Assembly: GCF_039525035.1 (NCBI RefSeq)
Contig: NZ_BAAAHE010000014.1
Span: 137,885 to 201,884 of the forward strand
Direction of reading: 5' to 3'
Length of the DNA stretch: 64,000 nucleotides
From: Sporichthya brevicatena
GTDB lineage: Bacteria; Actinomycetota; Actinomycetes; Sporichthyales; Sporichthyaceae
This document shows positions 1-64,000 of this stretch, piece by piece; position 1 is the first letter of the stretch; each line of letters begins with the position of its first letter. Under the pieces are notes generated by a model, which was not told the origin of the DNA, did not search any database, and saw only the letters and a list, made by a program, of their open reading frames with translations. The position numbers were made by a program, and so were the translations under genes.

Positions 1-73
1 GCGAGTGAGGCCTGGCTGCGGCGAGTGAAGCGCAACCCCGGGGGCGGGGCGGGGACGCGGCGGGGGTGGGGGG

Positions 74-1300
74 TCAGCCGCGGGGGAGGTCGGAGAAGGG
101 GAGGTCCTTGTCGACGCGGGGCTCGGGGGGAAGGCCGAGGACGCGTTCGGCGATGACGTTGCGCTGGATCTGGTCGGTGCCGCCGGCGAGGCGGTAGCCG
201 GGGGCGCCGAGGAGGTGCTCGGTCCACGCGAAGGTGCCGTCGCCGGTGTCGCCGAGGATCCCGTTCCCGGCGAGGTCGGCGGCGAGTTCGCCGGTCCGCA
301 CGAGCAGGTCGGAGGCGACGAGCTTGCCGACGGACCCCGCGGGGCCGGGGGAGACGCCGGCCGCGGCGGCGCGGGCGACGCGCTGGGCCGTCCAGGCCTT
401 GAGGACGCTGCGGACGTACAGGTCCGCCAGCTGCTGACGGACGACCGGGTCGCCGGCGACGCCCCGGGCCCGGGCGAGCGCGAGGACGTCGTCGAACGAC
501 CCGCCCTTGCGCCGGTTCCCGGTGCCGGAGGCCTGGCGCTCGAACGCGAGGGTCGCGGTCGCGACGGCCCAGCCCTGGCCGACCTCGCCGATACGCAGCG
601 AGTCGGGGACGCGGACGCCGTCGAGGAACACCTCGTTGAAGCTCGACCCACCGCTCATCTGACGGATCGGACGCACCGTCACTCCCGCGAGGTCGAGCGG
701 GACGAGGAACGCCGTGATCCCCTTGTGCTTCGGGACGGACGGGTCGGTCCGCGCCAGCAGCAGGCCGAGGTCCGCGTGCCGCGCCCCGGACGACCACACC
801 TTCTGCCCGTCGAGGACCCATTCCTCGCCGTCGCGCACCCCACGGCACGCGACCGCGGCGAGGTCCGACCCCGCGCCCGGCTCGCTGAACAGCTGGCAGG
901 CGAGGACGTCGGTCCGCAGCAGCGGCTCCAGGAACTGCGCACGCAGCTCGGGCGTCCCGTACAGCGCGATCGCGGGTGCGACCAGGCCGGTCGTGACGCT
1001 GATCAGCTCCGTCGACGGCGGGACGGCGTACTCGGTCTCCAACTGGGAGAACATCGCCGCGAACGACGCCGGCAGCCCGGCCCCGCCGTGCTCCTCGGGG
1101 AGGGTCAGCGCGCCGTACCCGGCCTCGAAGCGCGCCCGCCGGTACGCGCGGATCGCGTCGAGCAGCTCGGTCTCCTGATCATCCGTCAGGTTCCGGAACA
1201 CCGCGAGGTCGGGTCGGGCGGCCTCGGTCGAGGCGGGGCCGACGGTCGCCGCCAGCCACGCGCGGGCCTCGGCGGCCCAGGCCGCGGGATCCGGAGTCAT
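74..1300 (-). CDS. Acyl-CoA dehydrogenase family protein
   Basis: Encodes 408 residues, a normal length for a FAD-dependent acyl-CoA dehydrogenase (alpha,beta-desaturation of an acyl-CoA). The middle holds the typical substrate/FAD segment CQLFSEPGAGSDLA followed by GQKVWSSGA, and the C-terminus has GGTDQIQRNVIAERVLGLP, a FadE-type ending. The ATG overlaps the TGA of the upstream thiolase gene by 2-3 bases, so the three minus-strand genes here are one operon with probable translational coupling. It is close in style to the mycobacterial FadE enzymes that work on steroid side chains, but the substrate cannot be read from sequence. A longer antisense-to-thiolase reading frame exists upstream of this start and is not credible. 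Confidence 0.9.
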   Translation of the reverse strand: MTPDPAAWAAEARAWLAATVGPASTEAARPDLAVFRNLTDDQETELLDAIRAYRRARFEAGYGALTLPEEHGGAGLPASFAAMFSQLETEYAVPPSTELISVTTGLVAPAIALYGTPELRAQFLEPLLRTDVLACQLFSEPGAGSDLAAVACRGVRDGEEWVLDGQKVWSSGARHADLGLLLARTDPSVPKHKGITAFLVPLDLAGVTVRPIRQMSGGSSFNEVFLDGVRVPDSLRIGEVGQGWAVATATLAFERQASGTGNRRKGGSFDDVLALARARGVAGDPVVRQQLADLYVRSVLKAWTAQRVARAAAAGVSPGPAGSVGKLVASDLLVRTGELAADLAGNGILGDTGDGTFAWTEHLLGAPGYRLAGGTDQIQRNVIAERVLGLPPEPRVDKDLPFSDLPRG

Positions 1301-2454
1301 GAGCGCTCCTCGGTGGTCAGCACGGTGCACGCCGAGACCCCCGGCGCTCCGTACACGTGGGTGAAGCCGACGCTCGGCCGCGACGGGACGGCCGCCCCGG
1401 CCGCGCGGCCCTGCAGCTGGCGGACGATCTCGTGCACCTGCCGCAGCCCGGACGCACCGATCGGCTCGCCGTTCGCGAGGCACCCGCCGTCGGTGTTGAT
1501 CGGCAGCCGGCCGGAGACCTCGGTCGAGCCGTCGGCCAGCAGCGCCGTCTGCTCGCCGTCGGCGCACAGGCCGGTCTCGGCGAGGTGGATCAGCTCCGAG
1601 CCGCAGTCGGTGTCCTGCACCTGCGCGACCTGGACGTCGGCGGCGGTGATGCCCGCGGTCCGGAACGCGTCGGTCGACGCGGCGACCGTCGGGCTGCCGC
1701 CCCGCTGGGGGGAGAGCCACGGGCTGTAGACCTCGAACGAGCCCGGGCCGCGCGTGCGCACCGCGACCGCGGCCAGGCGCACCGGCCGTTCGCAGAGGTC
1801 GAACGCTCGCGACCCGCGCGCGAGGATCAGCGCCACCGCGCCCTCGTTCGGCTGGCAGAACATCAGGTTGGTCAGGGGGTCGGAGACCATCGGCGCGGCG
1901 AGGACCTCCTCCACCGAGAGTTCCCGCCGCCGCCACGCGTTCGGGTTGGCGGCCCCGCCCCGGCTGGCCCGCGCAGCCACCTGAGCCAGCGTCAGCTCCG
2001 GCACCGCGTGCTCGTGCAGGTACCGCCGGGTCCGCATCGCGAAGTACTGCGTGGTGACCATCAGGCCCGTGGAGCCGTACCAGGCGCCGAGTCCGTAGGC
2101 CGCCGGGTCGGACGCGAACGCCCCGCGCTCGTGCTTGTCGAAACCGACGACGGCTGCGACCTCTCCCGCCCCGGCCCGCAGCGCGTTGGCCGCGGCCGCG
2201 AGGGCGACACCGCCGGTCGCGCACCCGTTGCGGACGCCGGTGAACGCGACACCGGTGAGCCCCAGCCGGGCCACCAGCGAGTCCGGCTTGCCGGTGTTGG
2301 AACCGCCCACGGCGATCTCGATCTTGTCCCAGCTCAGCCCGGCGTCGGCGAGGGCGGCGCGGGTCGCGACCACCGCCTGGTCCGCACCGCTGACGCCCTC
2401 GTGCCGTCCGAAGGGGTGGATGCCCGCCCCGACGATGTAGACCTCGGCGCTCAT
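1297..2454 (-). CDS. Thiolase family (SCP-x/lipid-transfer type) protein
   Basis: A 385-residue thiolase-fold protein. The N-terminal YIVGAGIHPFGRH, the nucleophile region GVRNGCATGGVALAAA (Cys near residue 78) and the C-terminal NTDGGCLANGEPIGASGLRQ are those of SCP-x/lipid-transfer-type thiolases. It overlaps the following dehydrogenase gene and the preceding DUF35 gene by ATGA junctions. Thiolase plus DUF35 pairs are known both as thiolytic enzymes and, in steroid degraders (Ltp2 with ChsH2), as retro-aldolases that remove the last side-chain unit; the visible cysteine favours true thiolysis here, but the distinction is inference. Confidence 0.88.
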   Translation of the reverse strand: MSAEVYIVGAGIHPFGRHEGVSGADQAVVATRAALADAGLSWDKIEIAVGGSNTGKPDSLVARLGLTGVAFTGVRNGCATGGVALAAAANALRAGAGEVAAVVGFDKHERGAFASDPAAYGLGAWYGSTGLMVTTQYFAMRTRRYLHEHAVPELTLAQVAARASRGGAANPNAWRRRELSVEEVLAAPMVSDPLTNLMFCQPNEGAVALILARGSRAFDLCERPVRLAAVAVRTRGPGSFEVYSPWLSPQRGGSPTVAASTDAFRTAGITAADVQVAQVQDTDCGSELIHLAETGLCADGEQTALLADGSTEVSGRLPINTDGGCLANGEPIGASGLRQVHEIVRQLQGRAAGAAVPSRPSVGFTHVYGAPGVSACTVLTTEERS

Positions 2455-2852
2455 GCCGCTCCCACGGGCGCGAAGGCGTAGGTGACGTTCTCCCCGTCGG
2501 CGGGAACGGCCACCAGCGTCACCTCGTCCCCGATCGCCGGCAGTCCGCGTTCCAGGTCGTAGCGGAGTATCGACTCGACCAGCACCTCCCCGAGGTCGAC
2601 ATAGCCGACGGCGTACGGCGCGAATCCGTTCGCCGGGGGCACGTAGGGGGCCTTGGGGGCGAAGCGTTGAACGGTCCAGGTCCAGACGCGCCCGGTCGTC
2701 GGCAGATCGATCACCTCGACGGCCTCACCGGCGCAGTGCGCGCACTGGGCGGCCCTCGGGAACTGCACGGTCCGGCACGTCGTGCACCGGCTGCCGGCCA
2801 GCGTGAGCGGCTCCAGGGAGGCGAAGAGCTCAGCGGCCACGGGCGTGCTCAC
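2451..2852 (-). CDS. Zn-ribbon/OB-fold DUF35 protein, thiolase partner
   Basis: About 133 residues with an N-terminal rubredoxin-like zinc ribbon (CTTC then CAHC, residues about 23-40) and a C-terminal OB fold with the PYAVGYVDLGEVLVES signature. DUF35 proteins form complexes with thiolase-fold partners and are often needed for their activity; the partner here is the directly overlapping downstream gene. I prefer the GTG at 2852, which lies about ten bases after a GGAGG. An upstream in-frame GTG at 2861 starts immediately after the same GGAGG and seems too close. First gene of the minus-strand operon, divergent from the ligase at 2958. Confidence 0.82.
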   Translation of the reverse strand: MSTPVAAELFASLEPLTLAGSRCTTCRTVQFPRAAQCAHCAGEAVEVIDLPTTGRVWTWTVQRFAPKAPYVPPANGFAPYAVGYVDLGEVLVESILRYDLERGLPAIGDEVTLVAVPADGENVTYAFAPVGAA

Positions 2853-2957
2853 CGGCCACACACCTCCGGGTCGGCGGACAGCGAATAACTGGACTCGGTG
2901 AACAGTAACACTTGCTTTCGCGCTGGCCTGTACTTACTTTAGAGCGACACCACTTAC

Positions 2958-4481
2958 ATGCCCGGGCGCGGAGGGTCGATGTACCTGGCCGGTATCGGCA
3001 CGCGTGCGGCGGACGATCCGCACGGCGCGGCCATCCGCGACGCGCGTGGCGTTCTCACGTGGTCCCAGCTCGCGGAACAGCTCCGCGGCGCAGCCGCGGC
3101 GCTGTCGGCGCTGCCGCCCGGCGCCCGCGTCGGCGTGACGGGGGAGAACACCGTCCCGACGCTGATCACCCACCTCGCCGGCTTGTTCTCCGGCGTCGGC
3201 ACCGTGGCCCTGCACCGCCAGGCGACGGCGCGCGAGTTCACCCACGAGCTCACCGACACCGGGTGTGCCCTCGCGGTCATCGGCGAGGGATCCCGTGCCG
3301 CCATTTCTGAGGCAGCGTCAGACGCCAGGGTCGTCGTCCACCCCGGCCCCGAGTGGGACGCATTCGTCAGCACCTCGCCGGTCGAGCTCGAACTCGCCGG
3401 CCGCACGGTCCGCCCCCTGCTGGTCTTCACCTCCGGCACCACGGGCCGCGCGGGCGCGACCGAGGTCCAGTGGCTGCGCGACCCCTCGATCACCGATGCC
3501 CGCGCCTACGTCGAGGCCGTCGCCGCCGAGCCCGGGTTCCCCGACGGCCCGCACCTCGTCGTCGGGCCGCTGCAGCACAACGGTCCCCTGACCGCGCTGC
3601 GCCACCTGCTCGCCGGCCGGCCGGTCGTCGTCCTGCCGCGCTTCGACGCGGAGGAGGTCCTGCGCCAGATCGCCGAGCACCGGGTGACCTCGACCGTCCT
3701 GGTCCCGACCCACCTGACGCGCCTGCTCGCGCTGGCCCCCGACGTCCGCGACCGGTACGACGTCTCGAGCCTGATCGCCGTCGCCCACACCGGATCCGCG
3801 TGCCCCGAACACGTCAAGCGCGCGATGATCGACTGGTGGGGTCCGGTGTTCACCGAGTCCTACGGCGGCTCCGAGATCGGGACGGTCTGCCGGATCAACA
3901 GCGCCGACTGGTTGGCGCACCCCGGCTCGGTCGGCCGTGCGGTGCCGGGACTCACGATCGAGGCGTACGACGAGAACGGCGTCGTGCAGCCGCGCGGGAC
4001 CACCGGCGTCCTCGGCATCACCCTCCCGCCGGGCCGTGCGATCCGCTTCCTCGGCGACGAGGCGAAGAGTGCCCGCGCCTACCTCGCCACCGGCGTCGCG
4101 ACCCTCGGCGACGTCGGGCACGTCGACGACGACGGCTTCGTCTACATCACCGACCGCGTCTCGGACATGGTCGTCTCCGGCGGGGTGAACCTCTACCCGG
4201 CCGAGTGCGAGCAGGTCCTGAACCGCCACCCGGACGTGGCCGAGGTGGCCGCGATCGGCGTCCCGCACGACGACCTCGGCGAGACGCTGCTGGCCCTCGT
4301 CGTGCCGGCCCGCGCCGGTGTCGACGTCGCCGACCTCGACGCGTTCTGCCGCACCGAGCTCGCGGGCTACAAGTGTCCGCGCTCCTACGAACTCGTGACC
4401 GACCTGCCCCGCAACGACATGGGCAAGCTCGACAAGCGCGCGCTGCGCAAGCAGTACCGGGCCCTGACCACAACCAGATGA
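2958..4481 (+). CDS. AMP-forming acyl-CoA synthetase (class I adenylate-forming)
   Basis: 507 residues with the adenylate-forming motifs in order: P-loop FTSGTTGRAGATE near residue 157, YGGSEIGTV (A5) near 302, GDVGHVDDDGFVYITDRVSDMVVSGGVN (A7/A8, residues about 386-416) and PRNDMGKLDK with the A10 lysine. It should activate a carboxylic acid as its CoA ester through an acyl-AMP. The P-loop is unusual because the common PKG after SGTTG is replaced by RAGAT, so one conserved lysine is missing. Start ATG 2958 has little upstream Shine-Dalgarno sequence; an alternative ATG follows at 2979. Divergent from the DUF35/thiolase/dehydrogenase operon, with which it likely shares a pathway. Confidence 0.87.
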   Translation: MPGRGGSMYLAGIGTRAADDPHGAAIRDARGVLTWSQLAEQLRGAAAALSALPPGARVGVTGENTVPTLITHLAGLFSGVGTVALHRQATAREFTHELTDTGCALAVIGEGSRAAISEAASDARVVVHPGPEWDAFVSTSPVELELAGRTVRPLLVFTSGTTGRAGATEVQWLRDPSITDARAYVEAVAAEPGFPDGPHLVVGPLQHNGPLTALRHLLAGRPVVVLPRFDAEEVLRQIAEHRVTSTVLVPTHLTRLLALAPDVRDRYDVSSLIAVAHTGSACPEHVKRAMIDWWGPVFTESYGGSEIGTVCRINSADWLAHPGSVGRAVPGLTIEAYDENGVVQPRGTTGVLGITLPPGRAIRFLGDEAKSARAYLATGVATLGDVGHVDDDGFVYITDRVSDMVVSGGVNLYPAECEQVLNRHPDVAEVAAIGVPHDDLGETLLALVVPARAGVDVADLDAFCRTELAGYKCPRSYELVTDLPRNDMGKLDKRALRKQYRALTTTR

Positions 4482-4487
4482 GGACAC

Positions 4488-5480
4488 ATGACTGACGATC
4501 AGCGTTTCGGCGACTTCCACTACGCGCCCGTCGTGGGCACGTACACCCCGAAGTTCTCCGAGCTGTTGCCGCACACGTCGATCGCCGGTCTGTCGCTGCA
4601 GTCGCAGTACCTCTACGGCGGGTTCCGCGCCGAGTCGGGCACCGTGTACGTGCTCGAGCGCAAGTTCATCGGCCCGATGACCGGTGGCCTGTACCTGCTG
4701 CACAACGGCGGCGGGCGCATGGAGTTGCACGAGGGCTCGAAGCGCAGCGCGAAGGGCGAGATGGTCCGCACCATCGAGCCGGACTTCCGCCGCTGGATCA
4801 CCAAGGGGATGCTCTCCGGCGACCACGAGGAGCCGATCGATCTCCGCATCGACGACAACGCGATGACGTGGGAGGAGGGCTCGCTGCTCTCGCTGAGCGG
4901 CCCGCGCCCGACCCTCGGCGGCCAGTTCCTGTCCTCGATGCGCGACGAGCCGCTGGCCTACGCGAGCCAGCCGTACTGGCTGACCGGGACGATCCTCGGC
5001 GAGCAGGTCGAGGGCCCGATCTTCTTCGACCAGGTCTACTTCCGCCACGGCAGTGAGTGGAAGGAGTACCCGTACTACACCGACGTCCAGATCGTCTGGA
5101 ACATCTTCGCGAACAAGTACGCGGACGGGACGATCGAGTTCGGCAACATCACCAAGGGCCGCCGCCGCTGGGGTGCCGGCATCGTCGCCGAGGGCAACCA
5201 GGCGATCGCCGAGGCCAATCACGTCGGCGCCGAGTTCGAGGTCGACGCCGACGGCTACGTCACCGGCGCGAGCTACGACCTCGGCGAGGCCGGCGTCTGG
5301 GACTTCGTCGGCGACCCGGCCCAGCAGCTCTCCGGCTTCAACAAGGCGCGCTGGGGCGGTTACCGCGCCCAGGGCGGCATGACCCGGCGCCGCGGCGACA
5401 CCCGCGAGGTCGTCACCGGCTGGACCTGGGTCGAGGCCTTCAGCGACCGCATGAAGGAGGAGGAGCTCCTCCGGCACTGA
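4488..5480 (+). CDS. Uncharacterised protein, possibly lipocalin/CrtC-like
   Basis: 330 residues, no signal peptide and no membrane helix. I do not recognise the family with confidence. The chain is rich in alternating hydrophobic and aromatic segments (YLYGGFRAESGTVYVLER, GPIFFDQVYFRHGSEW, VWNIFANKY), which suggests an all-beta barrel such as the AttH/CrtC lipocalin-like proteins found in steroid and terpenoid catabolic islands. It begins six bases after the stop of the ligase gene, so it is in the same operon and probably acts on, or binds, the same hydrophobic substrate. Ends just before a strong hairpin. Confidence 0.7.
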   Translation: MTDDQRFGDFHYAPVVGTYTPKFSELLPHTSIAGLSLQSQYLYGGFRAESGTVYVLERKFIGPMTGGLYLLHNGGGRMELHEGSKRSAKGEMVRTIEPDFRRWITKGMLSGDHEEPIDLRIDDNAMTWEEGSLLSLSGPRPTLGGQFLSSMRDEPLAYASQPYWLTGTILGEQVEGPIFFDQVYFRHGSEWKEYPYYTDVQIVWNIFANKYADGTIEFGNITKGRRRWGAGIVAEGNQAIAEANHVGAEFEVDADGYVTGASYDLGEAGVWDFVGDPAQQLSGFNKARWGGYRAQGGMTRRRGDTREVVTGWTWVEAFSDRMKEEELLRH

Positions 5481-5490
5481 CCCTCGCGGA

Positions 5491-5532
5491 CGTCCGAGGA
5501 TGTGGCCGCAATAGCAGCCACATCTTCGGACG
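5491..5532. terminator. Bidirectional hairpin between convergent genes
   Basis: Sixteen-base arms (5491-5506 and 5517-5532) pair with a single mismatch around a 10-base loop. There is no clear T tract. It lies between the stop codons of the convergent genes ending at 5480 and 5538, where a two-way terminator is expected. Confidence 0.65.
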
Positions 5533-5537
5533 CAACG

Positions 5538-6344
5538 TCAGTCGCGGACGGCGATGATCGCGGTCGCGCCGAGGTTGTGGCGGAGCCGGTGCATGACGCG
5601 CCAGAGGTGCGCGACCCGGCGGGTGACGACCGGGCGGCGGAGGATGTTGCCGACCATCCGGGCGGTGCCGGCGACGCCCTCGTCACGGACGACCGTGGCG
5701 GGGGAGAGCAGCAGCATCGGGGACGGCTCGAACAGCGTCACCCGGAAGCCGTGCTCGGCGAGCAGGTCGGTCCACTCGGCGCGGGTCAGGGGCCGGGCGC
5801 CGACGCGGACGGCCTGGCTGATCTCGATCCCGACCTGACGCTTGCGCTCGGCCGGCAGGTCGTCCGGGGTGAGCAGCAACTCGTGCAGGCCGAGGCGGCC
5901 GCCCGGGCGCAGGAGCCGGGCCGCCTCGGTGAGGATCGCGGCCTTGCTCGTGTTCGTCTCCAGGCTCAGGCACGCCTCGCCGTAGATCACGCTGGCCGAG
6001 CCGGTCGGCAGGCCGGTGTCGGACGGGTGCGCGACGACGCAGGTGTACGGCACCGCGCTGACCTGGCGGCGGGAGCGCTCGGCCTCCACCTCGGTGCGGT
6101 CGAGGCCGTGGAAGCTGCGCGGGCGCAGGGCCTCGACGCGGCGGACGGTGGTGCCGAGGCCGGGGGCGAGGTCGACGACGTCGTCCTCGGGGCCGATGTT
6201 CAGGTTCCGGAGCATGACGTCGCTGACGACGCCGCCCCCGGGCCGCATGACGGTCTTGCCCATCTGGGCCAGCAGCCAGTGGGCGGGCATCGTCGCCGGG
6301 TCGAGGCCCGCCCCCGGGTCGGGCAGCACGCGCTCGGTGGCCAT
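5538..6344 (-). CDS. Class I SAM-dependent methyltransferase
   Basis: 268 residues from the ATG at 6344. Motif I reads VVDLAPGLGTTVRR (residues about 61-74), followed by a motif-II-like acidic residue after SFHGLDRTEVEAE, then the post-motif segment ASVIYGEACLSLETNTSKAAILTEAARLLRPGGRLGLHEL, which is the usual methyltransferase strand-helix order. The target is unknown. It is divergent from transport locus I, with an iron-box-like site in the shared promoter region, so iron-linked control is possible. Longer upstream in-frame codons are proline/arginine shadows and are not used. Confidence 0.85.
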   Translation of the reverse strand: MATERVLPDPGAGLDPATMPAHWLLAQMGKTVMRPGGGVVSDVMLRNLNIGPEDDVVDLAPGLGTTVRRVEALRPRSFHGLDRTEVEAERSRRQVSAVPYTCVVAHPSDTGLPTGSASVIYGEACLSLETNTSKAAILTEAARLLRPGGRLGLHELLLTPDDLPAERKRQVGIEISQAVRVGARPLTRAEWTDLLAEHGFRVTLFEPSPMLLLSPATVVRDEGVAGTARMVGNILRRPVVTRRVAHLWRVMHRLRHNLGATAIIAVRD

Positions 6345-6391
6345 TCTCACGCTCCGAATCCACGACAGTTTCTTGTCGAACGATACAGAAC

Positions 6392-6410
6392 TTAGCTTAG
6401 GCTCTCCTGA
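6392..6410. promoter_or_regulatory. Candidate IdeR/DtxR iron box
   Basis: TTAGCTTAGGCTCTCCTGA agrees with the actinobacterial IdeR consensus TTAGGTTAGGCTAACCTAA at 15 of 19 positions; the left half is near perfect and the right half weaker. It lies in the divergent promoter between the methyltransferase (start 6344) and the binding lipoprotein (start 6452). The role in iron repression is inferred from the motif only. Confidence 0.55.
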
Positions 6411-6451
6411 CCCGAAATGCCCCTGTTTCCACCTCTGCCGGAGGGCCCCCT

Positions 6452-7870
6452 GTGAAGCTCCCCCGCGCGCTGGTCGCCGTCCTGGCGGCCTCGCTGCTGG
6501 CCGCCGGATGTTCCGGTTCCGACGACGACACCGCCGCCGGCCCGGACGCCGTCGCGACCGTCGAGAGCCAGCCCGAGACCCCCGTCCTCGACACCGGGGC
6601 CGACACCGTCGACCCCGCGCTGCCGGCCACCGACCCGAGCGCCGCGCCGACCGGTTCACCCGCTCCGGGCGCGCCCGGCGACTCCGCTGCCCCGGGGACC
6701 ACCCCGGCCCCCGGCGCGTCCGCGGCCACCGACGCCGTGAGCCGGACCAAGGACGGCGTCGCCGCCGTCACCGGGGGCGGCAAGAAGCCGGCGGCCGGAC
6801 CGGCCGTGGTCAAGCTCGGCGGCGTCTTCCCGCTCTCGGGCCCGCTCGGCTCGGTCGGGACCGCGATGATGGAGAGCGTCCAGGCCGTCATCGCCCAGAC
6901 CAACGCCGCCGGCGGCGTCCGCGGCACGAAGTTCGAGCTCGTCGTCGAGGACGACCAGTTCGACCCCGTCCGCGGCAAGGCCGTCGTCCAGAAGCTCATC
7001 GAGCAGGACAAGGTCTTCGCGTTCGCCGGGATCTTCTCGCCGTTCACGACGCAGGCCGCGCTGCCGGTCATCCGTGCCGCGAAGGTGCCGGTGTTCCCGT
7101 CGGGCTCGGACGACCGTGAGTTCGGCGAGCCGATGCTCTTCCCGGTCACGAACCCCTGCGGCCGCCAGATGGCCGGCAACGTTCAGCACCTGGTGTCCGA
7201 GCGCAAGCTCACCAAGCTGGCCGTCGTCTACGTCAACGTCGAGGCGGTCTCGAACTGCACGAAGTACTTCACCGCGGTGGCGAAGAAGCTCGGTGCGGAC
7301 GTCGTGTTCAACGGCGCCACCGCGCCCGGTGCGCCCGACTGCGCGAGCCGCATGGTCGCCGCCCGCGCGTCCGGCGCCGAGGCGCTGATCGTCATCACCG
7401 AGAACCTCGGCACCGTGAAGTGCCTCCAGGCCAAGGACCAGCTCGGCTGGAACGTGCCGGTGTCGATCTCGTACAACAACACCGACGACCCGGTGATCCT
7501 GCGCGGAGCCGGCAAGGCGGGCGAGGGGATGCTCTCCTCCAGCCCGTTCACCGGCGCCTCGAGCGCGGCGTTCGCGGAGCAGTGCGGCGCGATCAAGAAG
7601 TTCTACCCGGAGTCGCGGCTGCAGTTCTTCTCGATCGTCGGCTGCCTCGGCACGAAGCTGCTCATCGAGGGCGTGAAGATCGGCGGCTTCGAGCGCACCG
7701 GGCTGATCTCGGCGCTGGAGTCCGGTCGGACGTTCTCCTTCGGTGACCTGGTCCCACCGCTGAGCTACGCCAACGACGAGCACCTGCCCTACGACCTGAC
7801 CGCGACGGTCCAGGTGACGAACGGCACGTGGGTCCGCGTGGGCAAGCTCTACACCCCGGCAGGTGTCTGA
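6452..7870 (+). CDS. LIV-type ABC transporter substrate-binding lipoprotein (locus I)
   Basis: 472 residues. A lipoprotein signal with lipobox LLAAGC puts the acylated cysteine at residue 20. A Pro/Ala/Thr/Asp-rich linker (about residues 22-115) then leads to a periplasmic-binding-protein type I domain (VKLGGVFPLSGPLGSVGTAM..., ...GTKFELVVEDDQFDP...) like the branched-chain amino acid or amide binding proteins. The GTG start at 6452 follows a GGAGG. It is followed with a TGATG overlap by a secreted protein and then by a fused permease-ATPase, forming transport locus I. LIV-type systems in actinomycetes import amino acids but also aromatic and terpenoid acids; the ligand here is unknown. Confidence 0.88.
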   Translation: MKLPRALVAVLAASLLAAGCSGSDDDTAAGPDAVATVESQPETPVLDTGADTVDPALPATDPSAAPTGSPAPGAPGDSAAPGTTPAPGASAATDAVSRTKDGVAAVTGGGKKPAAGPAVVKLGGVFPLSGPLGSVGTAMMESVQAVIAQTNAAGGVRGTKFELVVEDDQFDPVRGKAVVQKLIEQDKVFAFAGIFSPFTTQAALPVIRAAKVPVFPSGSDDREFGEPMLFPVTNPCGRQMAGNVQHLVSERKLTKLAVVYVNVEAVSNCTKYFTAVAKKLGADVVFNGATAPGAPDCASRMVAARASGAEALIVITENLGTVKCLQAKDQLGWNVPVSISYNNTDDPVILRGAGKAGEGMLSSSPFTGASSAAFAEQCGAIKKFYPESRLQFFSIVGCLGTKLLIEGVKIGGFERTGLISALESGRTFSFGDLVPPLSYANDEHLPYDLTATVQVTNGTWVRVGKLYTPAGV

Positions 7871-8856
7871 TGACGGCCCGTTGGACCCGCCCGGTGTTGG
7901 TCCCGGCCTTGGCTGCGGTGCTCGCCGCCGGCGTCCCCGCCGCGCTGGCGACCCCCGCCCAGGCCGCGACCCAGCTGTGCGGCACCACGACGCTGTCGGT
8001 CGCACCCGAGGCCGGCCCCGCGAAGACCCTGCGCGCCGGCAAGGCCGTCGCCCGCGGGCTGTTCGTGACCTACAGCGACAACGACACCGTCCTCGACGGC
8101 GGCACCATCGCGCCGCCGGACGTGAGCTCGCCGCTGGCCGAGGCCTCGGTCGACCGCACCGGGTTCGGCCAGGCGGTCGCCTCGCCGTTCTACAGCCCGT
8201 ACAGCGACGCGGCCGGTCTGCCGAACGCCTTCACCGGCGCGGAGCTGCCGACCGGCGCGATCAGCGAGCCGAGCCGGGCCAAGGTCGCCGGCCGTCCGCC
8301 GCAGGACTCTCAGCTCGCCTTCGGCGGGCCGGGCGGCGACGCGTGCGTCCGGATCACCGACGGTCCGCTGGCCGAGGCCGCGGCCGTCGTCGCCGACCTC
8401 GCGCCGGGCGTCACGGCGCGCGTCGGTGACGTCCGTGCCCTGGCCGGGCCGGCTGCGACCGGGTCGCTGTCGACGTCGAAGGTCGTCCTGCTCGACGTCG
8501 TCCTCGGCACCCTGCACATCGAGCAGATCGTGCTCGACGCCCGCGCCGTCGCCGACGGCGCCGCGGGGGAGGGTGCAGCGACGAGCCTGGTCTCGGGCAT
8601 CACCGTCGGTGGGCAGGCTTTCCGCCTGACGCCGAAGGGCTTCGAGCCGGGGCCGGGGACGCCGGACCTGTCCGCGCTCCAGGCCGCCGGCATCGAGCTG
8701 GTGCTGCCGGGCAGCGCGACGCACACGGTCGCGGGTAGCCGCTCGTCGGCGCGGGCGACCGGACCGACGCTCCGGCTGACGACGCCGGACGGCCGGGTGC
8801 TCACGGTCGTGCTGGGTGAGGCGATCGCCGACGCTCAGCTCGACCGCATCGGCTGA
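7870..8856 (+). CDS. Secreted protein of transport locus I, unknown family
   Basis: 328 residues starting at an ATG that shares a base with the stop of the binding protein gene. A Sec signal peptide (MTARWTRPVLVPALAAVLAAGVPAALA, cleavage near ATPAQA-AT) is followed by a mature domain rich in small and hydroxylated residues with predicted beta character. It resembles in style and position the secreted proteins of loci II (23718) and III (57194), although it lacks their C-terminal membrane helix. I know of no function. Location between a binding lipoprotein and its permease suggests an extracytoplasmic helper of uptake. Confidence 0.75.
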   Translation: MTARWTRPVLVPALAAVLAAGVPAALATPAQAATQLCGTTTLSVAPEAGPAKTLRAGKAVARGLFVTYSDNDTVLDGGTIAPPDVSSPLAEASVDRTGFGQAVASPFYSPYSDAAGLPNAFTGAELPTGAISEPSRAKVAGRPPQDSQLAFGGPGGDACVRITDGPLAEAAAVVADLAPGVTARVGDVRALAGPAATGSLSTSKVVLLDVVLGTLHIEQIVLDARAVADGAAGEGAATSLVSGITVGGQAFRLTPKGFEPGPGTPDLSALQAAGIELVLPGSATHTVAGSRSSARATGPTLRLTTPDGRVLTVVLGEAIADAQLDRIG

Positions 8857-8896
8857 CCCCGCCGTTGACCTGACCTGACCTGACGGAGCCTCACAC

Positions 8897-11428
8897 GTGC
8901 TGGACCTGGCCCTCACCGGCCTGCCGCTCGGGGCGATGTACGGGCTGGCCGCCCTCGGCCTGCTCGTCGTGCACCGGACGACGGGGAACGTCGACCTCTC
9001 CCTCGGGGGAGTCGCGGCGGCGGCGGCCTACGTCTACCACCACACCAGCACGGGGGGAGGGCAGCCACGAGCGGTCGCGTTCGTGGCTGCCCTCGCGGTG
9101 GCCGCGGCCTGCGGCGGGGTGAGCGCGGCCGCGGCGCGCGTGATCGGGCCGGACCGTCCGATCACCGCCGCGGTGGCGAGCCTGGCCTGGGGTGGTGTGC
9201 TCACCGCGGGCTGCGTCCTGTTCTTCGGGCGGGACGTCCAGTTCGTCGCGCCCTGGGGTTCCGCCCGCTTCGACGTCGCCGGCACGACGCTGTCGGCCCA
9301 TCAGCTCCTCGTCATCGCGGTCGCGGTGATCGCGGTCGGCGCGGGGGCGGCCGTGCTCCGCCTCACCACGGCCGGCCTCGCCTGGCGGGCGTGTGCGGAC
9401 AACGCCCTCGGGGCGGTGCTGATCGGCCTGCGGCGCGGGCGCATCGAGGCCGGCTGCTACGTCCTCGCCGCCGTGCTCGCGGGCCTGGCCGGGGTGCTGC
9501 TCGCCCCGCTGCTCTACCTCGACGCCACCGCGCTCACCCTGTTCTTCCTGCTCAAGCCGGCCGCGGCGGCGGTCGCGGGCCTGCTGGTCAGCCTCCCGAT
9601 CGCCTTCGGCGCGGCGGTCTCGATCGGCGTGCTGGAGAGCGTGGCGGTCAAGTACCAGGACGTCCCCGGGCTGGGGGAGAGCGTCCCGTTCGCGGTCGCT
9701 GGTCTCGCGCTGCTGGCCCGCCGCGCCCGCCGCGCGCGGGAGTCGCGGGACACCGCCCTCGCCACCGGCCCGACCCACCCGCCGGGCACCGGACGTCTCG
9801 TCCCGGCGGCGGGCCTGCTCGTGCTCGCGCTGGCCGTCACCCCGTTGCTGACGGCCTATCAGGCTACGATCGCCGAGCTCGCGGCCATCACGGCCCTGCT
9901 CGCCGCGACCCACGTCGTCCTCACCGGATGGGGCGGTCGGCTCTGTCTGGCGCAGCCCGCGCTCGCCGGGGTCGGCGGCATCGTCGCCGCCCGCTGCGCC
10001 GCCGAGGCGGGCTGGCCGTTCCCGCTCGCACTGGTGGCGGGCGCGGTTGCCGCAGCCGGAGCCGCCGCCGTGCTCGGGATCTTCGTCGCCCGCGGCGTCA
10101 CCGGCCTGCCGTTCGCGTTGCTGACCGTCGCGTTCGGCGCCGCCGTCCACGGCACGCTGTTCACCTGGCCGCGGTTCGCCGGCACCGCCGAGGACCGGAC
10201 GCTGTCCACCGCCTCCGTCGCGGGCCTCGACCTGGGCGGGCACCGGTTCACGGCCACCGTCTTCGTGGTCACCGCGCTCGCGTTCCTCGCGCTGCGCACC
10301 TTCGCGCGATCGCGGCTCGGTGGGGCGCTGGTCGCCGGCCGTGAGCACGACCGGGCGGCCGCCGGACTCGCCCTGCCGGTCGTGCGGGCGCAGATCGCGG
10401 CGCTGGTGGTCGCGGGCGCTCTGGCCGGTCTCGCCGGCGCCCTGACGGCGTATCAGCTCGGCACCGTCGCACCGGAGCAGTCCCACCCGCTGACCGCGCT
10501 GCCGATCCTCTCGGCCGCTGCGCTCGGCGGGCTGGAGTCGCCGTGGGGTGCGCTGCTCGGGGCGGTGCTGCTCACGGTGGCCCCCGAGATCCTGCGCCAG
10601 GCCGATGCCCCCGACCTGGCGGCGCTGGTGTCGCCGGTCGTGCTGCTCGCGGTCGTTCTGCTCCGGCCCGGTGGGCTGGTCAGCCTGCGCCGCCCGGTGC
10701 GGCGGCCGGCGTTGCGCGGCGCGACGCAGCCGACCTCGGGGGCGCTCACCGTCCGGGGACTGACGGTCCGTTACGGGACGCGGACGGCCGTCGACGGCGT
10801 GGATCTGACGGTCGAACCGGGGGAGATCGTCGCCCTGGTCGGGGCGAACGGCGCAGGCAAGACGAGCCTGCTCGACGCGGTGGCCGGGGCGGTGCGGCCC
10901 GCGGCGGGGACGGTCCGCGTCGCCGGCCGCCGCGACGGGCTGATCGTGCGGACCCTGCAGTCCGGCGGCCTGTTCGGCCGGCTCACGGTGCGGGAGAACC
11001 TCGCCCTGCCGGCGCGCTGGCACGGCCGGCCCGAGCCGGACCTGCCGGCGGACCTCGCCGACCTGACGGACCGGGACGCGGGCTCCCTCGCGCACGGCAC
11101 CGCGCGGCTGGTCGAGATCGCCCGCGCCGCGTCGCTGCAGCCCGCCGTCCTGCTGCTCGACGAGCCGGCGGCGGGGCTGAGCCGCGCCGAGGCCGACCGG
11201 ATGCTGCGCCTGGTTCGCGAGCTCGCCCCCGACGCCGCGGTGCTGCTGGTCGAGCACGCGCGGCACGTCGTCGACGCCGCCGACCGGGTCGTCGTCCTCG
11301 ACGCCGGTGCCGTCCTTGCCGAGGGCCCGCCGGCGGAGGTCCTCGCCGACCCCGTCGTCCGCGAGGTCTACCTGGGCCTGCCGGCCGCTCTCGAGAGCGC
11401 CGAGCCCGTGCGGTCAGGGCAGGCGTAG
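8897..11428 (+). CDS. Fused LivH-LivM-LivG ABC transporter protein (locus I)
   Basis: 843 residues combining three normally separate proteins. Residues 1-280 are a LivH-type permease (GLPLGAMYGLAALGLLVVHRTTGNVDLS), about 290-600 a LivM-type permease, and about 615-843 an ATPase with Walker A ALVGANGAGKTSLL near residue 647, Walker B VLLLDEPAAGL and the switch histidine in VEHARH. The ABC signature is degenerate (LAHGTARLVEIARA instead of LSGGQ-like). GTG start with a weak GGAG upstream. No separate LivF lies nearby, so the second ATPase must come from elsewhere or the protein homodimerises. Its end overlaps the convergent PucR gene by 15 bases. Confidence 0.9.
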   Translation: MLDLALTGLPLGAMYGLAALGLLVVHRTTGNVDLSLGGVAAAAAYVYHHTSTGGGQPRAVAFVAALAVAAACGGVSAAAARVIGPDRPITAAVASLAWGGVLTAGCVLFFGRDVQFVAPWGSARFDVAGTTLSAHQLLVIAVAVIAVGAGAAVLRLTTAGLAWRACADNALGAVLIGLRRGRIEAGCYVLAAVLAGLAGVLLAPLLYLDATALTLFFLLKPAAAAVAGLLVSLPIAFGAAVSIGVLESVAVKYQDVPGLGESVPFAVAGLALLARRARRARESRDTALATGPTHPPGTGRLVPAAGLLVLALAVTPLLTAYQATIAELAAITALLAATHVVLTGWGGRLCLAQPALAGVGGIVAARCAAEAGWPFPLALVAGAVAAAGAAAVLGIFVARGVTGLPFALLTVAFGAAVHGTLFTWPRFAGTAEDRTLSTASVAGLDLGGHRFTATVFVVTALAFLALRTFARSRLGGALVAGREHDRAAAGLALPVVRAQIAALVVAGALAGLAGALTAYQLGTVAPEQSHPLTALPILSAAALGGLESPWGALLGAVLLTVAPEILRQADAPDLAALVSPVVLLAVVLLRPGGLVSLRRPVRRPALRGATQPTSGALTVRGLTVRYGTRTAVDGVDLTVEPGEIVALVGANGAGKTSLLDAVAGAVRPAAGTVRVAGRRDGLIVRTLQSGGLFGRLTVRENLALPARWHGRPEPDLPADLADLTDRDAGSLAHGTARLVEIARAASLQPAVLLLDEPAAGLSRAEADRMLRLVRELAPDAAVLLVEHARHVVDAADRVVVLDAGAVLAEGPPAEVLADPVVREVYLGLPAALESAEPVRSGQA

Positions 11429-12586
11429 TTCCTGGTTGTTGGGCCACCCGAGCAGGCGGGCCCCGACGACGGCGACGTTGAGCGTGAACCGGTCGTGGGA
11501 CTCGCTGACCGCGAACCCGGTCAGCGCGGCGACCCGCTCCAGGCGGTAGTCGACGGCTCGGACCGACAGGTGCAGCCGGCGCGCGGCCTCGGTGACGTTG
11601 CCGCCGACGGCGAAGTACGTCTCGAGCGTCCGCAGCAGTGGTTCGGGCCCGCCCCGGGCGGCGAGCAGTGGGGTGAACACGGCGTGGACCAGGTCCGCGA
11701 TCGCGGCGTGGTCGCGGGCGACGACGCGGTAGACGAGCAGGTCGCGCGCCCGGAGGACGTTGGTGTCCAGCGGCAGCCGCCGCATCAGTGCGAGCGCCTC
11801 GCGGGCCTCCTCGTAGGAGCGGGCGATCCCGTACGCGCCACTGTGGGGACGGCCGACGCCGATGCCCCACGTGCCGCCGTGATGCTTCGTCAGTTCCCTG
11901 TGCAGCAGGTCTCCCACGTCACCACGGGGGTCGGGTTCGGTCTCGGGGACGAGTACGACCACGACGTCGTCCTTGTCGGCGACGAGCACCTCGCGGTCGC
12001 CGAACCGGTCGACGACGCTGCGCTCCAGGGTCGCTGCTGCGCCCTCCGCGGAGGCGCCGCCGCGGAGAGGGAACGCGAGGGCGATCTGGTGCGGACGCGC
12101 GAGGTCGAGACCGAACGGCTCGGCGCGTTCGACGAGTGCGGCCACATCGGCGTCGCCGCGGAGCAGGTCGTCGACGAACCGGCGCCGCTGGCGCTCCTCC
12201 TCGTACGCGGCCTCGCGGCGGCGGGCCTGGTGGCCGGCGACCAGTGCCGCCACGGCGTCGTCGACCACGCGCAGGACGGCCTCGCCCGCGGAGCGCACGG
12301 TCGCGGGGTCGGCGGGGTCGGCCCCGATCGGGAGCTCGCGCCACAGTCGCCAGGCCGCGGCGAGGTACAGCCGGACCGCGGCCTCGGCCGAGATGCCCTC
12401 GTCGGCCGCGCGGGCGCCGAGGTGGCGGATCGCCTCCAGGTCCACGTCGGAGGCGTGCTCGCCGGAGCGTCCCGCCTGCTCCAGCAGAACGAGGTACTCG
12501 CCGAGCAGCTCCGGGGGAGCGCCGGAGGCGTCGCCGGCGGCGTCGAGCACCGCCTGGACCGCCGCGGACGGGGCGGGGCTGCCCAC
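11414..12586 (-). CDS. PucR-family helix-turn-helix regulator
   Basis: 390 residues from the GTG at 12586, chosen because GGGAGG stands five bases upstream. A central GGDEF-like region is followed by the C-terminal PucR HTH_30 motif (LETYFAVGGNVTEAARRLHLSVRAVDYRLERVAALTG, near residues 330-367). PucR/CdaR regulators usually sense a small metabolite and activate catabolic or transport genes. It is convergent with transport locus I and divergent from the DksA-like gene, so either neighbour may be its target. A longer frame reaching 12778 has no supporting ribosome site. Confidence 0.87.
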   Translation of the reverse strand: MGSPAPSAAVQAVLDAAGDASGAPPELLGEYLVLLEQAGRSGEHASDVDLEAIRHLGARAADEGISAEAAVRLYLAAAWRLWRELPIGADPADPATVRSAGEAVLRVVDDAVAALVAGHQARRREAAYEEERQRRRFVDDLLRGDADVAALVERAEPFGLDLARPHQIALAFPLRGGASAEGAAATLERSVVDRFGDREVLVADKDDVVVVLVPETEPDPRGDVGDLLHRELTKHHGGTWGIGVGRPHSGAYGIARSYEEAREALALMRRLPLDTNVLRARDLLVYRVVARDHAAIADLVHAVFTPLLAARGGPEPLLRTLETYFAVGGNVTEAARRLHLSVRAVDYRLERVAALTGFAVSESHDRFTLNVAVVGARLLGWPNNQELRLP

Positions 12587-12780
12587 GCTGACCTCCCAGG
12601 TCGGTGACGCGGTTGTTTGCCGAAATCCTGCAATCAGCTTAGCGCGGAGTCGTCCGGCTTCGCCTCTGGTTGTCGCGCGGAAACGGGCCGATAGTGGGAG
12701 GGAGAGCCGCCCGCCGGGGTGGCCTGATCCGCTGCCGACGCCCGCCGTGTCGACTGCGGGATTTCTGAAAGGGGACACCC

Positions 12781-13170
12781 ATGTCCGCTGTCTCGGTGCA
12801 GACCGAATCGGCCGGGTCCGGCGAGACCCTGCCGGACTACCGCGAGCTGCTCGTGACCCAGTGGCGCACGCAGCTCGACGACGTCACGCGGTTGTCGATC
12901 GACGTGGAGTCCTCCCGCGACGCCGACGGTCAGGCCGTCGGGGGTGCCCGGACCGAGGAGTCCCGCCTGGCGGCCCGGCTGCTGGCCGCGGCCCGTCGTC
13001 AGCTCGAGGAGACCGAGGCCGCGCTGAAGCGGCTCGACGAGGGCAAGTACGGCATCTGCGACGGCTGCCGCCTGCCGATCCCGCCGGCGCGACTGGAGGC
13101 GTTGCCCGCCGCGCGCCTGTGCGTCTCGTGTCAGAGCGCCTTCCGCGCGTCCGCGGGCGAGCGGGACTGA
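12781..13170 (+). CDS. TraR/DksA-type C4 zinc-finger protein
   Basis: 129 residues. The C-terminus carries the four-cysteine finger CDGC (93, 96) and LCVSC (114, 117) with the intervening RLPIPPARLEALPAA typical of DksA/TraR proteins, preceded by a helical hairpin containing RQLEETEAALKRLDEGKYG. Such proteins bind the RNA polymerase secondary channel and modulate transcription during stress; in actinomycetes their exact role varies. GGGGACACCC precedes the ATG. Its 3-prime end overlaps the convergent universal stress gene by 40 bases. Confidence 0.88.
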   Translation: MSAVSVQTESAGSGETLPDYRELLVTQWRTQLDDVTRLSIDVESSRDADGQAVGGARTEESRLAARLLAAARRQLEETEAALKRLDEGKYGICDGCRLPIPPARLEALPAARLCVSCQSAFRASAGERD

Positions 13171-14093
13171 CCGCCCCGGGCCCCGCCACCCAGGCGGGTG
13201 CGCGCGGCCGCCGACCCGACGACGGCGACCGGGCACTGTGCCGCCGGCAGCAGTCGCTGCCCGACTGAGCGCAGTTCCCACGGCCGGCGGGGGCTCCGCC
13301 CGGCGGAGCCGAGCACGAGCAGTGCTGCCCCCGCCGACTCGCGGAGGAGCACGGTCGCCGCGTCGCCCACGGGACCCGCGACGGAGACGTCGAGGTCGGG
13401 GAACTGCTGCTGCCCCGCGGTGAGGGCGGCCCGGATCTCCGGGTCGCGCACGGCGGCCTCGCCCGTGGTGGCGGGGCTGCCGTGCGGCACCCCCGCGAGC
13501 GCGTTCAGCGTCGCGTCCTCGGGCGCGACGTGGACGAGCGCGAGCGGCACCCCGCGTTGCGCGGCCGCGGCGAACCCGAACTCGACGGCCGCGAGACCCG
13601 CCGGGCCGGGCGTCACGCCGACGACCACGCGGGGCGGGGTGGGCATCGGCACGAGGTCACGGTGCCGGACCACAACGACCGGGCACGGCGTCCGTGCGGC
13701 CAGACGGCCGGCGACGGACGGGGAGAGCAGGCGGCGCGGGGCCGAGCGGTGGCGGCGGCCGACGACGAGCAGCGGCGCGGAGAGCGCGGCCTCGCTCAGG
13801 GTCCGGATCACGGGCCCGCGGAGCAGGGCGCCGTCGACGTTCAGGTCGGAGTCGACCAGGCGGGCCCGGTCCATGGCCTGCTCCAGAACCTCGACGGCGA
13901 CGGCCGCGGCGGTCCGGAGCCGGGCGTAGGTGTCGAACCCCGACGGGTCCAGGCTCGGGGTCGGACGCAGGACGTGGACGACCCGCAGCCCGAGTCCGCG
14001 GGCACTCGCCTCGGCGGCGGCCCACTCGACGGCGTCCGTTGCGCTGCCGGCCGCGTCCACGGCGACGAGCACACGCGTCGATGGGTCGGCCAC
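13131..14093 (-). CDS. Tandem universal stress protein (two UspA domains)
   Basis: 320 residues with two UspA domains. The first ends LLVVGRRHRSAPRRLLSPSV...CPVVVV and the second [14 protein letters not shown]...SVGQRLL...CPVAVV, both close to the ATP-binding G-x2-G-x9-G(S/T) pattern. The GTG start at 14093 follows a perfect AGGAGG at four-base spacing. Double-domain Usp proteins are common in actinomycetes and respond to hypoxia or stationary phase. The promoter holds a perfect palindrome shared with the divergent MarR gene. Confidence 0.88.
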   Translation of the reverse strand: MADPSTRVLVAVDAAGSATDAVEWAAAEASARGLGLRVVHVLRPTPSLDPSGFDTYARLRTAAAVAVEVLEQAMDRARLVDSDLNVDGALLRGPVIRTLSEAALSAPLLVVGRRHRSAPRRLLSPSVAGRLAARTPCPVVVVRHRDLVPMPTPPRVVVGVTPGPAGLAAVEFGFAAAAQRGVPLALVHVAPEDATLNALAGVPHGSPATTGEAAVRDPEIRAALTAGQQQFPDLDVSVAGPVGDAATVLLRESAGAALLVLGSAGRSPRRPWELRSVGQRLLPAAQCPVAVVGSAAARTRLGGGARGGQSRSPADARKAL

Positions 14094-14114
14094 GTTTCCT
14101 CCTGCGGTGCTTTC

Positions 14115-14129
14115 TATCGTAACACGATA
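14115..14129. promoter_or_regulatory. Palindromic operator-like site TATCGTAACACGATA
   Basis: Perfect six-base inverted repeat with a three-base centre, located 22 bases upstream of the universal stress gene and 62 bases before the MarR gene. Position and symmetry fit a binding site for the neighbouring MarR protein; this is inferred. Confidence 0.5.
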
Positions 14130-14190
14130 TTTACCGGCGGGCGGGCGTGAACGGAGGGACGGCCGGGGACGCCCGTGATGAGATAGGGCC

Positions 14191-14640
14191 GTGGCAGGAC
14201 GGCGCCGGGAGGTCGGCTCAGAGACCCTGGCCATCTCGGAACCGCTGACGAAGTCCGACTTCGAGGCCCTCGCCCGGTTCCGGTTCGGCATCCGGCGCTA
14301 CCTGCGGTTCAGTGAGGACATCGTCCGCACCCTCGGACTGACCCCGCAGCAGTACCAGTTGCTCCTCGCGATCAAGGGTTTCCCCGACCGCGACTGGGCG
14401 TTGGTTCACGAGCTCGCCGACCGGCTCCAGCTCCGGCACCACAGCGTCGTCGAGCTGATCAACCGGGCGCAGGCCCAGGACCTGGTCGTGCGTCAGCCGC
14501 ACCCCGACGACAACCGCGCCGTCCGGGTCGTCCTGACCCCGCACGGCGAGCAGGTGCTCAGCCGGCTCGCCTCCCTCCATCGCGACCAGCTCAAGCGCAT
14601 GGGGGATGCTTTGGCGCTGCCGATCTGGCACGACGAATGA
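14191..14640 (+). CDS. MarR-family transcriptional regulator
   Basis: 149 residues, the usual MarR length. A winged-helix core is visible (LGLTPQQYQLLLAIKGFPDRDWALVHELADRLQLRHHSVVELINRAQAQDLVVRQPHPDDNRAVRVVLTPHGEQVL), including the wing signature HPDDNRAVRVVLT. GTG start at 14191. The overlapping or adjacent cupin gene downstream may be co-transcribed. The palindrome at 14115-14129 is a plausible autoregulatory operator. Confidence 0.9.
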   Translation: MAGRRREVGSETLAISEPLTKSDFEALARFRFGIRRYLRFSEDIVRTLGLTPQQYQLLLAIKGFPDRDWALVHELADRLQLRHHSVVELINRAQAQDLVVRQPHPDDNRAVRVVLTPHGEQVLSRLASLHRDQLKRMGDALALPIWHDE

Positions 14641-14657
14641 CGACCGGAGGACGAACG

Positions 14658-14993
14658 ATGGAGAGCCAATCGCTGGCCGCCCTCGCGAAGGAACACCTGG
14701 ACATCGCCCGCGCCGCCGCCAACGGCCGCAGCGCGCACACGATCTACGGCGGCCAGGGCCGCGACCTGCGTCAGGTGCTCCTCGCCCTCGCCGCCGGTCA
14801 CGCCCTCGCCGAGCACGAGGCCCCCGGCGAGGCGACCCTCCAGGTTCTCGAGGGCACCGTCCGCATGAACGCCGGCGACGAGACCTGGACCGGCTCCGCC
14901 GGCGACCACCTCGCGATCCCGCCCCGGCGCCACGACCTCCACGCCGACACCGACGCCGTCGTCCTGCTCAGCATCGCGACCCGCGCCTCGTGA
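14658..14993 (+). CDS. Cupin-domain protein
   Basis: 111 residues forming a single small cupin (QVLLALAAGHALAEHEAPGEATLQVLEGTVRM...GDHLAIPPRRHDLHADTDAVVLL). Histidines in the AEHEAP and PPRRHDL segments sit where cupin metal ligands occur. The ATG at 14658 lies seven bases after GGAGG; an alternative ATG at 14637 would overlap the MarR stop. Co-transcription with MarR is likely. Function beyond metal-dependent or ligand-binding cupin is unknown. Confidence 0.82.
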   Translation: MESQSLAALAKEHLDIARAAANGRSAHTIYGGQGRDLRQVLLALAAGHALAEHEAPGEATLQVLEGTVRMNAGDETWTGSAGDHLAIPPRRHDLHADTDAVVLLSIATRAS

Positions 14994-15012
14994 CCTCCTG
15001 ATCGAGCTTGTC

Positions 15013-15062
15013 AAGAAAGGGTGACACCCCTTACTGACGAGTAAGGGGTGTCACCCTTTCTT
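15013..15062. terminator. Long perfect hairpin, repeat family copy 1
   Basis: Two 23-base arms pair perfectly around a four-base loop; the core is GGGTGACACCCCTTACT. The right arm ends CTTTCTT on the plus strand and the left arm read on the minus strand also gives CTTTCTT. It separates the convergent cupin and binding-lipoprotein genes. Nearly the same hairpin recurs at 40763 and 51931. Confidence 0.8.
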
Positions 15063-15077
15063 CACAGCGGCGAGGGG

Positions 15078-16556
15078 TCAGACGCAGGTGAAGCGCCCGC
15101 CGTTGATGGCGGACCACGCGCCCTTGCGGAAGATCAGGATGGCCCCGCACTTCCCGGCGGGGGTGTGGCTCTGCCCGAAGGTGTAGGTCGTGCTCGGGAT
15201 GAGGCCACCGAGGGTCTCGGCCTTGATCATCCCCAGACCGCGTAGGACGTGGGCCGGGGTGATGGTCTGGCTGATCGCCGCCGGACCGAGCTTCTCCAGC
15301 GCGCGGGCGAACATCATCCCGGCCGTCCAGGCCTGGCTCGCGCCGGAGTTCACCTTCACGCCCGGCGCGTACTTCGCGAACGCCTCGTGGAAGACGTGCT
15401 GGGCCGCGGTGCGGTTCTCGGTGTACGGGAAGACGGGGGAGCCGACCTGGATCTCGAAGTCCTGCAGCGAGGGACTCGCGACGTCGAAGCTGGCGGCGAG
15501 GCTGACGGTGTAGAGCTGAGGGTGGTAGCCGAGGGTGTCGCACGACGCGGCGAAGCGGGTGATCGAGGCCGCGTCCAGCCCGAGGAAGATGCTGTTCGCG
15601 CCGGCGTTCTTCGCGCTCTGGCAGGCGGAGGTGTAGTCGGCCTGGGTGATCGACGTGGTCTGCTTGAGCACGACCTGCTGACCGGCGGCCTCGGCACTGA
15701 GTGGCCCGGAGGACAGTGACTCGGCCGCGTCGGTGCAGCTCGTCGCCTCGACGCAGGTGATGATCGCGAGCTTGGTGAAACCGCGTTGCGCGTGTGCCTT
15801 GGCAGCCAGGAAGTACTGCTCGAGGATGGCGCCGCCGACGTCGAAGAGCAGGGGATTGGTCGTCCACGGCTCGGTCGTGCCGTCGCCGCCGATGGTCGGG
15901 ACGCCGGAGTTCTTGATGCCCTGGACATAGCCGGCGACGGAGATGATCGAGAACGACCCCACGAGGGCGGAGACCTTCTCGTCCTGGATCAGGCTCTGGA
16001 CGGCCGACGTGGCGAGGCTGGAGTCGCTCTGGTCGTCCTTGCTGATGACGCGGACCGGGTGGCACGCGACGCCCCCGTGATCGTTCATGTACCGCGCCCA
16101 GACCTGCAGGGCCGTCTTTCCCTGGCTCACGCTCTGGCCGATCAGGCCGCTCCAGCTGCCCACCTGGCCGATCGTGATCGGAGGTCCCTGCTGCGGACAG
16201 ACGTTGGCCTCGCCGCGGGAGGCACCGTCGAGCTTTGCGCTGCCGGTCGTGGTGGTCACACCGCTCGTGCCGCCGCGAGACCCGGAGGAACCCGCGGGAG
16301 CTGTCGTCGGCGCGACGCTCGAGCCGGGTGCGGCGGTCGCCGGGCCGGCGGGGGAGAGCGGATCGGCGGCGATCGCGCCGGGTGCGATGTCGACGGCGGG
16401 CCCCGCCGGGTCCTCGAGGGTCCGGGTCTCGACGACCGGACCGAGTTCGGCGGCACGTTGCGCGGACAGGTCGACGCGTGAACCGCACGCGCTCACGGTG
16501 ACGAGCGCGAGCAGTGCGACGACGGCGCGACTGCGGACGTGCGGGCGGGGACGCAT
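15078..16556 (-). CDS. LIV-type substrate-binding lipoprotein
   Basis: 492 residues from the ATG at 16556, which follows GGAGGAG. The lipobox TVSAC places the lipid-modified cysteine at residue 24. A Pro/Ala/Thr/Ser/Gly-rich linker runs to about residue 110, then a type I periplasmic-binding domain begins (ITIGQVGSWSGLIGQSVSQGKTALQVWARYMNDHGG). It is the same class as the binding proteins at 6452 and 58598 and probably feeds the permease of locus II at 25881, which has no binding protein of its own nearby. Divergent from the cyclase-family gene with two operator-like sites between them. Confidence 0.88.
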   Translation of the reverse strand: MRPRPHVRSRAVVALLALVTVSACGSRVDLSAQRAAELGPVVETRTLEDPAGPAVDIAPGAIAADPLSPAGPATAAPGSSVAPTTAPAGSSGSRGGTSGVTTTTGSAKLDGASRGEANVCPQQGPPITIGQVGSWSGLIGQSVSQGKTALQVWARYMNDHGGVACHPVRVISKDDQSDSSLATSAVQSLIQDEKVSALVGSFSIISVAGYVQGIKNSGVPTIGGDGTTEPWTTNPLLFDVGGAILEQYFLAAKAHAQRGFTKLAIITCVEATSCTDAAESLSSGPLSAEAAGQQVVLKQTTSITQADYTSACQSAKNAGANSIFLGLDAASITRFAASCDTLGYHPQLYTVSLAASFDVASPSLQDFEIQVGSPVFPYTENRTAAQHVFHEAFAKYAPGVKVNSGASQAWTAGMMFARALEKLGPAAISQTITPAHVLRGLGMIKAETLGGLIPSTTYTFGQSHTPAGKCGAILIFRKGAWSAINGGRFTCV

Positions 16557-16596
16557 CGGGGGCTCCTCCCGGGACGGTGCCGGAGGCTTTGTACAG

Positions 16597-16610
16597 ATAG
16601 TGCTTACTCT
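16597..16610. promoter_or_regulatory. Island operator copy 1 (ATAGTGCTTACTCT)
   Basis: Matches the ATAGTRNNTACT near-palindrome found in four divergent intergenic regions of this island. It lies 41 bases upstream of the binding-lipoprotein start codon, on its promoter side. Confidence 0.55.
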
Positions 16611-16641
16611 GACCGCTGGTCGTCGGCCCGCGCAAGGTTGT

Positions 16642-16655
16642 AAAGTAATCACTAT
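16642..16655. promoter_or_regulatory. Island operator copy 2 (AAAGTAATCACTAT)
   Basis: Reverse complement ATAGTGATTACTTT fits the island consensus, and its ten-base core AGTGATTACT is identical to the site at 31471. It lies 46 bases upstream of the cyclase-family gene. Confidence 0.6.
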
Positions 16656-16700
16656 GATTGCGAGTGGCCTCGCGCAGCGCTTGCGAGCGACGGTGAAGCG

Positions 16701-17711
16701 GTGACCATTCCCGTGCGGCGCAACGCCGCGCTCGAGGCACTCGCGGATCGAGACCACCCGGATGCACTCGATCGGGCCTGGTTGACAGCGGAGGCCGCGC
16801 GCCTCTCCAACGCCGGACGCTGGGGTCCGGACGACGAGATCGGGGCGTGGAACCTCGTGGACGCCGCGAAAGTGGCGCAAGCGGTGGCGGCGGTGCGACG
16901 CGGACAGGTGTTCAGTCTCAGCCTGCCCTTCGGTCTGGATGGGCCCAACTCCGGCGGTCCGCCCGGTCGCTCGGACCCGATGCACTTCATGACGATGACG
17001 GGAACCGACCTCGTCGCCGGCGACGGTGCGCCCGTCAGCCCGGGGTTCGCGGACGACTGGGTCGTCATGAACCTCTCGTGCTCGACCCAGTGGGACGGCT
17101 TCACCCACGTCTTCATGGACGGCGTGACCTACAACGACCTGCCGGCGGGTCAGGTGACGGCCAACCGCGGTGCTCGTCGACAGTCCGTCGCGGCGTTGAA
17201 GGACCGGGTGGTCACGCGTTCGGTCCTCCTCGACATCGCGCGTCTGGAGGGCGTCGACTGGTTGCCGGGAGGCTTCGCGGTCGATCCCGAGCACCTCGAC
17301 GCCGCCTGCGCGGAGCAGGGCGTCGACGTCGAGCGTGGTGACGTCGTGCTCGTCCGCACCGGGGCGCTGACTGCGGTGCGGGCGACGGGGACGTGGGCCG
17401 GGTACGCGACCAGTCCGCAGGCCGGCCTCGGCGTGCGGTGCGGTGCCTGGCTGGCCGAGCGGGACGTGGCCGCGGTTGCGACCGACACCTGGGGTGCCGA
17501 GGTGCTGCCCTACCAGACCTCGGACACGGTGGCGCCGTTGCATCAGATCCTGCTCTCGCGCTGCGGGATCAGCATCGGCGAGATGTTCGACCTGGACGTG
17601 CTCGCGGCGGACAACGCCGCGGACGGCGTCCACACCGCGCTCTTCGTCGCGCCGCCGCTGCCCATCACCGGCGCGGTGAACTCTCCGGTCAACCCGCTCG
17701 CGATCAAGTGA
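16701..17711 (+). CDS. Cyclase-family (kynurenine formamidase-like) hydrolase
   Basis: 336 residues. Recognised by GRWGPDDEIGAWNLVD near the start and the metal-region segment NLSCSTQWDGFTHVFMDG, a variant of the cyclase-family HxGTHxD motif as seen in the larger actinobacterial members, plus a late GDVVLVRTG. These proteins hydrolyse cyclic amides, esters or lactones with a divalent metal. GTG start at 16701. Its stop overlaps the next ligase start (GTGA), so it heads the plus-strand operon that continues through ligases and hydratases; ring or lactone opening of an intermediate is a reasonable guess. Confidence 0.82.
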   Translation: MTIPVRRNAALEALADRDHPDALDRAWLTAEAARLSNAGRWGPDDEIGAWNLVDAAKVAQAVAAVRRGQVFSLSLPFGLDGPNSGGPPGRSDPMHFMTMTGTDLVAGDGAPVSPGFADDWVVMNLSCSTQWDGFTHVFMDGVTYNDLPAGQVTANRGARRQSVAALKDRVVTRSVLLDIARLEGVDWLPGGFAVDPEHLDAACAEQGVDVERGDVVLVRTGALTAVRATGTWAGYATSPQAGLGVRCGAWLAERDVAAVATDTWGAEVLPYQTSDTVAPLHQILLSRCGISIGEMFDLDVLAADNAADGVHTALFVAPPLPITGAVNSPVNPLAIK

Positions 17712-20359
17712 GTCGCTGGGGTCGGGAGATCACCACCGATCTCGTTCGGGGCTTCCCGTGCCGGGTCTACGCGCAACGCCCTCGTGAGCTGGCCACCCTG
17801 CTCGACGACACCTCCGGGTTTGCCGACCGTCGCGCGCTCGTGCAGGAGGACCGGGTCGTGACCTTCGCCGAGCTCGGCGTTCTGGTCGAGCGGGGCGCGG
17901 CTGCACTACGCGCCCGCGGTGTGAAACGGGGCGACCGTGTCCTGCTGCTCGGACCGAACGGCGTCGAGTGGGTCGTCGCGCTCTGGGCGACCTGGCGGCT
18001 CGGTGCGGTCGCGGCGTTGGGCAACATCACCTGGACGCCCGGCCAGGTCGCTTCCGCCGTCGCGCTGGTGGACCCCGTCGTCGTCCTCGACCCCTCGTCG
18101 GTGGAGATGTCATCTCCACCGGAGGAGCGGATGGAGATGACATCTCCACCGGACGAGGACGACCCGGCGGTGCTGATCTTCACCTCGGGCACGACCGGGG
18201 AGCCGAAGGCCGTCACCCTGGCGCACCGCGCGGTGATCGCCAATCTGCAGGCCCTGCTCCATCACGGGGGACGGTTGCCGGGCGACCCGCCCAAGCCTTC
18301 GACCGTGACGCTGATGAGCGTGCCGTTGTTCCACGTCGGTGGTCTGCAGCAGGTGCTCACGGCGGCCCTGAGCGGGAGCACCCTGGTGTTCGACACGGGC
18401 CGGTTCGACCCCGCCCGCACGCTCGAGGTGCTCGAGCGGGAACGCGTGGCGGTGTGGGCCGCGGTGCCGACGATGGTCGGCCGGGTCCTGGACGCCGCGG
18501 CCGGTGCGGACCTCTCGGCGGTGCGCGCGGTGACGATGGGTGGGGCGCCGGTGTCCCCTGAACTCCGTCGGCGGGTGCGTGAGGTGTTCCCCGGAGTGTC
18601 CCGGGGAGCCGGTGTGTCCTACGGACTGACCGAGGCCGGCGGTGTGGTCGCGGCCGGTCTGGGACCGGATCTGGATCGCCGGCCCGGATCGGTCGGACGC
18701 CCGACGCCACTGGTCGACGTGCGCATCGTGGACGGCGAGATTCAGGTTCGTTCGCCGGCGGTCATGACGGCCTACTGGGGGAGTGCCGACAATCCCGTCG
18801 ACGCCGAAGGATGGCTGGCGACGGGCGATTGCGGCCACCTCGACGAGGACGGGTTCCTCTTCGTCACCGGCCGTGCCAAGGACGTGGTCATCCGGGCCGG
18901 GGAGAACATCAGCTGTCCCCGGGTCGAGGAGGTCCTCGCTGCACACCCGGCGGTGGCGGACGTCGCTGTCGTCGGGTTGCCCGACGGTGATCTGGGGGAG
19001 CGGGTCGCCGCCGCCGTGGTGCTGAGAACCGCGTGCACGGAGGCCGATCTGGTGGCGTTCGCCCGCGCTCGGCTTGCGCGTCACGAGGTCCCCGGCTCCT
19101 GGTGGCTGCGCACGGATCCCTTGCCGAGCAACGCTGCGGGCAAGGTCGTGAAGGCTGTTCTGTGCGCGAGCTGGCCGGTTGCAAGTAAAATAAGTAGTTG
19201 CTATACATCTGGCATGACCTCAGTCGCGCAGTCGCGCCATGTCCCGGGCTCGTTCCCCCTGATCACCGACGAGGCGCTGGACGAGCTCCGGACGCGCATC
19301 GGGCAGGCGTTCGAGCGGCCGCATCCGCACGTCACCGAGGCGACCCGGGACTCGATCCGCCACTGGACGCTGGGCATCGGCGACACCAACCCCCTCTACG
19401 GCGACCCCGAGTACGCGGCCCGTAGCCGATGGGGTGGCATCACCGCACCCGGGTCGTTCCTCTACGCCTTCGACAAGGTCGTCAGCGGGTACGTCTCCGG
19501 TCTGCCGGGCATCCACGCGATGTTCGCGGGCACCGACTTCCGTTGGAGCCGGCCGATCCGCCTCGGCGACGTGATCACCGCGGAGCCGGTGCTCAAGGAG
19601 CTGATCGACCTCAAGAGCGACTTCTCCGGCCGGGCGGTCAAGCAGGTCTACGAGGTGACGTTCCGCGACGCGCAGGGCGAACTGATCTGCGTCGCGGACT
19701 CGTGGTGCATCCGCACCCAGCGGGACATCGCGCGCCAGCGTGGCCAGCGCGACTTCGTCAAGCCGAGGACCTGGACCGCGGAGGAGATCGCCGAGATCGA
19801 TGCGCGCTACGCCGCCTACACCCGGCGCGGGGCCGAACCCCGGTACTGGGAGGACGTCAAAGAGGGCGAGGCGCTGCCGGAGCTGCTCAAGGGCCCCAGC
19901 ACCGTCACGGGATTCGTCGCGTTCACGCAGGGCTGGGGGAGCCTCTACGTGAAGGCGCACGGCGTCGCCATGGACATGTTCCGCACTCACCCGGCCCTCG
20001 GGATCCCCAACGCCCAGGGCGTGCCCGAGCCGCCGGAGCGGGTGCACTGGGACAACGACCTCGCGCAGGCCGTCGGTGTGCCGGCCGCGTACGACTACGG
20101 GCCCGAGCGCGTCTCCTGGCTCGGCAACCTGATGACGGACTGGATCGGCGACGACGGCTTCCTCAACCGCCTCAACGTCCAGGTGCGCAGGCACAACATC
20201 ATCGGAGATCTGACGACCTGTCGGGGTGAGGTCGTCCGCAAGTACGTCGAGAACGGAGACCACCGGGTCGAGGTCCGCGTCGAGGGCGTGAACCAGAACG
20301 AGGAGGTCACCGCGACCGGCACGGCGGTCGCGTCTCTGCCGAGCCGAACGGACGGGTGA
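17708..20359 (+). CDS. Acyl-CoA ligase reading through into a MaoC-type double hotdog dehydratase
   Basis: 883 residues in one uninterrupted frame. Residues 1 to about 490 are an AMP-forming ligase: IFTSGTTGEPKAVTLAH near 158, YGLTEAGGV near 304, TGDCGHLDEDGFLFVTGRAKDVVIRAGENI, and SNAAGKVVKAVL with the A10 lysine. From Met503 (19214) follows a FAS1-like/MaoC double-hotdog dehydratase of about 380 residues (HVTEATRDSIRHWTLGIGDTNPLYGDPEYA, then GPSTVTGFVAFTQGW). No stop codon separates them. The about ten-residue junction is encoded by AT-rich, promoter-like DNA, so these may be two genes whose stop was lost, or a true fusion. GTG start overlaps the upstream stop. The ligase linker contains two copies of the dispersed palindrome. 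Confidence 0.8.
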   Translation: MSRWGREITTDLVRGFPCRVYAQRPRELATLLDDTSGFADRRALVQEDRVVTFAELGVLVERGAAALRARGVKRGDRVLLLGPNGVEWVVALWATWRLGAVAALGNITWTPGQVASAVALVDPVVVLDPSSVEMSSPPEERMEMTSPPDEDDPAVLIFTSGTTGEPKAVTLAHRAVIANLQALLHHGGRLPGDPPKPSTVTLMSVPLFHVGGLQQVLTAALSGSTLVFDTGRFDPARTLEVLERERVAVWAAVPTMVGRVLDAAAGADLSAVRAVTMGGAPVSPELRRRVREVFPGVSRGAGVSYGLTEAGGVVAAGLGPDLDRRPGSVGRPTPLVDVRIVDGEIQVRSPAVMTAYWGSADNPVDAEGWLATGDCGHLDEDGFLFVTGRAKDVVIRAGENISCPRVEEVLAAHPAVADVAVVGLPDGDLGERVAAAVVLRTACTEADLVAFARARLARHEVPGSWWLRTDPLPSNAAGKVVKAVLCASWPVASKISSCYTSGMTSVAQSRHVPGSFPLITDEALDELRTRIGQAFERPHPHVTEATRDSIRHWTLGIGDTNPLYGDPEYAARSRWGGITAPGSFLYAFDKVVSGYVSGLPGIHAMFAGTDFRWSRPIRLGDVITAEPVLKELIDLKSDFSGRAVKQVYEVTFRDAQGELICVADSWCIRTQRDIARQRGQRDFVKPRTWTAEEIAEIDARYAAYTRRGAEPRYWEDVKEGEALPELLKGPSTVTGFVAFTQGWGSLYVKAHGVAMDMFRTHPALGIPNAQGVPEPPERVHWDNDLAQAVGVPAAYDYGPERVSWLGNLMTDWIGDDGFLNRLNVQVRRHNIIGDLTTCRGEVVRKYVENGDHRVEVRVEGVNQNEEVTATGTAVASLPSRTDG
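18100..18148. repeat. Two copies of the GGAGATGWCATCTCC palindrome inside a ligase gene
   Basis: Positions 18100-18120 and 18132-18148 are palindromes with TGGAGATG arms around one central base. They fall in frame in the variable linker just before the ligase P-loop, encoding the SVEMSSPPEERMEMTSPP stretch that the paralogous ligase at 21209 does not have. Confidence 0.8.
19193..19208 (+). promoter_or_regulatory. Promoter-like site before the MaoC portion
   Basis: AGTAGTTGCTATACAT ends five bases before the internal ATG at 19214. TATACAT would serve as a -10 element for a leaderless transcript. Thirteen bases (AGTTGCTATACAT) are identical to 23608-23620 at the TetR promoter. It sits in the middle of an open reading frame. 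Confidence 0.5.
19214..20359 (+). other. MaoC/FAS1-like dehydratase portion, possible independent start
   Basis: 381 codons from ATG 19214 match a complete stand-alone double-hotdog acyl-CoA dehydratase in length and domain order. If the promoter-like site at 19193-19208 is used, this part would be translated separately from a leaderless mRNA. It would hydrate a 2-enoyl-CoA, the step after the acyl-CoA dehydrogenases encoded further on. Confidence 0.5.
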
Positions 20360-20369
20360 GGGCGCGTCG

Positions 20370-21212
20370 GTGAGTGGCGGCCTCGTTCTCGTCGACGAGC
20401 CGATTCCGCTGGTTCGACGGCTGACGTTGAATCGGCCGGGGAAGCGGAACGCGATGAACAACGCGCTGCGGACCGAGCTCTTCGCGCAGTTGCGTGCCGC
20501 TGACGTCGACCGCGAGGTCCGGGTCATCGTCCTCCGGGGCAGTGGAAGTGCCTTCTGCTCGGGGTACGACCTGGGTCGGGGCCGCGACGTGCCGACCGAG
20601 CTCAGCCACCACACCGCGATCGAGGACGGGTACTGGCCACGTCACGTCCTCGCCGGCTGGTTCGAGATGTGGGACTACGCGACGCCGGTCATCGCCCAGG
20701 TGCACGGCTGGTGCCTGGCCGGCGGGAGCGAACTCGCCACCGCGTGCGACCTGGTGTACGTCGCGGACGACGCACAGATCGGCTACCCGCCGGTGCGGAT
20801 GATGTCGTCGCCGGACATGGCGTGGCATCCGTGGCTGCTGGGCATGCGACGCGGGTTGGAGGCCGTGCTCACCGGCGACGCGATGACCGGTGTCGAGGCC
20901 GCCGCCGCGGGCTTCGCGACGCGGTCGTTCCCCGCCGACGAGTTGGAGGACGCGGTGCTTGCCGCGGCGGCGAAGGTGGCGAAGATCCCGCACGACATCC
21001 TCGCCGTGAACAAGCGATCCTTCCACCGATCGATGGAGATCATGGGCATCCGTGACGCGATGCGCGCCGCCACCGACATCTCCGCGCTCGGCATGCGGTC
21101 GAAGTCGTCGGTCGCGTACGCCAAGCAGCTGGCGGAGAACGTGACCGCAGCCCTCACGGCCCGGGACGGCGCCTTCGGGGACTATCGCACGACGGAGAAG
21201 CCCTCCTCGTGA
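20370..21212 (+). CDS. Enoyl-CoA hydratase/isomerase (crotonase) family protein
   Basis: 280 residues. Crotonase features are LTLNRPGKRNAMNNAL near residue 18, SGSAFCSGYDLGRG (first oxyanion-hole segment) and VHGWCLAGGSELATACDLVYVADDA (second oxyanion glycine, near 110). The catalytic glutamates of classical hydratases are not obvious, so isomerase, hydratase or hydrolase activity cannot be separated. GTG start at 20370, and the stop overlaps the next ligase GTG by four bases, so it is tightly coupled within the operon. Confidence 0.88.
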   Translation: MSGGLVLVDEPIPLVRRLTLNRPGKRNAMNNALRTELFAQLRAADVDREVRVIVLRGSGSAFCSGYDLGRGRDVPTELSHHTAIEDGYWPRHVLAGWFEMWDYATPVIAQVHGWCLAGGSELATACDLVYVADDAQIGYPPVRMMSSPDMAWHPWLLGMRRGLEAVLTGDAMTGVEAAAAGFATRSFPADELEDAVLAAAAKVAKIPHDILAVNKRSFHRSMEIMGIRDAMRAATDISALGMRSKSSVAYAKQLAENVTAALTARDGAFGDYRTTEKPSS

Positions 21213-22816
21213 CGGCGGAGCCGACCGCGTACCGTGCCCCGGTGGCTGCGCGCTGGGGCTCCGAGGTGATCGCCGGGACGGTCAACGGCCATCCGTGCCG
21301 GCTGTACGCCCGTCGCCCGGCGAGCCTGAGTGAGGTACTCGCCGAGTCTCGACGCTGGGCGGACCGCGACTACCTCGTGCAGGGGGCGCGCCGGCTCACC
21401 TTCGGCGAGCACGAGCGCGCAGCGCTCGCCGTCGCGGAACGGCTGGCCGAACTCGGGGTGGCCCCGGGGGACCGGGTCGGGATCTTCGCCGCCAACACGC
21501 CGGAGTGGGTCGCGGTGTTCTTCGGCGTGATCGAGCTCGGTGCCGTTGCCGTGCCGTTCAACGGCTGGTGGTCCCAGGCCGAGGTCGCCGCTGCCTGCGC
21601 GATGGTCGAACCGGCCGCGGTGATCGTGGACGAACGCCGCCGGGAGCGGCTGCCGGCCGGCGCCCGGACCCTGAGCCTGGAGTCCTTCGCGAGCGCCTTC
21701 GTCACACCGTCCGGGCGGCAGAGCCGATTCGACCGCGGATGTCAGGTGGACGAGAACGACCCGGCGATGATCCTGTTCACCTCCGGGACGACCGGACTGC
21801 CCAAGGGGGCGGTGCTCTCCCACCGTGCTCTGGTCGCGAACCTGCAGAACCTTCTCGTGGTTTCCGGCCGACTTCCGGACGAGGCGTCGCAACCGGCCGA
21901 CAGCGCGGCGTTGGTCGGTCTGCCGCTGTTCCACATCGGCGCCATCCAACTCATCCTGGTCCCGATCGTCACCGGCAGCCGCGTGGTGTTCCTCGAGGGC
22001 CGATTCGAGTCGGACGTCGTCCTCGACACCATTGAGCGCGAGCGCATCACCATGCTCTCCGGGGTTCCGACGATGATCGAGCGGATGCTCGCGGTCGCGG
22101 GGTCCGTCGAGCGGGACCTCACGAGCATGCGGACCGTTGTCCTCGGCGGTTCGCCGGTGACGACCGATCTGCTCGAGCGCACGGCGGTCCTCTTTCCCAA
22201 CGCCCGCCGGGGCGTCGGGCAGTCCTACGGCGCCACGGAGTGCGGCGGCATCATCAGCACCGGGGTCGCCGCGCAGATCGCCTCCCACCCCGGCTCCGCC
22301 GGGAAGCTGCCGCCCGTCGTCGAGGCACGCGTCGCCGGTGGCGGGGAGGGTGAGCTGCTGGTCCGCTCGCCGGCGTGCATGGACGGGTACTGGGGCCTGC
22401 CCGACGACCCGGCCCTCGACGCGGACGGTTGGGTCCACACGGGAGACCTGGGGTACGTCGACGACGAGGGTTACGTCTACGTCACGGGTCGGCTGAAGGA
22501 GGTCGTCATCCGGGGCGGGGAGAACGTCGCCGCGCCGCTGGTCGAAGCGGCCCTGCTCGCGCACCCCGCGGTCGTCGAGACCGCGGTGCTCGGGCTGCCG
22601 CACCCCGAGCTGGGTGAGGAGGTCGCCGCGGTCGTCGTGGTCGATCGCGACGTCGACGTCGCGCTCCTGACCGCCCACCTGGCCGACCGCGTCGCGAGCT
22701 TCGCCGTCCCCACTCGCTGGTGGTTCCGGACCGAGCCCCTCCCGGTGAACGACTCCGGCAAGGTGCTCAAGCACGTCCTGACCGCCGAGTGGCCGGCGGT
22801 GGACGCCCGGGGCTGA
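21209..22816 (+). CDS. AMP-forming acyl-CoA ligase (FadD-like)
   Basis: 535 residues with intact motifs: LFTSGTTGLPKGAVLSHRAL near residue 189, SYGATECGGI (A5) near 339, HTGDLGYVDDEGYVYVTGRLKEVVIRGGENV and NDSGKVLKHVL with the A10 lysine. It is a paralogue of the ligase at 17708 with similar ends (SGKVLKHVLTAEWPA against AGKVVKAVLCASWPV). It activates an unknown carboxylate to its CoA thioester. GTG start overlapping the hydratase stop. Last gene of the operon beginning at 16701; the convergent TetR gene follows after 15 bases. Confidence 0.9.
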   Translation: MTAEPTAYRAPVAARWGSEVIAGTVNGHPCRLYARRPASLSEVLAESRRWADRDYLVQGARRLTFGEHERAALAVAERLAELGVAPGDRVGIFAANTPEWVAVFFGVIELGAVAVPFNGWWSQAEVAAACAMVEPAAVIVDERRRERLPAGARTLSLESFASAFVTPSGRQSRFDRGCQVDENDPAMILFTSGTTGLPKGAVLSHRALVANLQNLLVVSGRLPDEASQPADSAALVGLPLFHIGAIQLILVPIVTGSRVVFLEGRFESDVVLDTIERERITMLSGVPTMIERMLAVAGSVERDLTSMRTVVLGGSPVTTDLLERTAVLFPNARRGVGQSYGATECGGIISTGVAAQIASHPGSAGKLPPVVEARVAGGGEGELLVRSPACMDGYWGLPDDPALDADGWVHTGDLGYVDDEGYVYVTGRLKEVVIRGGENVAAPLVEAALLAHPAVVETAVLGLPHPELGEEVAAVVVVDRDVDVALLTAHLADRVASFAVPTRWWFRTEPLPVNDSGKVLKHVLTAEWPAVDARG

Positions 22817-22831
22817 TGCCCCCGCGGGGCG

Positions 22832-23581
22832 TCACGCGCTGCGGGCGGCCCGCTTCTTGGGGGCGGCACCGGTCGCGGTCCTGGGTGCGGCCTTCTTGGC
22901 GGGGGCCCGCTTCGGTGCGGGTTTACCGGTCTTCCTCGTCCCGGCCTTCGCGGCCGGGGGAGCGGACTCGGCGAACTCCCGGATACCACCGGCGAAGACG
23001 TCGGTGATCTGCTTGGCGACCTTGGGGACGTCGAGCTTGCGCTCGCAGAGCATGTAGTCCAGGCACAACCCGTAGTGGACGCCGAAGAAGCCGAGGACGG
23101 CCACGTCGGTGTCGACTCGCGGCGGGTCCCACCCGGACAGGTCGACGATGATCGACTCGAAGGCCTGTTGCAGTCGCGGACGAATGGTGCGGGTGTAGAA
23201 CGGCTTGCCTTTGCTCAGTTCGGAGAACATCGCCACCGTCAGCAGTGGCGTGATCTCCTTCATCGCCTGCAGGAAGACCTGGTTGGCCCGTTCGAGCAGC
23301 TGGTCGCGGCGAATTCCCTCGGTGGCCTTGAGCTGTTCGATCTCCTCGTGCAGCGTCACGACGAGCTGCTCGAGTGGCGCCTCGATCGCCAGTGTGTACA
23401 GATCGTCCTTGCTCTTGAAGTGCCGGTAGAGGTAGGCCTCGGTGATGCCGGCGCGGAGCGCGATCTCCCGAGTGCGGGTGCCGGACAGCCCTGACTCCAG
23501 GAACACGGCGCGGGCCGCTTCGAGGATCTGCGCCTGACGGGCAGGGCGGGACAGTCGCTTGCGTGGTGCCTCGGTCGTCAT
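22832..23581 (-). CDS. TetR-family regulator with Lys/Ala/Pro-rich tail
   Basis: 249 residues. The N-terminal HTH is clear (EIALRAGITEAYLYRHFKSKDDLYTLAI, residues about 40-67), followed by a helical ligand domain. The last 38 or so residues (KAGTRKTGKPAPKRAPAKKA and onward) are a basic KAAP-type tail like histone H1 or the mycobacterial nucleoid proteins, unusual in a TetR protein and perhaps adding non-specific DNA affinity. Upstream is an inverted repeat (23589-23607), probably its own operator. It is the only TetR gene inside the 15-41 kb island and therefore the leading candidate for the island regulator. Confidence 0.9.
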   Translation of the reverse strand: MTTEAPRKRLSRPARQAQILEAARAVFLESGLSGTRTREIALRAGITEAYLYRHFKSKDDLYTLAIEAPLEQLVVTLHEEIEQLKATEGIRRDQLLERANQVFLQAMKEITPLLTVAMFSELSKGKPFYTRTIRPRLQQAFESIIVDLSGWDPPRVDTDVAVLGFFGVHYGLCLDYMLCERKLDVPKVAKQITDVFAGGIREFAESAPPAAKAGTRKTGKPAPKRAPAKKAAPRTATGAAPKKRAARSA

Positions 23582-23588
23582 TCGAGCA

Positions 23589-23620
23589 GCCTACTGGCTT
23601 AGTAGGCAGTTGCTATACAT
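23589..23620. promoter_or_regulatory. TetR promoter: inverted repeat plus TATACAT element
   Basis: GCCTACTGGCTTAGTAGGC (23589-23607) is a perfect seven-base inverted repeat with a five-base spacer. It begins eight bases upstream of the TetR start codon and carries the CCTACT/AGTAGG half-sites of the island operator. Positions 23608-23620 repeat the AGTTGCTATACAT found at 19196-19208. Confidence 0.6.
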
Positions 23621-23717
23621 AGCGCCCGCTTCGGGGTGGTGGCGAGGGGCTCCGTCGCGGAATTTCCCCGCCGCTTCAGGGCTGTGCGGACGCGATTATG
23701 TATATACAGTGCTATCC

Positions 23718-25130
23718 ATGACGAGCGTCCTCCGGCGCACGGGTGCGACGGCGGCGGCATCGGCTCTGGTGCTGGCCGCGGCTGTGCCTGCTCTGCGTCC
23801 GGCCGCGGCGCGGGCGGACGACGGGCCGCTGGCCAGCTATGTGGCGTTGGCGTCGTCGAGCGGGGTGCTCGTGGGCCTGGCGAACGACTCCATCCCCGCG
23901 GTACCGCAGATCGAGATCAGCGGTCCGACGGCCCAGGCGTCCCTCGACACGCTCGGGAACTCGCTCGCGTTCGCCTCGGCGCCGTACCCGGGGAGCTCGA
24001 TCACCGGCCTCACCCAGATCGTCGGTTCGGTCTTCGGCGCCCCGCTGCCCGCGTACCCGATGTACACGAGCACCGACACCATCGGGGAGTCCCGCGACGG
24101 GGGAGCGCCCGGTCTGAGTTTCCACGCGGAGAGCCAGGCGAAGACTGCGTCGGCGAACGCGACCATCGGATCGGCGCCGTCGGGTGGTGAGTCTCGGGCG
24201 ACGGTCGCCGACAACACCGGCAGTGGCGGCGGACTCGCGGCTCGGGGGACCTCGGCGTTCTCCCTCGCCGGCACCGGCGAGATCTTTCAGCTCGTCGGAG
24301 TGTCCGACACGGCGAGCGCGTCCGTCGACTCGGCCGGGCGCATCAGCACCGCGTCGGACCTGCACTTCGCGCGGCTGATCGTTCCCGGCCTCGCCATCCG
24401 CGTCCCCGAGACCACGCCGGGAAAGGTTCCGCTGGTCAACCCGATCCCGAATCTGCCGCAGCCTCCACCCGCCGAGTTCCCTCCGATCCCGCTGCCGTAC
24501 GGCGGGCAGTTGCTGCATGCGCCCGAACTGGGATTCGCCAACGGGACCTTCACGGTCACGCTCCCGACCGAGGGACCACAGCGCTACGCCGTTCCGACCC
24601 AGGCGGTCCTGGACGGGCTGAAGGCGGCGGGCATCACCGCCACCTACCAGCAGGCGACGGACATTCTGGAGGGAAAGAGGAAGGTCGGGATCATCAGCGC
24701 CGGCCTGACCCTCTCCACCACCCTGCCGTCCCCGCCGGTGAACCTCGGCTACAGCGGCCCGACGACGATCTCCTACGGCATCGGGCGCTCGATCGCGAGC
24801 ATCAAAGGTCTGGCGCTGAACCGCCCCGTCGCCGGCGCGGCGACAGCTGACGGTTCCGGCGGCCCGGAGTCGGCGGCGCCGGGTGTGCGGGCGGAGCCGG
24901 GGGTCGATCTGGCCGGCCTGCTACCGGGGACGACGCCGGGTGCCGTCATCGGTCCGGACGGGACGCTGACCGCCGCCGGCGACCGAGTGCGCACGGTCGC
25001 CGTTCGTGGCCCGGTCTCCCGAGACTCGCTGCCGCTGTACCTGTTCGCCGTCGCCGTGACCGCACTGGCCGTTCTCGGCACGGGCGTGTTGCGCTCCGCC
25101 GGAGTCTCGCGTCGAGGGGTACGTCGATGA
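23718..25130 (+). CDS. Secreted, C-terminally membrane-anchored protein of transport locus II
   Basis: 470 residues from ATG 23718. An N-terminal signal peptide (TGATAAASALVLAAAVPALRP, cleavage near AARA-DD) is followed by a long Ser/Thr/Gly-rich, probably beta-stranded ectodomain (about residues 35-430). A single C-terminal helix (LPLYLFAVAVTALAVLGTGVL) and a short basic tail end the chain, so the domain should face outward. It has the same plan as the locus III protein at 57194. The start lies nine bases after TATACA, suggesting a leaderless or short-leader mRNA. Overlaps the next small membrane gene by ATGA. Function unknown; probable transporter accessory. Confidence 0.75.
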   Translation: MTSVLRRTGATAAASALVLAAAVPALRPAAARADDGPLASYVALASSSGVLVGLANDSIPAVPQIEISGPTAQASLDTLGNSLAFASAPYPGSSITGLTQIVGSVFGAPLPAYPMYTSTDTIGESRDGGAPGLSFHAESQAKTASANATIGSAPSGGESRATVADNTGSGGGLAARGTSAFSLAGTGEIFQLVGVSDTASASVDSAGRISTASDLHFARLIVPGLAIRVPETTPGKVPLVNPIPNLPQPPPAEFPPIPLPYGGQLLHAPELGFANGTFTVTLPTEGPQRYAVPTQAVLDGLKAAGITATYQQATDILEGKRKVGIISAGLTLSTTLPSPPVNLGYSGPTTISYGIGRSIASIKGLALNRPVAGAATADGSGGPESAAPGVRAEPGVDLAGLLPGTTPGAVIGPDGTLTAAGDRVRTVAVRGPVSRDSLPLYLFAVAVTALAVLGTGVLRSAGVSRRGVRR

Positions 25131-25402
25131 AGATCTCCACCCTGCTTCGCCTGCAGTGGGACCGCGCGCTGGCGGTGCTCGCCGCGGTCGTCGGCGCGGT
25201 CGCGTTGTTCCTCGGCTACCTCGGGACGAGCGGCACCGACCTGGTGGCCGGCCAACTGCCCTACCTGATCTCCGGTGGCCTGTGCGGGATGTTCGCCATC
25301 ACGATCGCCGCGACGCTCTGGCTGTCCGCCGACTTCCGGGACGAGTGGCGGGAGCTCCGGACGCTGCGTGAGCACCTCATGGAGCCGGACCGCACCCCGT
25401 GA
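25127..25402 (+). CDS. Small two-helix membrane protein, transporter accessory (locus II)
   Basis: 91 residues with two hydrophobic helices (ALAVLAAVVGAVALFLGYLG and PYLISGGLCGMFAITIAATLWL) and a charged C-terminal segment LSADFRDEWRELRTLREHL. The locus III protein at 52802 is clearly homologous, sharing LRLxWDRA, the PYxIS motif, and WLSADxRDEW. Start and stop codons overlap those of both neighbours, so it is translationally coupled to the secreted protein before it and the HRADCPL protein after it. No known family; likely part of a membrane complex with the LIV permease. Confidence 0.8.
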   Translation: MKISTLLRLQWDRALAVLAAVVGAVALFLGYLGTSGTDLVAGQLPYLISGGLCGMFAITIAATLWLSADFRDEWRELRTLREHLMEPDRTP

Positions 25403-25884
25403 GCCGGCACGGCGCCACCTTGACCCGCCCGTCCGCGTCCGCGCACCGAACGGCACCGGCGTCGATGCCGCCGTCGCCCTGGCCGGTCCGAACGACACGG
25501 CTGCTCACGCTCGTCGCGGTCCTGGCCGCCGTGGTGCTCGCCGTCGCCTGGTACGGCTGCTCGGGAGAGACCGTCTGGCGCATCCAGGTGCGGTGGTTCG
25601 GTCTCGGCCTCCTGGCGTGCGCCCTGAACGCCGCCGGCTGCCTGGCCTGGCTCGCGACCGGGATCCGGGCGCTGCGCCGCGAACGGGCGTGGACGACCGC
25701 CGAACTCCGGCGTCGCGAGGACCGCCCGACACCCGTGACCGCGGCGGTGCCGCTGCCGCGGACCGAGTTGGTCACGGCAGCGCGCATGCGCCGCTACCAC
25801 CGCGCCGACTGCCCGCTGATGCGCGGCAAGCCGACGGTGCCGGTGACGCCGGACCTGGCGCCCTGCGGCGTGTGCGCGTCATGA
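25399..25884 (+). CDS. Membrane protein with C-terminal HxxxC...CxxC metal-site motif (locus II)
   Basis: 161 residues. Two hydrophobic segments (LLTLVAVLAAVVLAVAWYG and FGLGLLACALNAAGCLAWL) are followed by a basic linker and a C-terminal YHRADCPL (His134, Cys138) and CGVC (Cys156, Cys159). The arrangement H-x3-C-x17-C-x2-C is suited to zinc or another metal and recalls Ada-like ribbon tails. The locus III counterpart at 53134 has the same FHRADCPL and CGAC. GTG start overlaps the previous stop; the ATG of the permease overlaps its own stop. Confidence 0.78.
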   Translation: MSRHGATLTRPSASAHRTAPASMPPSPWPVRTTRLLTLVAVLAAVVLAVAWYGCSGETVWRIQVRWFGLGLLACALNAAGCLAWLATGIRALRRERAWTTAELRRREDRPTPVTAAVPLPRTELVTAARMRRYHRADCPLMRGKPTVPVTPDLAPCGVCAS

Positions 25885-27791
25885 GCGACTACGTCCCCTA
25901 CCTCATCATCGGGCTGACGACGGGCTCCATCTTCGGGCTGTCCGCGATGGGGCTGGTGCTGACGTACAAGACCTCCGGCGTCTTCAACTTCGCGCACGGC
26001 GCTTTCGGTGCCAGCGCGGCCTACCTGTTTCTCTGGCTACGGGATCGGCAGGACGTGCCGTGGCCGCTGGCGGTCCTGATCGCGGTGGCGGCGCTGGGGA
26101 TCGTCGGTGGGCTGGTCATGGAACGTCTCGCGGACGGTCTGAGCCGCGTGCCGCCCGGCTACCGCATCGTCGCGACCGTCGGTCTGATGCTCGCCCTCAT
26201 CGCGGCGTTGCAGTACATGTTCTCGACTCGCCAGCTGGGCCTTGCGCCGTTCCTGCCTCGCGACGAGGCGTTCACGATCAGCGGCGTCCAGGTCAAGTAC
26301 GACCATCTGATCACCGCCGCGGTCGCGATCGTCGCGGCGATCGCGCTGTCGGTCTTCTTCCGCTACGCCCGGCTGGGCAAGTGCATGCGCGCGGTCGTCG
26401 ACAGCCCCCAGTTGATGGATCTCGCCGGGGAGTCGCCGGTCGCTGTACGCCGGTACGCCTGGCTGATCGGGTGCACGTTCGCCGCGGTCTCCGGGGTGCT
26501 GTTCGCGTCGACGCAGCAATCGGTGGACGCCCTGCTCCTCTCGCTGCTGGTGGTCCAGGCGTTCGGTGCGGCGGCGATCGGTGGGTTCACCAGCATCCCC
26601 CTCGCGTACGTCGGCGGGCTGGTCGTCGGTCTGGCGCAGGCGATCACCAGCAAGGAGGTCTCCGGCACGCCGTCACTGACCGGCCTGGACATCTCCATGC
26701 CGTTCGTCATCCTCATCATCGTCCTGCTGGCGATGCCGAAGCACCGGCTGCAGGAGATCGGGCTCGTGGTCAAACCGCGGGCGCCCAGGCCGAGCCCGCT
26801 GCCGCCTCGGCTTCGCGCCGGCATCGCCGCCGCGGTGCTGCTGGGCGCGGTGCTCGTGCCGTTCGTCGTCGGCTCGAAACTGCCGGTGTGGACCAACGCG
26901 CTGTGCCACGTCACGTTGTTCGCCTCGCTGGGGCTGCTGGTCCTGAGCTCGGGGCAGATCTCGCTGTGTCAGTGGGGCTTCGCCGCGGTGGGCGGGGTGA
27001 CCTTCGCGCGCATGCTCGACTCCGGCGTCCCCTGGGGCTTCGCGGTGCTGCTGGGTGCGCTGGTCACGGTGCCGGTCGGCGCGCTGGTGGCCATCCCGGC
27101 CATCCGGCTCTCCGGCCTGTACCTCGGGTTGGCGACGCTGGGCTTCGGCGTCCTGCTCGCCGGGTTCTTCTACCAACGCGACTACTTCTTCGGCACGCGG
27201 TCGCTGCCGACTGCGCGTCCGCAGGCCTTCGGGCTCGAGAGCGACAGGGGCTTCTACTACCTGCTGCTGGCCATTGCCGTCGCCACCTTGCTCCTCGTTC
27301 ACGGGATCGAGCGTTCCCGTCTCGGTCGACTGCTGCGCGGACTCGCCGACTCACCTCTGGCGCTCATCACGCTCGGCACCAGCGCGAACGTCACCCGCGT
27401 CATCGTGTTCTCGATCTCGGCGTTCCTCGCCGGCTTGTCCGGAGCGACGTTCTCCGCGTTGTTCGGCTCGATCAGCGTCGACCAGTTCGGCTACTTCAAG
27501 TCGATCGTGATCCTCGCAGTGCTCGTCATCTCCGGGCGGACCACGCTCAACGCTGCCGTCGTCGCGCCCCTGCTGCTCATCGTCCTCCCCGGGTACGTCA
27601 CGAACGCCGACTTCCTGGTGCTGGAACAGTTGGCCTTCGGTCTGCTGGCGATCGCGGCGGCCTTGTTCGCGCAGCGACCGCTCGGCGAACGTGAGGTTCG
27701 CGGACCCCTCGTCGCCGCGACGGCCCTGCGCGCCGCGCGGCCGACGGGCACCACCCCGGACCGGGCAGCGGCGCTGTCCCTCAGTCGCTAG
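25881..27791 (+). CDS. Fused LivH-LivM ABC transporter permease (locus II)
   Basis: 636 residues. The N-terminal half (to about 300) is LivH-like (GLTTGSIFGLSAMGLVLTYKTSGVFNFAHG) and the C-terminal half LivM-like (SGLYLGLATLGFGVLLAGFFYQRDYFFG, later ISAFLAGLSGATFSALFGS). Together about 16-18 membrane helices form the complete import channel. ATG overlaps the upstream stop. It is paralogous to 53640. The matching LivF lies immediately convergent at 27781 with an 11-base overlap, but no LivG gene is present in this locus. Confidence 0.92.
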   Translation: MSDYVPYLIIGLTTGSIFGLSAMGLVLTYKTSGVFNFAHGAFGASAAYLFLWLRDRQDVPWPLAVLIAVAALGIVGGLVMERLADGLSRVPPGYRIVATVGLMLALIAALQYMFSTRQLGLAPFLPRDEAFTISGVQVKYDHLITAAVAIVAAIALSVFFRYARLGKCMRAVVDSPQLMDLAGESPVAVRRYAWLIGCTFAAVSGVLFASTQQSVDALLLSLLVVQAFGAAAIGGFTSIPLAYVGGLVVGLAQAITSKEVSGTPSLTGLDISMPFVILIIVLLAMPKHRLQEIGLVVKPRAPRPSPLPPRLRAGIAAAVLLGAVLVPFVVGSKLPVWTNALCHVTLFASLGLLVLSSGQISLCQWGFAAVGGVTFARMLDSGVPWGFAVLLGALVTVPVGALVAIPAIRLSGLYLGLATLGFGVLLAGFFYQRDYFFGTRSLPTARPQAFGLESDRGFYYLLLAIAVATLLLVHGIERSRLGRLLRGLADSPLALITLGTSANVTRVIVFSISAFLAGLSGATFSALFGSISVDQFGYFKSIVILAVLVISGRTTLNAAVVAPLLLIVLPGYVTNADFLVLEQLAFGLLAIAAALFAQRPLGEREVRGPLVAATALRAARPTGTTPDRAAALSLSR

Positions 27792-28476
27792 CGCCGACGT
27801 ACTGCGCGGCGAGCGCGGTGGCGTCGAGCTCGGTCGGTTCCCCGACGAAGGCGAGCTCGCCCCGGTTCAACAGGTACACGTAGTCCGCGGATCCCAGGGC
27901 GCGGGCGACGTACTGCTCCACGAGCAGCAGTGACGTGCCCTCGGCGGCCAGGCGGGCGAGGAACGCGAAGATCTCGTCGACCACCTTCGGTGCCAGCCCC
28001 ATGCTGACTTCGTCGAGCAGCACGACCGCGGGCCGCTGGACGTAGGCGCGCGCGAGCGCGAGCATCTGCTGCTCCCCGCCGGACAGCGTCCCCGCCTGCT
28101 GATGCATCCGCTCGCCGAGTCGCGGAAACGCGGCGACGGCCCGGTCGAACGCCTCGGCCTCGGTCCCGGGCCGGGCCTGCACCTCGATGTTGTCGCGGAC
28201 CGAGAGCGACGGGAACACGCCACGGCCCTCCGGCACATGACACACGCCCGCAGCGACCAGACGGTGGGGCGGGGCAGCGGTGAAGTCCCGGCCGTCGACG
28301 AGCACCCGGCCGGCGGTCGGACGCAGCAAGCCACTCGCGACGCGCAACAGCGTGGTCTTCCCCGCGCCGTTGGGGCCGAGCAGAGCGACGACGCTCCCGG
28401 CCGGGACCCGCAGGCTCACCCCGCGCAGCACGGTGGCCCCGGCGTACCCGGCGTGGACGTTCTCGAGCTCGAACAC
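27781..28476 (-). CDS. LivF-type ABC transporter ATP-binding protein
   Basis: 231 residues, the normal LivF length. Walker A is [14 protein letters not shown] (near residue 33), the Q-loop region is HVPEGRGVFPSLSV, the signature is LSGGEQQMLALARA, Walker B is VVLLDEVSMGLAP, and it ends VGASD. It energises LIV-type import. GTG start at 28476. It is encoded opposite to the permease and downstream of the SCP2-like gene, so it would be transcribed from the 28.93 kb promoter rather than with its permease. Confidence 0.92.
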   Translation of the reverse strand: MFELENVHAGYAGATVLRGVSLRVPAGSVVALLGPNGAGKTTLLRVASGLLRPTAGRVLVDGRDFTAAPPHRLVAAGVCHVPEGRGVFPSLSVRDNIEVQARPGTEAEAFDRAVAAFPRLGERMHQQAGTLSGGEQQMLALARAYVQRPAVVLLDEVSMGLAPKVVDEIFAFLARLAAEGTSLLLVEQYVARALGSADYVYLLNRGELAFVGEPTELDATALAAQYVGASD

Positions 28477-28502
28477 CGCGGCGGTCCCGGTCGCGTTCCC
28501 GG

Positions 28503-28907
28503 TCAGGTGGCCGGGAAGGCCGGGTCCAGGTGGCAGAGCCGGTCGATGAGGTAGGAGAAGCGCTTCATGTGCCGGAGCAGCACGGTCTGCTTGCCCTTGA
28601 TCTTCACCTTGCCGGTCGCCATTGCGGCGGTCGGATTCATCTCCAACGTGATCAGGGCCGCCCAGACGTCGGGCTTCGCGCTGATGACGAAGTCGACGGC
28701 GGGATCCTCGGCCGGGTCGAGTTCGCGGACCTCGACGATCTCGCCCGCGTCGAAGCGGAGGTAGAAGCGCTTGTCCACCGGGGGCAGGTACGCGTACACC
28801 ATCGTGTACGTGATCGGTATGGCCAGCTCACGCCACACGGGATCGGCGTTCAGGCTCGCGGCGAGCGACTCGTAGAGGCTGACGGTTCCGAACACCGGAC
28901 GGTCCAC
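28503..28907 (-). CDS. SCP2-like sterol-carrier domain protein
   Basis: 134 residues from the GTG at 28907, which follows GAAGGAG. The sequence FYLRFDAGEIVEVRELDPAEDPAVDFVISAKPDVWAALI...MATGKVKIKGKQTVLLRHMKRF has the SCP2 pattern of a central beta sheet followed by the G-K-V-K-I-x-G-x hydrophobic-tunnel helix. Such proteins bind sterols or fatty acyl-CoA and hand them to enzymes. Divergent from the aldehyde dehydrogenase gene across an island operator, and followed on the same strand by livF. Confidence 0.78.
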   Translation of the reverse strand: MDRPVFGTVSLYESLAASLNADPVWRELAIPITYTMVYAYLPPVDKRFYLRFDAGEIVEVRELDPAEDPAVDFVISAKPDVWAALITLEMNPTAAMATGKVKIKGKQTVLLRHMKRFSYLIDRLCHLDPAFPAT

Positions 28908-28932
28908 GGTGGCGCTCCTTCGCGCGATTACA

Positions 28933-28954
28933 TCAGTAGGCACTATATATACAT
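28933..28954. promoter_or_regulatory. Island operator copy 3 with overlapping -10 element
   Basis: TCAGTAGGCACTAT (28933-28946), reverse complement ATAGTGCCTACTGA, matches the island consensus. TATACAT at 28948-28954 is followed after seven bases by the aldehyde dehydrogenase ATG, as expected for leaderless transcription. Confidence 0.6.
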
Positions 28955-28961
28955 AGGCCCT

Positions 28962-30437
28962 ATGCTGGCGACCATGACGGCAACGGTGCTGCCCGAGGGA
29001 AACCTGGTCGTCGGCGACGAGCGGATCGCATCCTCCGATCTCGGCCGGATCGACCACACGAATCCTGCGACCGGCGAGGTGCAGGCCTCGATCGTCGCGG
29101 CCGGTCCGGGCGAGGTGGACCGCGCCGTGCAGGCCGCCCGCACCGCCTTCGCCGAGTGGCGGACCTGGCACCCGGGGGAGCGCCGTGACGTCCTGCTGCG
29201 TCTGGCGGCCACCATCGAGGCGGAGGGCGAGCGGCTCGGCCTGATCGGGAGTCTGGAGAACGGCACCCCCATCGCGTTCGGTGCGCTGGCCTGTGCGGCG
29301 ACGCCCGCGGACTGGTTCCGTTACTACGCCGGCTGGGTCGACAAGATCGAGGGACGGACCATTCCGGTCTATCCGCACGACGCCTTCGACTTCACGCTGC
29401 ACGAGCCGTACGGCGTCGTCGCCGTGCTCACGGCCTTCAACGCCCCGATGGGCTTCATCGGGCTCAAGGTTGCGGCGGCGCTGGCGGCGGGTAACTGCGT
29501 GGTCATCAAGCCGTCCGAACTCGCCCCGTTCACCACGCTGGCGTTCGCGGAGCTGTGTCTGCAGGCCGGGCTGCCCGCGGGTGTCGTCAACGTGGTGACC
29601 GGCGACGGCCGGACCGGGGATCTGCTGGTCCGTCACCCGGGCGTGGACCGCATCACCTTCACCGGGGGCGGTGCCACGGCACGTTCCGTCGTCGCGGCCG
29701 CGGCGGAGAACCTGACGCCGGTGACGTTGGAGCTGGGCGGGAAGTCGGCGAATTTGGTCTTCGCCGACGCGGACCTCGACAACGCGATCGCCATGGCCGT
29801 GCAGATGGGGGTGGCGCTCCAGAGCGGCCAGGGGTGCCTGCTGCCGACGCGGCTCCTCGTCGAGCGTTCGGTCTACGACGAAGTCGTCGAGGCGGTGGTG
29901 GACCTGTCCGAGAACATCGCGGTCGGAGACCCGATGGACAGCGGGACGCTGATGGGCCCCTTGATCAGTGAACGTCACTGTGAGCGGGTGCTCGGCGTGA
30001 TCGAGCGGGCCAAGGGCGAGGGCGCCGGTCGCCTCCTCACCGGTGGCGAACGGTTGGGTGGCGACCTCGCGAAGGGCTACTACGTCGCTCCCACGGTCTT
30101 CGGCGACGTGGACAACGCCAGTGCCTTGGCGCAGCACGAGATCTTCGGGCCGGTGCTCTCGGTGATCCCCTTCGACGACGAGGCCGAGGCGCTGGCGATC
30201 GCCAACGCCACGACCTACGGGCTCGCCGGTTTCGTCTTCACCGCGGACCTGGCCCGGGCGCACCGGGTGATCCGGGGCCTGGAGGCCGGCTACGTCTCGG
30301 TGAACGGGTTCAACTTCTTCCCCCCGAACGCGCCGTTCGGCGGCTGGAAGCAGAGTGGGCACGGCAAGGAGGGCGGCCTGGAGGGCCTGCTCGAGATGAC
30401 CCGGGTCAAGAACGCCTACGTGCTGTTCGAGGCTTGA
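28962..30437 (+). CDS. NAD(P)-dependent aldehyde dehydrogenase
   Basis: 491 residues. The family signatures are TAFNAPMGFIGLKVAAALAAGN (cofactor region), VTLELGGKSAN (general base Glu) and the nucleophile QSGQGC (Cys near residue 291), with the closing EIFGPVLSV and FGGWKQSG segments. It oxidises an aldehyde to an acid, probably the product of a P450 or alcohol dehydrogenase step, before CoA activation. Start ATG 28962 is seven bases after TATACAT; a second ATG at 28974 is possible. Its 3-prime end overlaps the convergent acyl-CoA dehydrogenase gene by 22 bases. Confidence 0.92.
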   Translation: MLATMTATVLPEGNLVVGDERIASSDLGRIDHTNPATGEVQASIVAAGPGEVDRAVQAARTAFAEWRTWHPGERRDVLLRLAATIEAEGERLGLIGSLENGTPIAFGALACAATPADWFRYYAGWVDKIEGRTIPVYPHDAFDFTLHEPYGVVAVLTAFNAPMGFIGLKVAAALAAGNCVVIKPSELAPFTTLAFAELCLQAGLPAGVVNVVTGDGRTGDLLVRHPGVDRITFTGGGATARSVVAAAAENLTPVTLELGGKSANLVFADADLDNAIAMAVQMGVALQSGQGCLLPTRLLVERSVYDEVVEAVVDLSENIAVGDPMDSGTLMGPLISERHCERVLGVIERAKGEGAGRLLTGGERLGGDLAKGYYVAPTVFGDVDNASALAQHEIFGPVLSVIPFDDEAEALAIANATTYGLAGFVFTADLARAHRVIRGLEAGYVSVNGFNFFPPNAPFGGWKQSGHGKEGGLEGLLEMTRVKNAYVLFEA

Positions 30438-31438
30438 GGGGCCAGGAGCTGCGCAATCGTGCGGCGGTGCTCGGCGGGGGATCCGAGGAAGGACTCCGCC
30501 CACGTCGCGCGCCGGAAGTAGCGGTGGGCAGGGTGCTCCCAGGTGACGCCGATCCCGCCGTGGACCTGGATGTTCTCCTCGGCGACGTGGACCAGCGCCT
30601 CCGAGCACCAGGCCTGGGCGATGGCGGAGAGCAGCGGAAGCCGGCCGGGGTCCTCGGTCGCGGCCCGGGCCGCCTCCTCGGCCGCGCTCCGCGCCAGCTC
30701 GACCTCGGTGGCGAGGTCGACGAGCAGGTGCTTCACGGCCTGGAACGACCCGATGACCCGGCCGAACTGGTACCGAGCCTTGGCGTAGGCGACAGCCATG
30801 TCGAGGCACGCCGTCGCGACCCCGACCTGCTCGGCCGCCAGCGCGACGCAGGCGTGGAGGCGCGCCGACGCCAGGACCGCGCCGGCGTCGGTGGTCACGA
30901 GACGGGCCGGAGCTCGGTCGAGCTCGATCCGGGCCTGCGGCCGGCTGGGGTCCAGGGTGGACAGCGCGACCACGTTGGAGATGTCATCTCCAACGACGGC
31001 GAAGAGCTGGCCGCCGGTGGGGACGAGGACGACGTCGGCGTCGGCGCCGGACAGGACGCGGTCGCACCGACCGGTCAGGCGCCAGGTGCCGGCATCGCGT
31101 TCGGCCGTCACCGCGGCATCGAGCACGAGCGTCGCGGTGACCTCGCCGGCGGCGATCCGGGGCAGGAACTCGGTGTCGCCGGCCGCCAGGAGGACGGGGG
31201 CGGCGAGGGCGGTGGTCGCGAAGAACGACCCCCCGGTCAGCGCCCGGCCGAACTCCTCGTGCACGATCGCCAGCTCGAGTGGCCCGCCGCCTGCTCCGCC
31301 CGTCGACTCGGGCAGCCCGAGGCCGAACAGGCCGAGTTCCTTCGCCGCCCGGTTCCAGTCGGGCTCTCCGGCGGCGACGAAGTCGCGTACGGCCGCGCGG
31401 AGCGCGGCGCGGTCGGCGTCGGTCGCGGCAGACGACAT
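30416..31438 (-). CDS. Acyl-CoA dehydrogenase, short form
   Basis: 340 residues from ATG 31438, after GGAGGT. It is shorter than a classical acyl-CoA dehydrogenase but has the C-terminal bundle signatures YQFGRVIGSFQAVKHLLVD and EENIQVHGGIGVTWEHPAHRYFRRA. In steroid degraders, short and long acyl-CoA dehydrogenases of this type form alpha2beta2 enzymes that oxidise sterol side-chain CoA esters. The divergent gene at 31491 is the obvious partner. One perfect copy of the dispersed palindrome lies inside the coding region, encoding GDDISN. Confidence 0.88.
   Translation of the reverse strand: MSSAATDADRAALRAAVRDFVAAGEPDWNRAAKELGLFGLGLPESTGGAGGGPLELAIVHEEFGRALTGGSFFATTALAAPVLLAAGDTEFLPRIAAGEVTATLVLDAAVTAERDAGTWRLTGRCDRVLSGADADVVLVPTGGQLFAVVGDDISNVVALSTLDPSRPQARIELDRAPARLVTTDAGAVLASARLHACVALAAEQVGVATACLDMAVAYAKARYQFGRVIGSFQAVKHLLVDLATEVELARSAAEEAARAATEDPGRLPLLSAIAQAWCSEALVHVAEENIQVHGGIGVTWEHPAHRYFRRATWAESFLGSPAEHRRTIAQLLAPQASNST
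30973..30995. repeat. Dispersed palindrome inside an acyl-CoA dehydrogenase gene
   Basis: A perfect palindrome of 23 bases with 11-base arms around one central T, core TGGAGATGTCATCTCCA. It is the most symmetric copy in the window and lies within coding sequence. Confidence 0.85.
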
Positions 31439-31470
31439 CGGGGCGCACCTCCGCGGCGACAAAACTATGG

Positions 31471-31484
31471 TTAGTGATTACTAT
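31471..31484. promoter_or_regulatory. Island operator copy 4 (TTAGTGATTACTAT)
   Basis: Fits the island consensus between two divergent acyl-CoA dehydrogenase genes. TACTAT at its end lies six bases before the ATG at 31491 and would be the -10 of a leaderless transcript. Confidence 0.6.
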
Positions 31485-31490
31485 ACCTAC

Positions 31491-32660
31491 ATGAATCAGG
31501 AGGAGGTCGTCCTCGACGCCGTCGCATCCCTGATCCGCACGCACCCGCCCACGGAGACGCCGGTCGAGGCCTTCTTCGGTGCGCAGTTCGACGCCGGGCT
31601 CGCCCGGGTGGATCTCCCGGTCGGGCGCGGCGGCCTGGGCCTGGATGCGCACTGGCAACGCCTGATCGATGACCGGTTGCGCGCCGCCGGGGCCAAGAGC
31701 CCGGTGCTCCGCAATCCGGTCGGCGTCGGCATGGGCCTTCCCACGCTGCTGCGGCACGGCACGCCCGAGCAGATCGAGCGTTACCACCGCCCGGCGTTCA
31801 CGTCGACCGAACTCTGGTGTCAGCTGTTCAGCGAACCGGGGTCAGGATCGGACCTCGCCGGGCTGTCGACGCGTGCGGTCCGGGACGGCGACGGCTGGCG
31901 GGTGACCGGCCAGAAGGTGTGGACCAGCCTCGGACACCTCGCGCAGATCGGCATGCTGCTGGCGCGCACCGATCCGGATGCCCCGAAGCATCGCGGAATC
32001 ACCTTCTTCCTGATCGACATGACTCAGGCCGCCGTCGAGGTCCGACCGCTTCGTCAGCTCACGGGCGACGCCGAGTTCAACGAGGTCTTCCTGACCGACG
32101 CGTGGGTTCCGGACTCGGCTCGTATCGGTGCGGTCGACGACGGCTGGAACGTCGCTCGGACGACCCTCGCGAACGAACGGGTCACGTTGTCCGGGGCGGG
32201 TGGCGGTATCCCGCGAGTCGGGGGCCGGGCCGTGGACGAGCTCATCGCCGGCGCCCGGAGCACCGGGGCCTGGGAGGACCCGCTGCTGCGGGACGACGTG
32301 GTACGCCGCTACGTGGAGGGGGAGGTCATCCGGTTCGCGAACCTTCGCGCCCGTCGACTTCGCGCCGCGGGGCAGCCCGGTCCGGAAGGCTCGATGATGA
32401 AGCTGGCCCAGGCGTTGTACAACCGGCGCCTCCAACGCACCGCGATGCGCGTCCTCGGCGACGCCGGGACGGCCTGGGACCCCGCCGACCCCCGGGGCGG
32501 GGATCCGGCTCACGGTCTGTTGCGCGCGCAGGCCAACACCATCGAGGGCGGCACCAGCAACGTGCTGCGGAACGTGGTGGGGGAGCGGGTGCTGGGGTTG
32601 CCGCGCGAGCCGGGTCCCGCGCCCGACACGCCCTGGTCGGCGCTCCCGCGGAACGGTTAG
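31491..32660 (+). CDS. Acyl-CoA dehydrogenase, FadE type
   Basis: 389 residues with WCQLFSEPGSGSDLAGLSTRA, GWRVTGQKVWTSLGHLAQIGMLLARTDP and the C-terminal NTIEGGTSNVLRNVVGERVLGLPREP. FAD-dependent alpha,beta-desaturation of an acyl-CoA is expected, possibly as heterotetramer with the divergently encoded 340-residue paralogue. No ribosome site precedes the ATG; the operator/-10 element ends six bases upstream, so leaderless translation is likely. The stop overlaps the convergent P450 stop by four bases. Confidence 0.9.
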   Translation: MNQEEVVLDAVASLIRTHPPTETPVEAFFGAQFDAGLARVDLPVGRGGLGLDAHWQRLIDDRLRAAGAKSPVLRNPVGVGMGLPTLLRHGTPEQIERYHRPAFTSTELWCQLFSEPGSGSDLAGLSTRAVRDGDGWRVTGQKVWTSLGHLAQIGMLLARTDPDAPKHRGITFFLIDMTQAAVEVRPLRQLTGDAEFNEVFLTDAWVPDSARIGAVDDGWNVARTTLANERVTLSGAGGGIPRVGGRAVDELIAGARSTGAWEDPLLRDDVVRRYVEGEVIRFANLRARRLRAAGQPGPEGSMMKLAQALYNRRLQRTAMRVLGDAGTAWDPADPRGGDPAHGLLRAQANTIEGGTSNVLRNVVGERVLGLPREPGPAPDTPWSALPRNG

Positions 32661-33901
32661 AGCAGGACGTCGAGCCGGTCGAGGCGACGGGACGGCAGCG
32701 TCTTGCGCCACGTCGGTTCAGCGGCGAGACGCATGTCGGGGAAGCGGCGGAACAGGCTGCCGAGGGTGACAACCCCGGTCTGTCGCCCGATCGCGCGGCC
32801 GATGCAGAAGTGGATGCCGTGGCCGAAGGCCAGGGTCTCGTTGAGGTTGGTCCGCTCGATGTCGAACCGGTCCGGGTCGGGGAAGACTGCGGGATCCCGG
32901 TTGGCCGCAGCGATCAGGCCCATCACCTGCTCGTTCTGGATGATCGGTTCGCCGTCGATCTCGGTGTCCTCCAGTGCGAACCGCATGAAGACGTTCTGCA
33001 GCGGGGACTCGTACCGCAGGATCTCGTCGATCGTGTTCTCGATGAGTTCGGGACGTTCGCCCAGCCGGACGCGCTGCTCGGGATTGCTCAGCAGCAGGTA
33101 CGTCCCCGTCGTGATCAACCCGGCGGTGGTCTCGTTGCCGGCCGCGATGATGGTGAACAGCAGGTTCGCCAACTCCGTGGTGGTCAGGCGGTCGCCGTCC
33201 TCCTCGGCCGCGATGAGACGACTCAGCAGGTCGTCGCCGAGGTTCCGGCGTCGAGCCGCGATCAGGTCCTTGATGTAGGCGTCGAACTCGATCGTCGCCG
33301 CGTCCGCGAGCTCGATGAGGTCCGCCTCGAGCACCGGCTTCATCGGAGCGCTGACCGCGTCGACCCACGCCTGCACCATCGCGTAGTCGTCCATGGGGGC
33401 GTCGAGCAACTTGCACACCACCATGGCGGGGACCGGGGACCCGAGGTCGGCCATGATCTCCGACTTTCCGGCATCGGCCATGGCGTCCAGACGCTCGTCG
33501 ACGAACGCCTGCACGGCGGGTCGCAGATTGACGACGGTCTTGGGCGTGAACGCGAACGCGGCGAGGCGGCGCATCCGGGTGTGCTGCGGGGGATTGGTGA
33601 AGATCAGGATCTCTTTGGTCATCTTGATGAACGGGTGGTCGGCGAACTCGTCCGCCCCGGAGCCGAAACCGTTCTGGAAGGCCGTCGAACGCAACATGTC
33701 GAGACAGGCCGCGTGGCTCGACAGGAAGCGCACACCGAGGATGCTCGGAAAGTTCGGAGCCACGCTGCGCAGGGCGTGGTAGAGCGGGTACGGATCGGCC
33801 GGCTGCGGCTCGCTCATCAGCTCGATCAGCAGGTCGTCGGGGTCCGTGCTCAGAGCTTCATCGGCGGGCATCGTCAGGTCCTCCGCGGTTTCCGCGTCCA
33901 T
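32657..33901 (-). CDS. Cytochrome P450
   Basis: 414 residues, soluble bacterial P450 length. The I-helix is IIAAGNETTAG, the K-helix ExxR is EILRYES, and the haem loop is FGHGIHFCIGRAIG with Cys as iron ligand. It should hydroxylate a hydrophobic substrate with electrons from a ferredoxin, which is not encoded nearby. ATG 33901 follows GAGGCAGGCA. Divergent from the SCP2-like/SDR operon across an island operator, which suggests induction by the same substrate. Steroid- or terpenoid-type CYP125/CYP142-like roles are possible but not shown. Confidence 0.93.
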   Translation of the reverse strand: MDAETAEDLTMPADEALSTDPDDLLIELMSEPQPADPYPLYHALRSVAPNFPSILGVRFLSSHAACLDMLRSTAFQNGFGSGADEFADHPFIKMTKEILIFTNPPQHTRMRRLAAFAFTPKTVVNLRPAVQAFVDERLDAMADAGKSEIMADLGSPVPAMVVCKLLDAPMDDYAMVQAWVDAVSAPMKPVLEADLIELADAATIEFDAYIKDLIAARRRNLGDDLLSRLIAAEEDGDRLTTTELANLLFTIIAAGNETTAGLITTGTYLLLSNPEQRVRLGERPELIENTIDEILRYESPLQNVFMRFALEDTEIDGEPIIQNEQVMGLIAAANRDPAVFPDPDRFDIERTNLNETLAFGHGIHFCIGRAIGRQTGVVTLGSLFRRFPDMRLAAEPTWRKTLPSRRLDRLDVLL

Positions 33902-33923
33902 TGCCTGCCTCAGCTAAGCATGT

Positions 33924-33937
33924 ATAGTACCTACTAT
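33924..33937. promoter_or_regulatory. Island operator copy 5 (ATAGTACCTACTAT)
   Basis: The most symmetric copy: six-base arms ATAGTA and TACTAT around a two-base centre. It overlaps the ATG at 33936. TATAGT (33923-33928) is seven bases upstream of that ATG, consistent with a leaderless transcript. Confidence 0.65.
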
Positions 33938-34361
33938 GCCAGAGAGCGCGTTCGCGAAGCCTGACGACGTCTACGAAACCCTCGGCGCCTTCATGAAAGA
34001 GATCGTGAACCACCCGGAGATCGGGCCGAAGTTCACGGCGAGCAACACGAGCTTCCACATCGTCTACACCGAGCCCAGCGGGTGTGAGATGACCGTGGAC
34101 TGCACGGGGCCCACGACGGTGGTCACCTGCGGGCCCGGGGCCCCGCCGGCCGAGATCAATCTGCAGATGTCGGCGCACGACGGGCATTTGTTCTGGCTCG
34201 GCCGACTCAACATGACCCTCGCGCTGGCTCGGCAGCAGGTGAAGGTCTCGGGAACGATGTCGAAGATGATGAAGCTCCTGCCGGCCCTGCGGCCGTGCTT
34301 CCCGCTGTACCGGGAGTTCCTCACCGAACACGGCCGGGCCGACTTGGCGGAAGCGCGATGA
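33936..34361 (+). CDS. SCP2-like lipid-binding protein
   Basis: 141 residues. A beta-rich first half (SFHIVYTEPSGCEMTVDCTG) leads into INLQMSAHDGHLFWLGRLNMTLALARQQVKVSGTMSKMMKLLPAL, a helix-strand-helix arrangement of the SCP2 fold with the V-x-G-x-M-x-K tail. It probably binds a sterol- or polyketide-like substrate or its CoA ester. First gene of a plus-strand operon that runs to 40753; its stop overlaps the SDR start by ATGA. Confidence 0.75.
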   Translation: MPESAFAKPDDVYETLGAFMKEIVNHPEIGPKFTASNTSFHIVYTEPSGCEMTVDCTGPTTVVTCGPGAPPAEINLQMSAHDGHLFWLGRLNMTLALARQQVKVSGTMSKMMKLLPALRPCFPLYREFLTEHGRADLAEAR

Positions 34362-35128
34362 GTCGCCCGGACCGTTTCGTCGGAAAGTCCGTCATCGTCA
34401 CCGGGGCGGGTCAGGGTCTCGGGCGTGTCTACGCGGAGGGAATCGCCGCCGAAGGCGGGTCCGTCGTCGTGGCGGACATCAACGACGTCGCCGGCAAGGA
34501 GACCGTCGCGCGCATCGTCGAGGCCGGCGGCCGCGCGATGTTCGTGCACACCGACATCTCCTCGCGCGCCGGCACCGAGGAACTGGCGCGCCAGACGGCC
34601 GCGGAGTTCGGCGGGATCGACATCCTGCTGAACAACGCCGCGATGTACGACGGAATGGCGATGGCCCCGTTCACCGAGTTGGACGAGACGGACTGGGACC
34701 GGATGTTCGCGGTCAACGTCCGCGGGACGTGGAACTGCTGCAAGGCCGTTGTGCCCTACATGCGCGAGCGTGGGACCGGGACGATCGTCAACATCGCGTC
34801 GACCACGGCGCTGATCGGCCCGCCGCTCCTGCTCCACTACACCGCGACCAAGGGCGCGATCGTGGCCCTCACGCGCGCCCTGGCCAACGAGTTGGGGGAG
34901 GAGGGCATCCGGGTCACCGGCTGTTCACCCGGCGTCACCTACACCCAGGCGACCAACAACATCCTCGGTGACCCGGTGCTGGGTGACATCTTCGTCGAGA
35001 TGCAGGCGGTCAAGAAGAAGTTGCAGCCGGAGGATGTCGCCCCGCTCGTCCTGTTCCTGTGCAGCGACGAGGCGGGCATGATCGTGGGTCAGAACTACGT
35101 CGTCGACGGCGGTTGGATGAAGCCCTAG
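34358..35128 (+). CDS. Short-chain dehydrogenase/reductase (SDR)
   Basis: 256 residues, classical SDR. The cofactor loop is VTGAGQGLGRVYA, NNA follows at ILLNNAAM, the catalytic serine region is IVNIASTTA, and the catalytic pair is YTATK. The closing segment LFLCSDEAGMIVGQNYVVDGGW is standard. It interconverts a hydroxyl and a keto group with NAD(P). Coupled to the SCP2-like gene by ATGA overlap. Likely a beta-hydroxyacyl-CoA or hydroxysteroid dehydrogenase by context. Confidence 0.92.
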   Translation: MSRPDRFVGKSVIVTGAGQGLGRVYAEGIAAEGGSVVVADINDVAGKETVARIVEAGGRAMFVHTDISSRAGTEELARQTAAEFGGIDILLNNAAMYDGMAMAPFTELDETDWDRMFAVNVRGTWNCCKAVVPYMRERGTGTIVNIASTTALIGPPLLLHYTATKGAIVALTRALANELGEEGIRVTGCSPGVTYTQATNNILGDPVLGDIFVEMQAVKKKLQPEDVAPLVLFLCSDEAGMIVGQNYVVDGGWMKP

Positions 35129-35165
35129 TCGGCGTGCTCGCTGCCGAGAACAGGACGCCCCCACC

Positions 35166-36773
35166 ATGTTCGAACGTTCGACTCCGACGGCGCTGCTGGA
35201 TTCCTGGGCCGTCACCCAGCCCGATCGCCTCCTGGTCGCCTGCGGCGGTCAGGAGCGCAGCTACCGCCGCATGGTGGAGGTTTCCGAACGCCTCGCGGGT
35301 GGTCTGCGAAAGGTCGGTGTCAGCCCGGGCGATCGCGTCGCGTTTCTGACGGGAAGTCGGATCGAAATGATCGACTTCATCTTCGGATGCGCGCGCGCCG
35401 GAGTCATCGAGGTGCCGCTGAACACCTTCCTCCGGGGCGAGTTCCTGCTGCATCAGTTGCGCGACTGCGGCGCGACCGGGATCGTGGTGGACGGTCCGGG
35501 CCTGGCGACGATCACGCCACTGTTGGCCGACCTGCCCGATCTGCGGTTCGTGGTGGCGCTCGACGACGAGACCGCGTCGGAGAGCGACCTGGCGCCGGGT
35601 GTCCGGCTGCTCGGCTTCGGTCATCTGCGCGATGCGGAACCTCCGCCGGAGGGGTACACCGCAACGCCGGACGACGTCCTCGCGTTGATGTACACCTCGG
35701 GGACCACAGGCCTGCCGAAGGGCTGCATCCTCACGCACGGGTACTTCGTCCATGCCGGTCACGTCATGCGCACGGGGTGGGAGTTCCGGCACGAGGACAC
35801 CATGATCACGGCCTTCCCGCTGTTCCATCTCAGCGGCCAGGCCAACGCCCTGATGTCGACGCTCACCGGAGGCCTGAGCCTGTACGTCGAGACCGCGTTC
35901 TCGGCGTCCGGTTTCATGCCCCGGGCGCGAGAGGTCGGGGCGACGGTGACGATGGGGGTCGGGGCGATGGCGCTGGCGATCAGTGCCCAGCCCGAGAGCG
36001 CCGACGACGCGAGCCACCCGTTGCGTTTCGCCTCGTGGATTCCGCTGCCCGAGTCGGTTCAACACGCCTTGGAACGACGTTTCAACCTCGTTGTCAGCTC
36101 GGAGGCGTACGGCCAGACCGAGTGCGCGCCGGTCTGCATCAGCCCGCCGTCCTCGCCACGCAAGCGAGAGACGTGTGGCGCGCCGGCGCCGGGGCTGGAG
36201 GTGCGGATCGTCGATGGGGCGGACGTCGAGGTGCCCCGGGGCGAGGTGGGCGAGATCGTGGTGCGGCCCCTCGAGCCGGACAGCCTGTTCTCGGGCTACT
36301 GGAACAACCCGGCGGCCACCGTGGAGGCGTTCCGCAATCTCTGGCACCACACGGGGGACACCGGCCGGATGGACGCCGAAGGTTTCATCACCTTCGTGGA
36401 CCGCAAGAAGGACGCGATGCGCCGCCGCGGCGAGAACGTCTCCTCGCTGCAGGTCGAGGCGGCGATCGGCAAGCACCCCGGGATCGCCGAGGTCGCCGTT
36501 CACGCCGTCCCGTCGCCCGCGACCGAGGACGACATCAAGGCGTGCATCGTCCCCGCCGCCGGGGCGGACCTGACTCCCGAGGCCCTGTTCGAGTTCTTCC
36601 GCGAACAACTGCCGTTCTTCGCGGTTCCGCGGTACGTCGAACTCGTCGAGGCGCTGCCGAAGAACGCGATGAACCGGGTGCTCAAGCACGAACTGCGCGC
36701 CCGGGGCGTCACCGACTCGACCTGGGACCTCGAGGCGATGGGCCTCACGGTCGCCGCCGGGGACCGCCGATGA
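35166..36773 (+). CDS. AMP-forming acyl-CoA synthetase (FadD17/CaiC-like)
   Basis: 535 residues: LMYTSGTTGLPKGCILTHGY near residue 176, SEAYGQTECAPVCIS near 315, HTGDTGRMDAEGFITFVDRKKDAMRRRGENVSS, and KNAMNRVLKHEL at the end. The DRKKDAMRRRGENVSS signature is seen in the crotonobetaine-CoA-ligase-like FadD17 branch, some members of which act on steroid side chains. CoA activation of a carboxylated intermediate is the likely role. ATG follows GGACGCCCCCACC weakly. The next gene start overlaps its stop. Confidence 0.9.
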   Translation: MFERSTPTALLDSWAVTQPDRLLVACGGQERSYRRMVEVSERLAGGLRKVGVSPGDRVAFLTGSRIEMIDFIFGCARAGVIEVPLNTFLRGEFLLHQLRDCGATGIVVDGPGLATITPLLADLPDLRFVVALDDETASESDLAPGVRLLGFGHLRDAEPPPEGYTATPDDVLALMYTSGTTGLPKGCILTHGYFVHAGHVMRTGWEFRHEDTMITAFPLFHLSGQANALMSTLTGGLSLYVETAFSASGFMPRAREVGATVTMGVGAMALAISAQPESADDASHPLRFASWIPLPESVQHALERRFNLVVSSEAYGQTECAPVCISPPSSPRKRETCGAPAPGLEVRIVDGADVEVPRGEVGEIVVRPLEPDSLFSGYWNNPAATVEAFRNLWHHTGDTGRMDAEGFITFVDRKKDAMRRRGENVSSLQVEAAIGKHPGIAEVAVHAVPSPATEDDIKACIVPAAGADLTPEALFEFFREQLPFFAVPRYVELVEALPKNAMNRVLKHELRARGVTDSTWDLEAMGLTVAAGDRR

Positions 36774-38278
36774 CGGCGTCGACCACGGCCGTGCCGGTCC
36801 GCGTCCCGCGGGGGCTCCGCGGCCCGCTCGCCCCCATGCGTTTCGAGGCTACGGTCGAGGACTGTGCCGTCACCTACGGAGAGATCCCGCCCGAACTCAA
36901 CGGGGGGTTCTACCGGAACGGGCCGGCCTGGAAACGCCCCACCATCCAGGGTCTCGACACCCCGTACTCGATGGACGGCATGATCCAGGCGCTGGTGTTC
37001 CGCGAGGGCCGTGCCGACTTCCGCAACCGGTGGACGCGCACCCCCAAGTACCTGGCCGAGGAGGCCGCGGGGCGGGCCCTTTTCGAGTGGAGTGACGCGC
37101 ACTTCGGCGACTGGCGAGCCTGGGCCCTCGGCGAGGTCGAGCGCAACTCCCGCACCGCCGGCGTCCCGCAGGGGACCAACGGCGTCAACGTCGTCCCGTT
37201 CGGGAACCAGATCCTGGCGCTCGGGGAGAACAACGCCCCGGTGGCGCTGGACCCGATCACGCTGGAGACGATCGGGGTCGTCCCGTGGTCCGCCGAACTG
37301 GGCACGGCGATGGTGGCGCGGGCCCATCCGGGTGACGGCGCCTTCGCCGCCCATCCGAAGTGGGACGAGCGCACCGGCGAGCTGTACGGCTGGTCGTACT
37401 CGGACCGTCCGCCCTACGTGACGCTGCACTGGGTCGCGCCGGGCGGCAAGGTCCGCAGCCGCCCGCTGGAGGACGCCCCGTACAACACGGTCGCGCACGA
37501 CGTGTGGCTGACCGAGCGGTACCTCGTGGTCCCGTTCCAGCCGTTCACCGTGGGGCAGGACCGGATCCGCGCCGGCCACTCGGCCTACGCCTGGGACCCG
37601 GCGCTGCCGATGTCCCTCGCCCTGGTCGATCGGGACGACCTCGACGGCCCGGTGCGCTGGATCTCCGCGGACTTCGAGGCCGAGTACGTCATGCACATGC
37701 TCTCGGCCAATCACGTGGGCAACACGATTGTGCTCGACGCCCCGATCTTCGACCGTCCGCCCTTCCAGTTCGAGGACCGGTTCGCGCCGGGAGACGGTTT
37801 CGTGCCGTTCTGGAAGCTGGCGACGAGCGGGATCGGCCGGTGGGTCGTCGACCTCGAACGCGGCACGATGCGGACCGAGAAACTCGGCGATCGCCCGGTG
37901 GAACTGCCCAAGGTGGACGAGCGGTACTACGGCCGGCCCTACGAGTGGGCGTTCCTGACAGCCGGCGACCCGCAGCCCGACGGTGGCATGCGGATGAACA
38001 CGGTGGTCCGCCGCAATGTGCGCACCGGGGCGGAGGAGGAGTACCTCGTCGACGAGGACCGGCACGTCACCGTGTTCGAGGGCACGCTCGCCCCGCGCTC
38101 GCCGGACGCTCCCGAGGGCGACGGGTTCTTCCTCGTGCCGGTGTGTCGCTTCGCCGAGCGGACGTCGGAGTTCCTCATCTTCGACACGCGCGGGTTCTCG
38201 GACGGGCCGATCACGCGGATCGCCCTGCCCTTCCAGATCGGCTGGTCGCCGCACGGGCACTGGATGGACTTCTCGTGA
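36770..38278 (+). CDS. Carotenoid oxygenase family protein
   Basis: 502 residues. The four iron-binding histidines of the seven-blade propeller can be assigned to FAAHPKWDE, NTVAHDVWLT, YVMHMLSANH and the C-terminal SPHGHWMDF. The N-terminal LNGGFYRNGPAWKRP and SMDGMIQAL are family landmarks. The enzyme class cleaves or isomerises conjugated double bonds in carotenoids, apocarotenoids or stilbenes with non-haem Fe(II) and O2. Its place in a CoA-ligase/hydratase/SCP2 operon suggests cleavage of an isoprenoid or stilbene-like substrate before beta-oxidation. Start overlaps ligase stop. Confidence 0.9.
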   Translation: MTASTTAVPVRVPRGLRGPLAPMRFEATVEDCAVTYGEIPPELNGGFYRNGPAWKRPTIQGLDTPYSMDGMIQALVFREGRADFRNRWTRTPKYLAEEAAGRALFEWSDAHFGDWRAWALGEVERNSRTAGVPQGTNGVNVVPFGNQILALGENNAPVALDPITLETIGVVPWSAELGTAMVARAHPGDGAFAAHPKWDERTGELYGWSYSDRPPYVTLHWVAPGGKVRSRPLEDAPYNTVAHDVWLTERYLVVPFQPFTVGQDRIRAGHSAYAWDPALPMSLALVDRDDLDGPVRWISADFEAEYVMHMLSANHVGNTIVLDAPIFDRPPFQFEDRFAPGDGFVPFWKLATSGIGRWVVDLERGTMRTEKLGDRPVELPKVDERYYGRPYEWAFLTAGDPQPDGGMRMNTVVRRNVRTGAEEEYLVDEDRHVTVFEGTLAPRSPDAPEGDGFFLVPVCRFAERTSEFLIFDTRGFSDGPITRIALPFQIGWSPHGHWMDFS

Positions 38279-39138
38279 GCGCAGTGCCGGTTCCGCCGTC
38301 CCGGATCGGGCTGTTCTTCTTCTACACCGAGACCTCCGCCCCCTTGCGGACGCTGGCGCGGATCGCCGAGGACGCCGGCATCGAGTCGATCTGGGTGCCG
38401 GAGCACTCACACATCCCGGCGGCCGGCCACACCCAAGGGCCGTTGGGGGAGATGCCGGAGAAGTACAGCCGTCTGTTCGACCCGTTCCAGGTGCTGGCGA
38501 CGGTTGCGGCCGTGACCGAACGGATCCGCCTCGGCACGGGCGTCAGCCTGATCGGTCATCACGACCCGATCTTGCTGGCGAAGACGCTCGCTTCCCTCGA
38601 TCACCTCTCCGACGGGCGACTGCTGCTCGGCATCGGTGCCGGGTGGAACCGGGGCGAGATCGAGAATCACGGCGTCGATTTCTCGCGTCGGTGGGCCCGC
38701 GCGTTGGAACACCTGGCGGCCATGAAAGCCATCTGGACCCAGGAGGAAGCCTCCTTCCACGGCGAGTGGGTCCACTTCGACCGGATCTGGTCGTGGCCCA
38801 AGTGCGTCCAGCAGCCCCACATCCCGGTCCTGCTCGGGAACATCAACCCAACCCCGATGGTGGCCCGCCACGGCGACGGGTGGCTCCCGTTGTCCCTGGC
38901 GCACCCCGGTGCGCTGCCGGAGGGCATCGAGACACTCCGGCAGAACGCCCGGGAGGCGGGCCGCGATCCCGACGGCCTCGACGTCACGGTCATGTGTCTG
39001 GAACGGACGGACCCGGCCACGGTGGCCGAGTACCTCGACGCCGGGGCCAGCCGCGTCGTCCTGCGCGCGCCGCTCTCGTCGGAGGAGCGGTTCCGGGAGT
39101 ACCTCGCGGCGCACACGAACCGGAGGGCAGCGGTGTGA
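38275..39138 (+). CDS. LLM-class F420-dependent oxidoreductase
   Basis: 287 residues of the luciferase-like TIM barrel: IGLFFFYTETSAPLRTLARIAEDAGIESIWVPEHSHIP, then GRLLLGIGAGWNRGEIENHG, and PHIPVLLGNINPTPMVARHGDGW. Members use coenzyme F420 or FMN for hydride transfer or oxygenation. GTG start overlaps the previous stop and its own stop overlaps the hydratase start. The substrate is probably a ketone or enone intermediate of the pathway. Confidence 0.9.
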   Translation: MSAVPVPPSRIGLFFFYTETSAPLRTLARIAEDAGIESIWVPEHSHIPAAGHTQGPLGEMPEKYSRLFDPFQVLATVAAVTERIRLGTGVSLIGHHDPILLAKTLASLDHLSDGRLLLGIGAGWNRGEIENHGVDFSRRWARALEHLAAMKAIWTQEEASFHGEWVHFDRIWSWPKCVQQPHIPVLLGNINPTPMVARHGDGWLPLSLAHPGALPEGIETLRQNAREAGRDPDGLDVTVMCLERTDPATVAEYLDAGASRVVLRAPLSSEERFREYLAAHTNRRAAV

Positions 39139-39977
39139 GCGATCTGATCGTGGACGTCCGGGACGGCGTCGCCACGCTGACCATCGACCGTGAGGCCGAA
39201 CGCAACACCGTCGGCGGGACGCTGTTCCGTGAGCTGCTCGAGGCCTCCGAGTCCCTGGAGAACGACGACGCCGTGCGTGCGGTGGTGGTCACGGCGCACG
39301 GCCCGTTCTGGTGCTCGTCGTCGGACGTCGAGAACCTCGGGGAGTGGGTGGGGCGCCCGGTCGACGACCTGCTGCACGACCCGGACTTCGCCGGGGACAT
39401 GGGGCTTCCGGTGCTCTCCGAACAGGCTCGTCGGTTCGACCGGCTCGGCATCGGACGCTGGGTGCTGCGCTTCTCGGCCATCCAGAAACCGTTGATCGCC
39501 GCCATGAACGGCTCAGCCGCCGCCGGCGGGTTGTCGCTGGCCCTGCTGCACGACGTACGGATCGCGGCGGAGGGTGCGCGCTTCCGGTCCGGGTTCCTCA
39601 GCGTCGGCGTCGGGCCGGAGATGGGCTTGTCCTGGACGTTGCCGCGCGTCGTGGGTGTGCCGATGGCGACGCGCATGATGCTGGAGGACGTGACCCTGGA
39701 CGCGGCCGCCGCGCTGGAGTGCGGGCTGGTGCACCGGGTGCTGCCCGCGGACCAGGTCCTGCCGGCGGCGCAGGAGCTGGCCGCGCGGCTCGCCGCGGCG
39801 CCGCCCCTGGCCGTGCGCGCCACGATCCGGGCTCTGCGAACCACCGGGAGCGCAACCTTCGAGCAGCAGCTGTCGCTGGAGTGGGACAACCAGCGCATCT
39901 GCATCCCCAGCAAGGACGCCCAGCGTGCCCTGCACGCGCTGCTGGCCAAGGAACCCACCGAGTACACCGGCGAATAG
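39135..39977 (+). CDS. Enoyl-CoA hydratase/isomerase family protein
   Basis: 280 residues, crotonase fold: VATLTIDREAERNTVGGTLFREL, AHGPFWCSSSDVENL (first oxyanion segment), and MNGSAAAGGLSLALLHDVRIAAEGARFRSGFLSVGVGPEMG. The acidic catalytic residue position carries Glu in GVGPEMG. It likely hydrates or isomerises an enoyl-CoA. GTG start overlaps the preceding stop; an integral membrane protein follows after 11 bases. Confidence 0.88.
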   Translation: MSDLIVDVRDGVATLTIDREAERNTVGGTLFRELLEASESLENDDAVRAVVVTAHGPFWCSSSDVENLGEWVGRPVDDLLHDPDFAGDMGLPVLSEQARRFDRLGIGRWVLRFSAIQKPLIAAMNGSAAAGGLSLALLHDVRIAAEGARFRSGFLSVGVGPEMGLSWTLPRVVGVPMATRMMLEDVTLDAAAALECGLVHRVLPADQVLPAAQELAARLAAAPPLAVRATIRALRTTGSATFEQQLSLEWDNQRICIPSKDAQRALHALLAKEPTEYTGE

Positions 39978-39988
39978 GAGCGGTCGGC

Positions 39989-40753
39989 GTGAAGGTCAAC
40001 GCGTTCAGTCAGAAGCTCTGTGTGGTGTCCGGCCCGTTGATGGCCCTGACGTTCCTGATCGCGTTTCTGATCATGGGCTTCGTGCCGCCTCCGGACCCGA
40101 GGCTGACCGGCGAGGAGATCGTCCAGCTCTTCACCGAGGACCAGGGGCGCATCCGTGCGGGCGGGGTGCTGATGATCTTCGGCTCGGCCCTGCTCTTTCC
40201 CTGGATCTCCGTGATCTCGGTGCAGCTGCGCCGGGTCGAAGGCGGTCAGCACACGCCGATGGCCTCCACACAGTTGGCCTCGGGGGCGCTCGGCGCGTTC
40301 CTCTTCCTCACGCCGATGATCGTGCTGGAGGCCATGGCCTACAAGCCGGAGCGGCTCGATCCCCAGGTCGCCGAGGCGATGTACTACCTCGCCTGGTTGT
40401 TCTTCGTGGGGACGCCGGTCTTCGCCGTGCTGCAGAACCTGTCCATCGCGGTCGCGATCCTGCAGGACACCTCACCGAACCCCGTCTTCCCCCGGTGGGC
40501 GGGTTACCTCAACCTGTACATCGCGCTCCTGTTCGTGCCGGGCGTCGCGGTGTTCTTCTTCGACTCCGGGCCCTTCGCCTGGCGCGGCATGTTCCCGTGG
40601 TGGATCCCGCTCTCCTTCTTCGGGATGTGGATGGCCGCGATGGCGACCCTGCTCTGGCGGGCCATCGACGCCCAGCAGCCCGCCGCTCCCGAGGCAGCAC
40701 CCGCGACGGTGGGGTCTCCGGATCCGGCCTCTCCGCCGGTCACCGTCCCCTGA
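39989..40753 (+). CDS. Integral membrane protein, unknown family
   Basis: 254 residues with about six hydrophobic helices (for example SGPLMALTFLIAFLIMGFV, AGGVLMIFGSALLFPWISV, GALGAFLFLTPMIVLEAMA, AWLFFVGTPVFAVLQNL, LYIALLFVPGVAVFFF, WWIPLSFFGMWMAAMATLL) and a Pro/Ala-rich cytoplasmic tail. The GTG follows AGGAG. It ends the plus-strand catabolic operon, ten bases before a large hairpin. The family is not recognised; export, import or sensing of the pathway substrate are equally open. Confidence 0.8.
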   Translation: MKVNAFSQKLCVVSGPLMALTFLIAFLIMGFVPPPDPRLTGEEIVQLFTEDQGRIRAGGVLMIFGSALLFPWISVISVQLRRVEGGQHTPMASTQLASGALGAFLFLTPMIVLEAMAYKPERLDPQVAEAMYYLAWLFFVGTPVFAVLQNLSIAVAILQDTSPNPVFPRWAGYLNLYIALLFVPGVAVFFFDSGPFAWRGMFPWWIPLSFFGMWMAAMATLLWRAIDAQQPAAPEAAPATVGSPDPASPPVTVP

Positions 40754-40762
40754 TCGGGCGTT

Positions 40763-40818
40763 GTCAAGACAGGGTGACACCCCTCACTCGCGAGTAAGGG
40801 GTGTCACCCTTTCTTGAC
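40763..40818. terminator. Long hairpin, repeat family copy 2
   Basis: Two 28-base arms with two mismatches and no loop; core GGGTGACACCCC. The outer GTCAAG...CTTGAC extends pairing beyond copy 1. It separates the convergent genes ending at 40753 and 40834. Confidence 0.8.
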
Positions 40819-40833
40819 AGCGCTGACCTCGGG

Positions 40834-41370
40834 TCAGAACCCGCCGCCCCCGTCGAAGCCGGCCCCGTCGAAGCCGCCGCCGTCGAAGCCGCCGCCGTCG
40901 AAGCCGCCGCCCCAGCTGTGGCCCTCGGAGGGGCCGGCCCAGTCGATGCCGCCGTCGTGGGTGGGGTCGGTGTGCAGCGCGGCGGCGACGGAGGTCCCGG
41001 CGTAGGCGCCGGCGATGCCGGCCAGGAGGGACCCGGTGCCCAGGCCGCCGGTGCCGAGGCCGCCGAAGGTGCGCTCGAGGGTCCCGGGCTGGCGCATCTC
41101 GGCGCGGGTGGCGGCGCGGGCGAGGGTGTCGGGGTCGTCCGAGGCCGGACGCTCGTGCTCGGGCGTGACGGCGGCGAGCTCGGCCAGGACCTGGCGGCGC
41201 TGATCCGGCGTCAGGGCGGCGAAGGCCTCGGCGTGGGCGTCCTCGACGGTCTCGGGGGGAGCGGTCCGCAGCAGGTAGCGATAGCGCTCGAGTGCCTGCT
41301 CGTCCGCGGATCGGGACCGTTGCGCCGGCACGTCCGGTTCCCGACCGAGCAGTCGCTTGAGCAGGCCCAT
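40834..41370 (-). CDS. Hypothetical protein with C-terminal GGGFD repeats
   Basis: 178 residues from ATG 41370, four bases after GGAGGT. An N-terminal helical part (MGLLKRLLGREPDVPAQRS, LERYRYLLRTAPPETVEDAHAEAFAALTPDQRRQVLAELA) resembles small actinobacterial proteins of unknown function. A central small-residue segment TGSLLAGIAGAYAGTSVAAAL could be one membrane helix, and the tail has four GGGFD-like repeats. Similar to proteins annotated only as hypothetical. No link to the catabolic operon beyond the shared terminator. Confidence 0.72.
   Translation of the reverse strand: MGLLKRLLGREPDVPAQRSRSADEQALERYRYLLRTAPPETVEDAHAEAFAALTPDQRRQVLAELAAVTPEHERPASDDPDTLARAATRAEMRQPGTLERTFGGLGTGGLGTGSLLAGIAGAYAGTSVAAALHTDPTHDGGIDWAGPSEGHSWGGGFDGGGFDGGGFDGAGFDGGGGF
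40851..40910. repeat. 15-bp tandem repeat encoding GGGFD
   Basis: Four consecutive 15-base units, CGTCGAAGCCGCCGC with small changes in the first, inside the 3-prime end of the hypothetical gene; each encodes five residues. Confidence 0.85.
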
Positions 41371-41499
41371 GACAACCTCCGGTGACCGCGGGTCGATGCG
41401 CTCGACGATCCCCTTCCCCGCAGCGGGCAGTTCGAAGCCCGCGCGTGCTTGATCATCCCCGCGCCGGGTAGGGCCACCGACTGCGACGAAGGGGACGAT

Positions 41500-42177
41500 G
41501 TGGAGCGAGCGGTACAATTGGGCCGGACCGCGGCGGACGCCGGCGGTGCAGCACTCGCGGCGGTGTTCGGGACGGTGGCGAAGGTCCGCCCCGCGCCGAA
41601 GCCGCTGCACCCGGCGGGGGCGCAGGTGGCCGGGACGCTGCGCCGGTGGGGCTGCCTGCGCTCCTGGGGCGTGCCGTGGCTCGACGAGCCCGGCGAGGAC
41701 CGCGTTCTCGTCCGCTTCTCCCGCGCGACCGGCCTGCCCGACCCCTGGCCCGACATCCTCGGCCTGACGATCCGGGTACAGCGTCCCGACGGGCCCGCCG
41801 ACCTGCTGCTCGCGACGACGGGTACCGGCGTCCTGACGAAGTTCACCCTGCTGCCGCGCCGCGACCCGGGCGCGGACTACGGGACGCTGATGGCCTACCG
41901 CACGCCGACCGGTCCGCTGTGGCTGTTCGCCCGCGGTGACGGGCGTGCCCCGTTCCCGCGGCGGATCCGGCTCTCCGCGGCCGACGCCCGCGGCGGGGTG
42001 ACACCGTTCGGCGAGATCGTCCTCGACGCCGAGCCGGACACGACGGACCCGCTCATCTCCTTCGACCCCGTCCAGAATCCCTTGCCGGGTCTGGTGTTCT
42101 ACGCCTGGGAGCAGCGACTACGTGAGGGTGCTTACGCTGCGGCCCGTTCCGTGCGTGGCCGGGAGAGGTCCGGGTAG
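41500..42177 (+). CDS. Hypothetical protein, possibly catalase-superfamily-like
   Basis: 225 residues from GTG 41500, preceded by AAGGGGA. Segments LHPAGAQVAGTLRRWG, RVLVRFSRATGLPDPWPDILGLTIRV and DLLLATTGTGVLTKFTLLPRR recall actinobacterial proteins sometimes placed in the haem-catalase superfamily and loosely annotated as phosphodiesterases. The catalase active-site residues are not evident, and no enzymatic role can be asserted. It stands alone, divergent from the GGGFD protein gene. Confidence 0.65.
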   Translation: MERAVQLGRTAADAGGAALAAVFGTVAKVRPAPKPLHPAGAQVAGTLRRWGCLRSWGVPWLDEPGEDRVLVRFSRATGLPDPWPDILGLTIRVQRPDGPADLLLATTGTGVLTKFTLLPRRDPGADYGTLMAYRTPTGPLWLFARGDGRAPFPRRIRLSAADARGGVTPFGEIVLDAEPDTTDPLISFDPVQNPLPGLVFYAWEQRLREGAYAAARSVRGRERSG

Positions 42178-42213
42178 GCCCTCGGCGAGACCGGACGACA
42201 CGGGGAGATCTAC

Positions 42214-42453
42214 ATGTCGATGACGGCGCGGGAGCGGGCCATCCTCGATGCGACTGCCGCGGACCTGTTGGAGACGGCGCCCGCGCTCGCCGGCTTCCTC
42301 GCTGAAGGACCTCACCTGCTGCGGATCCAGGGCGTCCCGCCGAAGGAGATCGACGGGCTGGTGCCGGACTGGCAACCACCGTCGCGGCGCTCGCGGATGA
42401 AGCGCAGGCTGGGCCTCGGCAAGCCACGGCTGATGCGACCACCGGAGCTCTGA
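42214..42453 (+). CDS. Small hypothetical protein
   Basis: 79 residues: an N-terminal helix beginning MTARERAILDATAADLLETAPAL and a basic C-terminus RRSRMKRRLGLGKPR. GGGGAG precedes the ATG at suitable distance; a second ATG is two codons later. No family recognised. It lies between the catalase-like and thioesterase genes on the same strand. Confidence 0.55.
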   Translation: MSMTARERAILDATAADLLETAPALAGFLAEGPHLLRIQGVPPKEIDGLVPDWQPPSRRSRMKRRLGLGKPRLMRPPEL

Positions 42454-42476
42454 GCACCGGTTCGTAGGCTGGCCGC

Positions 42477-43259
42477 GTGGCAGACGCGTTCTACGAACCT
42501 CTGGGCGATGAGACCTACCGCTCGACCGAGCACACCGTCGGCCCGTGGGGTCCCGACTCGCAGCACGCCGGACCGCCGTCAGCGCTCCTCGGCCGCGCAC
42601 TGGAGCGCATGGAGACCTCCTGGCCCGGCACGCTGACGCGGATCAGCCTCGACATCCTCGGCGCCGTGCCGGTCGCCGACCTGCAGGTCCGGACCCAGGT
42701 GCTCCGGCCCGGCCGCAACGTCGAGCTCGTCCAGGGCGAACTCGTCGCCGGGGACCGCGCGGTGCTGCGTGCCCAGGCGTGGCGGATGCGCACCGCGGCC
42801 ATCGACCTGCCGCCGGTGCCGGAGGGCGGCCCCGTCGACCCCGTCCCGGAGTTCTCCGAGGAGGACGGCCCGTTCTTCGAATGGGGCGGTGGTTACCTGC
42901 GCGCAATGCAGTGGCGGGCCGTGCCCGGCACCCGGCGCGGGGTCGGGCAGGCGGCGGTGTGGGCGCGGATGCGTTTCCCGCTCGTCGCCGGCGAGGAGCC
43001 GACGGGCCTGCAGCGCGTCCTCGCCCTCGCGGACTCCGGCAACGGCGTGTCCCACCGCCTCGAACCCGACGAGTGGCTGTTCATCAACACCGACCTGACG
43101 GTCCACCTCGTCGCGCCCCCGGCCGGGGAGTGGATCTGCCTCGACGCCGTCACCCGCCTCGACAACTCCGGCTTCGGTCTCGCCTCGTCCCGCCTCTACG
43201 ACCGGGACCGGCTCGTCGCCCTCGGCGCGCAGTCGCTCTTCGTCGCCCCCCGCTCCTGA
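42477..43259 (+). CDS. Acyl-CoA thioesterase (double hotdog, TesB-like)
   Basis: 260 residues. YRSTEHTVGPWGPDSQHAGPPSALLGRALERM and the second-half NDLTVHLV-like segment INTDLTVHLVAPPAGEWICLDAVTRLDNSGFGLASSRLYD with closing LFVAPRS are typical of actinobacterial thioesterase-family proteins with two hotdog domains. It should hydrolyse acyl-CoA to acid and CoA. GTG start at 42477. Confidence 0.85.
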   Translation: MADAFYEPLGDETYRSTEHTVGPWGPDSQHAGPPSALLGRALERMETSWPGTLTRISLDILGAVPVADLQVRTQVLRPGRNVELVQGELVAGDRAVLRAQAWRMRTAAIDLPPVPEGGPVDPVPEFSEEDGPFFEWGGGYLRAMQWRAVPGTRRGVGQAAVWARMRFPLVAGEEPTGLQRVLALADSGNGVSHRLEPDEWLFINTDLTVHLVAPPAGEWICLDAVTRLDNSGFGLASSRLYDRDRLVALGAQSLFVAPRS

Positions 43260-43278
43260 CCGTCGTCACCTACCGTTG

Positions 43279-43327
43279 GAGATGACATCTCTTGTGCACG
43301 TGCATTGAAGATGACATCTCTTGTGCA
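43279..43327. repeat. Direct repeat of degenerate palindrome
   Basis: GATGACATCTCTTGTGCA occurs at 43281-43298 and 43310-43327, 29 bases apart. Each holds a GATGACATC core of the dispersed palindrome. They lie between the thioesterase stop and the GPP34 gene start, 12 bases before the latter. Confidence 0.75.
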
Positions 43328-43339
43328 TGGGGGGACGGC

Positions 43340-44019
43340 ATGACGCTGATCGCGGAGGACGTCCTGCTGTTGCTCCTCGACGACGAGTCGGGGGCGTTCG
43401 CGGCCGGCAGTGACAAGCGCGGCCCGGTGCTGGCCGGCGCGGTGCTGGCGGAGCTGGCGCTCGCCGGGGCCGTTGAGATCGAGACCGAGACCGGGCTGTG
43501 GAAGCGGACCCGCGTCACGGTGGAGGACCGCGCCGCGGTCGACGACCCGGTCCTGCTCGCCGCGCTCGACGAGATCGACCGGAAGCCCCGCTCCCCGCAG
43601 GACCTCGTGGGCGGCTCGGCAAGCGACTGCCGGACGAGCTCTGCGACCGTCTCGTCGAACGTGCCGTGCTGCGCCGTGAGGAGACGAAGGTTCTCGGCCT
43701 GTTCCCGCGCACGCGCTGGCCCGCCGAGGACTCCCGGCACGAGGAGGAGCTCCGCGCCGACCTGCACCGCATCCTCCTCGACGGGGGCGACGCGGGGGAG
43801 CGGACGGGCACCGTGATCGCCCTGCTCTCCGCCGTCGACCTCGTGGCCAAGGTCGTCGACCGCGGCCCGCTCTCCGCCCGCGACCTGAAGAAGCGGGCCA
43901 AGGAGGTCGCCGAGGCGAGCTGGGCCAGCGACGCCGTCCGCAAGGCGGTCCAGGCGAGTCAGGCCGCGATCCTCGCCGCGGTCGCCGCGAGCGGCGCCGT
44001 CGCCAGCAGCGGCTCCTGA
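43340..44019 (+). pseudogene. GPP34 (GOLPH3)-family gene with frameshift
   Basis: The first frame starts MTLIAEDVLLLLLDDESGAFAAGS and continues to EIDRKPRSPQDLVG, exactly the N-terminal GPP34 pattern. From about 43612 the expected continuation (RLGKRLPDELCDRLVERAVLRREETKVLGLFPRTRWPAED...) is found only in the next frame and runs to 44019. One base, probably a C in the GGGCGGCTC run near 43611-43615, is missing. Family members bind phosphatidylinositol phosphate in eukaryotes; the bacterial role is unclear. Either a real inactivating mutation or a sequencing error in a GC run. Confidence 0.8.
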
Positions 44020-44035
44020 CCGCCCCCCCGCCCCG

Positions 44036-44127
44036 GTGGAGATGTCATCTCCACTGAGTCGGGCCCTGTCGAGTGGAGATGTCATCTCCACTGATTCGGG
44101 CCTTGTCGAGTGGAGATGTCATCTCCA
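44036..44127. repeat. 37-bp tandem repeat carrying the dispersed palindrome three times
   Basis: GTGGAGATGTCATCTCCAC begins at 44036 and 44073, and a truncated copy at 44110. The intervening 18 bases differ at only two positions between units. The array stands between the frameshifted GPP34 gene and the iron-box promoter. Confidence 0.85.
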
Positions 44128-44170
44128 GGGGGAGGGGTGTCCGAACGGAGGGTTTCCTTTTGCCGCGACC

Positions 44171-44192
44171 GAGGTAAGGTAAGCCTTACCTC
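44171..44192. promoter_or_regulatory. IdeR/DtxR-type iron box
   Basis: GAGGTAAGG and CCTTACCTC form perfect nine-base arms; within it TAAGGTAAGCCTTACCT is the well-known actinobacterial iron-box form. It lies about 80 bases before an FhuF-like iron-reductase gene, which supports iron-dependent repression. Confidence 0.8.
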
Positions 44193-44272
44193 GCGCGCAG
44201 CGCTGGCGTGGAGCGCGTGGACCCTGATCGCGGCCGTCCCGGCGGCCGGTGCCGCAGCCCTTGAGGACCGAC

Positions 44273-45169
44273 GTGCGCTTCCCCGACCCCACGGCTCCCG
44301 ACCTCGCCACCTGGCTGAGCGGGGAGTTCCTCGCCCTCACGGCGAGCACGTCCACCGACCCGACGCGGCCGCTCAGCCGGGCGCAGGTGCTGGTCGACGA
44401 CGCGGCGGTGCTCCGGGAGGCGCACCGGCGCCTGCGGGCCCGGGACGTGACGCCGCAGGCGGGCGCGACCTACCTCGCCGGCTGGTTCGCCGGGGAGCTC
44501 GGGCGGATCGTCGGGCTCGGGCTCGCCTCCGCGGGGGCGGGGCTGGTGCTCGACGGCGGCTCGCTGGTCTTCGACGTTGTCGAGGAGGGGCGGCCCGAGC
44601 GTGTCCGGCCCGGCCGGGTGCGCGCGATCGTGGCCCTGGATCACCCGTGGGCCGGCAGCGCGGACGTCGAGGTCGTGCCGGCCGCGGAGGTCCTCCCGCG
44701 GACGATGGCGGCGCTCGTCGAGGTTGCGGCGCCGCTGATCGAGGCCTGCCGGAGCCTGGCGAAGGTCGGCCTCTCCGGGCTCTGGGACGAGGTCGCCGAC
44801 GGCGTGGTCAGCGAGCTCGCGTACTGCGACAAGCTCGCCGTCACACCGCTGGCGGAGCAGATCGTCACCGCCGCGGTGGCGGTGCCCGGCATGCCGTGGA
44901 AGGCGCGGCCGAAGCTGGTGTGGGCCGAGTCCGACGCCCTCGGCCGCGTGCTGATCGCCCAGAAGGGTGGCTGCTGCCTCGCCTTCACCTGCCGTCGCGA
45001 CACTCCGCCCGAGTCAGAGCTGACGGGGCCTCAGTTGGCCTACCGTCAGCGGTTCGGGCTCGACCCGGTCGGCAAGCGCTACTGCGGGACGTGCCGGTTC
45101 CGCGACCTCGACGACGTCGTCGAACGTCGCGTCGCCTGGGCGGAGTTCAACCGCCGCGAGGCGGGCTGA
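44273..45169 (+). CDS. FhuF-like (2Fe-2S) ferric-siderophore reductase
   Basis: 298 residues from the GTG at 44273, five bases after GAGGA; an upstream GTG at 44249 is possible. The C-terminus has GGCCLAFTCRR and, 35 residues on, RYCGTCRFRD, matching the unusual cysteine arrangement of FhuF-type proteins that ligate a 2Fe-2S cluster and reduce ferric siderophores in the cytoplasm. The strong iron box upstream fits this role. No siderophore transport genes are adjacent. Confidence 0.85.
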   Translation: MRFPDPTAPDLATWLSGEFLALTASTSTDPTRPLSRAQVLVDDAAVLREAHRRLRARDVTPQAGATYLAGWFAGELGRIVGLGLASAGAGLVLDGGSLVFDVVEEGRPERVRPGRVRAIVALDHPWAGSADVEVVPAAEVLPRTMAALVEVAAPLIEACRSLAKVGLSGLWDEVADGVVSELAYCDKLAVTPLAEQIVTAAVAVPGMPWKARPKLVWAESDALGRVLIAQKGGCCLAFTCRRDTPPESELTGPQLAYRQRFGLDPVGKRYCGTCRFRDLDDVVERRVAWAEFNRREAG

Positions 45170-45170
45170 G

Positions 45171-47300
45171 TCAGGCGTCGACGAGCCACGCCCACAGGTC
45201 GCCGTTCGACTCGGCCACGGCCCGCTCCGCGAGGTGCCGGCCCCAGGTCGCCTCGTTGCCCCACTCGTCGCGCCATGACCACAGCGGCCGGGTCAGCCGG
45301 TGCAGCGCGTGCTCCTGGCTGACGCCGAGCGCGCCGTGGAGCTGGTGCGCGATCCGCGCCCCGGTCCCGGCCGCGACGCTCGAGCGGGTCTTCGCCGCGG
45401 CGGTCAGCAGCGACGCCCGCGGGGTGCCGGTCGAGGCCACCGCGAGGTCGGTGATCGCCCGCGCCGCCGACGCCTCCGCGGCGAGCTCGGCCAGTGCCTG
45501 CTGCACCGCCTGGAACTGCACGAGCGAGCGTCCGAACTGGACCCGGTCGTGAACGTGCGTCGCGGTCAACGGGACCAACCGCGCCAGCGCCGCCGCGATC
45601 TGGACGCTGCGGGTGAGGGCGCCGGTGCGCTCGACGTCGGCGAGGACGTCCGCGACCGGCCGGTCGACCGACGCCGTCGCGACGGGGACGGCGTCGAGGG
45701 CGACCGCGTCCCGGGGCTCGTCGGCGACGTTGCGCCCCGGCGTGATCGTGGCGTCCGCGGCCCGGACGAGGGCGACGGTCGTCCCGTCCCCGTCGGCGAC
45801 GGGTACCAGCAGGTGCGACGCCCAGCTCGCCCACGCGACGCGGGGCGCGGACGCGGTGACCCGGCCACCCGTGAGCGCGCCGTCCGTCGCCGGGACGACC
45901 ACCACGACCTCGGCGTCGTCGGGCAGGGCGAGCCCGGCCGCGGCGAGCAGCGCGGTGGCCCCGATCAGGGTGTCCGCCAACGGTGACGGCGACCCGACCA
46001 GCGCCGCGGCGACGTCCGCCGCGTCACGCAGTTCGCCGCCGTGCCCGCCGAGCTCCTCGGGCAGGCCGACGCGGTGCCAGCCGTCGTCGAGCATCCGCTT
46101 GAGCAGGGCGCGGCTGCGCTCGGGGGCCCACACGCCCGACGGCTCGAACACCTCGGTGCCGGCGCACATGGCGGCGACCGCGGCACCGGCCTCGCTCGCG
46201 GGCTTGACCGGGTCGGTGGTGAGGGACTTGGCGACGATCCCGCGCAGGATCTCGTTCGTCCCGCCGCGGAGGGTGAACCCGGGGGAGTGGGTGACCGAGT
46301 GCGCCAGATGCCGCGTCAGATCGTCGGCGGAGTCGGGGTCGGCCTCGCGCGGGTGCAGCCGCCGGGCCAGGTCGATGACCCGGCCCTCGAACCGCGTCCC
46401 GAGGTCCTTCACCAGGGCGGCCTCGACCGCCGGCGCCTGCCCGCGGCCCAGAGCCTCGGCCACCGCGGCGGACATCGCGCGCAGCGTCGTCAGCTCGGCC
46501 AGGGCGATGCCGAACTCTGACGAGGTGTCAGCAGCAGCGGCGAGCAGGGGAAAGGTCGAGAGGAAGCGCTCGGGCCCGGAGCGTTCGTAGGCCAGCTCGG
46601 AGGTGACCTGCTTCCAGCCGTCGCCCTCGGCGCCGAGCAGGTCCGCGTCGGTCAGGCGGACGTCGCTGAGTACCACCTCGTTGAAGTGGTGGCCGCCGTC
46701 GAGGGAGACGATCGGGTTGATCGTCACCCCCGGTGCGCGCAGGGGGACGAGGAACTGGCTCAGGCCTGCGTGCCGCGCCTTCGGGTCCAGGGGCGAGGTC
46801 CGCACCAGCGCGATCATGTAGTGCGCCTCGTGGGCGCCGCTGGTCCAGACCTTGGTGCCGTTGAGGACCCAGTGCTCCCCGTCGCGGCGGGCGGTCGTGC
46901 GCACCGACGCGAGGTCCGAGCCGCTGTCCGGCTCGGACATGCCGATCGCGAAGAAGCACTCGCCGCGGGCCATCGCGGGCAGGAGTCGCTGCTTCTGCTC
47001 CTCCGTCCCGTGCTTGAGGATCGACGGGCCGGACTGGCGGTCCCCGATCCAGTGCGCGGCGACCGGCGCCCCGGCGGCGAGGAGCTCCTCGTTGACGACA
47101 AGGCGCTCGCGCTCGGCGCGCGCGTGCCCGCCGTACTCGGTCGGCCAGGTCATGGCGAGCCAGCCGCGGGCGGCCTGAGCCCGACTGAATGCGGGCGAGC
47201 AGCCCGACAGCCAGGCGTCGCACTCCAGGCGGATGCCGAGCTCGCGGACCTGCTCGGCGACGAACGCCCGAACCTCGCGCCGCAGTGCTGCTTCGTCCAT
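45171..47300 (-). CDS. Double-domain acyl-CoA dehydrogenase (FadE34-like)
   Basis: 709 residues made of two acyl-CoA dehydrogenase halves. The first (1-375) is complete, with FFAIGMSEPDSGSDLASVRTTA, WVLNGTKVWTSGAHEAHYMIALV and FTLRGGTNEILRGIVAKSL. The second (about 390-709) is shorter and ends VQFGRSLVQFQAVQQALAELAAEASAARAITD...HQLHGALGVSQEHALHRLTRPLW. The arrangement and length match mycobacterial FadE34 (ChsE3), a fused alpha-beta enzyme of steroid side-chain oxidation. ATG 47300 follows AAGGAG. A small GAGAT/ATCTC repeat stands in its promoter. Substrate assignment is by analogy. Confidence 0.9.
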   Translation of the reverse strand: MDEAALRREVRAFVAEQVRELGIRLECDAWLSGCSPAFSRAQAARGWLAMTWPTEYGGHARAERERLVVNEELLAAGAPVAAHWIGDRQSGPSILKHGTEEQKQRLLPAMARGECFFAIGMSEPDSGSDLASVRTTARRDGEHWVLNGTKVWTSGAHEAHYMIALVRTSPLDPKARHAGLSQFLVPLRAPGVTINPIVSLDGGHHFNEVVLSDVRLTDADLLGAEGDGWKQVTSELAYERSGPERFLSTFPLLAAAADTSSEFGIALAELTTLRAMSAAVAEALGRGQAPAVEAALVKDLGTRFEGRVIDLARRLHPREADPDSADDLTRHLAHSVTHSPGFTLRGGTNEILRGIVAKSLTTDPVKPASEAGAAVAAMCAGTEVFEPSGVWAPERSRALLKRMLDDGWHRVGLPEELGGHGGELRDAADVAAALVGSPSPLADTLIGATALLAAAGLALPDDAEVVVVVPATDGALTGGRVTASAPRVAWASWASHLLVPVADGDGTTVALVRAADATITPGRNVADEPRDAVALDAVPVATASVDRPVADVLADVERTGALTRSVQIAAALARLVPLTATHVHDRVQFGRSLVQFQAVQQALAELAAEASAARAITDLAVASTGTPRASLLTAAAKTRSSVAAGTGARIAHQLHGALGVSQEHALHRLTRPLWSWRDEWGNEATWGRHLAERAVAESNGDLWAWLVDA

Positions 47301-47372
47301 GGGCTGCTCCTTGGTCTCGCCGCACCGTAGCGGGCCGGTCCGCACCCTGCCGAGACTGGCGCGACCATTTTA

Positions 47373-47387
47373 GAGATACCAAATCTC
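47373..47387. promoter_or_regulatory. Short inverted repeat in divergent promoter
   Basis: GAGAT-ACCAA-ATCTC between the double acyl-CoA dehydrogenase gene and the ExoD gene, in an unusually AT-rich patch. It may be an operator; no regulator is adjacent. Confidence 0.3.
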
Positions 47388-47456
47388 ATTTTGTTGAGTG
47401 GAACGGGCACCGGTGCTCCGAGGCTGAACCGGGCCCTTCGGGGGTAGGGCCTGGGC

Positions 47457-48092
47457 ATGACGACGGCGCGGGGCGCGACCCCGGAGCAGGCCATCCCCGA
47501 GCGCGCGCTCAGCGACCGCCTCGATGCGTGGCTGGGTGACGACGAGCCGAAGACGCTCGGCGGGCTGCTCAAGCACTTCGGGCAGCAGGCGTTCGCGGTC
47601 GCGTTCGTGCTGCTGATGATGCCCTCGGCGCTGCCGATCCCGACGGCGGGCATCACGCACGTCCTCGAAGCCGCGACGCTGCTGCTCGCGTTGCAGCTGG
47701 TCGTGGGCCGCGACGAGCCGTGGCTCCCGCGGCGGGTGCGGGACAAGGAGCTGAAGTCGCTGCAGTCGGAGAAGGCGCGGCGCCGGCTGGTCACTCCGCT
47801 GGAGAAGGTGGAGAAGATCGCCCGGCCGCGCTTCGCCCGCACGGTGCAGAGCAACGCGGGGCGGATCGTGTTCGGCCTGATCGTCGTGCTCTTCGTGATC
47901 GGCGCGATCGTCGCGCCCCCGTTCAGCGGCCTCGACACCCTGCCGTCGGCCGGCATCGTGCTGGTCAGCCTCGGGGTGCTGTTCGGCGACGCGATTCTCG
48001 TCGGCGTCGGCGTGCTGGCCGGGGTCGGCGGGATGGCGCTGATCGTCGCCCTCGCCGGGACCGTCGCCTCCGCGATGGGCAGCATGTTCTGA
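47457..48092 (+). CDS. exoD: ExoD-family membrane protein
   Basis: 211 residues. GGLLKHFGQQAFAVAFVLLMMPSALPIPTAGITHVLEAATLLLALQLVVGRDEPWLP is characteristic of ExoD proteins (exopolysaccharide synthesis regulators), followed by FGLIVVLFVIGAIVAPPFSGLDTLPSAGIVLVSLGVLFGDAILVGVGVLAG. Four membrane helices are visible. The biochemical role of ExoD is not settled. Monocistronic, divergent from the acyl-CoA dehydrogenase. Confidence 0.85.
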   Translation: MTTARGATPEQAIPERALSDRLDAWLGDDEPKTLGGLLKHFGQQAFAVAFVLLMMPSALPIPTAGITHVLEAATLLLALQLVVGRDEPWLPRRVRDKELKSLQSEKARRRLVTPLEKVEKIARPRFARTVQSNAGRIVFGLIVVLFVIGAIVAPPFSGLDTLPSAGIVLVSLGVLFGDAILVGVGVLAGVGGMALIVALAGTVASAMGSMF

Positions 48093-48149
48093 GACCGGCC
48101 CTTCCGTCGCGTCACCTAATGCATTTAGATGTCGCCGCGGAGGTGCGGT

Positions 48150-49010
48150 GTGAAGATCGGTGTCATGTTCGGGCTCGCGTACGGCGCGGGCCGGCCCGAG
48201 TTCCTCGATCACCTGGCGGTCGCCGTCGAGGAGCGGGGGATCGAGTCGGTGTGGGTCGCCGAGCACGTGGTGCTCTTCGACTCCTACGACAGTCGCTACC
48301 CCTACAGCCCGGACGGCCGGGCCCCCGTGCCGGCGGACGCCGGGTTGCTGGAGCCCTTCGTCGCGCTGAGCTACCTCGCCGCGCGGACGACGACGGTCCG
48401 CCTCGGCACCGGCATCTGCATCGTCGGGCAGCGCAACCCGGTCTACACGGCCAAGCAGGTGGCGGACCTCGACGTCCTCTCCCGCGGCCGCGTCGACTTC
48501 GGCGTCGGGGTGGGCTGGCTGCGGGAGGAGTACGAGGCGCTGAACGTGCCGTGGGCGAATCGGGGTCTGCGCACCGACGACCACCTCGCGGTGATGCGGG
48601 CGCTGTGGACCGACGAGGTCGCGTCGTACTCCGGGCGCTACTACGAGCTGCCGCCGAGCCGGCTGTACCCGAAGCCGGTGCAGACGCCGCACCCGCCGAT
48701 CCACGTGGGCGGCGGCAGTGACGCCGCCCTGCGCCGGGCCGCCCGGTTCGGTCAGGGGTACAACGGCATGAACATCACCCCGGAGGACCTGCCCGGCGTG
48801 CTGACCCGGCTCGACGTCGAGCTGGAGAAGGAGGGCCGTTCGCGCGACGGCTTCCAGATCTCCATCGCCCCCGCGTTCGGCAGCTTCGGCCCCGGCCTCG
48901 CCGACCGCTACCGCGACCTCGGGGTCGACCGGCTCATCGTCCCCCTCGCCGCCTTCGGGCCCGAGGACCTCGACCGCGCCCTCGACGCCCTCACCGCCGC
49001 CGGCGTCTGA
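48150..49010 (+). CDS. LLM-class F420-dependent oxidoreductase
   Basis: 286 residues: KIGVMFGLAYGAGRPEFLDHLAVAVEERGIESVWVAEHVVLF, RVDFGVGVGWLREEYEALNVPWANRG, and PPIHVGGGSDAALRRAARFGQGYNG, all landmarks of the TIGR03619-type F420 enzymes. GTG 48150 lies six bases after GGAGG. Upstream CTAATGCATTTAG (48116-48128) is nearly palindromic and may be an operator. Substrate unknown. Confidence 0.88.
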   Translation: MKIGVMFGLAYGAGRPEFLDHLAVAVEERGIESVWVAEHVVLFDSYDSRYPYSPDGRAPVPADAGLLEPFVALSYLAARTTTVRLGTGICIVGQRNPVYTAKQVADLDVLSRGRVDFGVGVGWLREEYEALNVPWANRGLRTDDHLAVMRALWTDEVASYSGRYYELPPSRLYPKPVQTPHPPIHVGGGSDAALRRAARFGQGYNGMNITPEDLPGVLTRLDVELEKEGRSRDGFQISIAPAFGSFGPGLADRYRDLGVDRLIVPLAAFGPEDLDRALDALTAAGV

Positions 49011-49104
49011 CGCGCTGATCCGTCCGGCCCCACCCCCACTGGTTCGAAGGGGACGGCCAGGAAACGGGGCGTTAGCCGGAATCGGGGGCGGGCACGTCCT
49101 CGGT

Positions 49105-51441
49105 ATGGACGCACGGATCGCGGAACCCTGGGGCGCACGGACTCCCTACGGGCCGGGGGAGACCTGGCCGGAGCGGGTCGACAGCTACCTCGCCGACGGG
49201 GTGAGTGAGGCTGACGTCGAGCGGTGGGTGCCGACGGCGAGCATCCTGCACTCCAACGGGGACGCGCTGGACGTCGCGGTGGCCGGGGGCCGGATCGTCG
49301 GGGTGCGCGGCCGCGCGCACGACCGCGTCAACCACGGCCGGCTCGGGCCGAAGGACCTCTACGGCTGGCAGGCGAACAACTCGACCGACCGGTTGACGCG
49401 TCCGCTGATCCGGCGCAACGGGCACCTGGTCGAGACCGACTGGGACACCGCGATGGACGCGATCGTCCGCCGGACCCGCGAGTTGCTCGACGAGCACGGG
49501 CCGTCCGCGATCGGCTTCTACACGTCGGGCCAGCTGTTCCTGGAGGAGTACTACACGCTGGGCGTCCTCGCGCACGGCGGGCTGCGCACCAACCACGTCG
49601 ACGGCAACACCCGGTTGTGCACCGCGACCTCCGCCGAGGCGCTGAAGCAGAGCTTCGGGTGCGACGGCCAGCCCGGCTCGTACGCCGACGTCGACCACGC
49701 CGACGTGATCGCGCTCTTCGGCCACAACATGGCGGCCACGCAGACCGTGCTGTGGTCGCGAATCCTCGACCGCCTCGCCGGACCGAACCCGCCGCAGGTC
49801 ATCTGCGTCGACCCGCGCCGGACGCCGGTGGCCGAGCACGCCACCGTGCATCTCGCGCCGCTGCCCGGGACGAACCTCGCCCTGATGAATGCGCTGCTGC
49901 ACGAGGTGATCGTGAACGGGTGGACGGACGAGGACTACATCGCCGCCCACACCGTCGGCTACGACGAACTCGCGAAGCAGGTGAAGCCGTGCACGCCCGA
50001 GTGGGCCGCGGAGATCTGCCGCGTGCCGGCGGCGGACATCCGCGCGGCCGCTCGGGTGGTGGGGTCCGCGCAGCGACTGCTGTCGACGGTCCTGCAGGGC
50101 TTCTACCAGTCGCACCAGGCGACCGCCGCGGCCGTGCAGGTCAACAACCTCAACCTCCTGCGCGGGATGCTGGGCAAGCCGGGCTGCGGGATCCTGCAGA
50201 TGAACGGCCAGCCCACCGCGGAGAACACCCGCGAGTGCGGCGCGGACGGCGACCTGGCGGGTTTCCGCAACTGGTCCTCCGACGCGCAGGTCGCGGACCT
50301 GGCGCGTGTGTGGGGCCTCGACATGCACGACATTCCGCACTACAGCCCGCCGACCCACGTGATGCAGCAGCTGCGCTACATCGAGGAGGGGTCGATCCGC
50401 ATGTGGTGGGTCTCGGCGACCAACCCGGCGGTGTCGCTGCCGGAGCTCGCGCGGATCCGGTCGATCCTCGCGCAGGAACGTCTGTTCCTGGTCGTCCAGG
50501 ACATCTTCCCGACCGAGACCACCGAGCTCGCCGACGTCGTCCTCCCGGCCGCCACGTGGGCCGAGAAGGAGGGCACGTTCACCAACGCCGACCGCACCGT
50601 GCACTACTCGGGTCGGGCGGTCGACCCCCCGGGTGACGCTCGGTCAGATCTCGACATCTTCCTCGACTACGCCCGGCGCCTCGACCTCCGCAACCGGTCC
50701 GGGGAGCCGCTGATCCACTGGACCGACCCCGCGAGTGCGTTCGCGGCCTGGCAGGAGTGCAGCCGCGGCCGCCCCTGCGACTACACCGGGTTGAGCTACG
50801 CGATGCTGCGTGAGCGCGGCGGCGTCCAGTGGCCGTGCACCGCCGAGAACCCCGACGGGACCGAACGGCTGTACGTGGACGGGAAGTTCTTCGCGGCCGC
50901 GGACTACTGCGAGACCTACGGCCGCGATCTGCTCACCGGCGCCCCGATGGAGCCGGCGGAGTACCGAGCCTTCAACCCGGACGGCAAGGCGATGTTCAAG
51001 GGCGCCGAGTACACGCCGCCGCCGGAGACCCCGAGCGACGATCACCCGTTCGTCCTGACAACCGGGCGGACGCTCTACCACTTCCACACCCGGACCAAGA
51101 CGGCCCGCGCCCCGCAGCTCGACGCCGCCGCGCCGGAGGTGTGGGTGGAGGTGTCGGCCCCGGACGCCGAGCGGCTCGGTGTCGAGGAGGGCGACCTGCT
51201 CGAGATCCGTTCCCCGCGCGGGAGTGTGCGCGCCCCGGCGCGGATCGGCGGGATCCGTGAGGGCGTGGTGTTCCTGCCGTTTCACTACGGCTACTGGGAC
51301 ACCAAGACCGAGGACGACGGCCACGAGCGCGCCGCCAACGAACTGACGATCACGTCCTGGGACCCGGCGTCGCGCCAGCCGTTGTTCAAGACCGCCGCGG
51401 TGTCGGTGCGGAACCTGACGAAGGACGGTGGGCAGCGATGA
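49105..51441 (+). CDS. Molybdopterin oxidoreductase lacking the N-terminal Fe-S cysteines
   Basis: 778 residues of the nitrate reductase/formate dehydrogenase family: GRLGPKDLYGWQANNSTDRLTRPLIRRNG, the probable Mo ligand in GNTRLCTATS (Cys172), ADVVLPAATWAEKEGTFTNADRTVHYSGRAVDPPGDARSD and the C-terminal FVLTTGRTLYHFHT...DLLEIRSPRGSVRA domain. The region that normally holds CxxCxxxC reads SILHSNGD, and no cysteine occurs before residue 172. An Fe-S cluster cannot form, so electron transfer must differ. The next gene is coupled by ATGA overlap. The physiological substrate is unknown. Confidence 0.9.
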   Translation: MDARIAEPWGARTPYGPGETWPERVDSYLADGVSEADVERWVPTASILHSNGDALDVAVAGGRIVGVRGRAHDRVNHGRLGPKDLYGWQANNSTDRLTRPLIRRNGHLVETDWDTAMDAIVRRTRELLDEHGPSAIGFYTSGQLFLEEYYTLGVLAHGGLRTNHVDGNTRLCTATSAEALKQSFGCDGQPGSYADVDHADVIALFGHNMAATQTVLWSRILDRLAGPNPPQVICVDPRRTPVAEHATVHLAPLPGTNLALMNALLHEVIVNGWTDEDYIAAHTVGYDELAKQVKPCTPEWAAEICRVPAADIRAAARVVGSAQRLLSTVLQGFYQSHQATAAAVQVNNLNLLRGMLGKPGCGILQMNGQPTAENTRECGADGDLAGFRNWSSDAQVADLARVWGLDMHDIPHYSPPTHVMQQLRYIEEGSIRMWWVSATNPAVSLPELARIRSILAQERLFLVVQDIFPTETTELADVVLPAATWAEKEGTFTNADRTVHYSGRAVDPPGDARSDLDIFLDYARRLDLRNRSGEPLIHWTDPASAFAAWQECSRGRPCDYTGLSYAMLRERGGVQWPCTAENPDGTERLYVDGKFFAAADYCETYGRDLLTGAPMEPAEYRAFNPDGKAMFKGAEYTPPPETPSDDHPFVLTTGRTLYHFHTRTKTARAPQLDAAAPEVWVEVSAPDAERLGVEEGDLLEIRSPRGSVRAPARIGGIREGVVFLPFHYGYWDTKTEDDGHERAANELTITSWDPASRQPLFKTAAVSVRNLTKDGGQR

Positions 51442-51920
51442 AGCTCGGCCTGGCCCTGCGGGAACTGCACCGCTCCGAGACCGAACTCGCCCAACGGCTG
51501 CTGCACGCCGGCGAGCGACACGAGGCGGACCAGGACGTCTACCACCTGTCCCGCACCCTCGCGGCCTGGTCGACCGAGCACGTCCGCGCGATCGCGGAGC
51601 AGGCCCGCCGTTACGACGAGGACCTCGACCCCGAGCCGCGGTTGGAGACGCGTCTGGTCGAACGTCTCCGGGAGCGCGCGGCCGAGGTCCTCGGCCGCGA
51701 GCCCGAGGCCGGGATGCTCCTGCTGCTCGACCTGCGGGAGATCTACCTGGCGGCCGCCGGTGTCTCGGTCGACTGGGAGCTGATCGCCCAGGGGGCGCAG
51801 GGTGTCCAGGACCTCCCGCTGATCGAGTTGGCCCAGCGCGCGCACACCGAGAACCTCCGTCAGATGCGCTGGGCGAACGCGAAGCTCAAGGAGTCCGCGA
51901 CCCAGGTTCTGCTCACCTGA
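51438..51920 (+). CDS. All-helical protein coupled to the Mo oxidoreductase
   Basis: 160 residues, predicted almost wholly helical: ALRELHRSETELAQRLLHAGERHEADQDVYHLSRTLAAWSTEHVRAIAEQA and later LLLLDLREIYLAAAGVSVDWELIAQGAQGVQ. Repeated His and Glu positions (RHEADQDVYHL, EHVRAIAE) suggest a ferritin-like four-helix bundle, but no complete metal site can be proved. ATGA overlap with the oxidoreductase gene implies joint function. Confidence 0.72.
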   Translation: MKLGLALRELHRSETELAQRLLHAGERHEADQDVYHLSRTLAAWSTEHVRAIAEQARRYDEDLDPEPRLETRLVERLRERAAEVLGREPEAGMLLLLDLREIYLAAAGVSVDWELIAQGAQGVQDLPLIELAQRAHTENLRQMRWANAKLKESATQVLLT

Positions 51921-51930
51921 CGCCCGTGTC

Positions 51931-51980
51931 AATAAAGGGTGACACCCCTTACTGCGCAGTAAGGGGTGTCACCCTTTTTT
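51931..51980. terminator. Long hairpin, repeat family copy 3
   Basis: Two 25-base arms with one mismatch and no loop; right side ends in a run of six T. Core GGGTGACACCCCTTACT as in copies 1 and 2. The stop codon of the convergent minus-strand gene lies inside the left arm. Confidence 0.82.
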
Positions 51981-52407
51981 CACGGGGGAGCGGGATCACC
52001 GGGGCGATCCGGGGCTCACCGCCGCACCGGCCGCCGCGGGCGCGCCAGCCGTAGAGCCAGTGCTTGACGAGGAAGCTCTCGTCCTCGTCGTCGGAGTCGG
52101 CGGGGTAGGGGCACGCCTCGGGGGACTGGCCGGCCTCGGCCGCGCAGGCCCCGCGGCCGACCGCGGTCAGGACCGCCTCGTGGTCCTCCCACCCGCGGAC
52201 CCATGCCTGGGCGAGGGCGCGGGCGTCGGGCTCCTCGGGGTCGAGAAACGCCCAGGGGTCGCACGGCTGCCGCCGGTGCCGGGCCAGCGCTCCGCGCCGC
52301 CGCTGCTGGGCGCACGCGTAGATCAGCACCAGCGCCGCTCGCCGCTCCTCGGCGTCGAGCACCTCGACCGGGTCGGGCGACCCGACCAGCCGTAGGACTT
52401 GCCCCAT
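51949..52407 (-). CDS. Hypothetical protein reading into the hairpin
   Basis: 152 residues from ATG 52407; an alternative ATG at 52440 is possible. GQVLRLVGSPDPVEVLDAEERRAALVLIYACAQQRRRG is followed by an acidic middle (DPEEPDARALAQAWVRGWEDHEAVL) and CAAEAGQSPEACPYPADSDDEDESF. No family recognised; four cysteines are scattered. The final residues KRVTPLT and the stop are encoded by the terminator stem, as if the hairpin inserted into, and set, the end of the gene. Confidence 0.55.
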   Translation of the reverse strand: MGQVLRLVGSPDPVEVLDAEERRAALVLIYACAQQRRRGALARHRRQPCDPWAFLDPEEPDARALAQAWVRGWEDHEAVLTAVGRGACAAEAGQSPEACPYPADSDDEDESFLVKHWLYGWRARGGRCGGEPRIAPVIPLPREKRVTPLTAQ

Positions 52408-52801
52408 CGCTGCCCTCTTCCGGTCTCGCCTGTTGCGCATGTTGCTCAGGAGCCGATGACTCGTTGTTCACTGTGTAGCGCTCCGGACCGACAGAACCGA
52501 GCGGACCCGCCGTACGCAGGCAGAATCGACGCCGGTGGAACCGACCCGGGCGCCCGCCGAACGCTGATTAGGCACCCTGTGCAAGATCTTGGACAAGCCC
52601 TCTAGACAACCTGTGCAAGTTTCGTCACCATGGGACCTGCGCCACCCCCGGCGCCCCCCCGACAACCGGTGAACTTCCCGGGCTGCGGCCCGACCCGCCC
52701 CCGAATCGCCCCTCGACGGGCAGCAACCTGCACGCCGACCCGGCCGACCCGTGCCGGCCGGCTGCGGTGCGCCGACCCGTCAGGACGGAGAGGAACTGCA
52801 G
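52408..52801. other. 394-bp region without a convincing gene
   Basis: Upstream of transport locus III. It holds the 41-bp conserved regulatory site at 52578-52618 and, further on, a C-rich stretch with no coding signal. The minus-strand hypothetical gene may start within its first 33 bases. Confidence 0.6.
52578..52618. promoter_or_regulatory. 41-bp conserved regulatory site with KstR2-like core (copy 1)
   Basis: TGTGCAA boxes at both ends, CAAGATCTTG (52582-52591) close to the left end, and CTCTAGA on the right. The same arrangement, same length, occurs at 61555-61595 in the opposite orientation. CAAG-N2-CTTG is the core of the TetR-type KstR2 box of steroid ring degradation. Two TetR genes lie at 60198 and 60836. 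Confidence 0.65.
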
Positions 52802-53137
52802 ATGGATCTCGGACAGTGGCTCCGGCTCAGCTGGGACCGAGCCGGTGCGTGGGTCTGCGTGGTGGCCGGCGCGATCGCGCTGGTGCTGGGCTGGATCGGG
52901 GTCAGCAACAAGCTCTACACCGCCGAGCAGATCCCGTACGTCATCTCGGCCGGGTTCGGGGGACTGTTCCTGCTCGGTCTGGGCGGGATCCTCTGGCTGT
53001 CCGCCGACCTGCGTGACGAGTGGACGCAGCTGGACAAGCTGGAGGAGCTGCTCGCCCTCCAGGCCGAGGAGGACGCCGCCGCCCAGGCCGCTCCGACCGT
53101 CGTGACGCCGAACTCCCTGGTGGGGTCGGCTCAGTGA
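52802..53137 (+). CDS. Small two-helix membrane protein, transporter accessory (locus III)
   Basis: 111 residues from ATG 52802 after GGAGAGG. Two helices (AWVCVVAGAIALVLGWIGV and YVISAGFGGLFLLGLGGILWL) and a charged tail LSADLRDEWTQLDKLEELLAL, then an Ala/Val-rich end. Homologous to the 91-residue protein at 25127 (LRLSWDRA, PYVIS, WLSADLRDEW). First gene of locus III; its stop overlaps the start of the HRADCPL protein. No known function. Confidence 0.82.
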   Translation: MDLGQWLRLSWDRAGAWVCVVAGAIALVLGWIGVSNKLYTAEQIPYVISAGFGGLFLLGLGGILWLSADLRDEWTQLDKLEELLALQAEEDAAAQAAPTVVTPNSLVGSAQ

Positions 53138-53643
53138 CGACCCGTCAGCGACGTCGCCCCCCGGTGGCCGCGACGCTGTGGACCCCGGCCGACCTCGCGG
53201 TCACGTCGATCCTGGTCGGCGTCGGCGCCCTGCTGTGGTTCGTCGGCTGGTACAGCGCGTCGGACAAGCTCGTCGAGGGTGACCAGATTGCCGCCCTGAA
53301 CCTCTCCGCCGCCGGCACGCTGCTGGCCGGCGCGGGACTGGTGTCCTGGTTCCTCAACGGGCGTCGCTCGATCTGCACCCGCCGTCGCCGCCTCGTCGAG
53401 CGCCGGCGGGCTCAGCTGCGCCCGGCCACGGTGGCGCGCGCGGCCGCGCTTCCCGAGACCGCGGCGACCGCGAAGGAGAGCCTGGCCCCCCGCGCGTCCT
53501 CGCCCGTGCTGGTGGCGGGTGAGTCGCTGCGCCGGTTCCACCGCGCGGACTGCCCGCTCGCGACCGGGCGGAACTGGCCGGCGGCCGAACGCTCGGCGCA
53601 CGAGGCCGCGGGCCGCGCGGCGTGCGGAGCGTGCCGCCCATGA
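53134..53643 (+). CDS. Membrane protein with C-terminal HxxxC...CxxC motif (locus III)
   Basis: 169 residues. Two hydrophobic helices (LAVTSILVGVGALLWFVGWY and AAGTLLAGAGLVSWFL), a basic linker with ICTRRRRLVERRRAQLRP, and the tail FHRADCPL (His136, Cys140) and CGAC (Cys164, Cys167). The motif is shared with 25399, where HRADCPL is identical, making a conserved metal site likely. GTG and ATG overlaps couple it to both neighbours. Role in transport is inferred from position only. Confidence 0.8.
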   Translation: MTTRQRRRPPVAATLWTPADLAVTSILVGVGALLWFVGWYSASDKLVEGDQIAALNLSAAGTLLAGAGLVSWFLNGRRSICTRRRRLVERRRAQLRPATVARAAALPETAATAKESLAPRASSPVLVAGESLRRFHRADCPLATGRNWPAAERSAHEAAGRAACGACRP

Positions 53644-55688
53644 GCACCGTTCTCACCCGCGCGGGCGACGCCGCGCGCACGAACCTCAAGGGCCGTCCGC
53701 AGCAGATCGGCCTGACCGTGGTCCTGCTGCTGGTCGGCGGGCTCCTGGCGTCGGCGAACGACTTGTGGCCGTTCGTCATCAACGGCATCTCGGACGGCTC
53801 GATCTACGCTCTCGCGGCGCTCGGCCTGGTTCTGACCTTCAAGACCTCCGGCATCTTCAACCTCGCCATCGGTGGCCAGGCGGCCGCGTCGGCGTACGTG
53901 TTCTACAGCTTCCGGATCGACGCCGGGATGCCGTGGCCGGTGGCGGCGCTGCTGGCGCTGCTGATCGTCGGCATCGGCGGTTCGCTGATCCTGGAGCGGA
54001 TGGCCTACCTGCTGGCCGAGGCGCCCCCGGTCATGAAGATCGTGGCGACGATCGGTCTGCTGGTCTTCCTGCAGTCGGTCCTCACCGGCGCCTACGGCCC
54101 GGCGACCCTGCAGTTCTCGCAGTACCTGCCGACGGACAGCTTCGCGATCGGCGAGGTGCGCGTGCAGGCGAGCCAGGTCATCGTCACGGTCTTCGCTCTC
54201 GCCTCCACGGCCGGTCTGTACCTGTACTTCAAGCGCGCCCGCCTCGGTGTCGCGATGCAGGCCGTGGTCGAGGACCCGAACCTGCTCGCGCTGGAGGCGA
54301 CCAGCCCGGTCGTGGTCCGCCGCTACGCGTGGGCGATCGGCTCGTCGTTCGTCTCGATCTCGGGCATGTTGATCGCTCCGGGCCTGGGCATCCAGGTCAA
54401 CCAGATGCTGCTGCTCTACGTGACGGCGTTCGGCGCCGCGGCGCTCGGCGGGTTCTCCAGCCTGCCGCTGACGTTCGCGTCCGCGATCGGCATCGGCATC
54501 ACGATGAACATCCTGTCCGACAAGCTCGCCGGCCAGACCGACGTCGTGCTCTCGCAGCTCTACACGCAGGTGCCGTTCCTGGTCCTGGTCGCGGCGCTGC
54601 TGTTCGTGCCCAGGCGCAAGCTGATCGAGCGCGGTGCGAAGCGGGCCCGGCGGGCGACGCCGATCCGCCAGTTCCCGCCGCAGGTCATGCTCCCGGCCGG
54701 CGCGCTCGGGCTGTCGGCCGCGGTGATGGTCCCGTTCGTCGTCGACTCCGCCGACATCAACCAGTACACGACCGCGATCGGGTTCGCGATCGTGCTCGCC
54801 TCGCTGGGTCTGCTGATCTGGACCTCGGGCCAGCTCTCGCTGTGTCACATGGCGTTCGCCGCCGTCGGGGCCACGACCTTCTACCACGCGCAGAACGCCG
54901 GGTGGCCGTGGCTGCTCGCGCTGCTCGCGGGTGCGTTGGTCGCGATCCCGGTCGGTGCGCTGGTCTCGATCCCGTCGTTCCGTCTGTCGGGCACGTACCT
55001 GGCGGTGGCCACGTTCGGGTTCGGGCTGCTGTTCCAGAACCTGATCTACGCCACCGACTTCATGTTCGGCGCCGCCGACATCCGCTCGGTCTCCCGTCCG
55101 GAGCTGTTCGGCATGGACACCGCGAGCGACCGCGGCTACTACTACACGGCGCTGGTCATCGCGCTGGGGTGCGTCGCCATGATTCTGACGGTCCGTCGCA
55201 GCCGCCTCGGTCGTCTGCTCCGCGGCCTCGGCGACTCGCCGGCGGCCCTGGCGGCGCACGCGACCAACACGCGCCTGACGTGCCTGATGGTCTTCAGCCT
55301 CTCGGCGTTCCTGGCCGCGGTGGGTGGCGTCCTGATCGCGGGCGTCCCGCAGTCCGCCTCCGGCAACGCGGGTGGCTCGTTCGGGTACTTCAACTCCCTC
55401 GTGCTGGTGGCGGTCCTGACCTTCTGCGGCCGCCGGCCGATCCTGTCGCCGGTGATCGCGGCGGTGCTGTTCGTCGTCATCCGGATCTACGAGCCGTTCA
55501 ACAGCGAGACCTTCGTCGACTACCAGGGCGCGATCTTCGGTGCGCTCGCCCTCGGCGTGGCGATCGCCCCGGCGCTGCGGGTGCCGACGCTCGGCCGACG
55601 CGGCATCGCCCGCGTCGGGCGGCGCACCCCGACGGCCGTCCGGGTCCAGCGAGTTCAGGGCCGTGTGCGTGAGGGGGTGGCGGCATGA
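53640..55688 (+). CDS. Fused LivH-LivM ABC transporter permease (locus III)
   Basis: 682 residues. After an N-terminal arm, LivH begins ([35 protein letters not shown]) and LivM occupies the second half ([54 protein letters not shown]). Paralogue of 25881. ATG overlaps the preceding stop and the LivG start overlaps its stop, so a complete importer (permease, LivG, LivF, binding protein) is encoded in one operon here. Confidence 0.93.
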
Positions 55689-56509
55689 CGCGCGAGCTCC
55701 CGTCGCTGGAGATCGACGGCGTCACGGTCCGCTTCGGCGGTCTGGTCGCGGTCTCGGAGGTGACGCTGACGGCGCCGGCCGGGCAGATCACCGGCCTCAT
55801 CGGCCCGAACGGGGCCGGCAAGACCACGACGTTCAACGCCTGCACCGGGGTCGTCCCGGCGGCGAGCGGTTCCGTGCGGCTGGGCCGGACGGTCCTGGAC
55901 GGGCACGGCACCTCCAAGCGCGCGGCGCGTGGCCTGGGCCGCACGTTCCAGCGCATGGAGCTCTTCGACTCGATGACGGTCGTGGAGAACGTCGAGCTCG
56001 GCGTCGAGTCCTTCCTCGCCGCCGGCCGCCCCTTCGGGCAGATGTTCTGCCCGCCGGGGGAGCGCAGGAAGATCGCCGCGCGGGCCGCGGACGCCCTGGA
56101 ACTCTGCGGGATCACGGGCCTGGCCCGGCGCACCGCGGGGGACCTGTCGACCGGTCAGCGCCGGCTCGTCGAGCTCGCCCGCGCGATCGCGACCCCGTTC
56201 TCGTTCCTGCTCCTCGACGAGCCGTCCTCCGGTCTGGACCCCGAGGAGACCGAGAAGTTCGGGCAGATCCTGCTCGACTTCGTCGCCGACCGGGGCGTCG
56301 GGATCCTGCTCGTCGAGCACGACATGGCGCTGGTGTCCTCGATCTGCAGCTACATCTACGTCCTGGACTTCGGGCGGCTGATCCATCAGGGCCCGACGGC
56401 CGAGGCGCTCGCGTCTCCGATCGTCCTCGAGGCCTACCTCGGCACCGAGTCGAGTGCGCTGGACTCCGCAGCCGAATCGATCGACGGAGCGGAGGCAGCG
56501 CATGCTTGA
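55685..56509 (+). CDS. livG: LivG-type ABC transporter ATP-binding protein
   Basis: 274 residues. Walker [16 protein letters not shown] near residue 40, LivG-type [18 protein letters not shown], signature [16 protein letters not shown], Walker [15 protein letters not shown] and the switch in [13 protein letters not shown]. It pairs with LivF to energise import. Starts ATGA-overlapped with the permease and overlaps livF by eight bases. Confidence 0.93.
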
Positions 56510-57197
56510 GCTACGGGGCATCACCGCCGGCTACGACACCGGCACGGTGCTGCGCAACGTCGACCTGATCGTTCCGGACTCCTCGGTCGTGGCGCTGATC
56601 GGCCCGAACGGTGCGGGCAAGACCACCCTGCTGCGCGTCGCGTCCGGTCTGCTCAAGCCGACGGGGGGTCAGATCATCCTCGACGGCGTCGACGTCACCG
56701 GCCGCCCGACCGAGGACCTCGCCCGGCGGGGTATCTGTCACGTCCCCGAGGGGCGGGGCGTCTTCCCGGGTCTGTCGGTCGCGGACAACGTGCGCCTGCA
56801 GGCACCGCCGCAGGTCGACAAGCGTGCGATGGCCCGCGCGGCCGAGGCGTTCCCGCGCCTGGGGGAGCGCGCCACGCAGCTCGCCGGCACCATGAGCGGT
56901 GGTGAGCAGCAGATGCTCGCCCTCGCCCACACCTACGTCAGCGACCCCTCGATCGTGCTCCTGGACGAGGTGTCGATGGGGCTGGCGCCGAAGATCGTCT
57001 CGGAGATCTTCGAGTTCCTGGAGGGCCTCGCCCGGTCCGGGAAGTCCCTGCTGCTCGTCGAGCAGTACGTCGCGCGGGCACTGGAGTTCGCCGACTACGT
57101 CTACATCCTCAACCGCGGCCGCATCACCTTCGCCGGCGAACCCGGCGAACTCAGCGAGAGCGCCGTCGCCGAGTCCTACCTGGGAGCGAGTCGATGA
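56502..57197 (+). CDS. livF: LivF-type ABC transporter ATP-binding protein
   Basis: 231 residues from ATG 56502 after GGAGG. Walker [34 protein letters not shown], signature MSGGEQQMLALAHT, Walker B IVLLDEVSMGLAP. Close to the LivF at 27781, sharing LLLVEQYVARAL, with the same YLGAS/YVGAS ending. The stop overlaps the start of the secreted protein gene. Confidence 0.93.
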   Translation: MLELRGITAGYDTGTVLRNVDLIVPDSSVVALIGPNGAGKTTLLRVASGLLKPTGGQIILDGVDVTGRPTEDLARRGICHVPEGRGVFPGLSVADNVRLQAPPQVDKRAMARAAEAFPRLGERATQLAGTMSGGEQQMLALAHTYVSDPSIVLLDEVSMGLAPKIVSEIFEFLEGLARSGKSLLLVEQYVARALEFADYVYILNRGRITFAGEPGELSESAVAESYLGASR

Positions 57198-58543
57198 CCC
57201 ACCGCGCCGCAAAGCCGACCTCGAGCACCCGGCTGAGCCGGGCCACCGGCCGCCGCGTCGCCGCCGGTGCCGGGGCGATCGCCCTGCTCGCCGTGAGCGG
57301 CCTGGTGCTGGGCGGCTCGGCCCAGGCCGACGCCCCCACCGACTACGAGCTGCTCGCCGGCGCGAGCTCGCTCGACATCCACATCGCCGACAACAACCTG
57401 CCGGTGACCCAGGTCGTCGATGCGAGCCCCTACGGCGCCTCGGCGACCCTGTCGAGCTCCGGTGTCGTCAAGGCCGACGCCGGTGCCCCCTACGCGCCGT
57501 TCGGCTACTCGCTGCCCTCCACCGTGACCGGCCTCGGTGCGGGCAACCTGCCCGCGATCCCGCCGTTCCCCGGCTACGTCGCGGCCAGCTACCCGGCCAA
57601 CGCGATCGACGAGCAGAAGACCGGCGGCTACGAGCTCTCGGCCCGCACGGCGGAGCGCTCCTCGGTCGGCAGCGTCCGACTCGGTCAGATCGGCTCGGAC
57701 AGCTCGACCGGGTTCGCCATCGCCCGCGCCACCGCCAACGACGACGGCACCGTCACCACCGAGGGTGCCGCGGGTGCCTCGGCGTTCAGCTTCGGTGGGG
57801 TGCTCGACCTCGGCCGGGTGTCCTCGGTCCTGTCGATGACCAAGTCGCCGAACGGCAAGCCCGTCATCACCGGCACCACCGACCTCGGCACCGTCACCGT
57901 CGCCAGCAACTTCCCCTCCGGCATCCGGGACGACGGGTCGCTGGTCGCCGGTGCGCCCGTCCCGCTCACGCCGTCCTCGATCACCGCACTCAACGCCGCG
58001 CTCGAGCCGCAGGGCCTGGCCCTGACCTACCTGCCGCGCACGTTCACCTACACCGACGGCACCACCAGCACCGGCGCCCAGCCCGACGCGCGCAAGACGA
58101 TCCGCACGGTTTCCTCCGGTGCCTTGCAGGTGAGGTCGAGCCAGAACGTTCCCACCCAGGGCAAGGTCGACGTCGTCTACACCTTCGGCCGGGTCACCCT
58201 CTCCGCCACCAACGGCGGGTCCGTGACCACCGGCGCGGACGTCGTCGACTCCACCGTCGGGGGCATCTCACCCGAGCTGTCCGGAGCGATCGATGCCGCC
58301 GCCGGCCAGCTCCCGGGCGCACTCCCGCCCGACGCCGCCGCTCTGCCGGAGACGGCCACCGGCCAGCTTCCGGGTGCCGTGCCCACCGTCGAACTCGCGC
58401 CCGCGGCCTCGCCGCAGACCGGTGTCGTCGCCCTCGCCGGGCGCGCGGCCTCCTACGGCGAGAGCCCGTACCTGATGCTCGTCGTCGCGGCGCTCGGCGC
58501 CCTCGGCGCGGCGCACCTGGTCCGTTTCCTCGCCGTCAAGTAA
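57194..58543 (+). CDS. Secreted, C-terminally anchored protein of transport locus III
   Basis: 449 residues. A signal peptide (AAGAGAIALLAVSGLVLGGSAQA-DAP) leads a Ser/Thr/Gly-rich ectodomain with predicted beta strands (SSLDIHIADNNLPVTQVVDASPYGASATLSSS). Near the end is a Pro/Ala linker with a repeated GQLPGA motif (three times), then one membrane helix PYLMLVVAALGALGAAHLV and a short basic tail. Same plan as 23718. Encoded between livF and the binding lipoprotein, so it is an integral part of the operon. Function unknown. Confidence 0.78.
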   Translation: MTHRAAKPTSSTRLSRATGRRVAAGAGAIALLAVSGLVLGGSAQADAPTDYELLAGASSLDIHIADNNLPVTQVVDASPYGASATLSSSGVVKADAGAPYAPFGYSLPSTVTGLGAGNLPAIPPFPGYVAASYPANAIDEQKTGGYELSARTAERSSVGSVRLGQIGSDSSTGFAIARATANDDGTVTTEGAAGASAFSFGGVLDLGRVSSVLSMTKSPNGKPVITGTTDLGTVTVASNFPSGIRDDGSLVAGAPVPLTPSSITALNAALEPQGLALTYLPRTFTYTDGTTSTGAQPDARKTIRTVSSGALQVRSSQNVPTQGKVDVVYTFGRVTLSATNGGSVTTGADVVDSTVGGISPELSGAIDAAAGQLPGALPPDAAALPETATGQLPGAVPTVELAPAASPQTGVVALAGRAASYGESPYLMLVVAALGALGAAHLVRFLAVK

Positions 58544-58597
58544 GCCCCCGTTCTCGAACCGTCGAGCCGCCGTCCGGCCCCGAGAGGAACCACCCGA

Positions 58598-60130
58598 ATG
58601 AAGTTCAGGCGATCCGCCTCATCGCGCGTCCCGGGACGCCGCCAGTTGACCGTCGGTCTGCTGGTCGGCGCCCTGACGGCGACCCTCGCCCTGTCCGGAT
58701 GCGGCTCCCGGCGTGACAGCCAGGAGTTCGTCGCGGCGAACTCCGCCGGCGTGGTCGCGGCCCCCGACGGCAGCACCGGGTTCGACACGGGCGCCGCGCC
58801 CGGTGCCGACACCGGCGCCGGAATCGGGGCCGTCGACCCCGGCGCGGTGGCAGGTCCGGACACCACGGCTCCCGGTCAGAGCGCCGGCGGCGCGGCCACC
58901 GCGGCGCCGGGCAAGGCGACCACCGCGGGCGGCGCCTCGACCGGCACCGCGGCGCAGCCCGGCAAGGCGGCCGCGGGCAGCGGCAACAAGTGCGCCACCT
59001 CGGGTTCGGTCGTGACGCTCGGGAACATCAGCACCCAGTCCGGTCTGCTCGGTGAGCTCTTCAAGGGCCTGCCGGAGGCGCTGCAGGTCTGGGCGAAGTC
59101 GGCCAACGCCTGTGGCGGCTTCGGTGGCCACCCGGTGCGCGTGGTCTCCGCCGACGACGGTGGCGACCCGGCGACGGCGCTGACCATCGCCCAGCGCATG
59201 GTCCAGAACGACAAGGTGCTGGCCTTCATCGGCCTGGACATGCCGCTGTCCGTCGCCGGCATCGAGAAGTACCTCAAGGAGGTCGGCGTCCCGTCGATCG
59301 GTGGCGACTCCTCCGAGCTGCCGTTCTTCGAGAACCCGATGTTCTTCCCGATCGGCCCCTTCGTCAGCGTCATCGGCGCGGCGGACGCGGAGATCGCCAT
59401 CAGCAAGGGCGCGAAGAAGATCGCGGTCTTCTACTGCACCGAGATCCCGAACTCCTGCGGCCCGGTCGCGGCGAGCAAGGACCTGCAGGTCGGGTCGCCG
59501 GTCGTCAAGGCGATGGGCGGCGAGATCGTCCTGTCGCAGAAGGCGTCCGTCGTCGCGCCGAGCTACACCTCGCAGTGCATCGCGGCCAAGCGCGCCGGGG
59601 CCGAGGCGATCATCGCCATCCTCGACGGCCCCAGTGTCGGCCGCCTGGCGACGAACTGCCACGCGCAGGACTACAAGCCGATCTTCCTCGGCATCAGCCT
59701 CGGTCTGAGCGCGAACCTCACCGACTACGCGGCCCTGAACCAGAACAACTTCTTCGCGCCGCTGAACACCTTCCCGTGGGTGGACGCCTCGCTGCCCGGT
59801 CCCAAGAAGTACGCCGAGGACCTGCAGAAGTACTTCGGCCGTCCGCTCGGCGGTCCGAGCCCGGCGATGGCCTACGCCTCGGGTGTCCTGGCGGCGCACG
59901 CGGTCCGGGCCGGCCTGCCGGCCAACCCGACCTCGGCCGACGTCATCAAGGGTCTCTACACCATCAAGAACGAGACCCTCGGTGGTCTGGTCGCCCCGCT
60001 GACGTTCACCCCGAAGCTCCCGCGGGACGGCATCACGTCCTGCTACTTCCTGGTCGCGATCTCTCAGGGCAAGTTCGTCGCGCCCGAAGGCTCCAAGTGC
60101 CTGAAGGTCAACGCCAAGGGGCCCCAGTAA
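58598..60130 (+). CDS. LIV-type substrate-binding lipoprotein (locus III)
   Basis: 510 residues. Lipobox TLALSGC sets the acylated cysteine at residue 35. A Gly/Ala/Thr/Pro-rich linker extends to about 130, followed by a type I binding domain (VVTLGNISTQSGLLGELFKGLPEALQVWAKSANACGGFGGHPVRVVSADDGGD...). Cysteine pairs suggest disulfides in the outer domain. RBS GAGAGGAACC. Last gene of the transport operon before a hairpin. Ligand unknown. Confidence 0.9.
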   Translation: MKFRRSASSRVPGRRQLTVGLLVGALTATLALSGCGSRRDSQEFVAANSAGVVAAPDGSTGFDTGAAPGADTGAGIGAVDPGAVAGPDTTAPGQSAGGAATAAPGKATTAGGASTGTAAQPGKAAAGSGNKCATSGSVVTLGNISTQSGLLGELFKGLPEALQVWAKSANACGGFGGHPVRVVSADDGGDPATALTIAQRMVQNDKVLAFIGLDMPLSVAGIEKYLKEVGVPSIGGDSSELPFFENPMFFPIGPFVSVIGAADAEIAISKGAKKIAVFYCTEIPNSCGPVAASKDLQVGSPVVKAMGGEIVLSQKASVVAPSYTSQCIAAKRAGAEAIIAILDGPSVGRLATNCHAQDYKPIFLGISLGLSANLTDYAALNQNNFFAPLNTFPWVDASLPGPKKYAEDLQKYFGRPLGGPSPAMAYASGVLAAHAVRAGLPANPTSADVIKGLYTIKNETLGGLVAPLTFTPKLPRDGITSCYFLVAISQGKFVAPEGSKCLKVNAKGPQ

Positions 60131-60137
60131 AGCCGTC

Positions 60138-60165
60138 CGCCCGGGCGCGGCGACGCGCCCGGGCG
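60138..60165 (+). terminator. GC-rich hairpin after the locus III binding protein
   Basis: Perfect 12-base arms (60138-60149, 60154-60165) around a four-base loop, seven bases after the stop codon. No T tract follows, as is common in high-GC actinobacteria. Confidence 0.65.
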
Positions 60166-60197
60166 ACGGCGTCGCGCGGCTAGGCTGGCGGGTAGCC

Positions 60198-60839
60198 ATG
60201 TCCTCACCCACGACGCCGACCGGTACCAGCCGGCGAGCCCAGCCCCTCGATCGCCGGCACATCGAACGCCGTGAGCTGATCTCGCGCTGGTTGCTCCCGG
60301 CTGTCGAGCGCCTGCTCGAGCAGGAGACCTACGGCGCGCTGACGGTGGAGCAGATGGCGGCCGAGGCCGAGATCTCCCGGTCGACGTTCTACAACTACTT
60401 CGAGGACAAGGGCGACCTGCTCCGCGCGCTCGTCGGTGACGTCATGGGCGCCTCGCTCGACGCCAGCCGGGTGTGGTGGATGCTCCCGCCGGAGGCCGAC
60501 AAGGAGGAACTCCGCGTCGCCCTCCGGCATCTGGTCGAGGTGTACCGGCCGCACGCCCTGCTGATGCGCGCGGTCTCCGAGTCGGTCTCGCACGACGCAC
60601 GGGTCCGCGACGAGTACCTCGACTACATGGCGAACGGTGTCGCCGGCATCGCCGGCTACGTCCGCAGCGGCCAGCGGGCCGGCGTGATCCGCGCCGACCT
60701 GGATCCCGACGCCGTCGGGCAGTGGCTCACCTGGGGCTTCGAACGCGGGCTCATGCAGCTGAGCCTGCGGCCCGAGGACCAGGACCCCGAGCGCGTCGTC
60801 ACCGCGATGACGGACATCGTCTGGAAGGCGCTGCATTGA
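60198..60839 (+). CDS. TetR-family regulator (first of a pair)
   Basis: 213 residues with HTH TVEQMAAEAEISRSTFYNYFEDKGDLLRALVGDVM near residue 50. The ligand-binding half is helical. Overlapped by the next TetR gene. With the KstR2-like sites at 52578 and 61555 it is a candidate regulator of locus III and the downstream operon. Confidence 0.9.
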   Translation: MSSPTTPTGTSRRAQPLDRRHIERRELISRWLLPAVERLLEQETYGALTVEQMAAEAEISRSTFYNYFEDKGDLLRALVGDVMGASLDASRVWWMLPPEADKEELRVALRHLVEVYRPHALLMRAVSESVSHDARVRDEYLDYMANGVAGIAGYVRSGQRAGVIRADLDPDAVGQWLTWGFERGLMQLSLRPEDQDPERVVTAMTDIVWKALH

Positions 60840-61501
60840 GCGCCCCGAGGACGAAGCGGAGCCGGAAGAAGGCCGAGGCCGAGGACCGCCGCCGGAGCAT
60901 CCGCGACCGCCTGCTGGCGGCCATCGAGGAGCTCGCGGCCGCGGGGGAGTCGTACTCCACCGTCTCGGTGGAGCGACTGGCCTCGACCGCCGGACTGTCG
61001 CGGGCGACCTTCTACATCTACTTCGACGGCAAGGCCGGCCTGCTCGAGGCGTGGTTCGCCGAGGTGGAGGAGGAGCTGGCGAAGGCCACCGCCGCCTGGT
61101 TCGCACTCGACGGGGCCGCCACCCAGGACGACCTCGGCCGCGCGCTGCGCGGCATCGCCGAGGTCTACGTCGAGCACCGCCGGTTGCTGGCGGCGTTCAA
61201 CGACGAGGCGTCGCAGAACACCGAGGTCCGCGACCGCCTCGACCAGGCGATCGCCCGCGTCACCGACGAACTGCGTGTGCACATCGAGCACGGGCAGAAG
61301 GAGGGTTGGGTCGACCCCGACCTGGTCGCGGCGGAGACCGCCGCCTGGACCGTGGCGATGCTTGAGCGAGGTCTCGGCAACGTGGTGGCCGAGGCCGACG
61401 AGGACGCGGTCGACCGACTGCTCGCCACCTTCACCTCGATGCTGTGGCACACCCTCTACGTCGGTTCTCCGCAGCGCCCGATCGCCGCTCCGCGCGGCTG
61501 A
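60836..61501 (+). CDS. TetR-family regulator (second of a pair)
   Basis: 221 residues from a TTG start that overlaps the previous TGA; no nearer ATG or GTG with a ribosome site fits. The HTH is VSVERLASTAGLSRATFYIYFDGKAGLLEAWFAEVEEE. A basic N-terminus RTKRSRKKAEAEDRRRS precedes it. The pair could act as a heterodimer or bind the two different 41-bp sites. Followed by a small GCTGATTCGCCG triplet repeat at 61498-61530. Confidence 0.87.
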   Translation: MSAPRTKRSRKKAEAEDRRRSIRDRLLAAIEELAAAGESYSTVSVERLASTAGLSRATFYIYFDGKAGLLEAWFAEVEEELAKATAAWFALDGAATQDDLGRALRGIAEVYVEHRRLLAAFNDEASQNTEVRDRLDQAIARVTDELRVHIEHGQKEGWVDPDLVAAETAAWTVAMLERGLGNVVAEADEDAVDRLLATFTSMLWHTLYVGSPQRPIAAPRG

Positions 61502-61554
61502 TTCGCCGGCTGATTCGCCGGCTGATTCGAGCCCTGGCGACATTCGCCCGGTCC

Positions 61555-61595
61555 TTGCACAACGTCTCTAGACAGAGCGTCCAAGATGTTGCACA
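61555..61595. promoter_or_regulatory. 41-bp conserved regulatory site (copy 2) with nested inverted repeat
   Basis: Reverse complement aligns base for base in length with 52578-52618: TGTGCAA at both ends, CATCTTGGAC, and TCTAGA. A perfect nine-base inverted repeat TAGACAGAG/CTCTGTCTA (61569-61577 and 61596-61604) is nested over its right part. Sixty bases upstream of the 61655 gene. Confidence 0.65.
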
Positions 61596-61654
61596 CTCTG
61601 TCTAATGCGTGATTGAGCGCACGCCCCCCGCCCCGATCGACTCAAGGACGCCGC

Positions 61655-62725
61655 ATGGGTTGGACCGACCGGATCGACGTTGCCGACGAGCACTGGCACA
61701 AGCGAAGTGACGACCCGTACTGGAGCGAGAACACGCTCTTCGGGTTCACAGTGCCGGAGCGGAATCTGTGCGGGTTCATCTATTGGTACTGGCGTCCGAA
61801 CATGAACCTGGTCGTGGCCGGCCCGGCGGTGTGGGACCACACCGGTGAGGACGTCTACAACTGCCTGTACTACGGGTGGGACCAGCACCTGGCGATCCCG
61901 CCGGGCTCGGACATGTACGACTTCACGCTGTCGAACTCGTTGTCGTGCCAGATGGTGACGCCGCAGCAGGAGTACCACATCACCTACGACAGGAACGGCT
62001 TCACGTTCGACCTGACGTGGACCGCGATGGCCGAGCCGCATTACATGAAGCTGACCAAGAGCGGCGAGGAGGACCCGGGCATCAAGAACTGGGTCGCCAA
62101 GGAGGGTGACTTCTCGGTCGGGCACTACGAGCACGCCGGCTGGTTCCGGGGCTGGATCGAGCTCGAGGGTGAGCGGATCGAGATCGACTGCGGCGCCCTG
62201 CGCGACCGCGGTTGGGGTCCGCGGCACGCGGACGTGAAGGACCCGCTGCGCGCGGGCTGGCCGTACGTCTTCGCCTCGCCGGAGAGCGGCTGGCACCTGT
62301 ACGACCCGCAGACGACGCTGGCGTTCGAGGACGACCCGATCGAGGGCACGACCGAGACCGTGACGACCGGGTTCTACATCCGCGACGGGGTCAAGGCCCA
62401 GATCGTGGGGGGCACCCGCCGCGCGGAGCGGGGCCGCGACGGTCGGGTGCTGCGTCAGGTGATCGACGCCGTCGACGAGCTCGGCCGTGAGCTGCACGCC
62501 GAGGGCCAGACGATGAACTGGCTCAAGTGGCCGATCAACAGCGACATCATCAACTGGTGGTCCCTGGTCCGCTGGGAGTACGACGGCCAGGTCGTGTACG
62601 GCGAGGACCAGGACTTCATGAACTTCCGCCACTACCGGCGGTACTGGCGGCGGCTGCTGGCGAAGGACCCCGGGTTGCTGCACTGCTTCCCGGACTCGCC
62701 CGACTACCCGCCGTACGGAAAGTAG
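61655..62725 (+). CDS. DUF7064/DUF7065-like lipocalin-type protein
   Basis: 356 residues. The motif DCGALRDRGWGPRHAD and aromatic-rich strands (FIYWYWRPNMNLVVAG, NCLYYGWDQHL) match the AttH/CrtC-related proteins of unknown function often found in steroid- and terpenoid-degrading actinomycetes. ATG 61655 follows AAGGA. It starts an operon with a phosphotransferase and a probable P450. It may bind or hydrate a polycyclic substrate; activity is unproved. Confidence 0.78.
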   Translation: MGWTDRIDVADEHWHKRSDDPYWSENTLFGFTVPERNLCGFIYWYWRPNMNLVVAGPAVWDHTGEDVYNCLYYGWDQHLAIPPGSDMYDFTLSNSLSCQMVTPQQEYHITYDRNGFTFDLTWTAMAEPHYMKLTKSGEEDPGIKNWVAKEGDFSVGHYEHAGWFRGWIELEGERIEIDCGALRDRGWGPRHADVKDPLRAGWPYVFASPESGWHLYDPQTTLAFEDDPIEGTTETVTTGFYIRDGVKAQIVGGTRRAERGRDGRVLRQVIDAVDELGRELHAEGQTMNWLKWPINSDIINWWSLVRWEYDGQVVYGEDQDFMNFRHYRRYWRRLLAKDPGLLHCFPDSPDYPPYGK

Positions 62726-62734
62726 GCCGCCGTC

Positions 62735-63826
62735 ATGACGATCGTGAACTCCGTCGAGGAGATGACCGCCGACTGGTTCACCGCCGCCCTGGCCGACGTG
62801 CTCGGCGACGCGAGGGTGACCGCGGTGTCCACCGAGCAGCTCGGTGGTGGCGCCTTCGCGCGAATGATCCGCGCGTCCCTGAGCTACGACGGCGAGACCA
62901 CCGCTCCCGCCTCCGTGATCGTGAAGATCCCCTCCACCGACCCGGGCAGTTTCGGGATGGCGAAGGCGATGGGGATGTACGACCTGGAGGTCAGCTTCTA
63001 CCGGGACGTCGCGCCGCTGGTGCCCGGGATGAGCATCCCCACCTGCTACCTGGGCGAGTCTGACCCCACCTCAGGTCTGTTCACCCTGGTGATGGCCGAC
63101 CTCACCGGTGTGGCCGCCCCGATCCCGAACGTCGGCGCCGGGTCGACGGTCGAGGAGATGCTGGAGGCCTGCCGGGCCGCGATCACCGAGCTGGTGGCCT
63201 TCCAGGCGCCGCTGTGGAACTCCCCGCAGGTGGAGAAACTGGCCTGGCTGGCCGACCCCGCCCGCGCGATCGGGATGTTCGAGGCGATGGGCCAGGGCCT
63301 GGAGCCCTTCGTCGCCCGGTTCGGGGACAGCCTGGACGCCGAGCACATCGAGTTCTTCCGCGCCAACCTGCCCCGCGCGGGGGAGTGGGTGCGCAGCTGG
63401 GGCCGCCCGACCGTCGTGCAGCACGGCGACTTCCGCAGCGACAACCTCATGCGCGGCACCGCCCCCGGCGCGCCGGCGATCACGGTCATCGACTTCCAGA
63501 CCGTCCGCCTCGGTCCGCCCGGGATCGACCTGGCCTACCTGATCGGTTCGTCCCTGCCGACCGAGGACCGCCGTGTGCAGGAAAAGGCCCTCGTCGCCGA
63601 CTACCACGCCCAGCTCGTCGGTGCCGGTGTCGAGGACTTCGACGCCGACGCCTGCTGGAACGCCTACCGCGAGGGTGCGCTCTACGGCGCGTTCCTGTTC
63701 GTCGGCCTGGCCGCCCAGGTCGTCTCCACCCCGGAGATCGACGCCTACATCGCCGCCCAGGCCAAGCGATACGCCGACATGGCGATCGACCTCGACTCCG
63801 CCGCGCTCCTGAAGGGTTCGTCATGA
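62735..63826 (+). CDS. APH/EcKinase-like phosphotransferase
   Basis: 363 residues. The catalytic loop is VVQHGDFRSDNLM and the metal site is VIDFQTVRLGPPGIDLAYLIG, as in aminoglycoside phosphotransferase and ecdysteroid-kinase-like proteins. The conserved lysine is in SVIVKIPS. It likely phosphorylates a hydroxyl on a small molecule with ATP. Located between a DUF7064-like protein and a P450, substrate probably a steroid or terpenoid alcohol, which is inferred. Overlaps the next start by ATGA. Confidence 0.88.
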   Translation: MTIVNSVEEMTADWFTAALADVLGDARVTAVSTEQLGGGAFARMIRASLSYDGETTAPASVIVKIPSTDPGSFGMAKAMGMYDLEVSFYRDVAPLVPGMSIPTCYLGESDPTSGLFTLVMADLTGVAAPIPNVGAGSTVEEMLEACRAAITELVAFQAPLWNSPQVEKLAWLADPARAIGMFEAMGQGLEPFVARFGDSLDAEHIEFFRANLPRAGEWVRSWGRPTVVQHGDFRSDNLMRGTAPGAPAITVIDFQTVRLGPPGIDLAYLIGSSLPTEDRRVQEKALVADYHAQLVGAGVEDFDADACWNAYREGALYGAFLFVGLAAQVVSTPEIDAYIAAQAKRYADMAIDLDSAALLKGSS

Positions 63827-64000
63827 CCGACACCACCACCGAAGCTCCGACCGGCTGCCCGGCGGGCGCCGGCGCGCGGCAGCCGAGCATGCTCGAGGTG
63901 CTCGCCGGCACCTGGGACACCTGCGCGCTGTTCGGGCAGCTCCGTGAGGCCGCACCGATCATGTACGTGGCCGAGATGGACGCGTGGATCCTGACCCGCT
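63823..64000 (+). CDS. Probable cytochrome P450, 5-prime part only
   Basis: The first 59 residues are present and the gene runs off the window. The segment LAGTWDTCALFGQLREAAPIMYVAEMDAWILTR matches the P450 start (substrate access strand and VAxMDAWILTR). ATG overlaps the preceding stop. Identification needs the haem loop, which lies outside the window. Confidence 0.5.
   Translation, partial: MTDTTTEAPTGCPAGAGARQPSMLEVLAGTWDTCALFGQLREAAPIMYVAEMDAWILTR

Follow-up and report, generated by a model that had tools for sequence, protein, structure and literature searches.

The question raised by this locus is which protein reads two similar intergenic sites, and whether the operons that follow them form one regulon. 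In the 64,000-nucleotide stretch of Sporichthya brevicatena DNA analysed here (the window), the earlier note had placed a pair of 41-bp sites in opposite orientation, and exact pattern matches located both where it had put them. The joint pattern TGTGCAASATCTTGGACN6TCTAGAN5TGTGCAAG is exact at 52578-52619 (+) and 61554-61595 (-), with a chance expectation of 0 matches at ≤3 mismatches in 100 dinucleotide shuffles. The 41-bp sites are exact, but the likeness extends 10 bp leftward, giving a length of 52 bp. Site 1 (52568..52619, +), upstream of the transporter operon, reads TTAGGCA-CCC-TGTGCAAG AT CTTGGACA-AGC-CCTCTAGACA-ACC-TGTGCAAG; site 2 (61554..61605, -), an opposite-strand version of this operator, lies 49 bp upstream of the DUF7064 start codon (ATG) and reads TTAGACA-GAG-TGTGCAAC AT CTTGGACG-CTC-TGTCTAGAGA-CGT-TGTGCAAG.

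Exploring the operator letters, we found that each window site consists of three asymmetric 18-bp dyads in alternating orientation, B-N3-A' / A-N3-B' / B-N3-A', located in site 1 at 52568-52585, 52588-52605 and 52602-52619. The B half-site is YTAGACA (TGTCTAG on the other strand), A' is TGTGCAAG, and A is read as TGTGCAAG/TGTCCAAG. Every dyad of the window sites carries one B and one A, and B-N3-B' or A-N3-A' occurs in none. Repeated ACA-N3-TGT dyads also ranked top in a search given no motif. With a symmetric 32-bp template the window sites scored 22 and the best shuffle 20, a slight separation on which we place no weight.

The operon behind site 1, all on the plus strand, begins with genes for two small membrane proteins, at 52802..53137 (orthologue in the congener G003 at L102:16799-17137) and 53134..53643 (orthologue at L102:16308-16802; no Pfam match). 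These are followed by a fused LivHM-type ABC permease (53640..55688; PF02653, 136 bits), LivG-type and LivF-type ABC ATPases (55685..56509 and 56502..57197, both PF00005, the start of the latter taken from the G003 orthologue), a 449-aa protein matching neither Pfam nor NCBIfam (57194..58543) and a LivK-type binding protein (58598..60130; PF13458, 150 bits). A pair of TetR genes, TetR1 (60198..60839) and TetR2 (60836..61501), forms the 3' end of this operon. Site 2 precedes a second plus-strand operon, whose first gene (61655..62725) encodes a DUF7064/DUF7065-type protein (PF23213, 27.6 bits, cut-off 27) and is followed by an EcKL/APH-type kinase (62735..63826; PF02958); beyond the window the operon continues with P450, PEP-utiliser domain, DUF7065, luciferase-like and AveC-like genes.

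The two TetR reading frames that the earlier note had seen beside site 2 are real, both lying above the curated PF00440 (TetR_N) cut-off of 24 with 38.9 and 37.1 bits. Their predicted structures (pLDDT 93.6 for TetR1 and 92.3 for TetR2) have TetR chains as top structural matches, EthR chains occupying ranks 1-25 for TetR1 and 1-24 for TetR2 (Z ~18 for TetR2), and the best PDB profile match is likewise EthR (6e-12). The Pfam family EthR_C remained below its cut-off in both proteins (20.6 and 20.1 bits vs 27), and neither exceeded any NCBIfam family cut-off. Relatives of TetR1 were met at 80 loci in the genome contigs, matching mostly over the helix-turn-helix, and these loci were left out of the comparisons that follow. 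The TTG start of TetR2 overlaps the TetR1 stop (CATTGA), an overlap found with the same letters in three pairs, and in all three a stop codon separates the two reading frames, which are never one polypeptide. Phylogenetic analysis placed TetR1 with both G003 TetR1 proteins in a clade supported at 100/100 and TetR2 in a clade at 100/98, giving two parallel clades and indicating that the overlapping genes were likely inherited as a pair. Common ancestry of the first and of the second genes across all tandem pairs would take 2 changes per label, with weak forks. The orthologous pair was found in only 2 of 197 class genomes.

Comparison of recognition helices with half-sites suggests which subunit reads which. 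The helix of TetR2, LSRATFYIYF, belongs to the SRA[ST]FY[IV]YF type, and mycobacterial homologues with this helix carry CTAGACA-N3-TGTCTAG upstream in 22 of 22 cases, all of one lineage, compared with 1 of 8 for other homologues. In the second, paralogous G003 pair the helix of TetR1 (ISRSTFYNYF in the window) has N changed to K and the A half-site has changed from TGTGCAAG to TGTTTGCG/TGTGCGCG, a co-change that counts as one event; the TetR2 helix core SRATFYIYF and B are both unchanged in this pair. Clear repeated asymmetric dyads were not found at the four mycobacterial tandem pairs L142, L143, L145 and L146, nor at the G001 tandem pair (L106), where the dyads are near-symmetric.

A genome-wide search, as the earlier note had proposed, found the full pattern at the two window places only in the 5.23-Mb genome, and in 1 of 393 class genomes searched, its own. 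A third exact copy of the right-hand 30-bp core, missed by the earlier note, stands on another contig (C30:29752-29781), where it comprises two dyads and lies 13 bp ahead of an AveC-like gene, the type of gene that also ends the site-2 operon. In G003 the operator sites are kept at matching places with diverged sequence; a consensus built from the window alone finds them at 6, 13 and 13 mismatches, and none of 100 shuffles came below 14. A short repeat or a mobile element bounded by TGTGCAA, landing by chance in two intergenic regions, would explain why both ends of the 41-bp unit are TGTGCAA, but the 5.23 Mb contain 2 full copies and 3 of the core, each just upstream of a gene, and the congener copies stay in place while their sequence diverges, which makes this explanation extremely improbable; on copy number and the class-genome search we reject a dispersed repeat as close to refuted, and the many-copy repeat that the earlier note had named as its refuting case did not appear. 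Just as improbable is an operator of KstR2, a TetR repressor whose published motif is AnCAAGnnCTTGnT (PMC3068626), read here by a KstR2 orthologue through a CAAG-AT-CTTG core. Site 1 does contain CAAGATCTTG and shares CAAG-N2-CTTG with that motif, but its bases at the motif's outer A and T positions are T and A, the corresponding box of site 2 is CAAC-AT-CTTG, the C30 copy lacks the box, and a genome-wide count gave 0 exact KstR2 motifs. On these motif comparisons we have abandoned the KstR2 core seen by the earlier note; in site 1, CAAG-AT-CTTG is where two A half-sites meet back to back.

The remaining alternatives accept the sites as operators and differ in the reader. A TetR encoded elsewhere, for instance the unpaired homologue on contig C5, might read them, the adjacent pair having another target. 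Ahead of the C5 gene (L107) the promoter has the same layout, TGTCCAAAATCTCGGAC-N6-TCCAGACA, and cross-talk is possible, but the TetR pair is flanked by sites in both species, and G004 and G001/G002, in which a near match of the 42-bp site was not found, keep relatives of the C5 gene and lack the pair; we regard this reader as improbable. A better candidate, though still an unlikely one, is that operators and regulon are the same but each of the two TetR proteins forms its own homodimer, the two homodimers sharing the array or competing for it and both accepting an imperfect half-site. Adjacent regulators that compete for common sites as homodimers are known from SAV576/SAV577 (PMC4051647), and the asymmetric composite ahead of the unpaired C5 gene in the same genome is similar in grammar; since that homologue has no partner, asymmetry alone is no proof of a heterodimer. 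Against homodimers stand the presence of B and A together in every dyad of the window sites and the finding that B and A track the helices of different proteins.

Given that the operator is common to both, the transporter operon (locus III of the earlier note) and the DUF7064 operon are probably one regulon, as that note had suggested, and the congener sites in place and the third copy before another gene agree with this. Most likely, the regulon comprises the transporter operon, the oxidation operon and the distant C30 gene, controlled through the paired TetRs. We consider it rather probable, from the sites, their conservation and the gene pair, that this is one small regulon of a tandem TetR pair in which each asymmetric dyad is occupied by a TetR1:TetR2 heterodimer. 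TetR2 would contact B (TGTCTAG) and TetR1 would contact A (TGTGCAAG/TGTCCAAG), with one heterodimer per dyad, and repression would come from two or three of them bound side by side, similar to the multimerisation of EthR on its 55-bp operator. Their release would be triggered by a ligand, which may be the compound taken up by the Liv-type importer or a product of the P450/AveC pathway. Lying last in the site-1 operon, the TetR pair is expected to repress itself as well. The stricter form, in which the heterodimer is obligate, each subunit has its own half-site in a tiled array, the helix code runs from SRA[ST]FYIYF to TGTCTAG and the pair is the two-gene counterpart of fused double-TetR repressors, seems to us evenly balanced on sequence evidence. 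If true, it would be a naturally occurring TetR heterodimer whose half-site code can be read, and the joint control of Liv-type import and the P450/AveC pathway would offer a handle for finding the substrate.

Among the accounts consulted on TetR heterodimers, asymmetric operators, Sporichthya TetR proteins and AveC/DUF7064, we found no report of this system. SAV577/SAV576 of Streptomyces avermitilis resemble it in having two adjacent, similar TetR genes and, as proposed here, the same sites, the target there being a 15-bp palindrome; those two proteins do not heterodimerise (PMC4051647). QacR, CgmR and RolR bind pair-of-dimers operators as homodimers on symmetric repeats, with overlapping or adjacent dyads of ~29-36 bp (PMC9210681); the dyads here also overlap or adjoin, but they are asymmetric and three per site. 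EthR of Mycobacterium tuberculosis, the best fold match for both proteins, binds as a homo-octamer to a long operator of several repeats with the half-site TGTCGA and is encoded by one gene divergent from ethA (PMC9210681). On the opposite strand, its operator repeat TCAACGWNATGTCGA shows the ACA-N3 spacing of the window dyads, whereas here two genes close a transporter operon and the half-sites, likewise repeated several times, are TGTGCAAG and TGTCTAG in place of TGTCGA. Mycobacterial double-TetR reading frames of ~450 aa (L154-L156) were considered as possible Mce3R and not taken as such: the best PDB match of L154, the one tested, is EthR, and Mce3R is absent among its 23 listed matches. 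Mce3R itself is one polypeptide with two non-identical TetR units that regulates lipid-type genes from several non-palindromic sites per promoter (PMC11667970), and its structure 9b7y matched the profile more weakly (6e-7, over one stretch). At the level of architecture rather than operator letters, several sites per promoter recur here, the dyads are asymmetric and the two helices differ, so that reading of a non-palindromic site by two TetR units would recur too, in two genes rather than one polypeptide. We favour the TetR1:TetR2 heterodimer as a putative split analogue of Mce3R, which, if true, would be an intermediate between single-gene homodimers that read palindromes and fused double repressors that read asymmetric sites.

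Site 1 and site 2, the operator-like sites that precede the transporter operon and the DUF7064 operon, respectively, were both found in opposite orientation where the earlier note had placed a 41-bp paired site. Their similarity extends further left than those 41 bp, and the full 52-bp alignment (site 1, 52568-52619, plus strand; site 2, 61554-61605, minus strand) has 38 identical positions. A joint 42-bp pattern matched both sites exactly, with 0 matches expected from 100 shuffles, and a genome-wide search found it, with up to 3 mismatches, at these 2 places only in the 5,225,509 bases of the organism's own genome; this was the one genome of 393 searched in the class to carry the pattern. Site 1 reads TTAGGCA-CCC-TGTGCAAG AT CTTGGACA-AGC-CCTCTAGACA-ACC-TGTGCAAG and site 2 reads TTAGACA-GAG-TGTGCAAC AT CTTGGACG-CTC-TGTCTAGAGA-CGT-TGTGCAAG. 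With half-site B being YTAGACA (B', TGTCTAG) and A the other half-site, ACA-N3-TGT is the basis of three dyads per site, B-N3-A', A-N3-B' and B-N3-A', of which the second and third have a central CTAG in common; counted from the site letters, dyad centres lie 21 and 13 bp apart. A search of window positions 44001-64000 for repeated ACA-N3-TGT dyads, with flanking letters not supplied, ranked the dyads of both sites first and returned 4 pairs at distance ≤2, 1 of them unrelated, versus 0 in each of 5 shuffles.

The KstR2 core that the earlier note saw in site 1 did not hold: measured against the motif AnCAAGnnCTTGnT (PMC3068626), site 1 fails at both outer positions. As a KstR2 operator, site 2 departs from that motif in the core and a third copy of the site, on contig C30, lacks it; the exact motif had 0 matches across the own genome. 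A separate palindrome, TGACACCCCTTACTGCGCAGTAAGGGGTGTCA, is repeated in the genome in near-identical form, at window positions 51935-51985, at about 40775-40806 with an altered centre, at L178:16303 and in L107 just under 10294; a T run follows some copies, and it is a putative dispersed terminator-like repeat.

The 30-bp core of the sites has three exact matches in the own genome, namely site 1, site 2 and C30:29752-29781 (TGGACATTGTCTCTAGACATCGTGTGCAAG). Allowing up to 3 mismatches gave 8 matches, the five further ones being the same three places on the opposite strand, one before a TetR gene on contig C5 and one, C1:6707, that looks like chance; a reversed-pattern control gave 1. Since this pattern was widened after the congener G003 had been seen, the G003 count by it is not independent, and the C30 match is independent of G003. 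The C30 copy has two dyads, and an AveC-like gene (PF17198, 132 bits) has its ATG 13 bp downstream of it. The site-2 operon, which continues beyond the window, comprises, in order, DUF7064/7065, an EcKL-type kinase, a P450, a PEP-utiliser domain, DUF7065, an unlabelled gene, a luciferase-like monooxygenase, another unlabelled gene and an AveC-like gene; the C30 gene thus fits the same pathway. The importer of the site-1 operon is of the Liv type, and its substrate may be a hydrophobic compound, to judge from the P450, the AveC-like genes and DUF7064/7065. A further operator-like stretch of several dyads (L177:10971-11022; L180:10705-10756) includes a perfect GGACACCGTGTCC palindrome; it is similar in both congeners, lies directly beyond the AveC-like gene in the own genome and is probably read by another EthR-like TetR. 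Beyond the site-2 operon, L177:18988-19799 contains two more small membrane genes, which by eye look like the pair opening the site-1 operon and are perhaps part of a paralogous importer cluster.

The cluster is syntenic in G003. Searching 71,102 bases of G003 with a consensus built from the window sites only gave matches at L102:8487 (plus strand, 6 mismatches), 17328 and 17404 (both minus, 13 each) and 6872 (plus, 14). The minima of 100 Markov shuffles ranged from 14 to 18, so the match at 6872 falls inside the null on this test, although its first dyad, N3 aside, is identical to the one at 8487. The match at 8487 is located between TetR2 and a binding-protein gene, those at 17328 and 17404 upstream of the small membrane gene opening the transporter operon, and that at 6872 upstream of the DUF7064 gene. 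G003 also carries a second TetR pair (L103:771-9590) with its own binding-protein and kinase homologues and its own two operator dyads (L103 9718 and 9806).

Between the two sites lie the tandem genes TetR1 (60198-60839) and TetR2 (60836-61501), which overlap in the letters CATTGA, identical in both G003 pairs. All gaps between genes from 52802 to 61501 are ≤67 bp, which makes it probable that TetR1 and TetR2 share a transcript with the importer and repress themselves. A tree of 34 rows separated the TetR1 proteins, three in number, from the three TetR2 proteins as two clades (100/100 and 100/98, respectively) with identical internal branching order; among 197 genomes of the class, the orthologous pair was found in two, each of them of this genus. 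EthR was the top structural match of both models (mean pLDDT 93.6 for TetR1 and 92.3 for TetR2; TetR2 against EthR, Z ~18, rmsd ~3, ~188 residues), and the profile of the two matched EthR (6e-12) and Mce3R (9b7y, 6e-7) in the PDB. We class them no further than as an EthR-fold TetR pair. Elsewhere, L154:8958-10307 holds a double-TetR ORF (408-450 aa), its first half matching EthR, before genes that by eye resemble a yrbE/mce operon.

To assign the half-sites, we compared recognition helices with upstream palindromes (CTAGACA-N3-TGTCTAG, ≥12/14 letters) at 30 mycobacterial loci (L112-L141) fetched as best matches. The helix SRA[ST]FY[IV]YF was present in 22 (L117, L119, L121-L140), all 22 with the palindrome; among the other 8 only L141 had it, its helix being unreadable by the pattern. 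Six of the 22, sampled in the 34-row tree, formed a single clade, so the association counts as the evidence of one lineage, which matched no named regulator. TetR2 has the helix of L140, SRATFYIYF, and L140 has a perfect palindrome; the TetR1 helix is SRSTFYNYF. The second G003 pair again has the helix core SRATFYIYF in TetR2, and SRSTFYKYF in TetR1; the dyads upstream of its operon, CTAGACA-AGG-TGTTTGCG and CTAGACA-GTG-TGTGCGCG, keep B and alter A. This co-change of A and the TetR1 helix is a single event, in the predicted direction. Together with the helix association, it leads us to prefer a mechanism in which TetR2 would read B, TetR1 would read A and each dyad would be occupied by one TetR1:TetR2 heterodimer.

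A serious rival is that TetR1 and TetR2 bind the same array as two homodimers. The case against a TetR1:TetR2 heterodimer is that the C5 homologue of the own genome lacks such a partner gene, yet an asymmetric composite lies upstream of it; that no clear asymmetric dyads emerged from five other tandem pairs, four of them mycobacterial and the fifth from G001; and that an adjacent Streptomyces TetR pair does not heterodimerise (PMC4051647). The C5 homologue (L107:10294-11045) is an unpaired EthR-like TetR with the helix GVARSTFYVYF, conserved in the family (also L109, L104, L105 and L106); those loci of this type that were inspected carry operator-like GGACA-N3-YGTCCAGACA-N3 stretches, and cross-talk with the window sites is possible.

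In its working, the TetR1:TetR2 system may resemble EthR and Mce3R. EthR forms an octamer on a 55-bp operator, whose repeat has a spacing equal to that of sites 1 and 2 (PMC9210681). The operator of Mce3R, itself a double TetR, is non-palindromic (PMC11667970), and a survey of mycobacterial TetR proteins describes the motifs of Mce3R and EthR as larger, multi-copy and not classical palindromes (PMC4482099).

Follow-up and report, generated by a model that had tools for sequence, protein, structure and literature searches.

Small Membrane Hairpin Proteins, One With an Ada-Like Zinc-Type Tail, Accompany a Clade of LIV-Type ABC Importers in Actinomycetota

Gene Organization at the Two Loci

The window analyzed here is a stretch of 64,000 nucleotides from the genome of Sporichthya brevicatena. 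It contains two loci (II and III) at which a fused LivH-LivM permease (LivHM) is directly preceded by the genes of two small membrane proteins, hereafter A and B (Table 1). An earlier note on this DNA had described a two-helix protein and a second membrane protein in front of the permease, and the open reading frames at both loci are arranged in this way. The four-base overlaps that it reported are likewise present at loci II and III, GTGA at the A/B junction and ATGA at the B/permease junction. Between the two loci, the A proteins share 45% and the B proteins 23% pairwise identity within the alignments. The A alignment shows three conserved segments, RxQWDRA, QLPYxxSGG, and SADLRDEWR, in this order. 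None of the four small proteins in the window scored above the cut-off of any Pfam or NCBIfam family.

Table 1. Features of loci II and III in the window.
Feature	Position	Strand	Basis
Locus II secreted protein, C-terminal TM anchor, 470 aa	23718..25130	+	Family search
Locus II protein A, 91 aa	25127..25402	+	ORF; A alignment
Locus II protein B, 161 aa	25399..25884	+	ORF; B alignment
Locus II B codons His134, Cys138, Cys156, Cys159	25798..25875	+	Tail pattern
Locus II fused LivH-LivM permease	25881..27791	+	PF02653
Locus II LivF-type ATPase, opposite strand	27781..28476	-	ABC_tran
Locus III protein A, two-TM hairpin, 111 aa	52802..53137	+	Genome copies; A alignment
Locus III protein B, two-TM hairpin and predicted cytosolic tail, 169 aa	53134..53643	+	AF2 model, pLDDT 86
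Locus III B codons His136, Cys140, Cys164, Cys167; putative Ada-like Zn(His-Cys3) site	53539..53634	+	Alignments, Ada match
Locus III fused LivH-LivM permease, ATGA overlap with B	53640..55688	+	PF02653, two stretches
Locus III LivG-type ATPase	55685..56509	+	Sequence; Walker A GPNGAGKT
Locus III LivF-type ATPase	56502..57197	+	Sequence; Walker A; start set at MLELRGI
Locus III secreted protein, C-terminal TM anchor, 449 aa, third accessory protein	57194..58543	+	Without Pfam match; genome family of 31
Locus III substrate-binding protein	58598..60130	+	Peripla_BP_6

Few nutrient importers are as common as those of the LIV type. The permease, the ATPases, and the binding protein of the module are ordinary members of the LIV-type (HAAT) importers LivFGHMJ/K, with the permease being a LivH-LivM fusion. 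No small subunit dedicated to LIV importers is known to us, and to our knowledge the textbook LIV importer comprises neither a small hairpin nor a secreted anchored subunit.

Near locus II, neither a LivG protein nor a binding protein was recognized. One ATPase or the binding protein appears to be missing from several further modules of the genome as well, which may mean that importers share these components. The neighbors of locus II encode an AMP-binding ligase, an enoyl-CoA hydratase, and an aldehyde dehydrogenase, and these catabolic genes hint at carboxylic or hydrophobic substrates.

Module Copies in the S. brevicatena Genome

In the 5.2 Mb genome, all matches to A and B and every other PF02653 permease were read region by region. 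The B query found 27 places and the A query 31 strong ones, giving about 31 sets, i.e., 31 modules containing A. In 30 of them, A, B, and LivHM follow one another directly, and in the remaining one (L025) they share a cluster in another order. The four-base overlap occurs at the A/B junction in 15 of 29 cases and at the B/permease junction in 23. One module (L042, 7615-8535) carries a natural in-frame A-B fusion of 306 residues, which retains an intact tail and stands before the LivHM permease. The zinc-like tail was found in 28 of the 31 modules, namely in 26 ordinary B proteins, in the A-B fusion, and once in a second frame. In L028 (7196-7803), B is divided over two frames by either a frameshift or an assembly error. 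Two near-identical modules (L020 and L021) lie at contig ends (C20 and C8), reflecting a recent duplication or an assembly artefact.

All permeases of the genome linked to A and B form a single clade in the permease tree, outside which lie seven fused permeases without A and B, including that of locus I in the window (8897-11428). The clade also includes one module with neither A nor B (L036); its nested position indicates secondary loss of the two genes. The tail is absent from the B proteins of L031, L033, and L035, the modules being otherwise kept. These three paralogues together with L036 indicate that parts of the set are dispensable for some importers. The tail in particular is not strictly needed, and its loss argues that transport itself does not require it.

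The earlier note did not include a third partner that we found in nearly every module, a secreted protein of about 450 residues. The position of its gene varies: in locus II it precedes A, and in locus III it follows LivF. The family has 31 members in the genome, with a signal-like N-terminus in 30 and a C-terminal TM anchor in 30; it has no Pfam match. L036, the module devoid of A and B, retains it.

Homologues in Other Actinomycetota

In each of four relatives from the same GTDB family, A is present in 11-24 copies. Scanning named genomes yielded 43 loci, spanning Streptomyces antnestii, S. jeddahensis, Streptomyces sp. CB01635, Actinophytocola MAGs, Haloechinothrix halophila, Nocardioides marmoriginsengisoli, Sporichthya MAGs, Frankiales, and Acidimicrobiia MAGs. 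In all 39 of these loci for which the contig extends far enough, the genes follow the order A-B-LivHM, and homologues are spread over several classes of Actinomycetota. In other families, searching the class with A and the phylum with a single-gene profile revealed one gene that combines an A-like hairpin with a B-like tail, the search of the phylum giving matches in 30 of 396 genomes.

Each of the 40 best-scoring distant loci has a LIV permease within 3.5 kb, either fused or as separate LivH and LivM, and nearly all have ATPase genes beside the permease. By chance, a random position in the S. brevicatena genome falls within 3.5 kb of a LIV permease in 7.6% of cases; the LIV density in the other genomes is lower, judged by their permease counts, and the chance range is about 2-8%. 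At a few distant loci (L108, L122, L125, L126, L130, and L131), the hairpin gene, though adjacent, runs on the opposite strand. Searching the 40 distant loci with the profile of the secreted anchored protein gave relatives in 10. Among 20 weaker matches, a LIV permease is near 14, one is cut off by the end of its contig but has an ATPase gene, and five are not near LIV genes, three of which belong to a different, acidic or short hairpin family sharing the tail. A search of a plasmid collection gave no match.

Homologues thus overwhelmingly adjoin LIV permeases rather than lying mostly away from them. The earlier proposal, a two-gene membrane module dedicated to LIV-type importers, is supported by the 31 modules of the genome and by the complete linkage in the 39 named and the 40 distant loci, which together greatly exceed what chance would give.

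The gene order could also reflect a function in assembly or quality control, in which A and B would help to insert or fold the fused LivHM and then leave, with the tail recruiting cytosolic machinery. Genes placed directly before the permease with four-base overlaps would fit co-translational assembly, and some permeases of the clade, as in L036, manage without A and B. However, one shared factor would be expected to serve many transporters, whereas one pair is found per transporter, co-diversifying in 31 copies. Single-gene forms, moreover, often follow the ATPase genes or stand beside unfused LivH and LivM, so that we find assembly factors an improbable explanation.

Topology and Kinship of A and B

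Both A and B contain two TM segments. The mean number of Lys and Arg residues is 2.5 for A and 4.8 for B before the TM segments, 0.7 and 0.9 between them, and 3.1 and 4.2 after them. From this distribution, the positive-inside rule predicts both ends of A and B, hence also the tail of B, to be cytosolic. The AlphaFold2 model of B comprises helices at residues 18-43 and 48-104, followed by a flexible linker and the tail. Comparison of the whole B model with known structures (Foldseek, VIA-align) retrieved generic helical hairpins only, and a sequence search of the PDB returned nothing for B and nothing significant for the tail. SLATT/DUF4231 matches stayed below the cut-off and were confined to P0004 (DUF4231, E 0.029, 15.2 vs. 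24.7 bits; SLATT_1, E 0.23).

The predicted cytosolic termini make a c-type heme unlikely. Such a protein needs CxxCH on the outer side, and we found CxxCH in only 3 of 67 tails, so the heme-like role put forward in the earlier note had to be abandoned. More generally, a heme- or electron-carrying protein might be suspected from the presence of CxxC and a His, but the scarcity of CxxCH, the cytosolic topology, and the match to the Ada zinc domain described below leave it hardly any probability.

A pair of two-TM hairpins with a long cytosolic helix, modeled at residues 48-104, could alternatively take part in transmembrane signaling. A and B would then relay the state of the binding protein or of the secreted protein via the tail to a kinase, a regulator, or a CoA-ligase, not to the importer. 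The linkage to the secreted anchored protein and the catabolic genes nearby are in line with this possibility. However, besides LivG/F the neighborhoods show no constant cytosolic partner gene, and the extramembrane loop is too short for sensing a ligand by itself; we therefore regard signaling as highly unlikely.

The profiles of A and B are homologous to each other (E 4e-10, profile comparison). In the tree of hairpins, A (71/71) and B (69/69) each split off cleanly, with the single-gene forms placed between them. The simplest history would be that a single gene encoding hairpin and tail was duplicated, that A lost the tail and B kept it, and that the set was subsequently expanded, to 31 copies in S. 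brevicatena and presumably together with the importers.

A Conserved His/Cys Site Resembling the Ada Zinc Domain

Among 20 diverse B proteins, the only invariant columns of the alignment are one Trp and the four residues His136, Cys140, Cys164, and Cys167. In 40 aligned tails, only the His and the three Cys are invariant, and the same four ligands are invariant in the single-gene forms, together with residues of the hairpin. All 67 tabulated tails, from B and single-gene relatives, have the pattern HxxxC-(17..24)-CxxC; since these tails were chosen by the pattern itself, the independent evidence for conservation comes from aligning complete proteins, B as well as the single-gene forms. The module proteins found to lack the pattern are only the three tail-less paralogues and some distant tail-less hairpins.

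The His/Cys site was correctly recognized in the earlier note as the conserved part of B, its ligands being retained throughout these alignments. The note had delimited it as the segment HRADCPL, which is indeed identical in the two window copies while the rest has diverged. As a conserved unit this segment does not hold, because the exact string occurs in 2 of 67 tails, which are the two window copies, and beyond the four ligands its identity is mostly a matter of chance. What is conserved instead is the unit H-x3-C-(17..24)-C-x2-C. Conservation restricted to the ligands supports a folded metal domain.

The tail profile aligns to residues 32-75 of E. coli Ada with all four ligands in register, the His corresponding to Cys38 and the three Cys to Cys42, Cys69, and Cys72. 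The alignment score is 23.9, compared with 19.5 for the best of 400 shuffled Ada sequences, 200 of which kept the Cys residues in place. AlphaFold2 predicted the tail alone with a pLDDT of 90, and its best PDB match was Ada (1zgw). The Foldseek E-value was only 1.8; after realignment, three chains had Z ≥ 2, all of them Ada (for 1u8b, Z 5.0 and 2.7 Å over 48 residues). The N-terminal domain of Ada (PF02805; E. coli Ada 22-74; 1u8b, 1zgw, 1wpk) and the tail have in common the order and spacing Cx3C...Cx2C and the signature G(F/R)RPCxxCxP; the predicted fold of the tail matches that of Ada modestly, over the 48 residues. About 26 residues separate the ligand pairs in Ada and 17 to 24 in the tails.

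The tail differs from Ada in its first ligand, in its location on a membrane hairpin instead of a DNA-binding repair protein, and in falling below the Pfam cut-off. None of 40 tails exceeded the cut-off of Ada_Zn_binding (PF02805), and one gave a weak match (E 0.011). The position of the methyl-acceptor Cys38 is occupied by His in 67 of 67 tails, and Ada chemistry at this residue is therefore not expected. On account of the Pfam score and the replaced Cys38, we call the tail Ada-like without filing it as an Ada domain. By profile and, more modestly, by predicted fold, the tail is most readily interpreted as an Ada-like zinc-type domain, in which zinc would be the presumed metal, rather than as an unfamiliar type of metal site.

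Other families were also compared. DUF6233 (PF19746) gave matches below its gathering score in 22 of 40 tails, the best at 3.5e-5; its Pfam entry says "family of unknown function" and nothing more, and no paper on it was found in the open-access literature. Zinc-associated anti-sigma factors are defined by the motif HxxxCxxC (PMC2877774), which occurs in 0 of 67 tails, and were rejected. RslA and RsrA resemble B in having an actinobacterial cytosolic His/Cys zinc site, in RslA on a membrane-associated protein, but differ from it by this motif.

In the three weaker matches of the other two-TM family (L134:210-872, L135:5268-6119, and L136:5232-5606), a tail of the form YHxxxCR...GYEPCxxCxPD is found away from LIV genes, with long acidic/basic linkers in two of the three. 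An Ada-like tail on a different two-TM family suggests a module of wider use among membrane proteins.

A Proposed Role in the Importer

We propose that, in Actinomycetota, one clade of LIV-type ABC importers has A and B as integral accessory subunits. The linkage, the coupled reading frames, the homology of A and B, the fusion of the two in nature, and their joint diversification across 31 copies are the basis of this reading. The hairpins, with both ends in the cytosol, would probably pack against the membrane domain of LivHM, most likely as an A-B heterodimer. Following its flexible linker, B would expose an Ada-type Zn(His-Cys3) domain to the cytosol beside the LivG/LivF ATPases, where this zinc knob may dock near the ATPases and stabilize or regulate the assembled importer. 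On the outer face, the secreted partner with its C-terminal anchor would work together with the binding protein. Taken as a whole, importer subunits with a zinc-type tail that stabilizes or regulates the importer beside the ATPases are in our judgment the probable solution; the zinc, the physical contact with the permease, and the docking or regulatory role are what we infer from it. A more far-reaching version, a kind of LIV importer with three extra subunits in which the Ada-derived domain of B gates the ATPases on a redox, alkylation, or zinc cue, seems to us rather doubtful.

Regulation could also be the very purpose of the tail, if its Zn(His-Cys3) site sensed cytosolic redox state, electrophiles, or zinc and gated the importer. 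By analogy, such a switch might work through disulfide formation with release of zinc as in RslA/Hsp33 or through alkylation as in Ada. Ada uses a zinc-bound Cys chemically, which would speak for a switch, as would the invariant Cys3His site amid diverging sequence and the predicted cytosolic location of the tail. Actinobacteria are also known to have zinc/CxxC redox switches on membrane-associated proteins, e.g., RslA (PMC2877774). However, a structural zinc site predicts conservation of the ligands equally well, the position of the reactive Cys38 of Ada is the invariant His, and the tails carry no extra conserved reactive Cys. We consider a switch unlikely and retain the subunit reading, in which the tail may have a stabilizing or regulatory role.

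A possible parallel by general description is CbiN and similar small ABC/ECF subunits, which are two-helix accessory subunits encoded beside an importer, as A and B are. CbiN belongs to cobalt ECF systems and, as far as we know, has no zinc tail; no Pfam or NCBIfam match to it was reported for A or B. In open-access papers we found no description of the A/B pair, the subscription literature being outside the search, and no curated Pfam or NCBIfam family covers A or B above the cut-off. The parts (an ABC importer, an Ada-like zinc domain, and a small membrane subunit) are of known kinds, and their combination is, as far as could be tested, new. Many soil-type actinobacteria carry one or two hairpin proteins beside LIV importers, and these look like dedicated importer subunits. 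If this is true, three subunits of a large transporter class escape annotation pipelines, and the zinc fold of Ada has been reused on membrane proteins. A phylum-wide family with 31 copies in one genome and a recognizable zinc domain offers an experimental handle in a single gene with four residues to mutate.

Two further regions of the window are of note. Immediately upstream of locus III (49105-51920), the gene of a molybdopterin oxidoreductase overlaps that of a 160-residue protein without Pfam match. Locus I (6452-11428) comprises genes for a binding protein, a 328-residue protein without Pfam match, and a fused permease ORF of 843 residues, with no A or B. This ORF matches LivG better than LivHM and may represent a permease-ATPase fusion.
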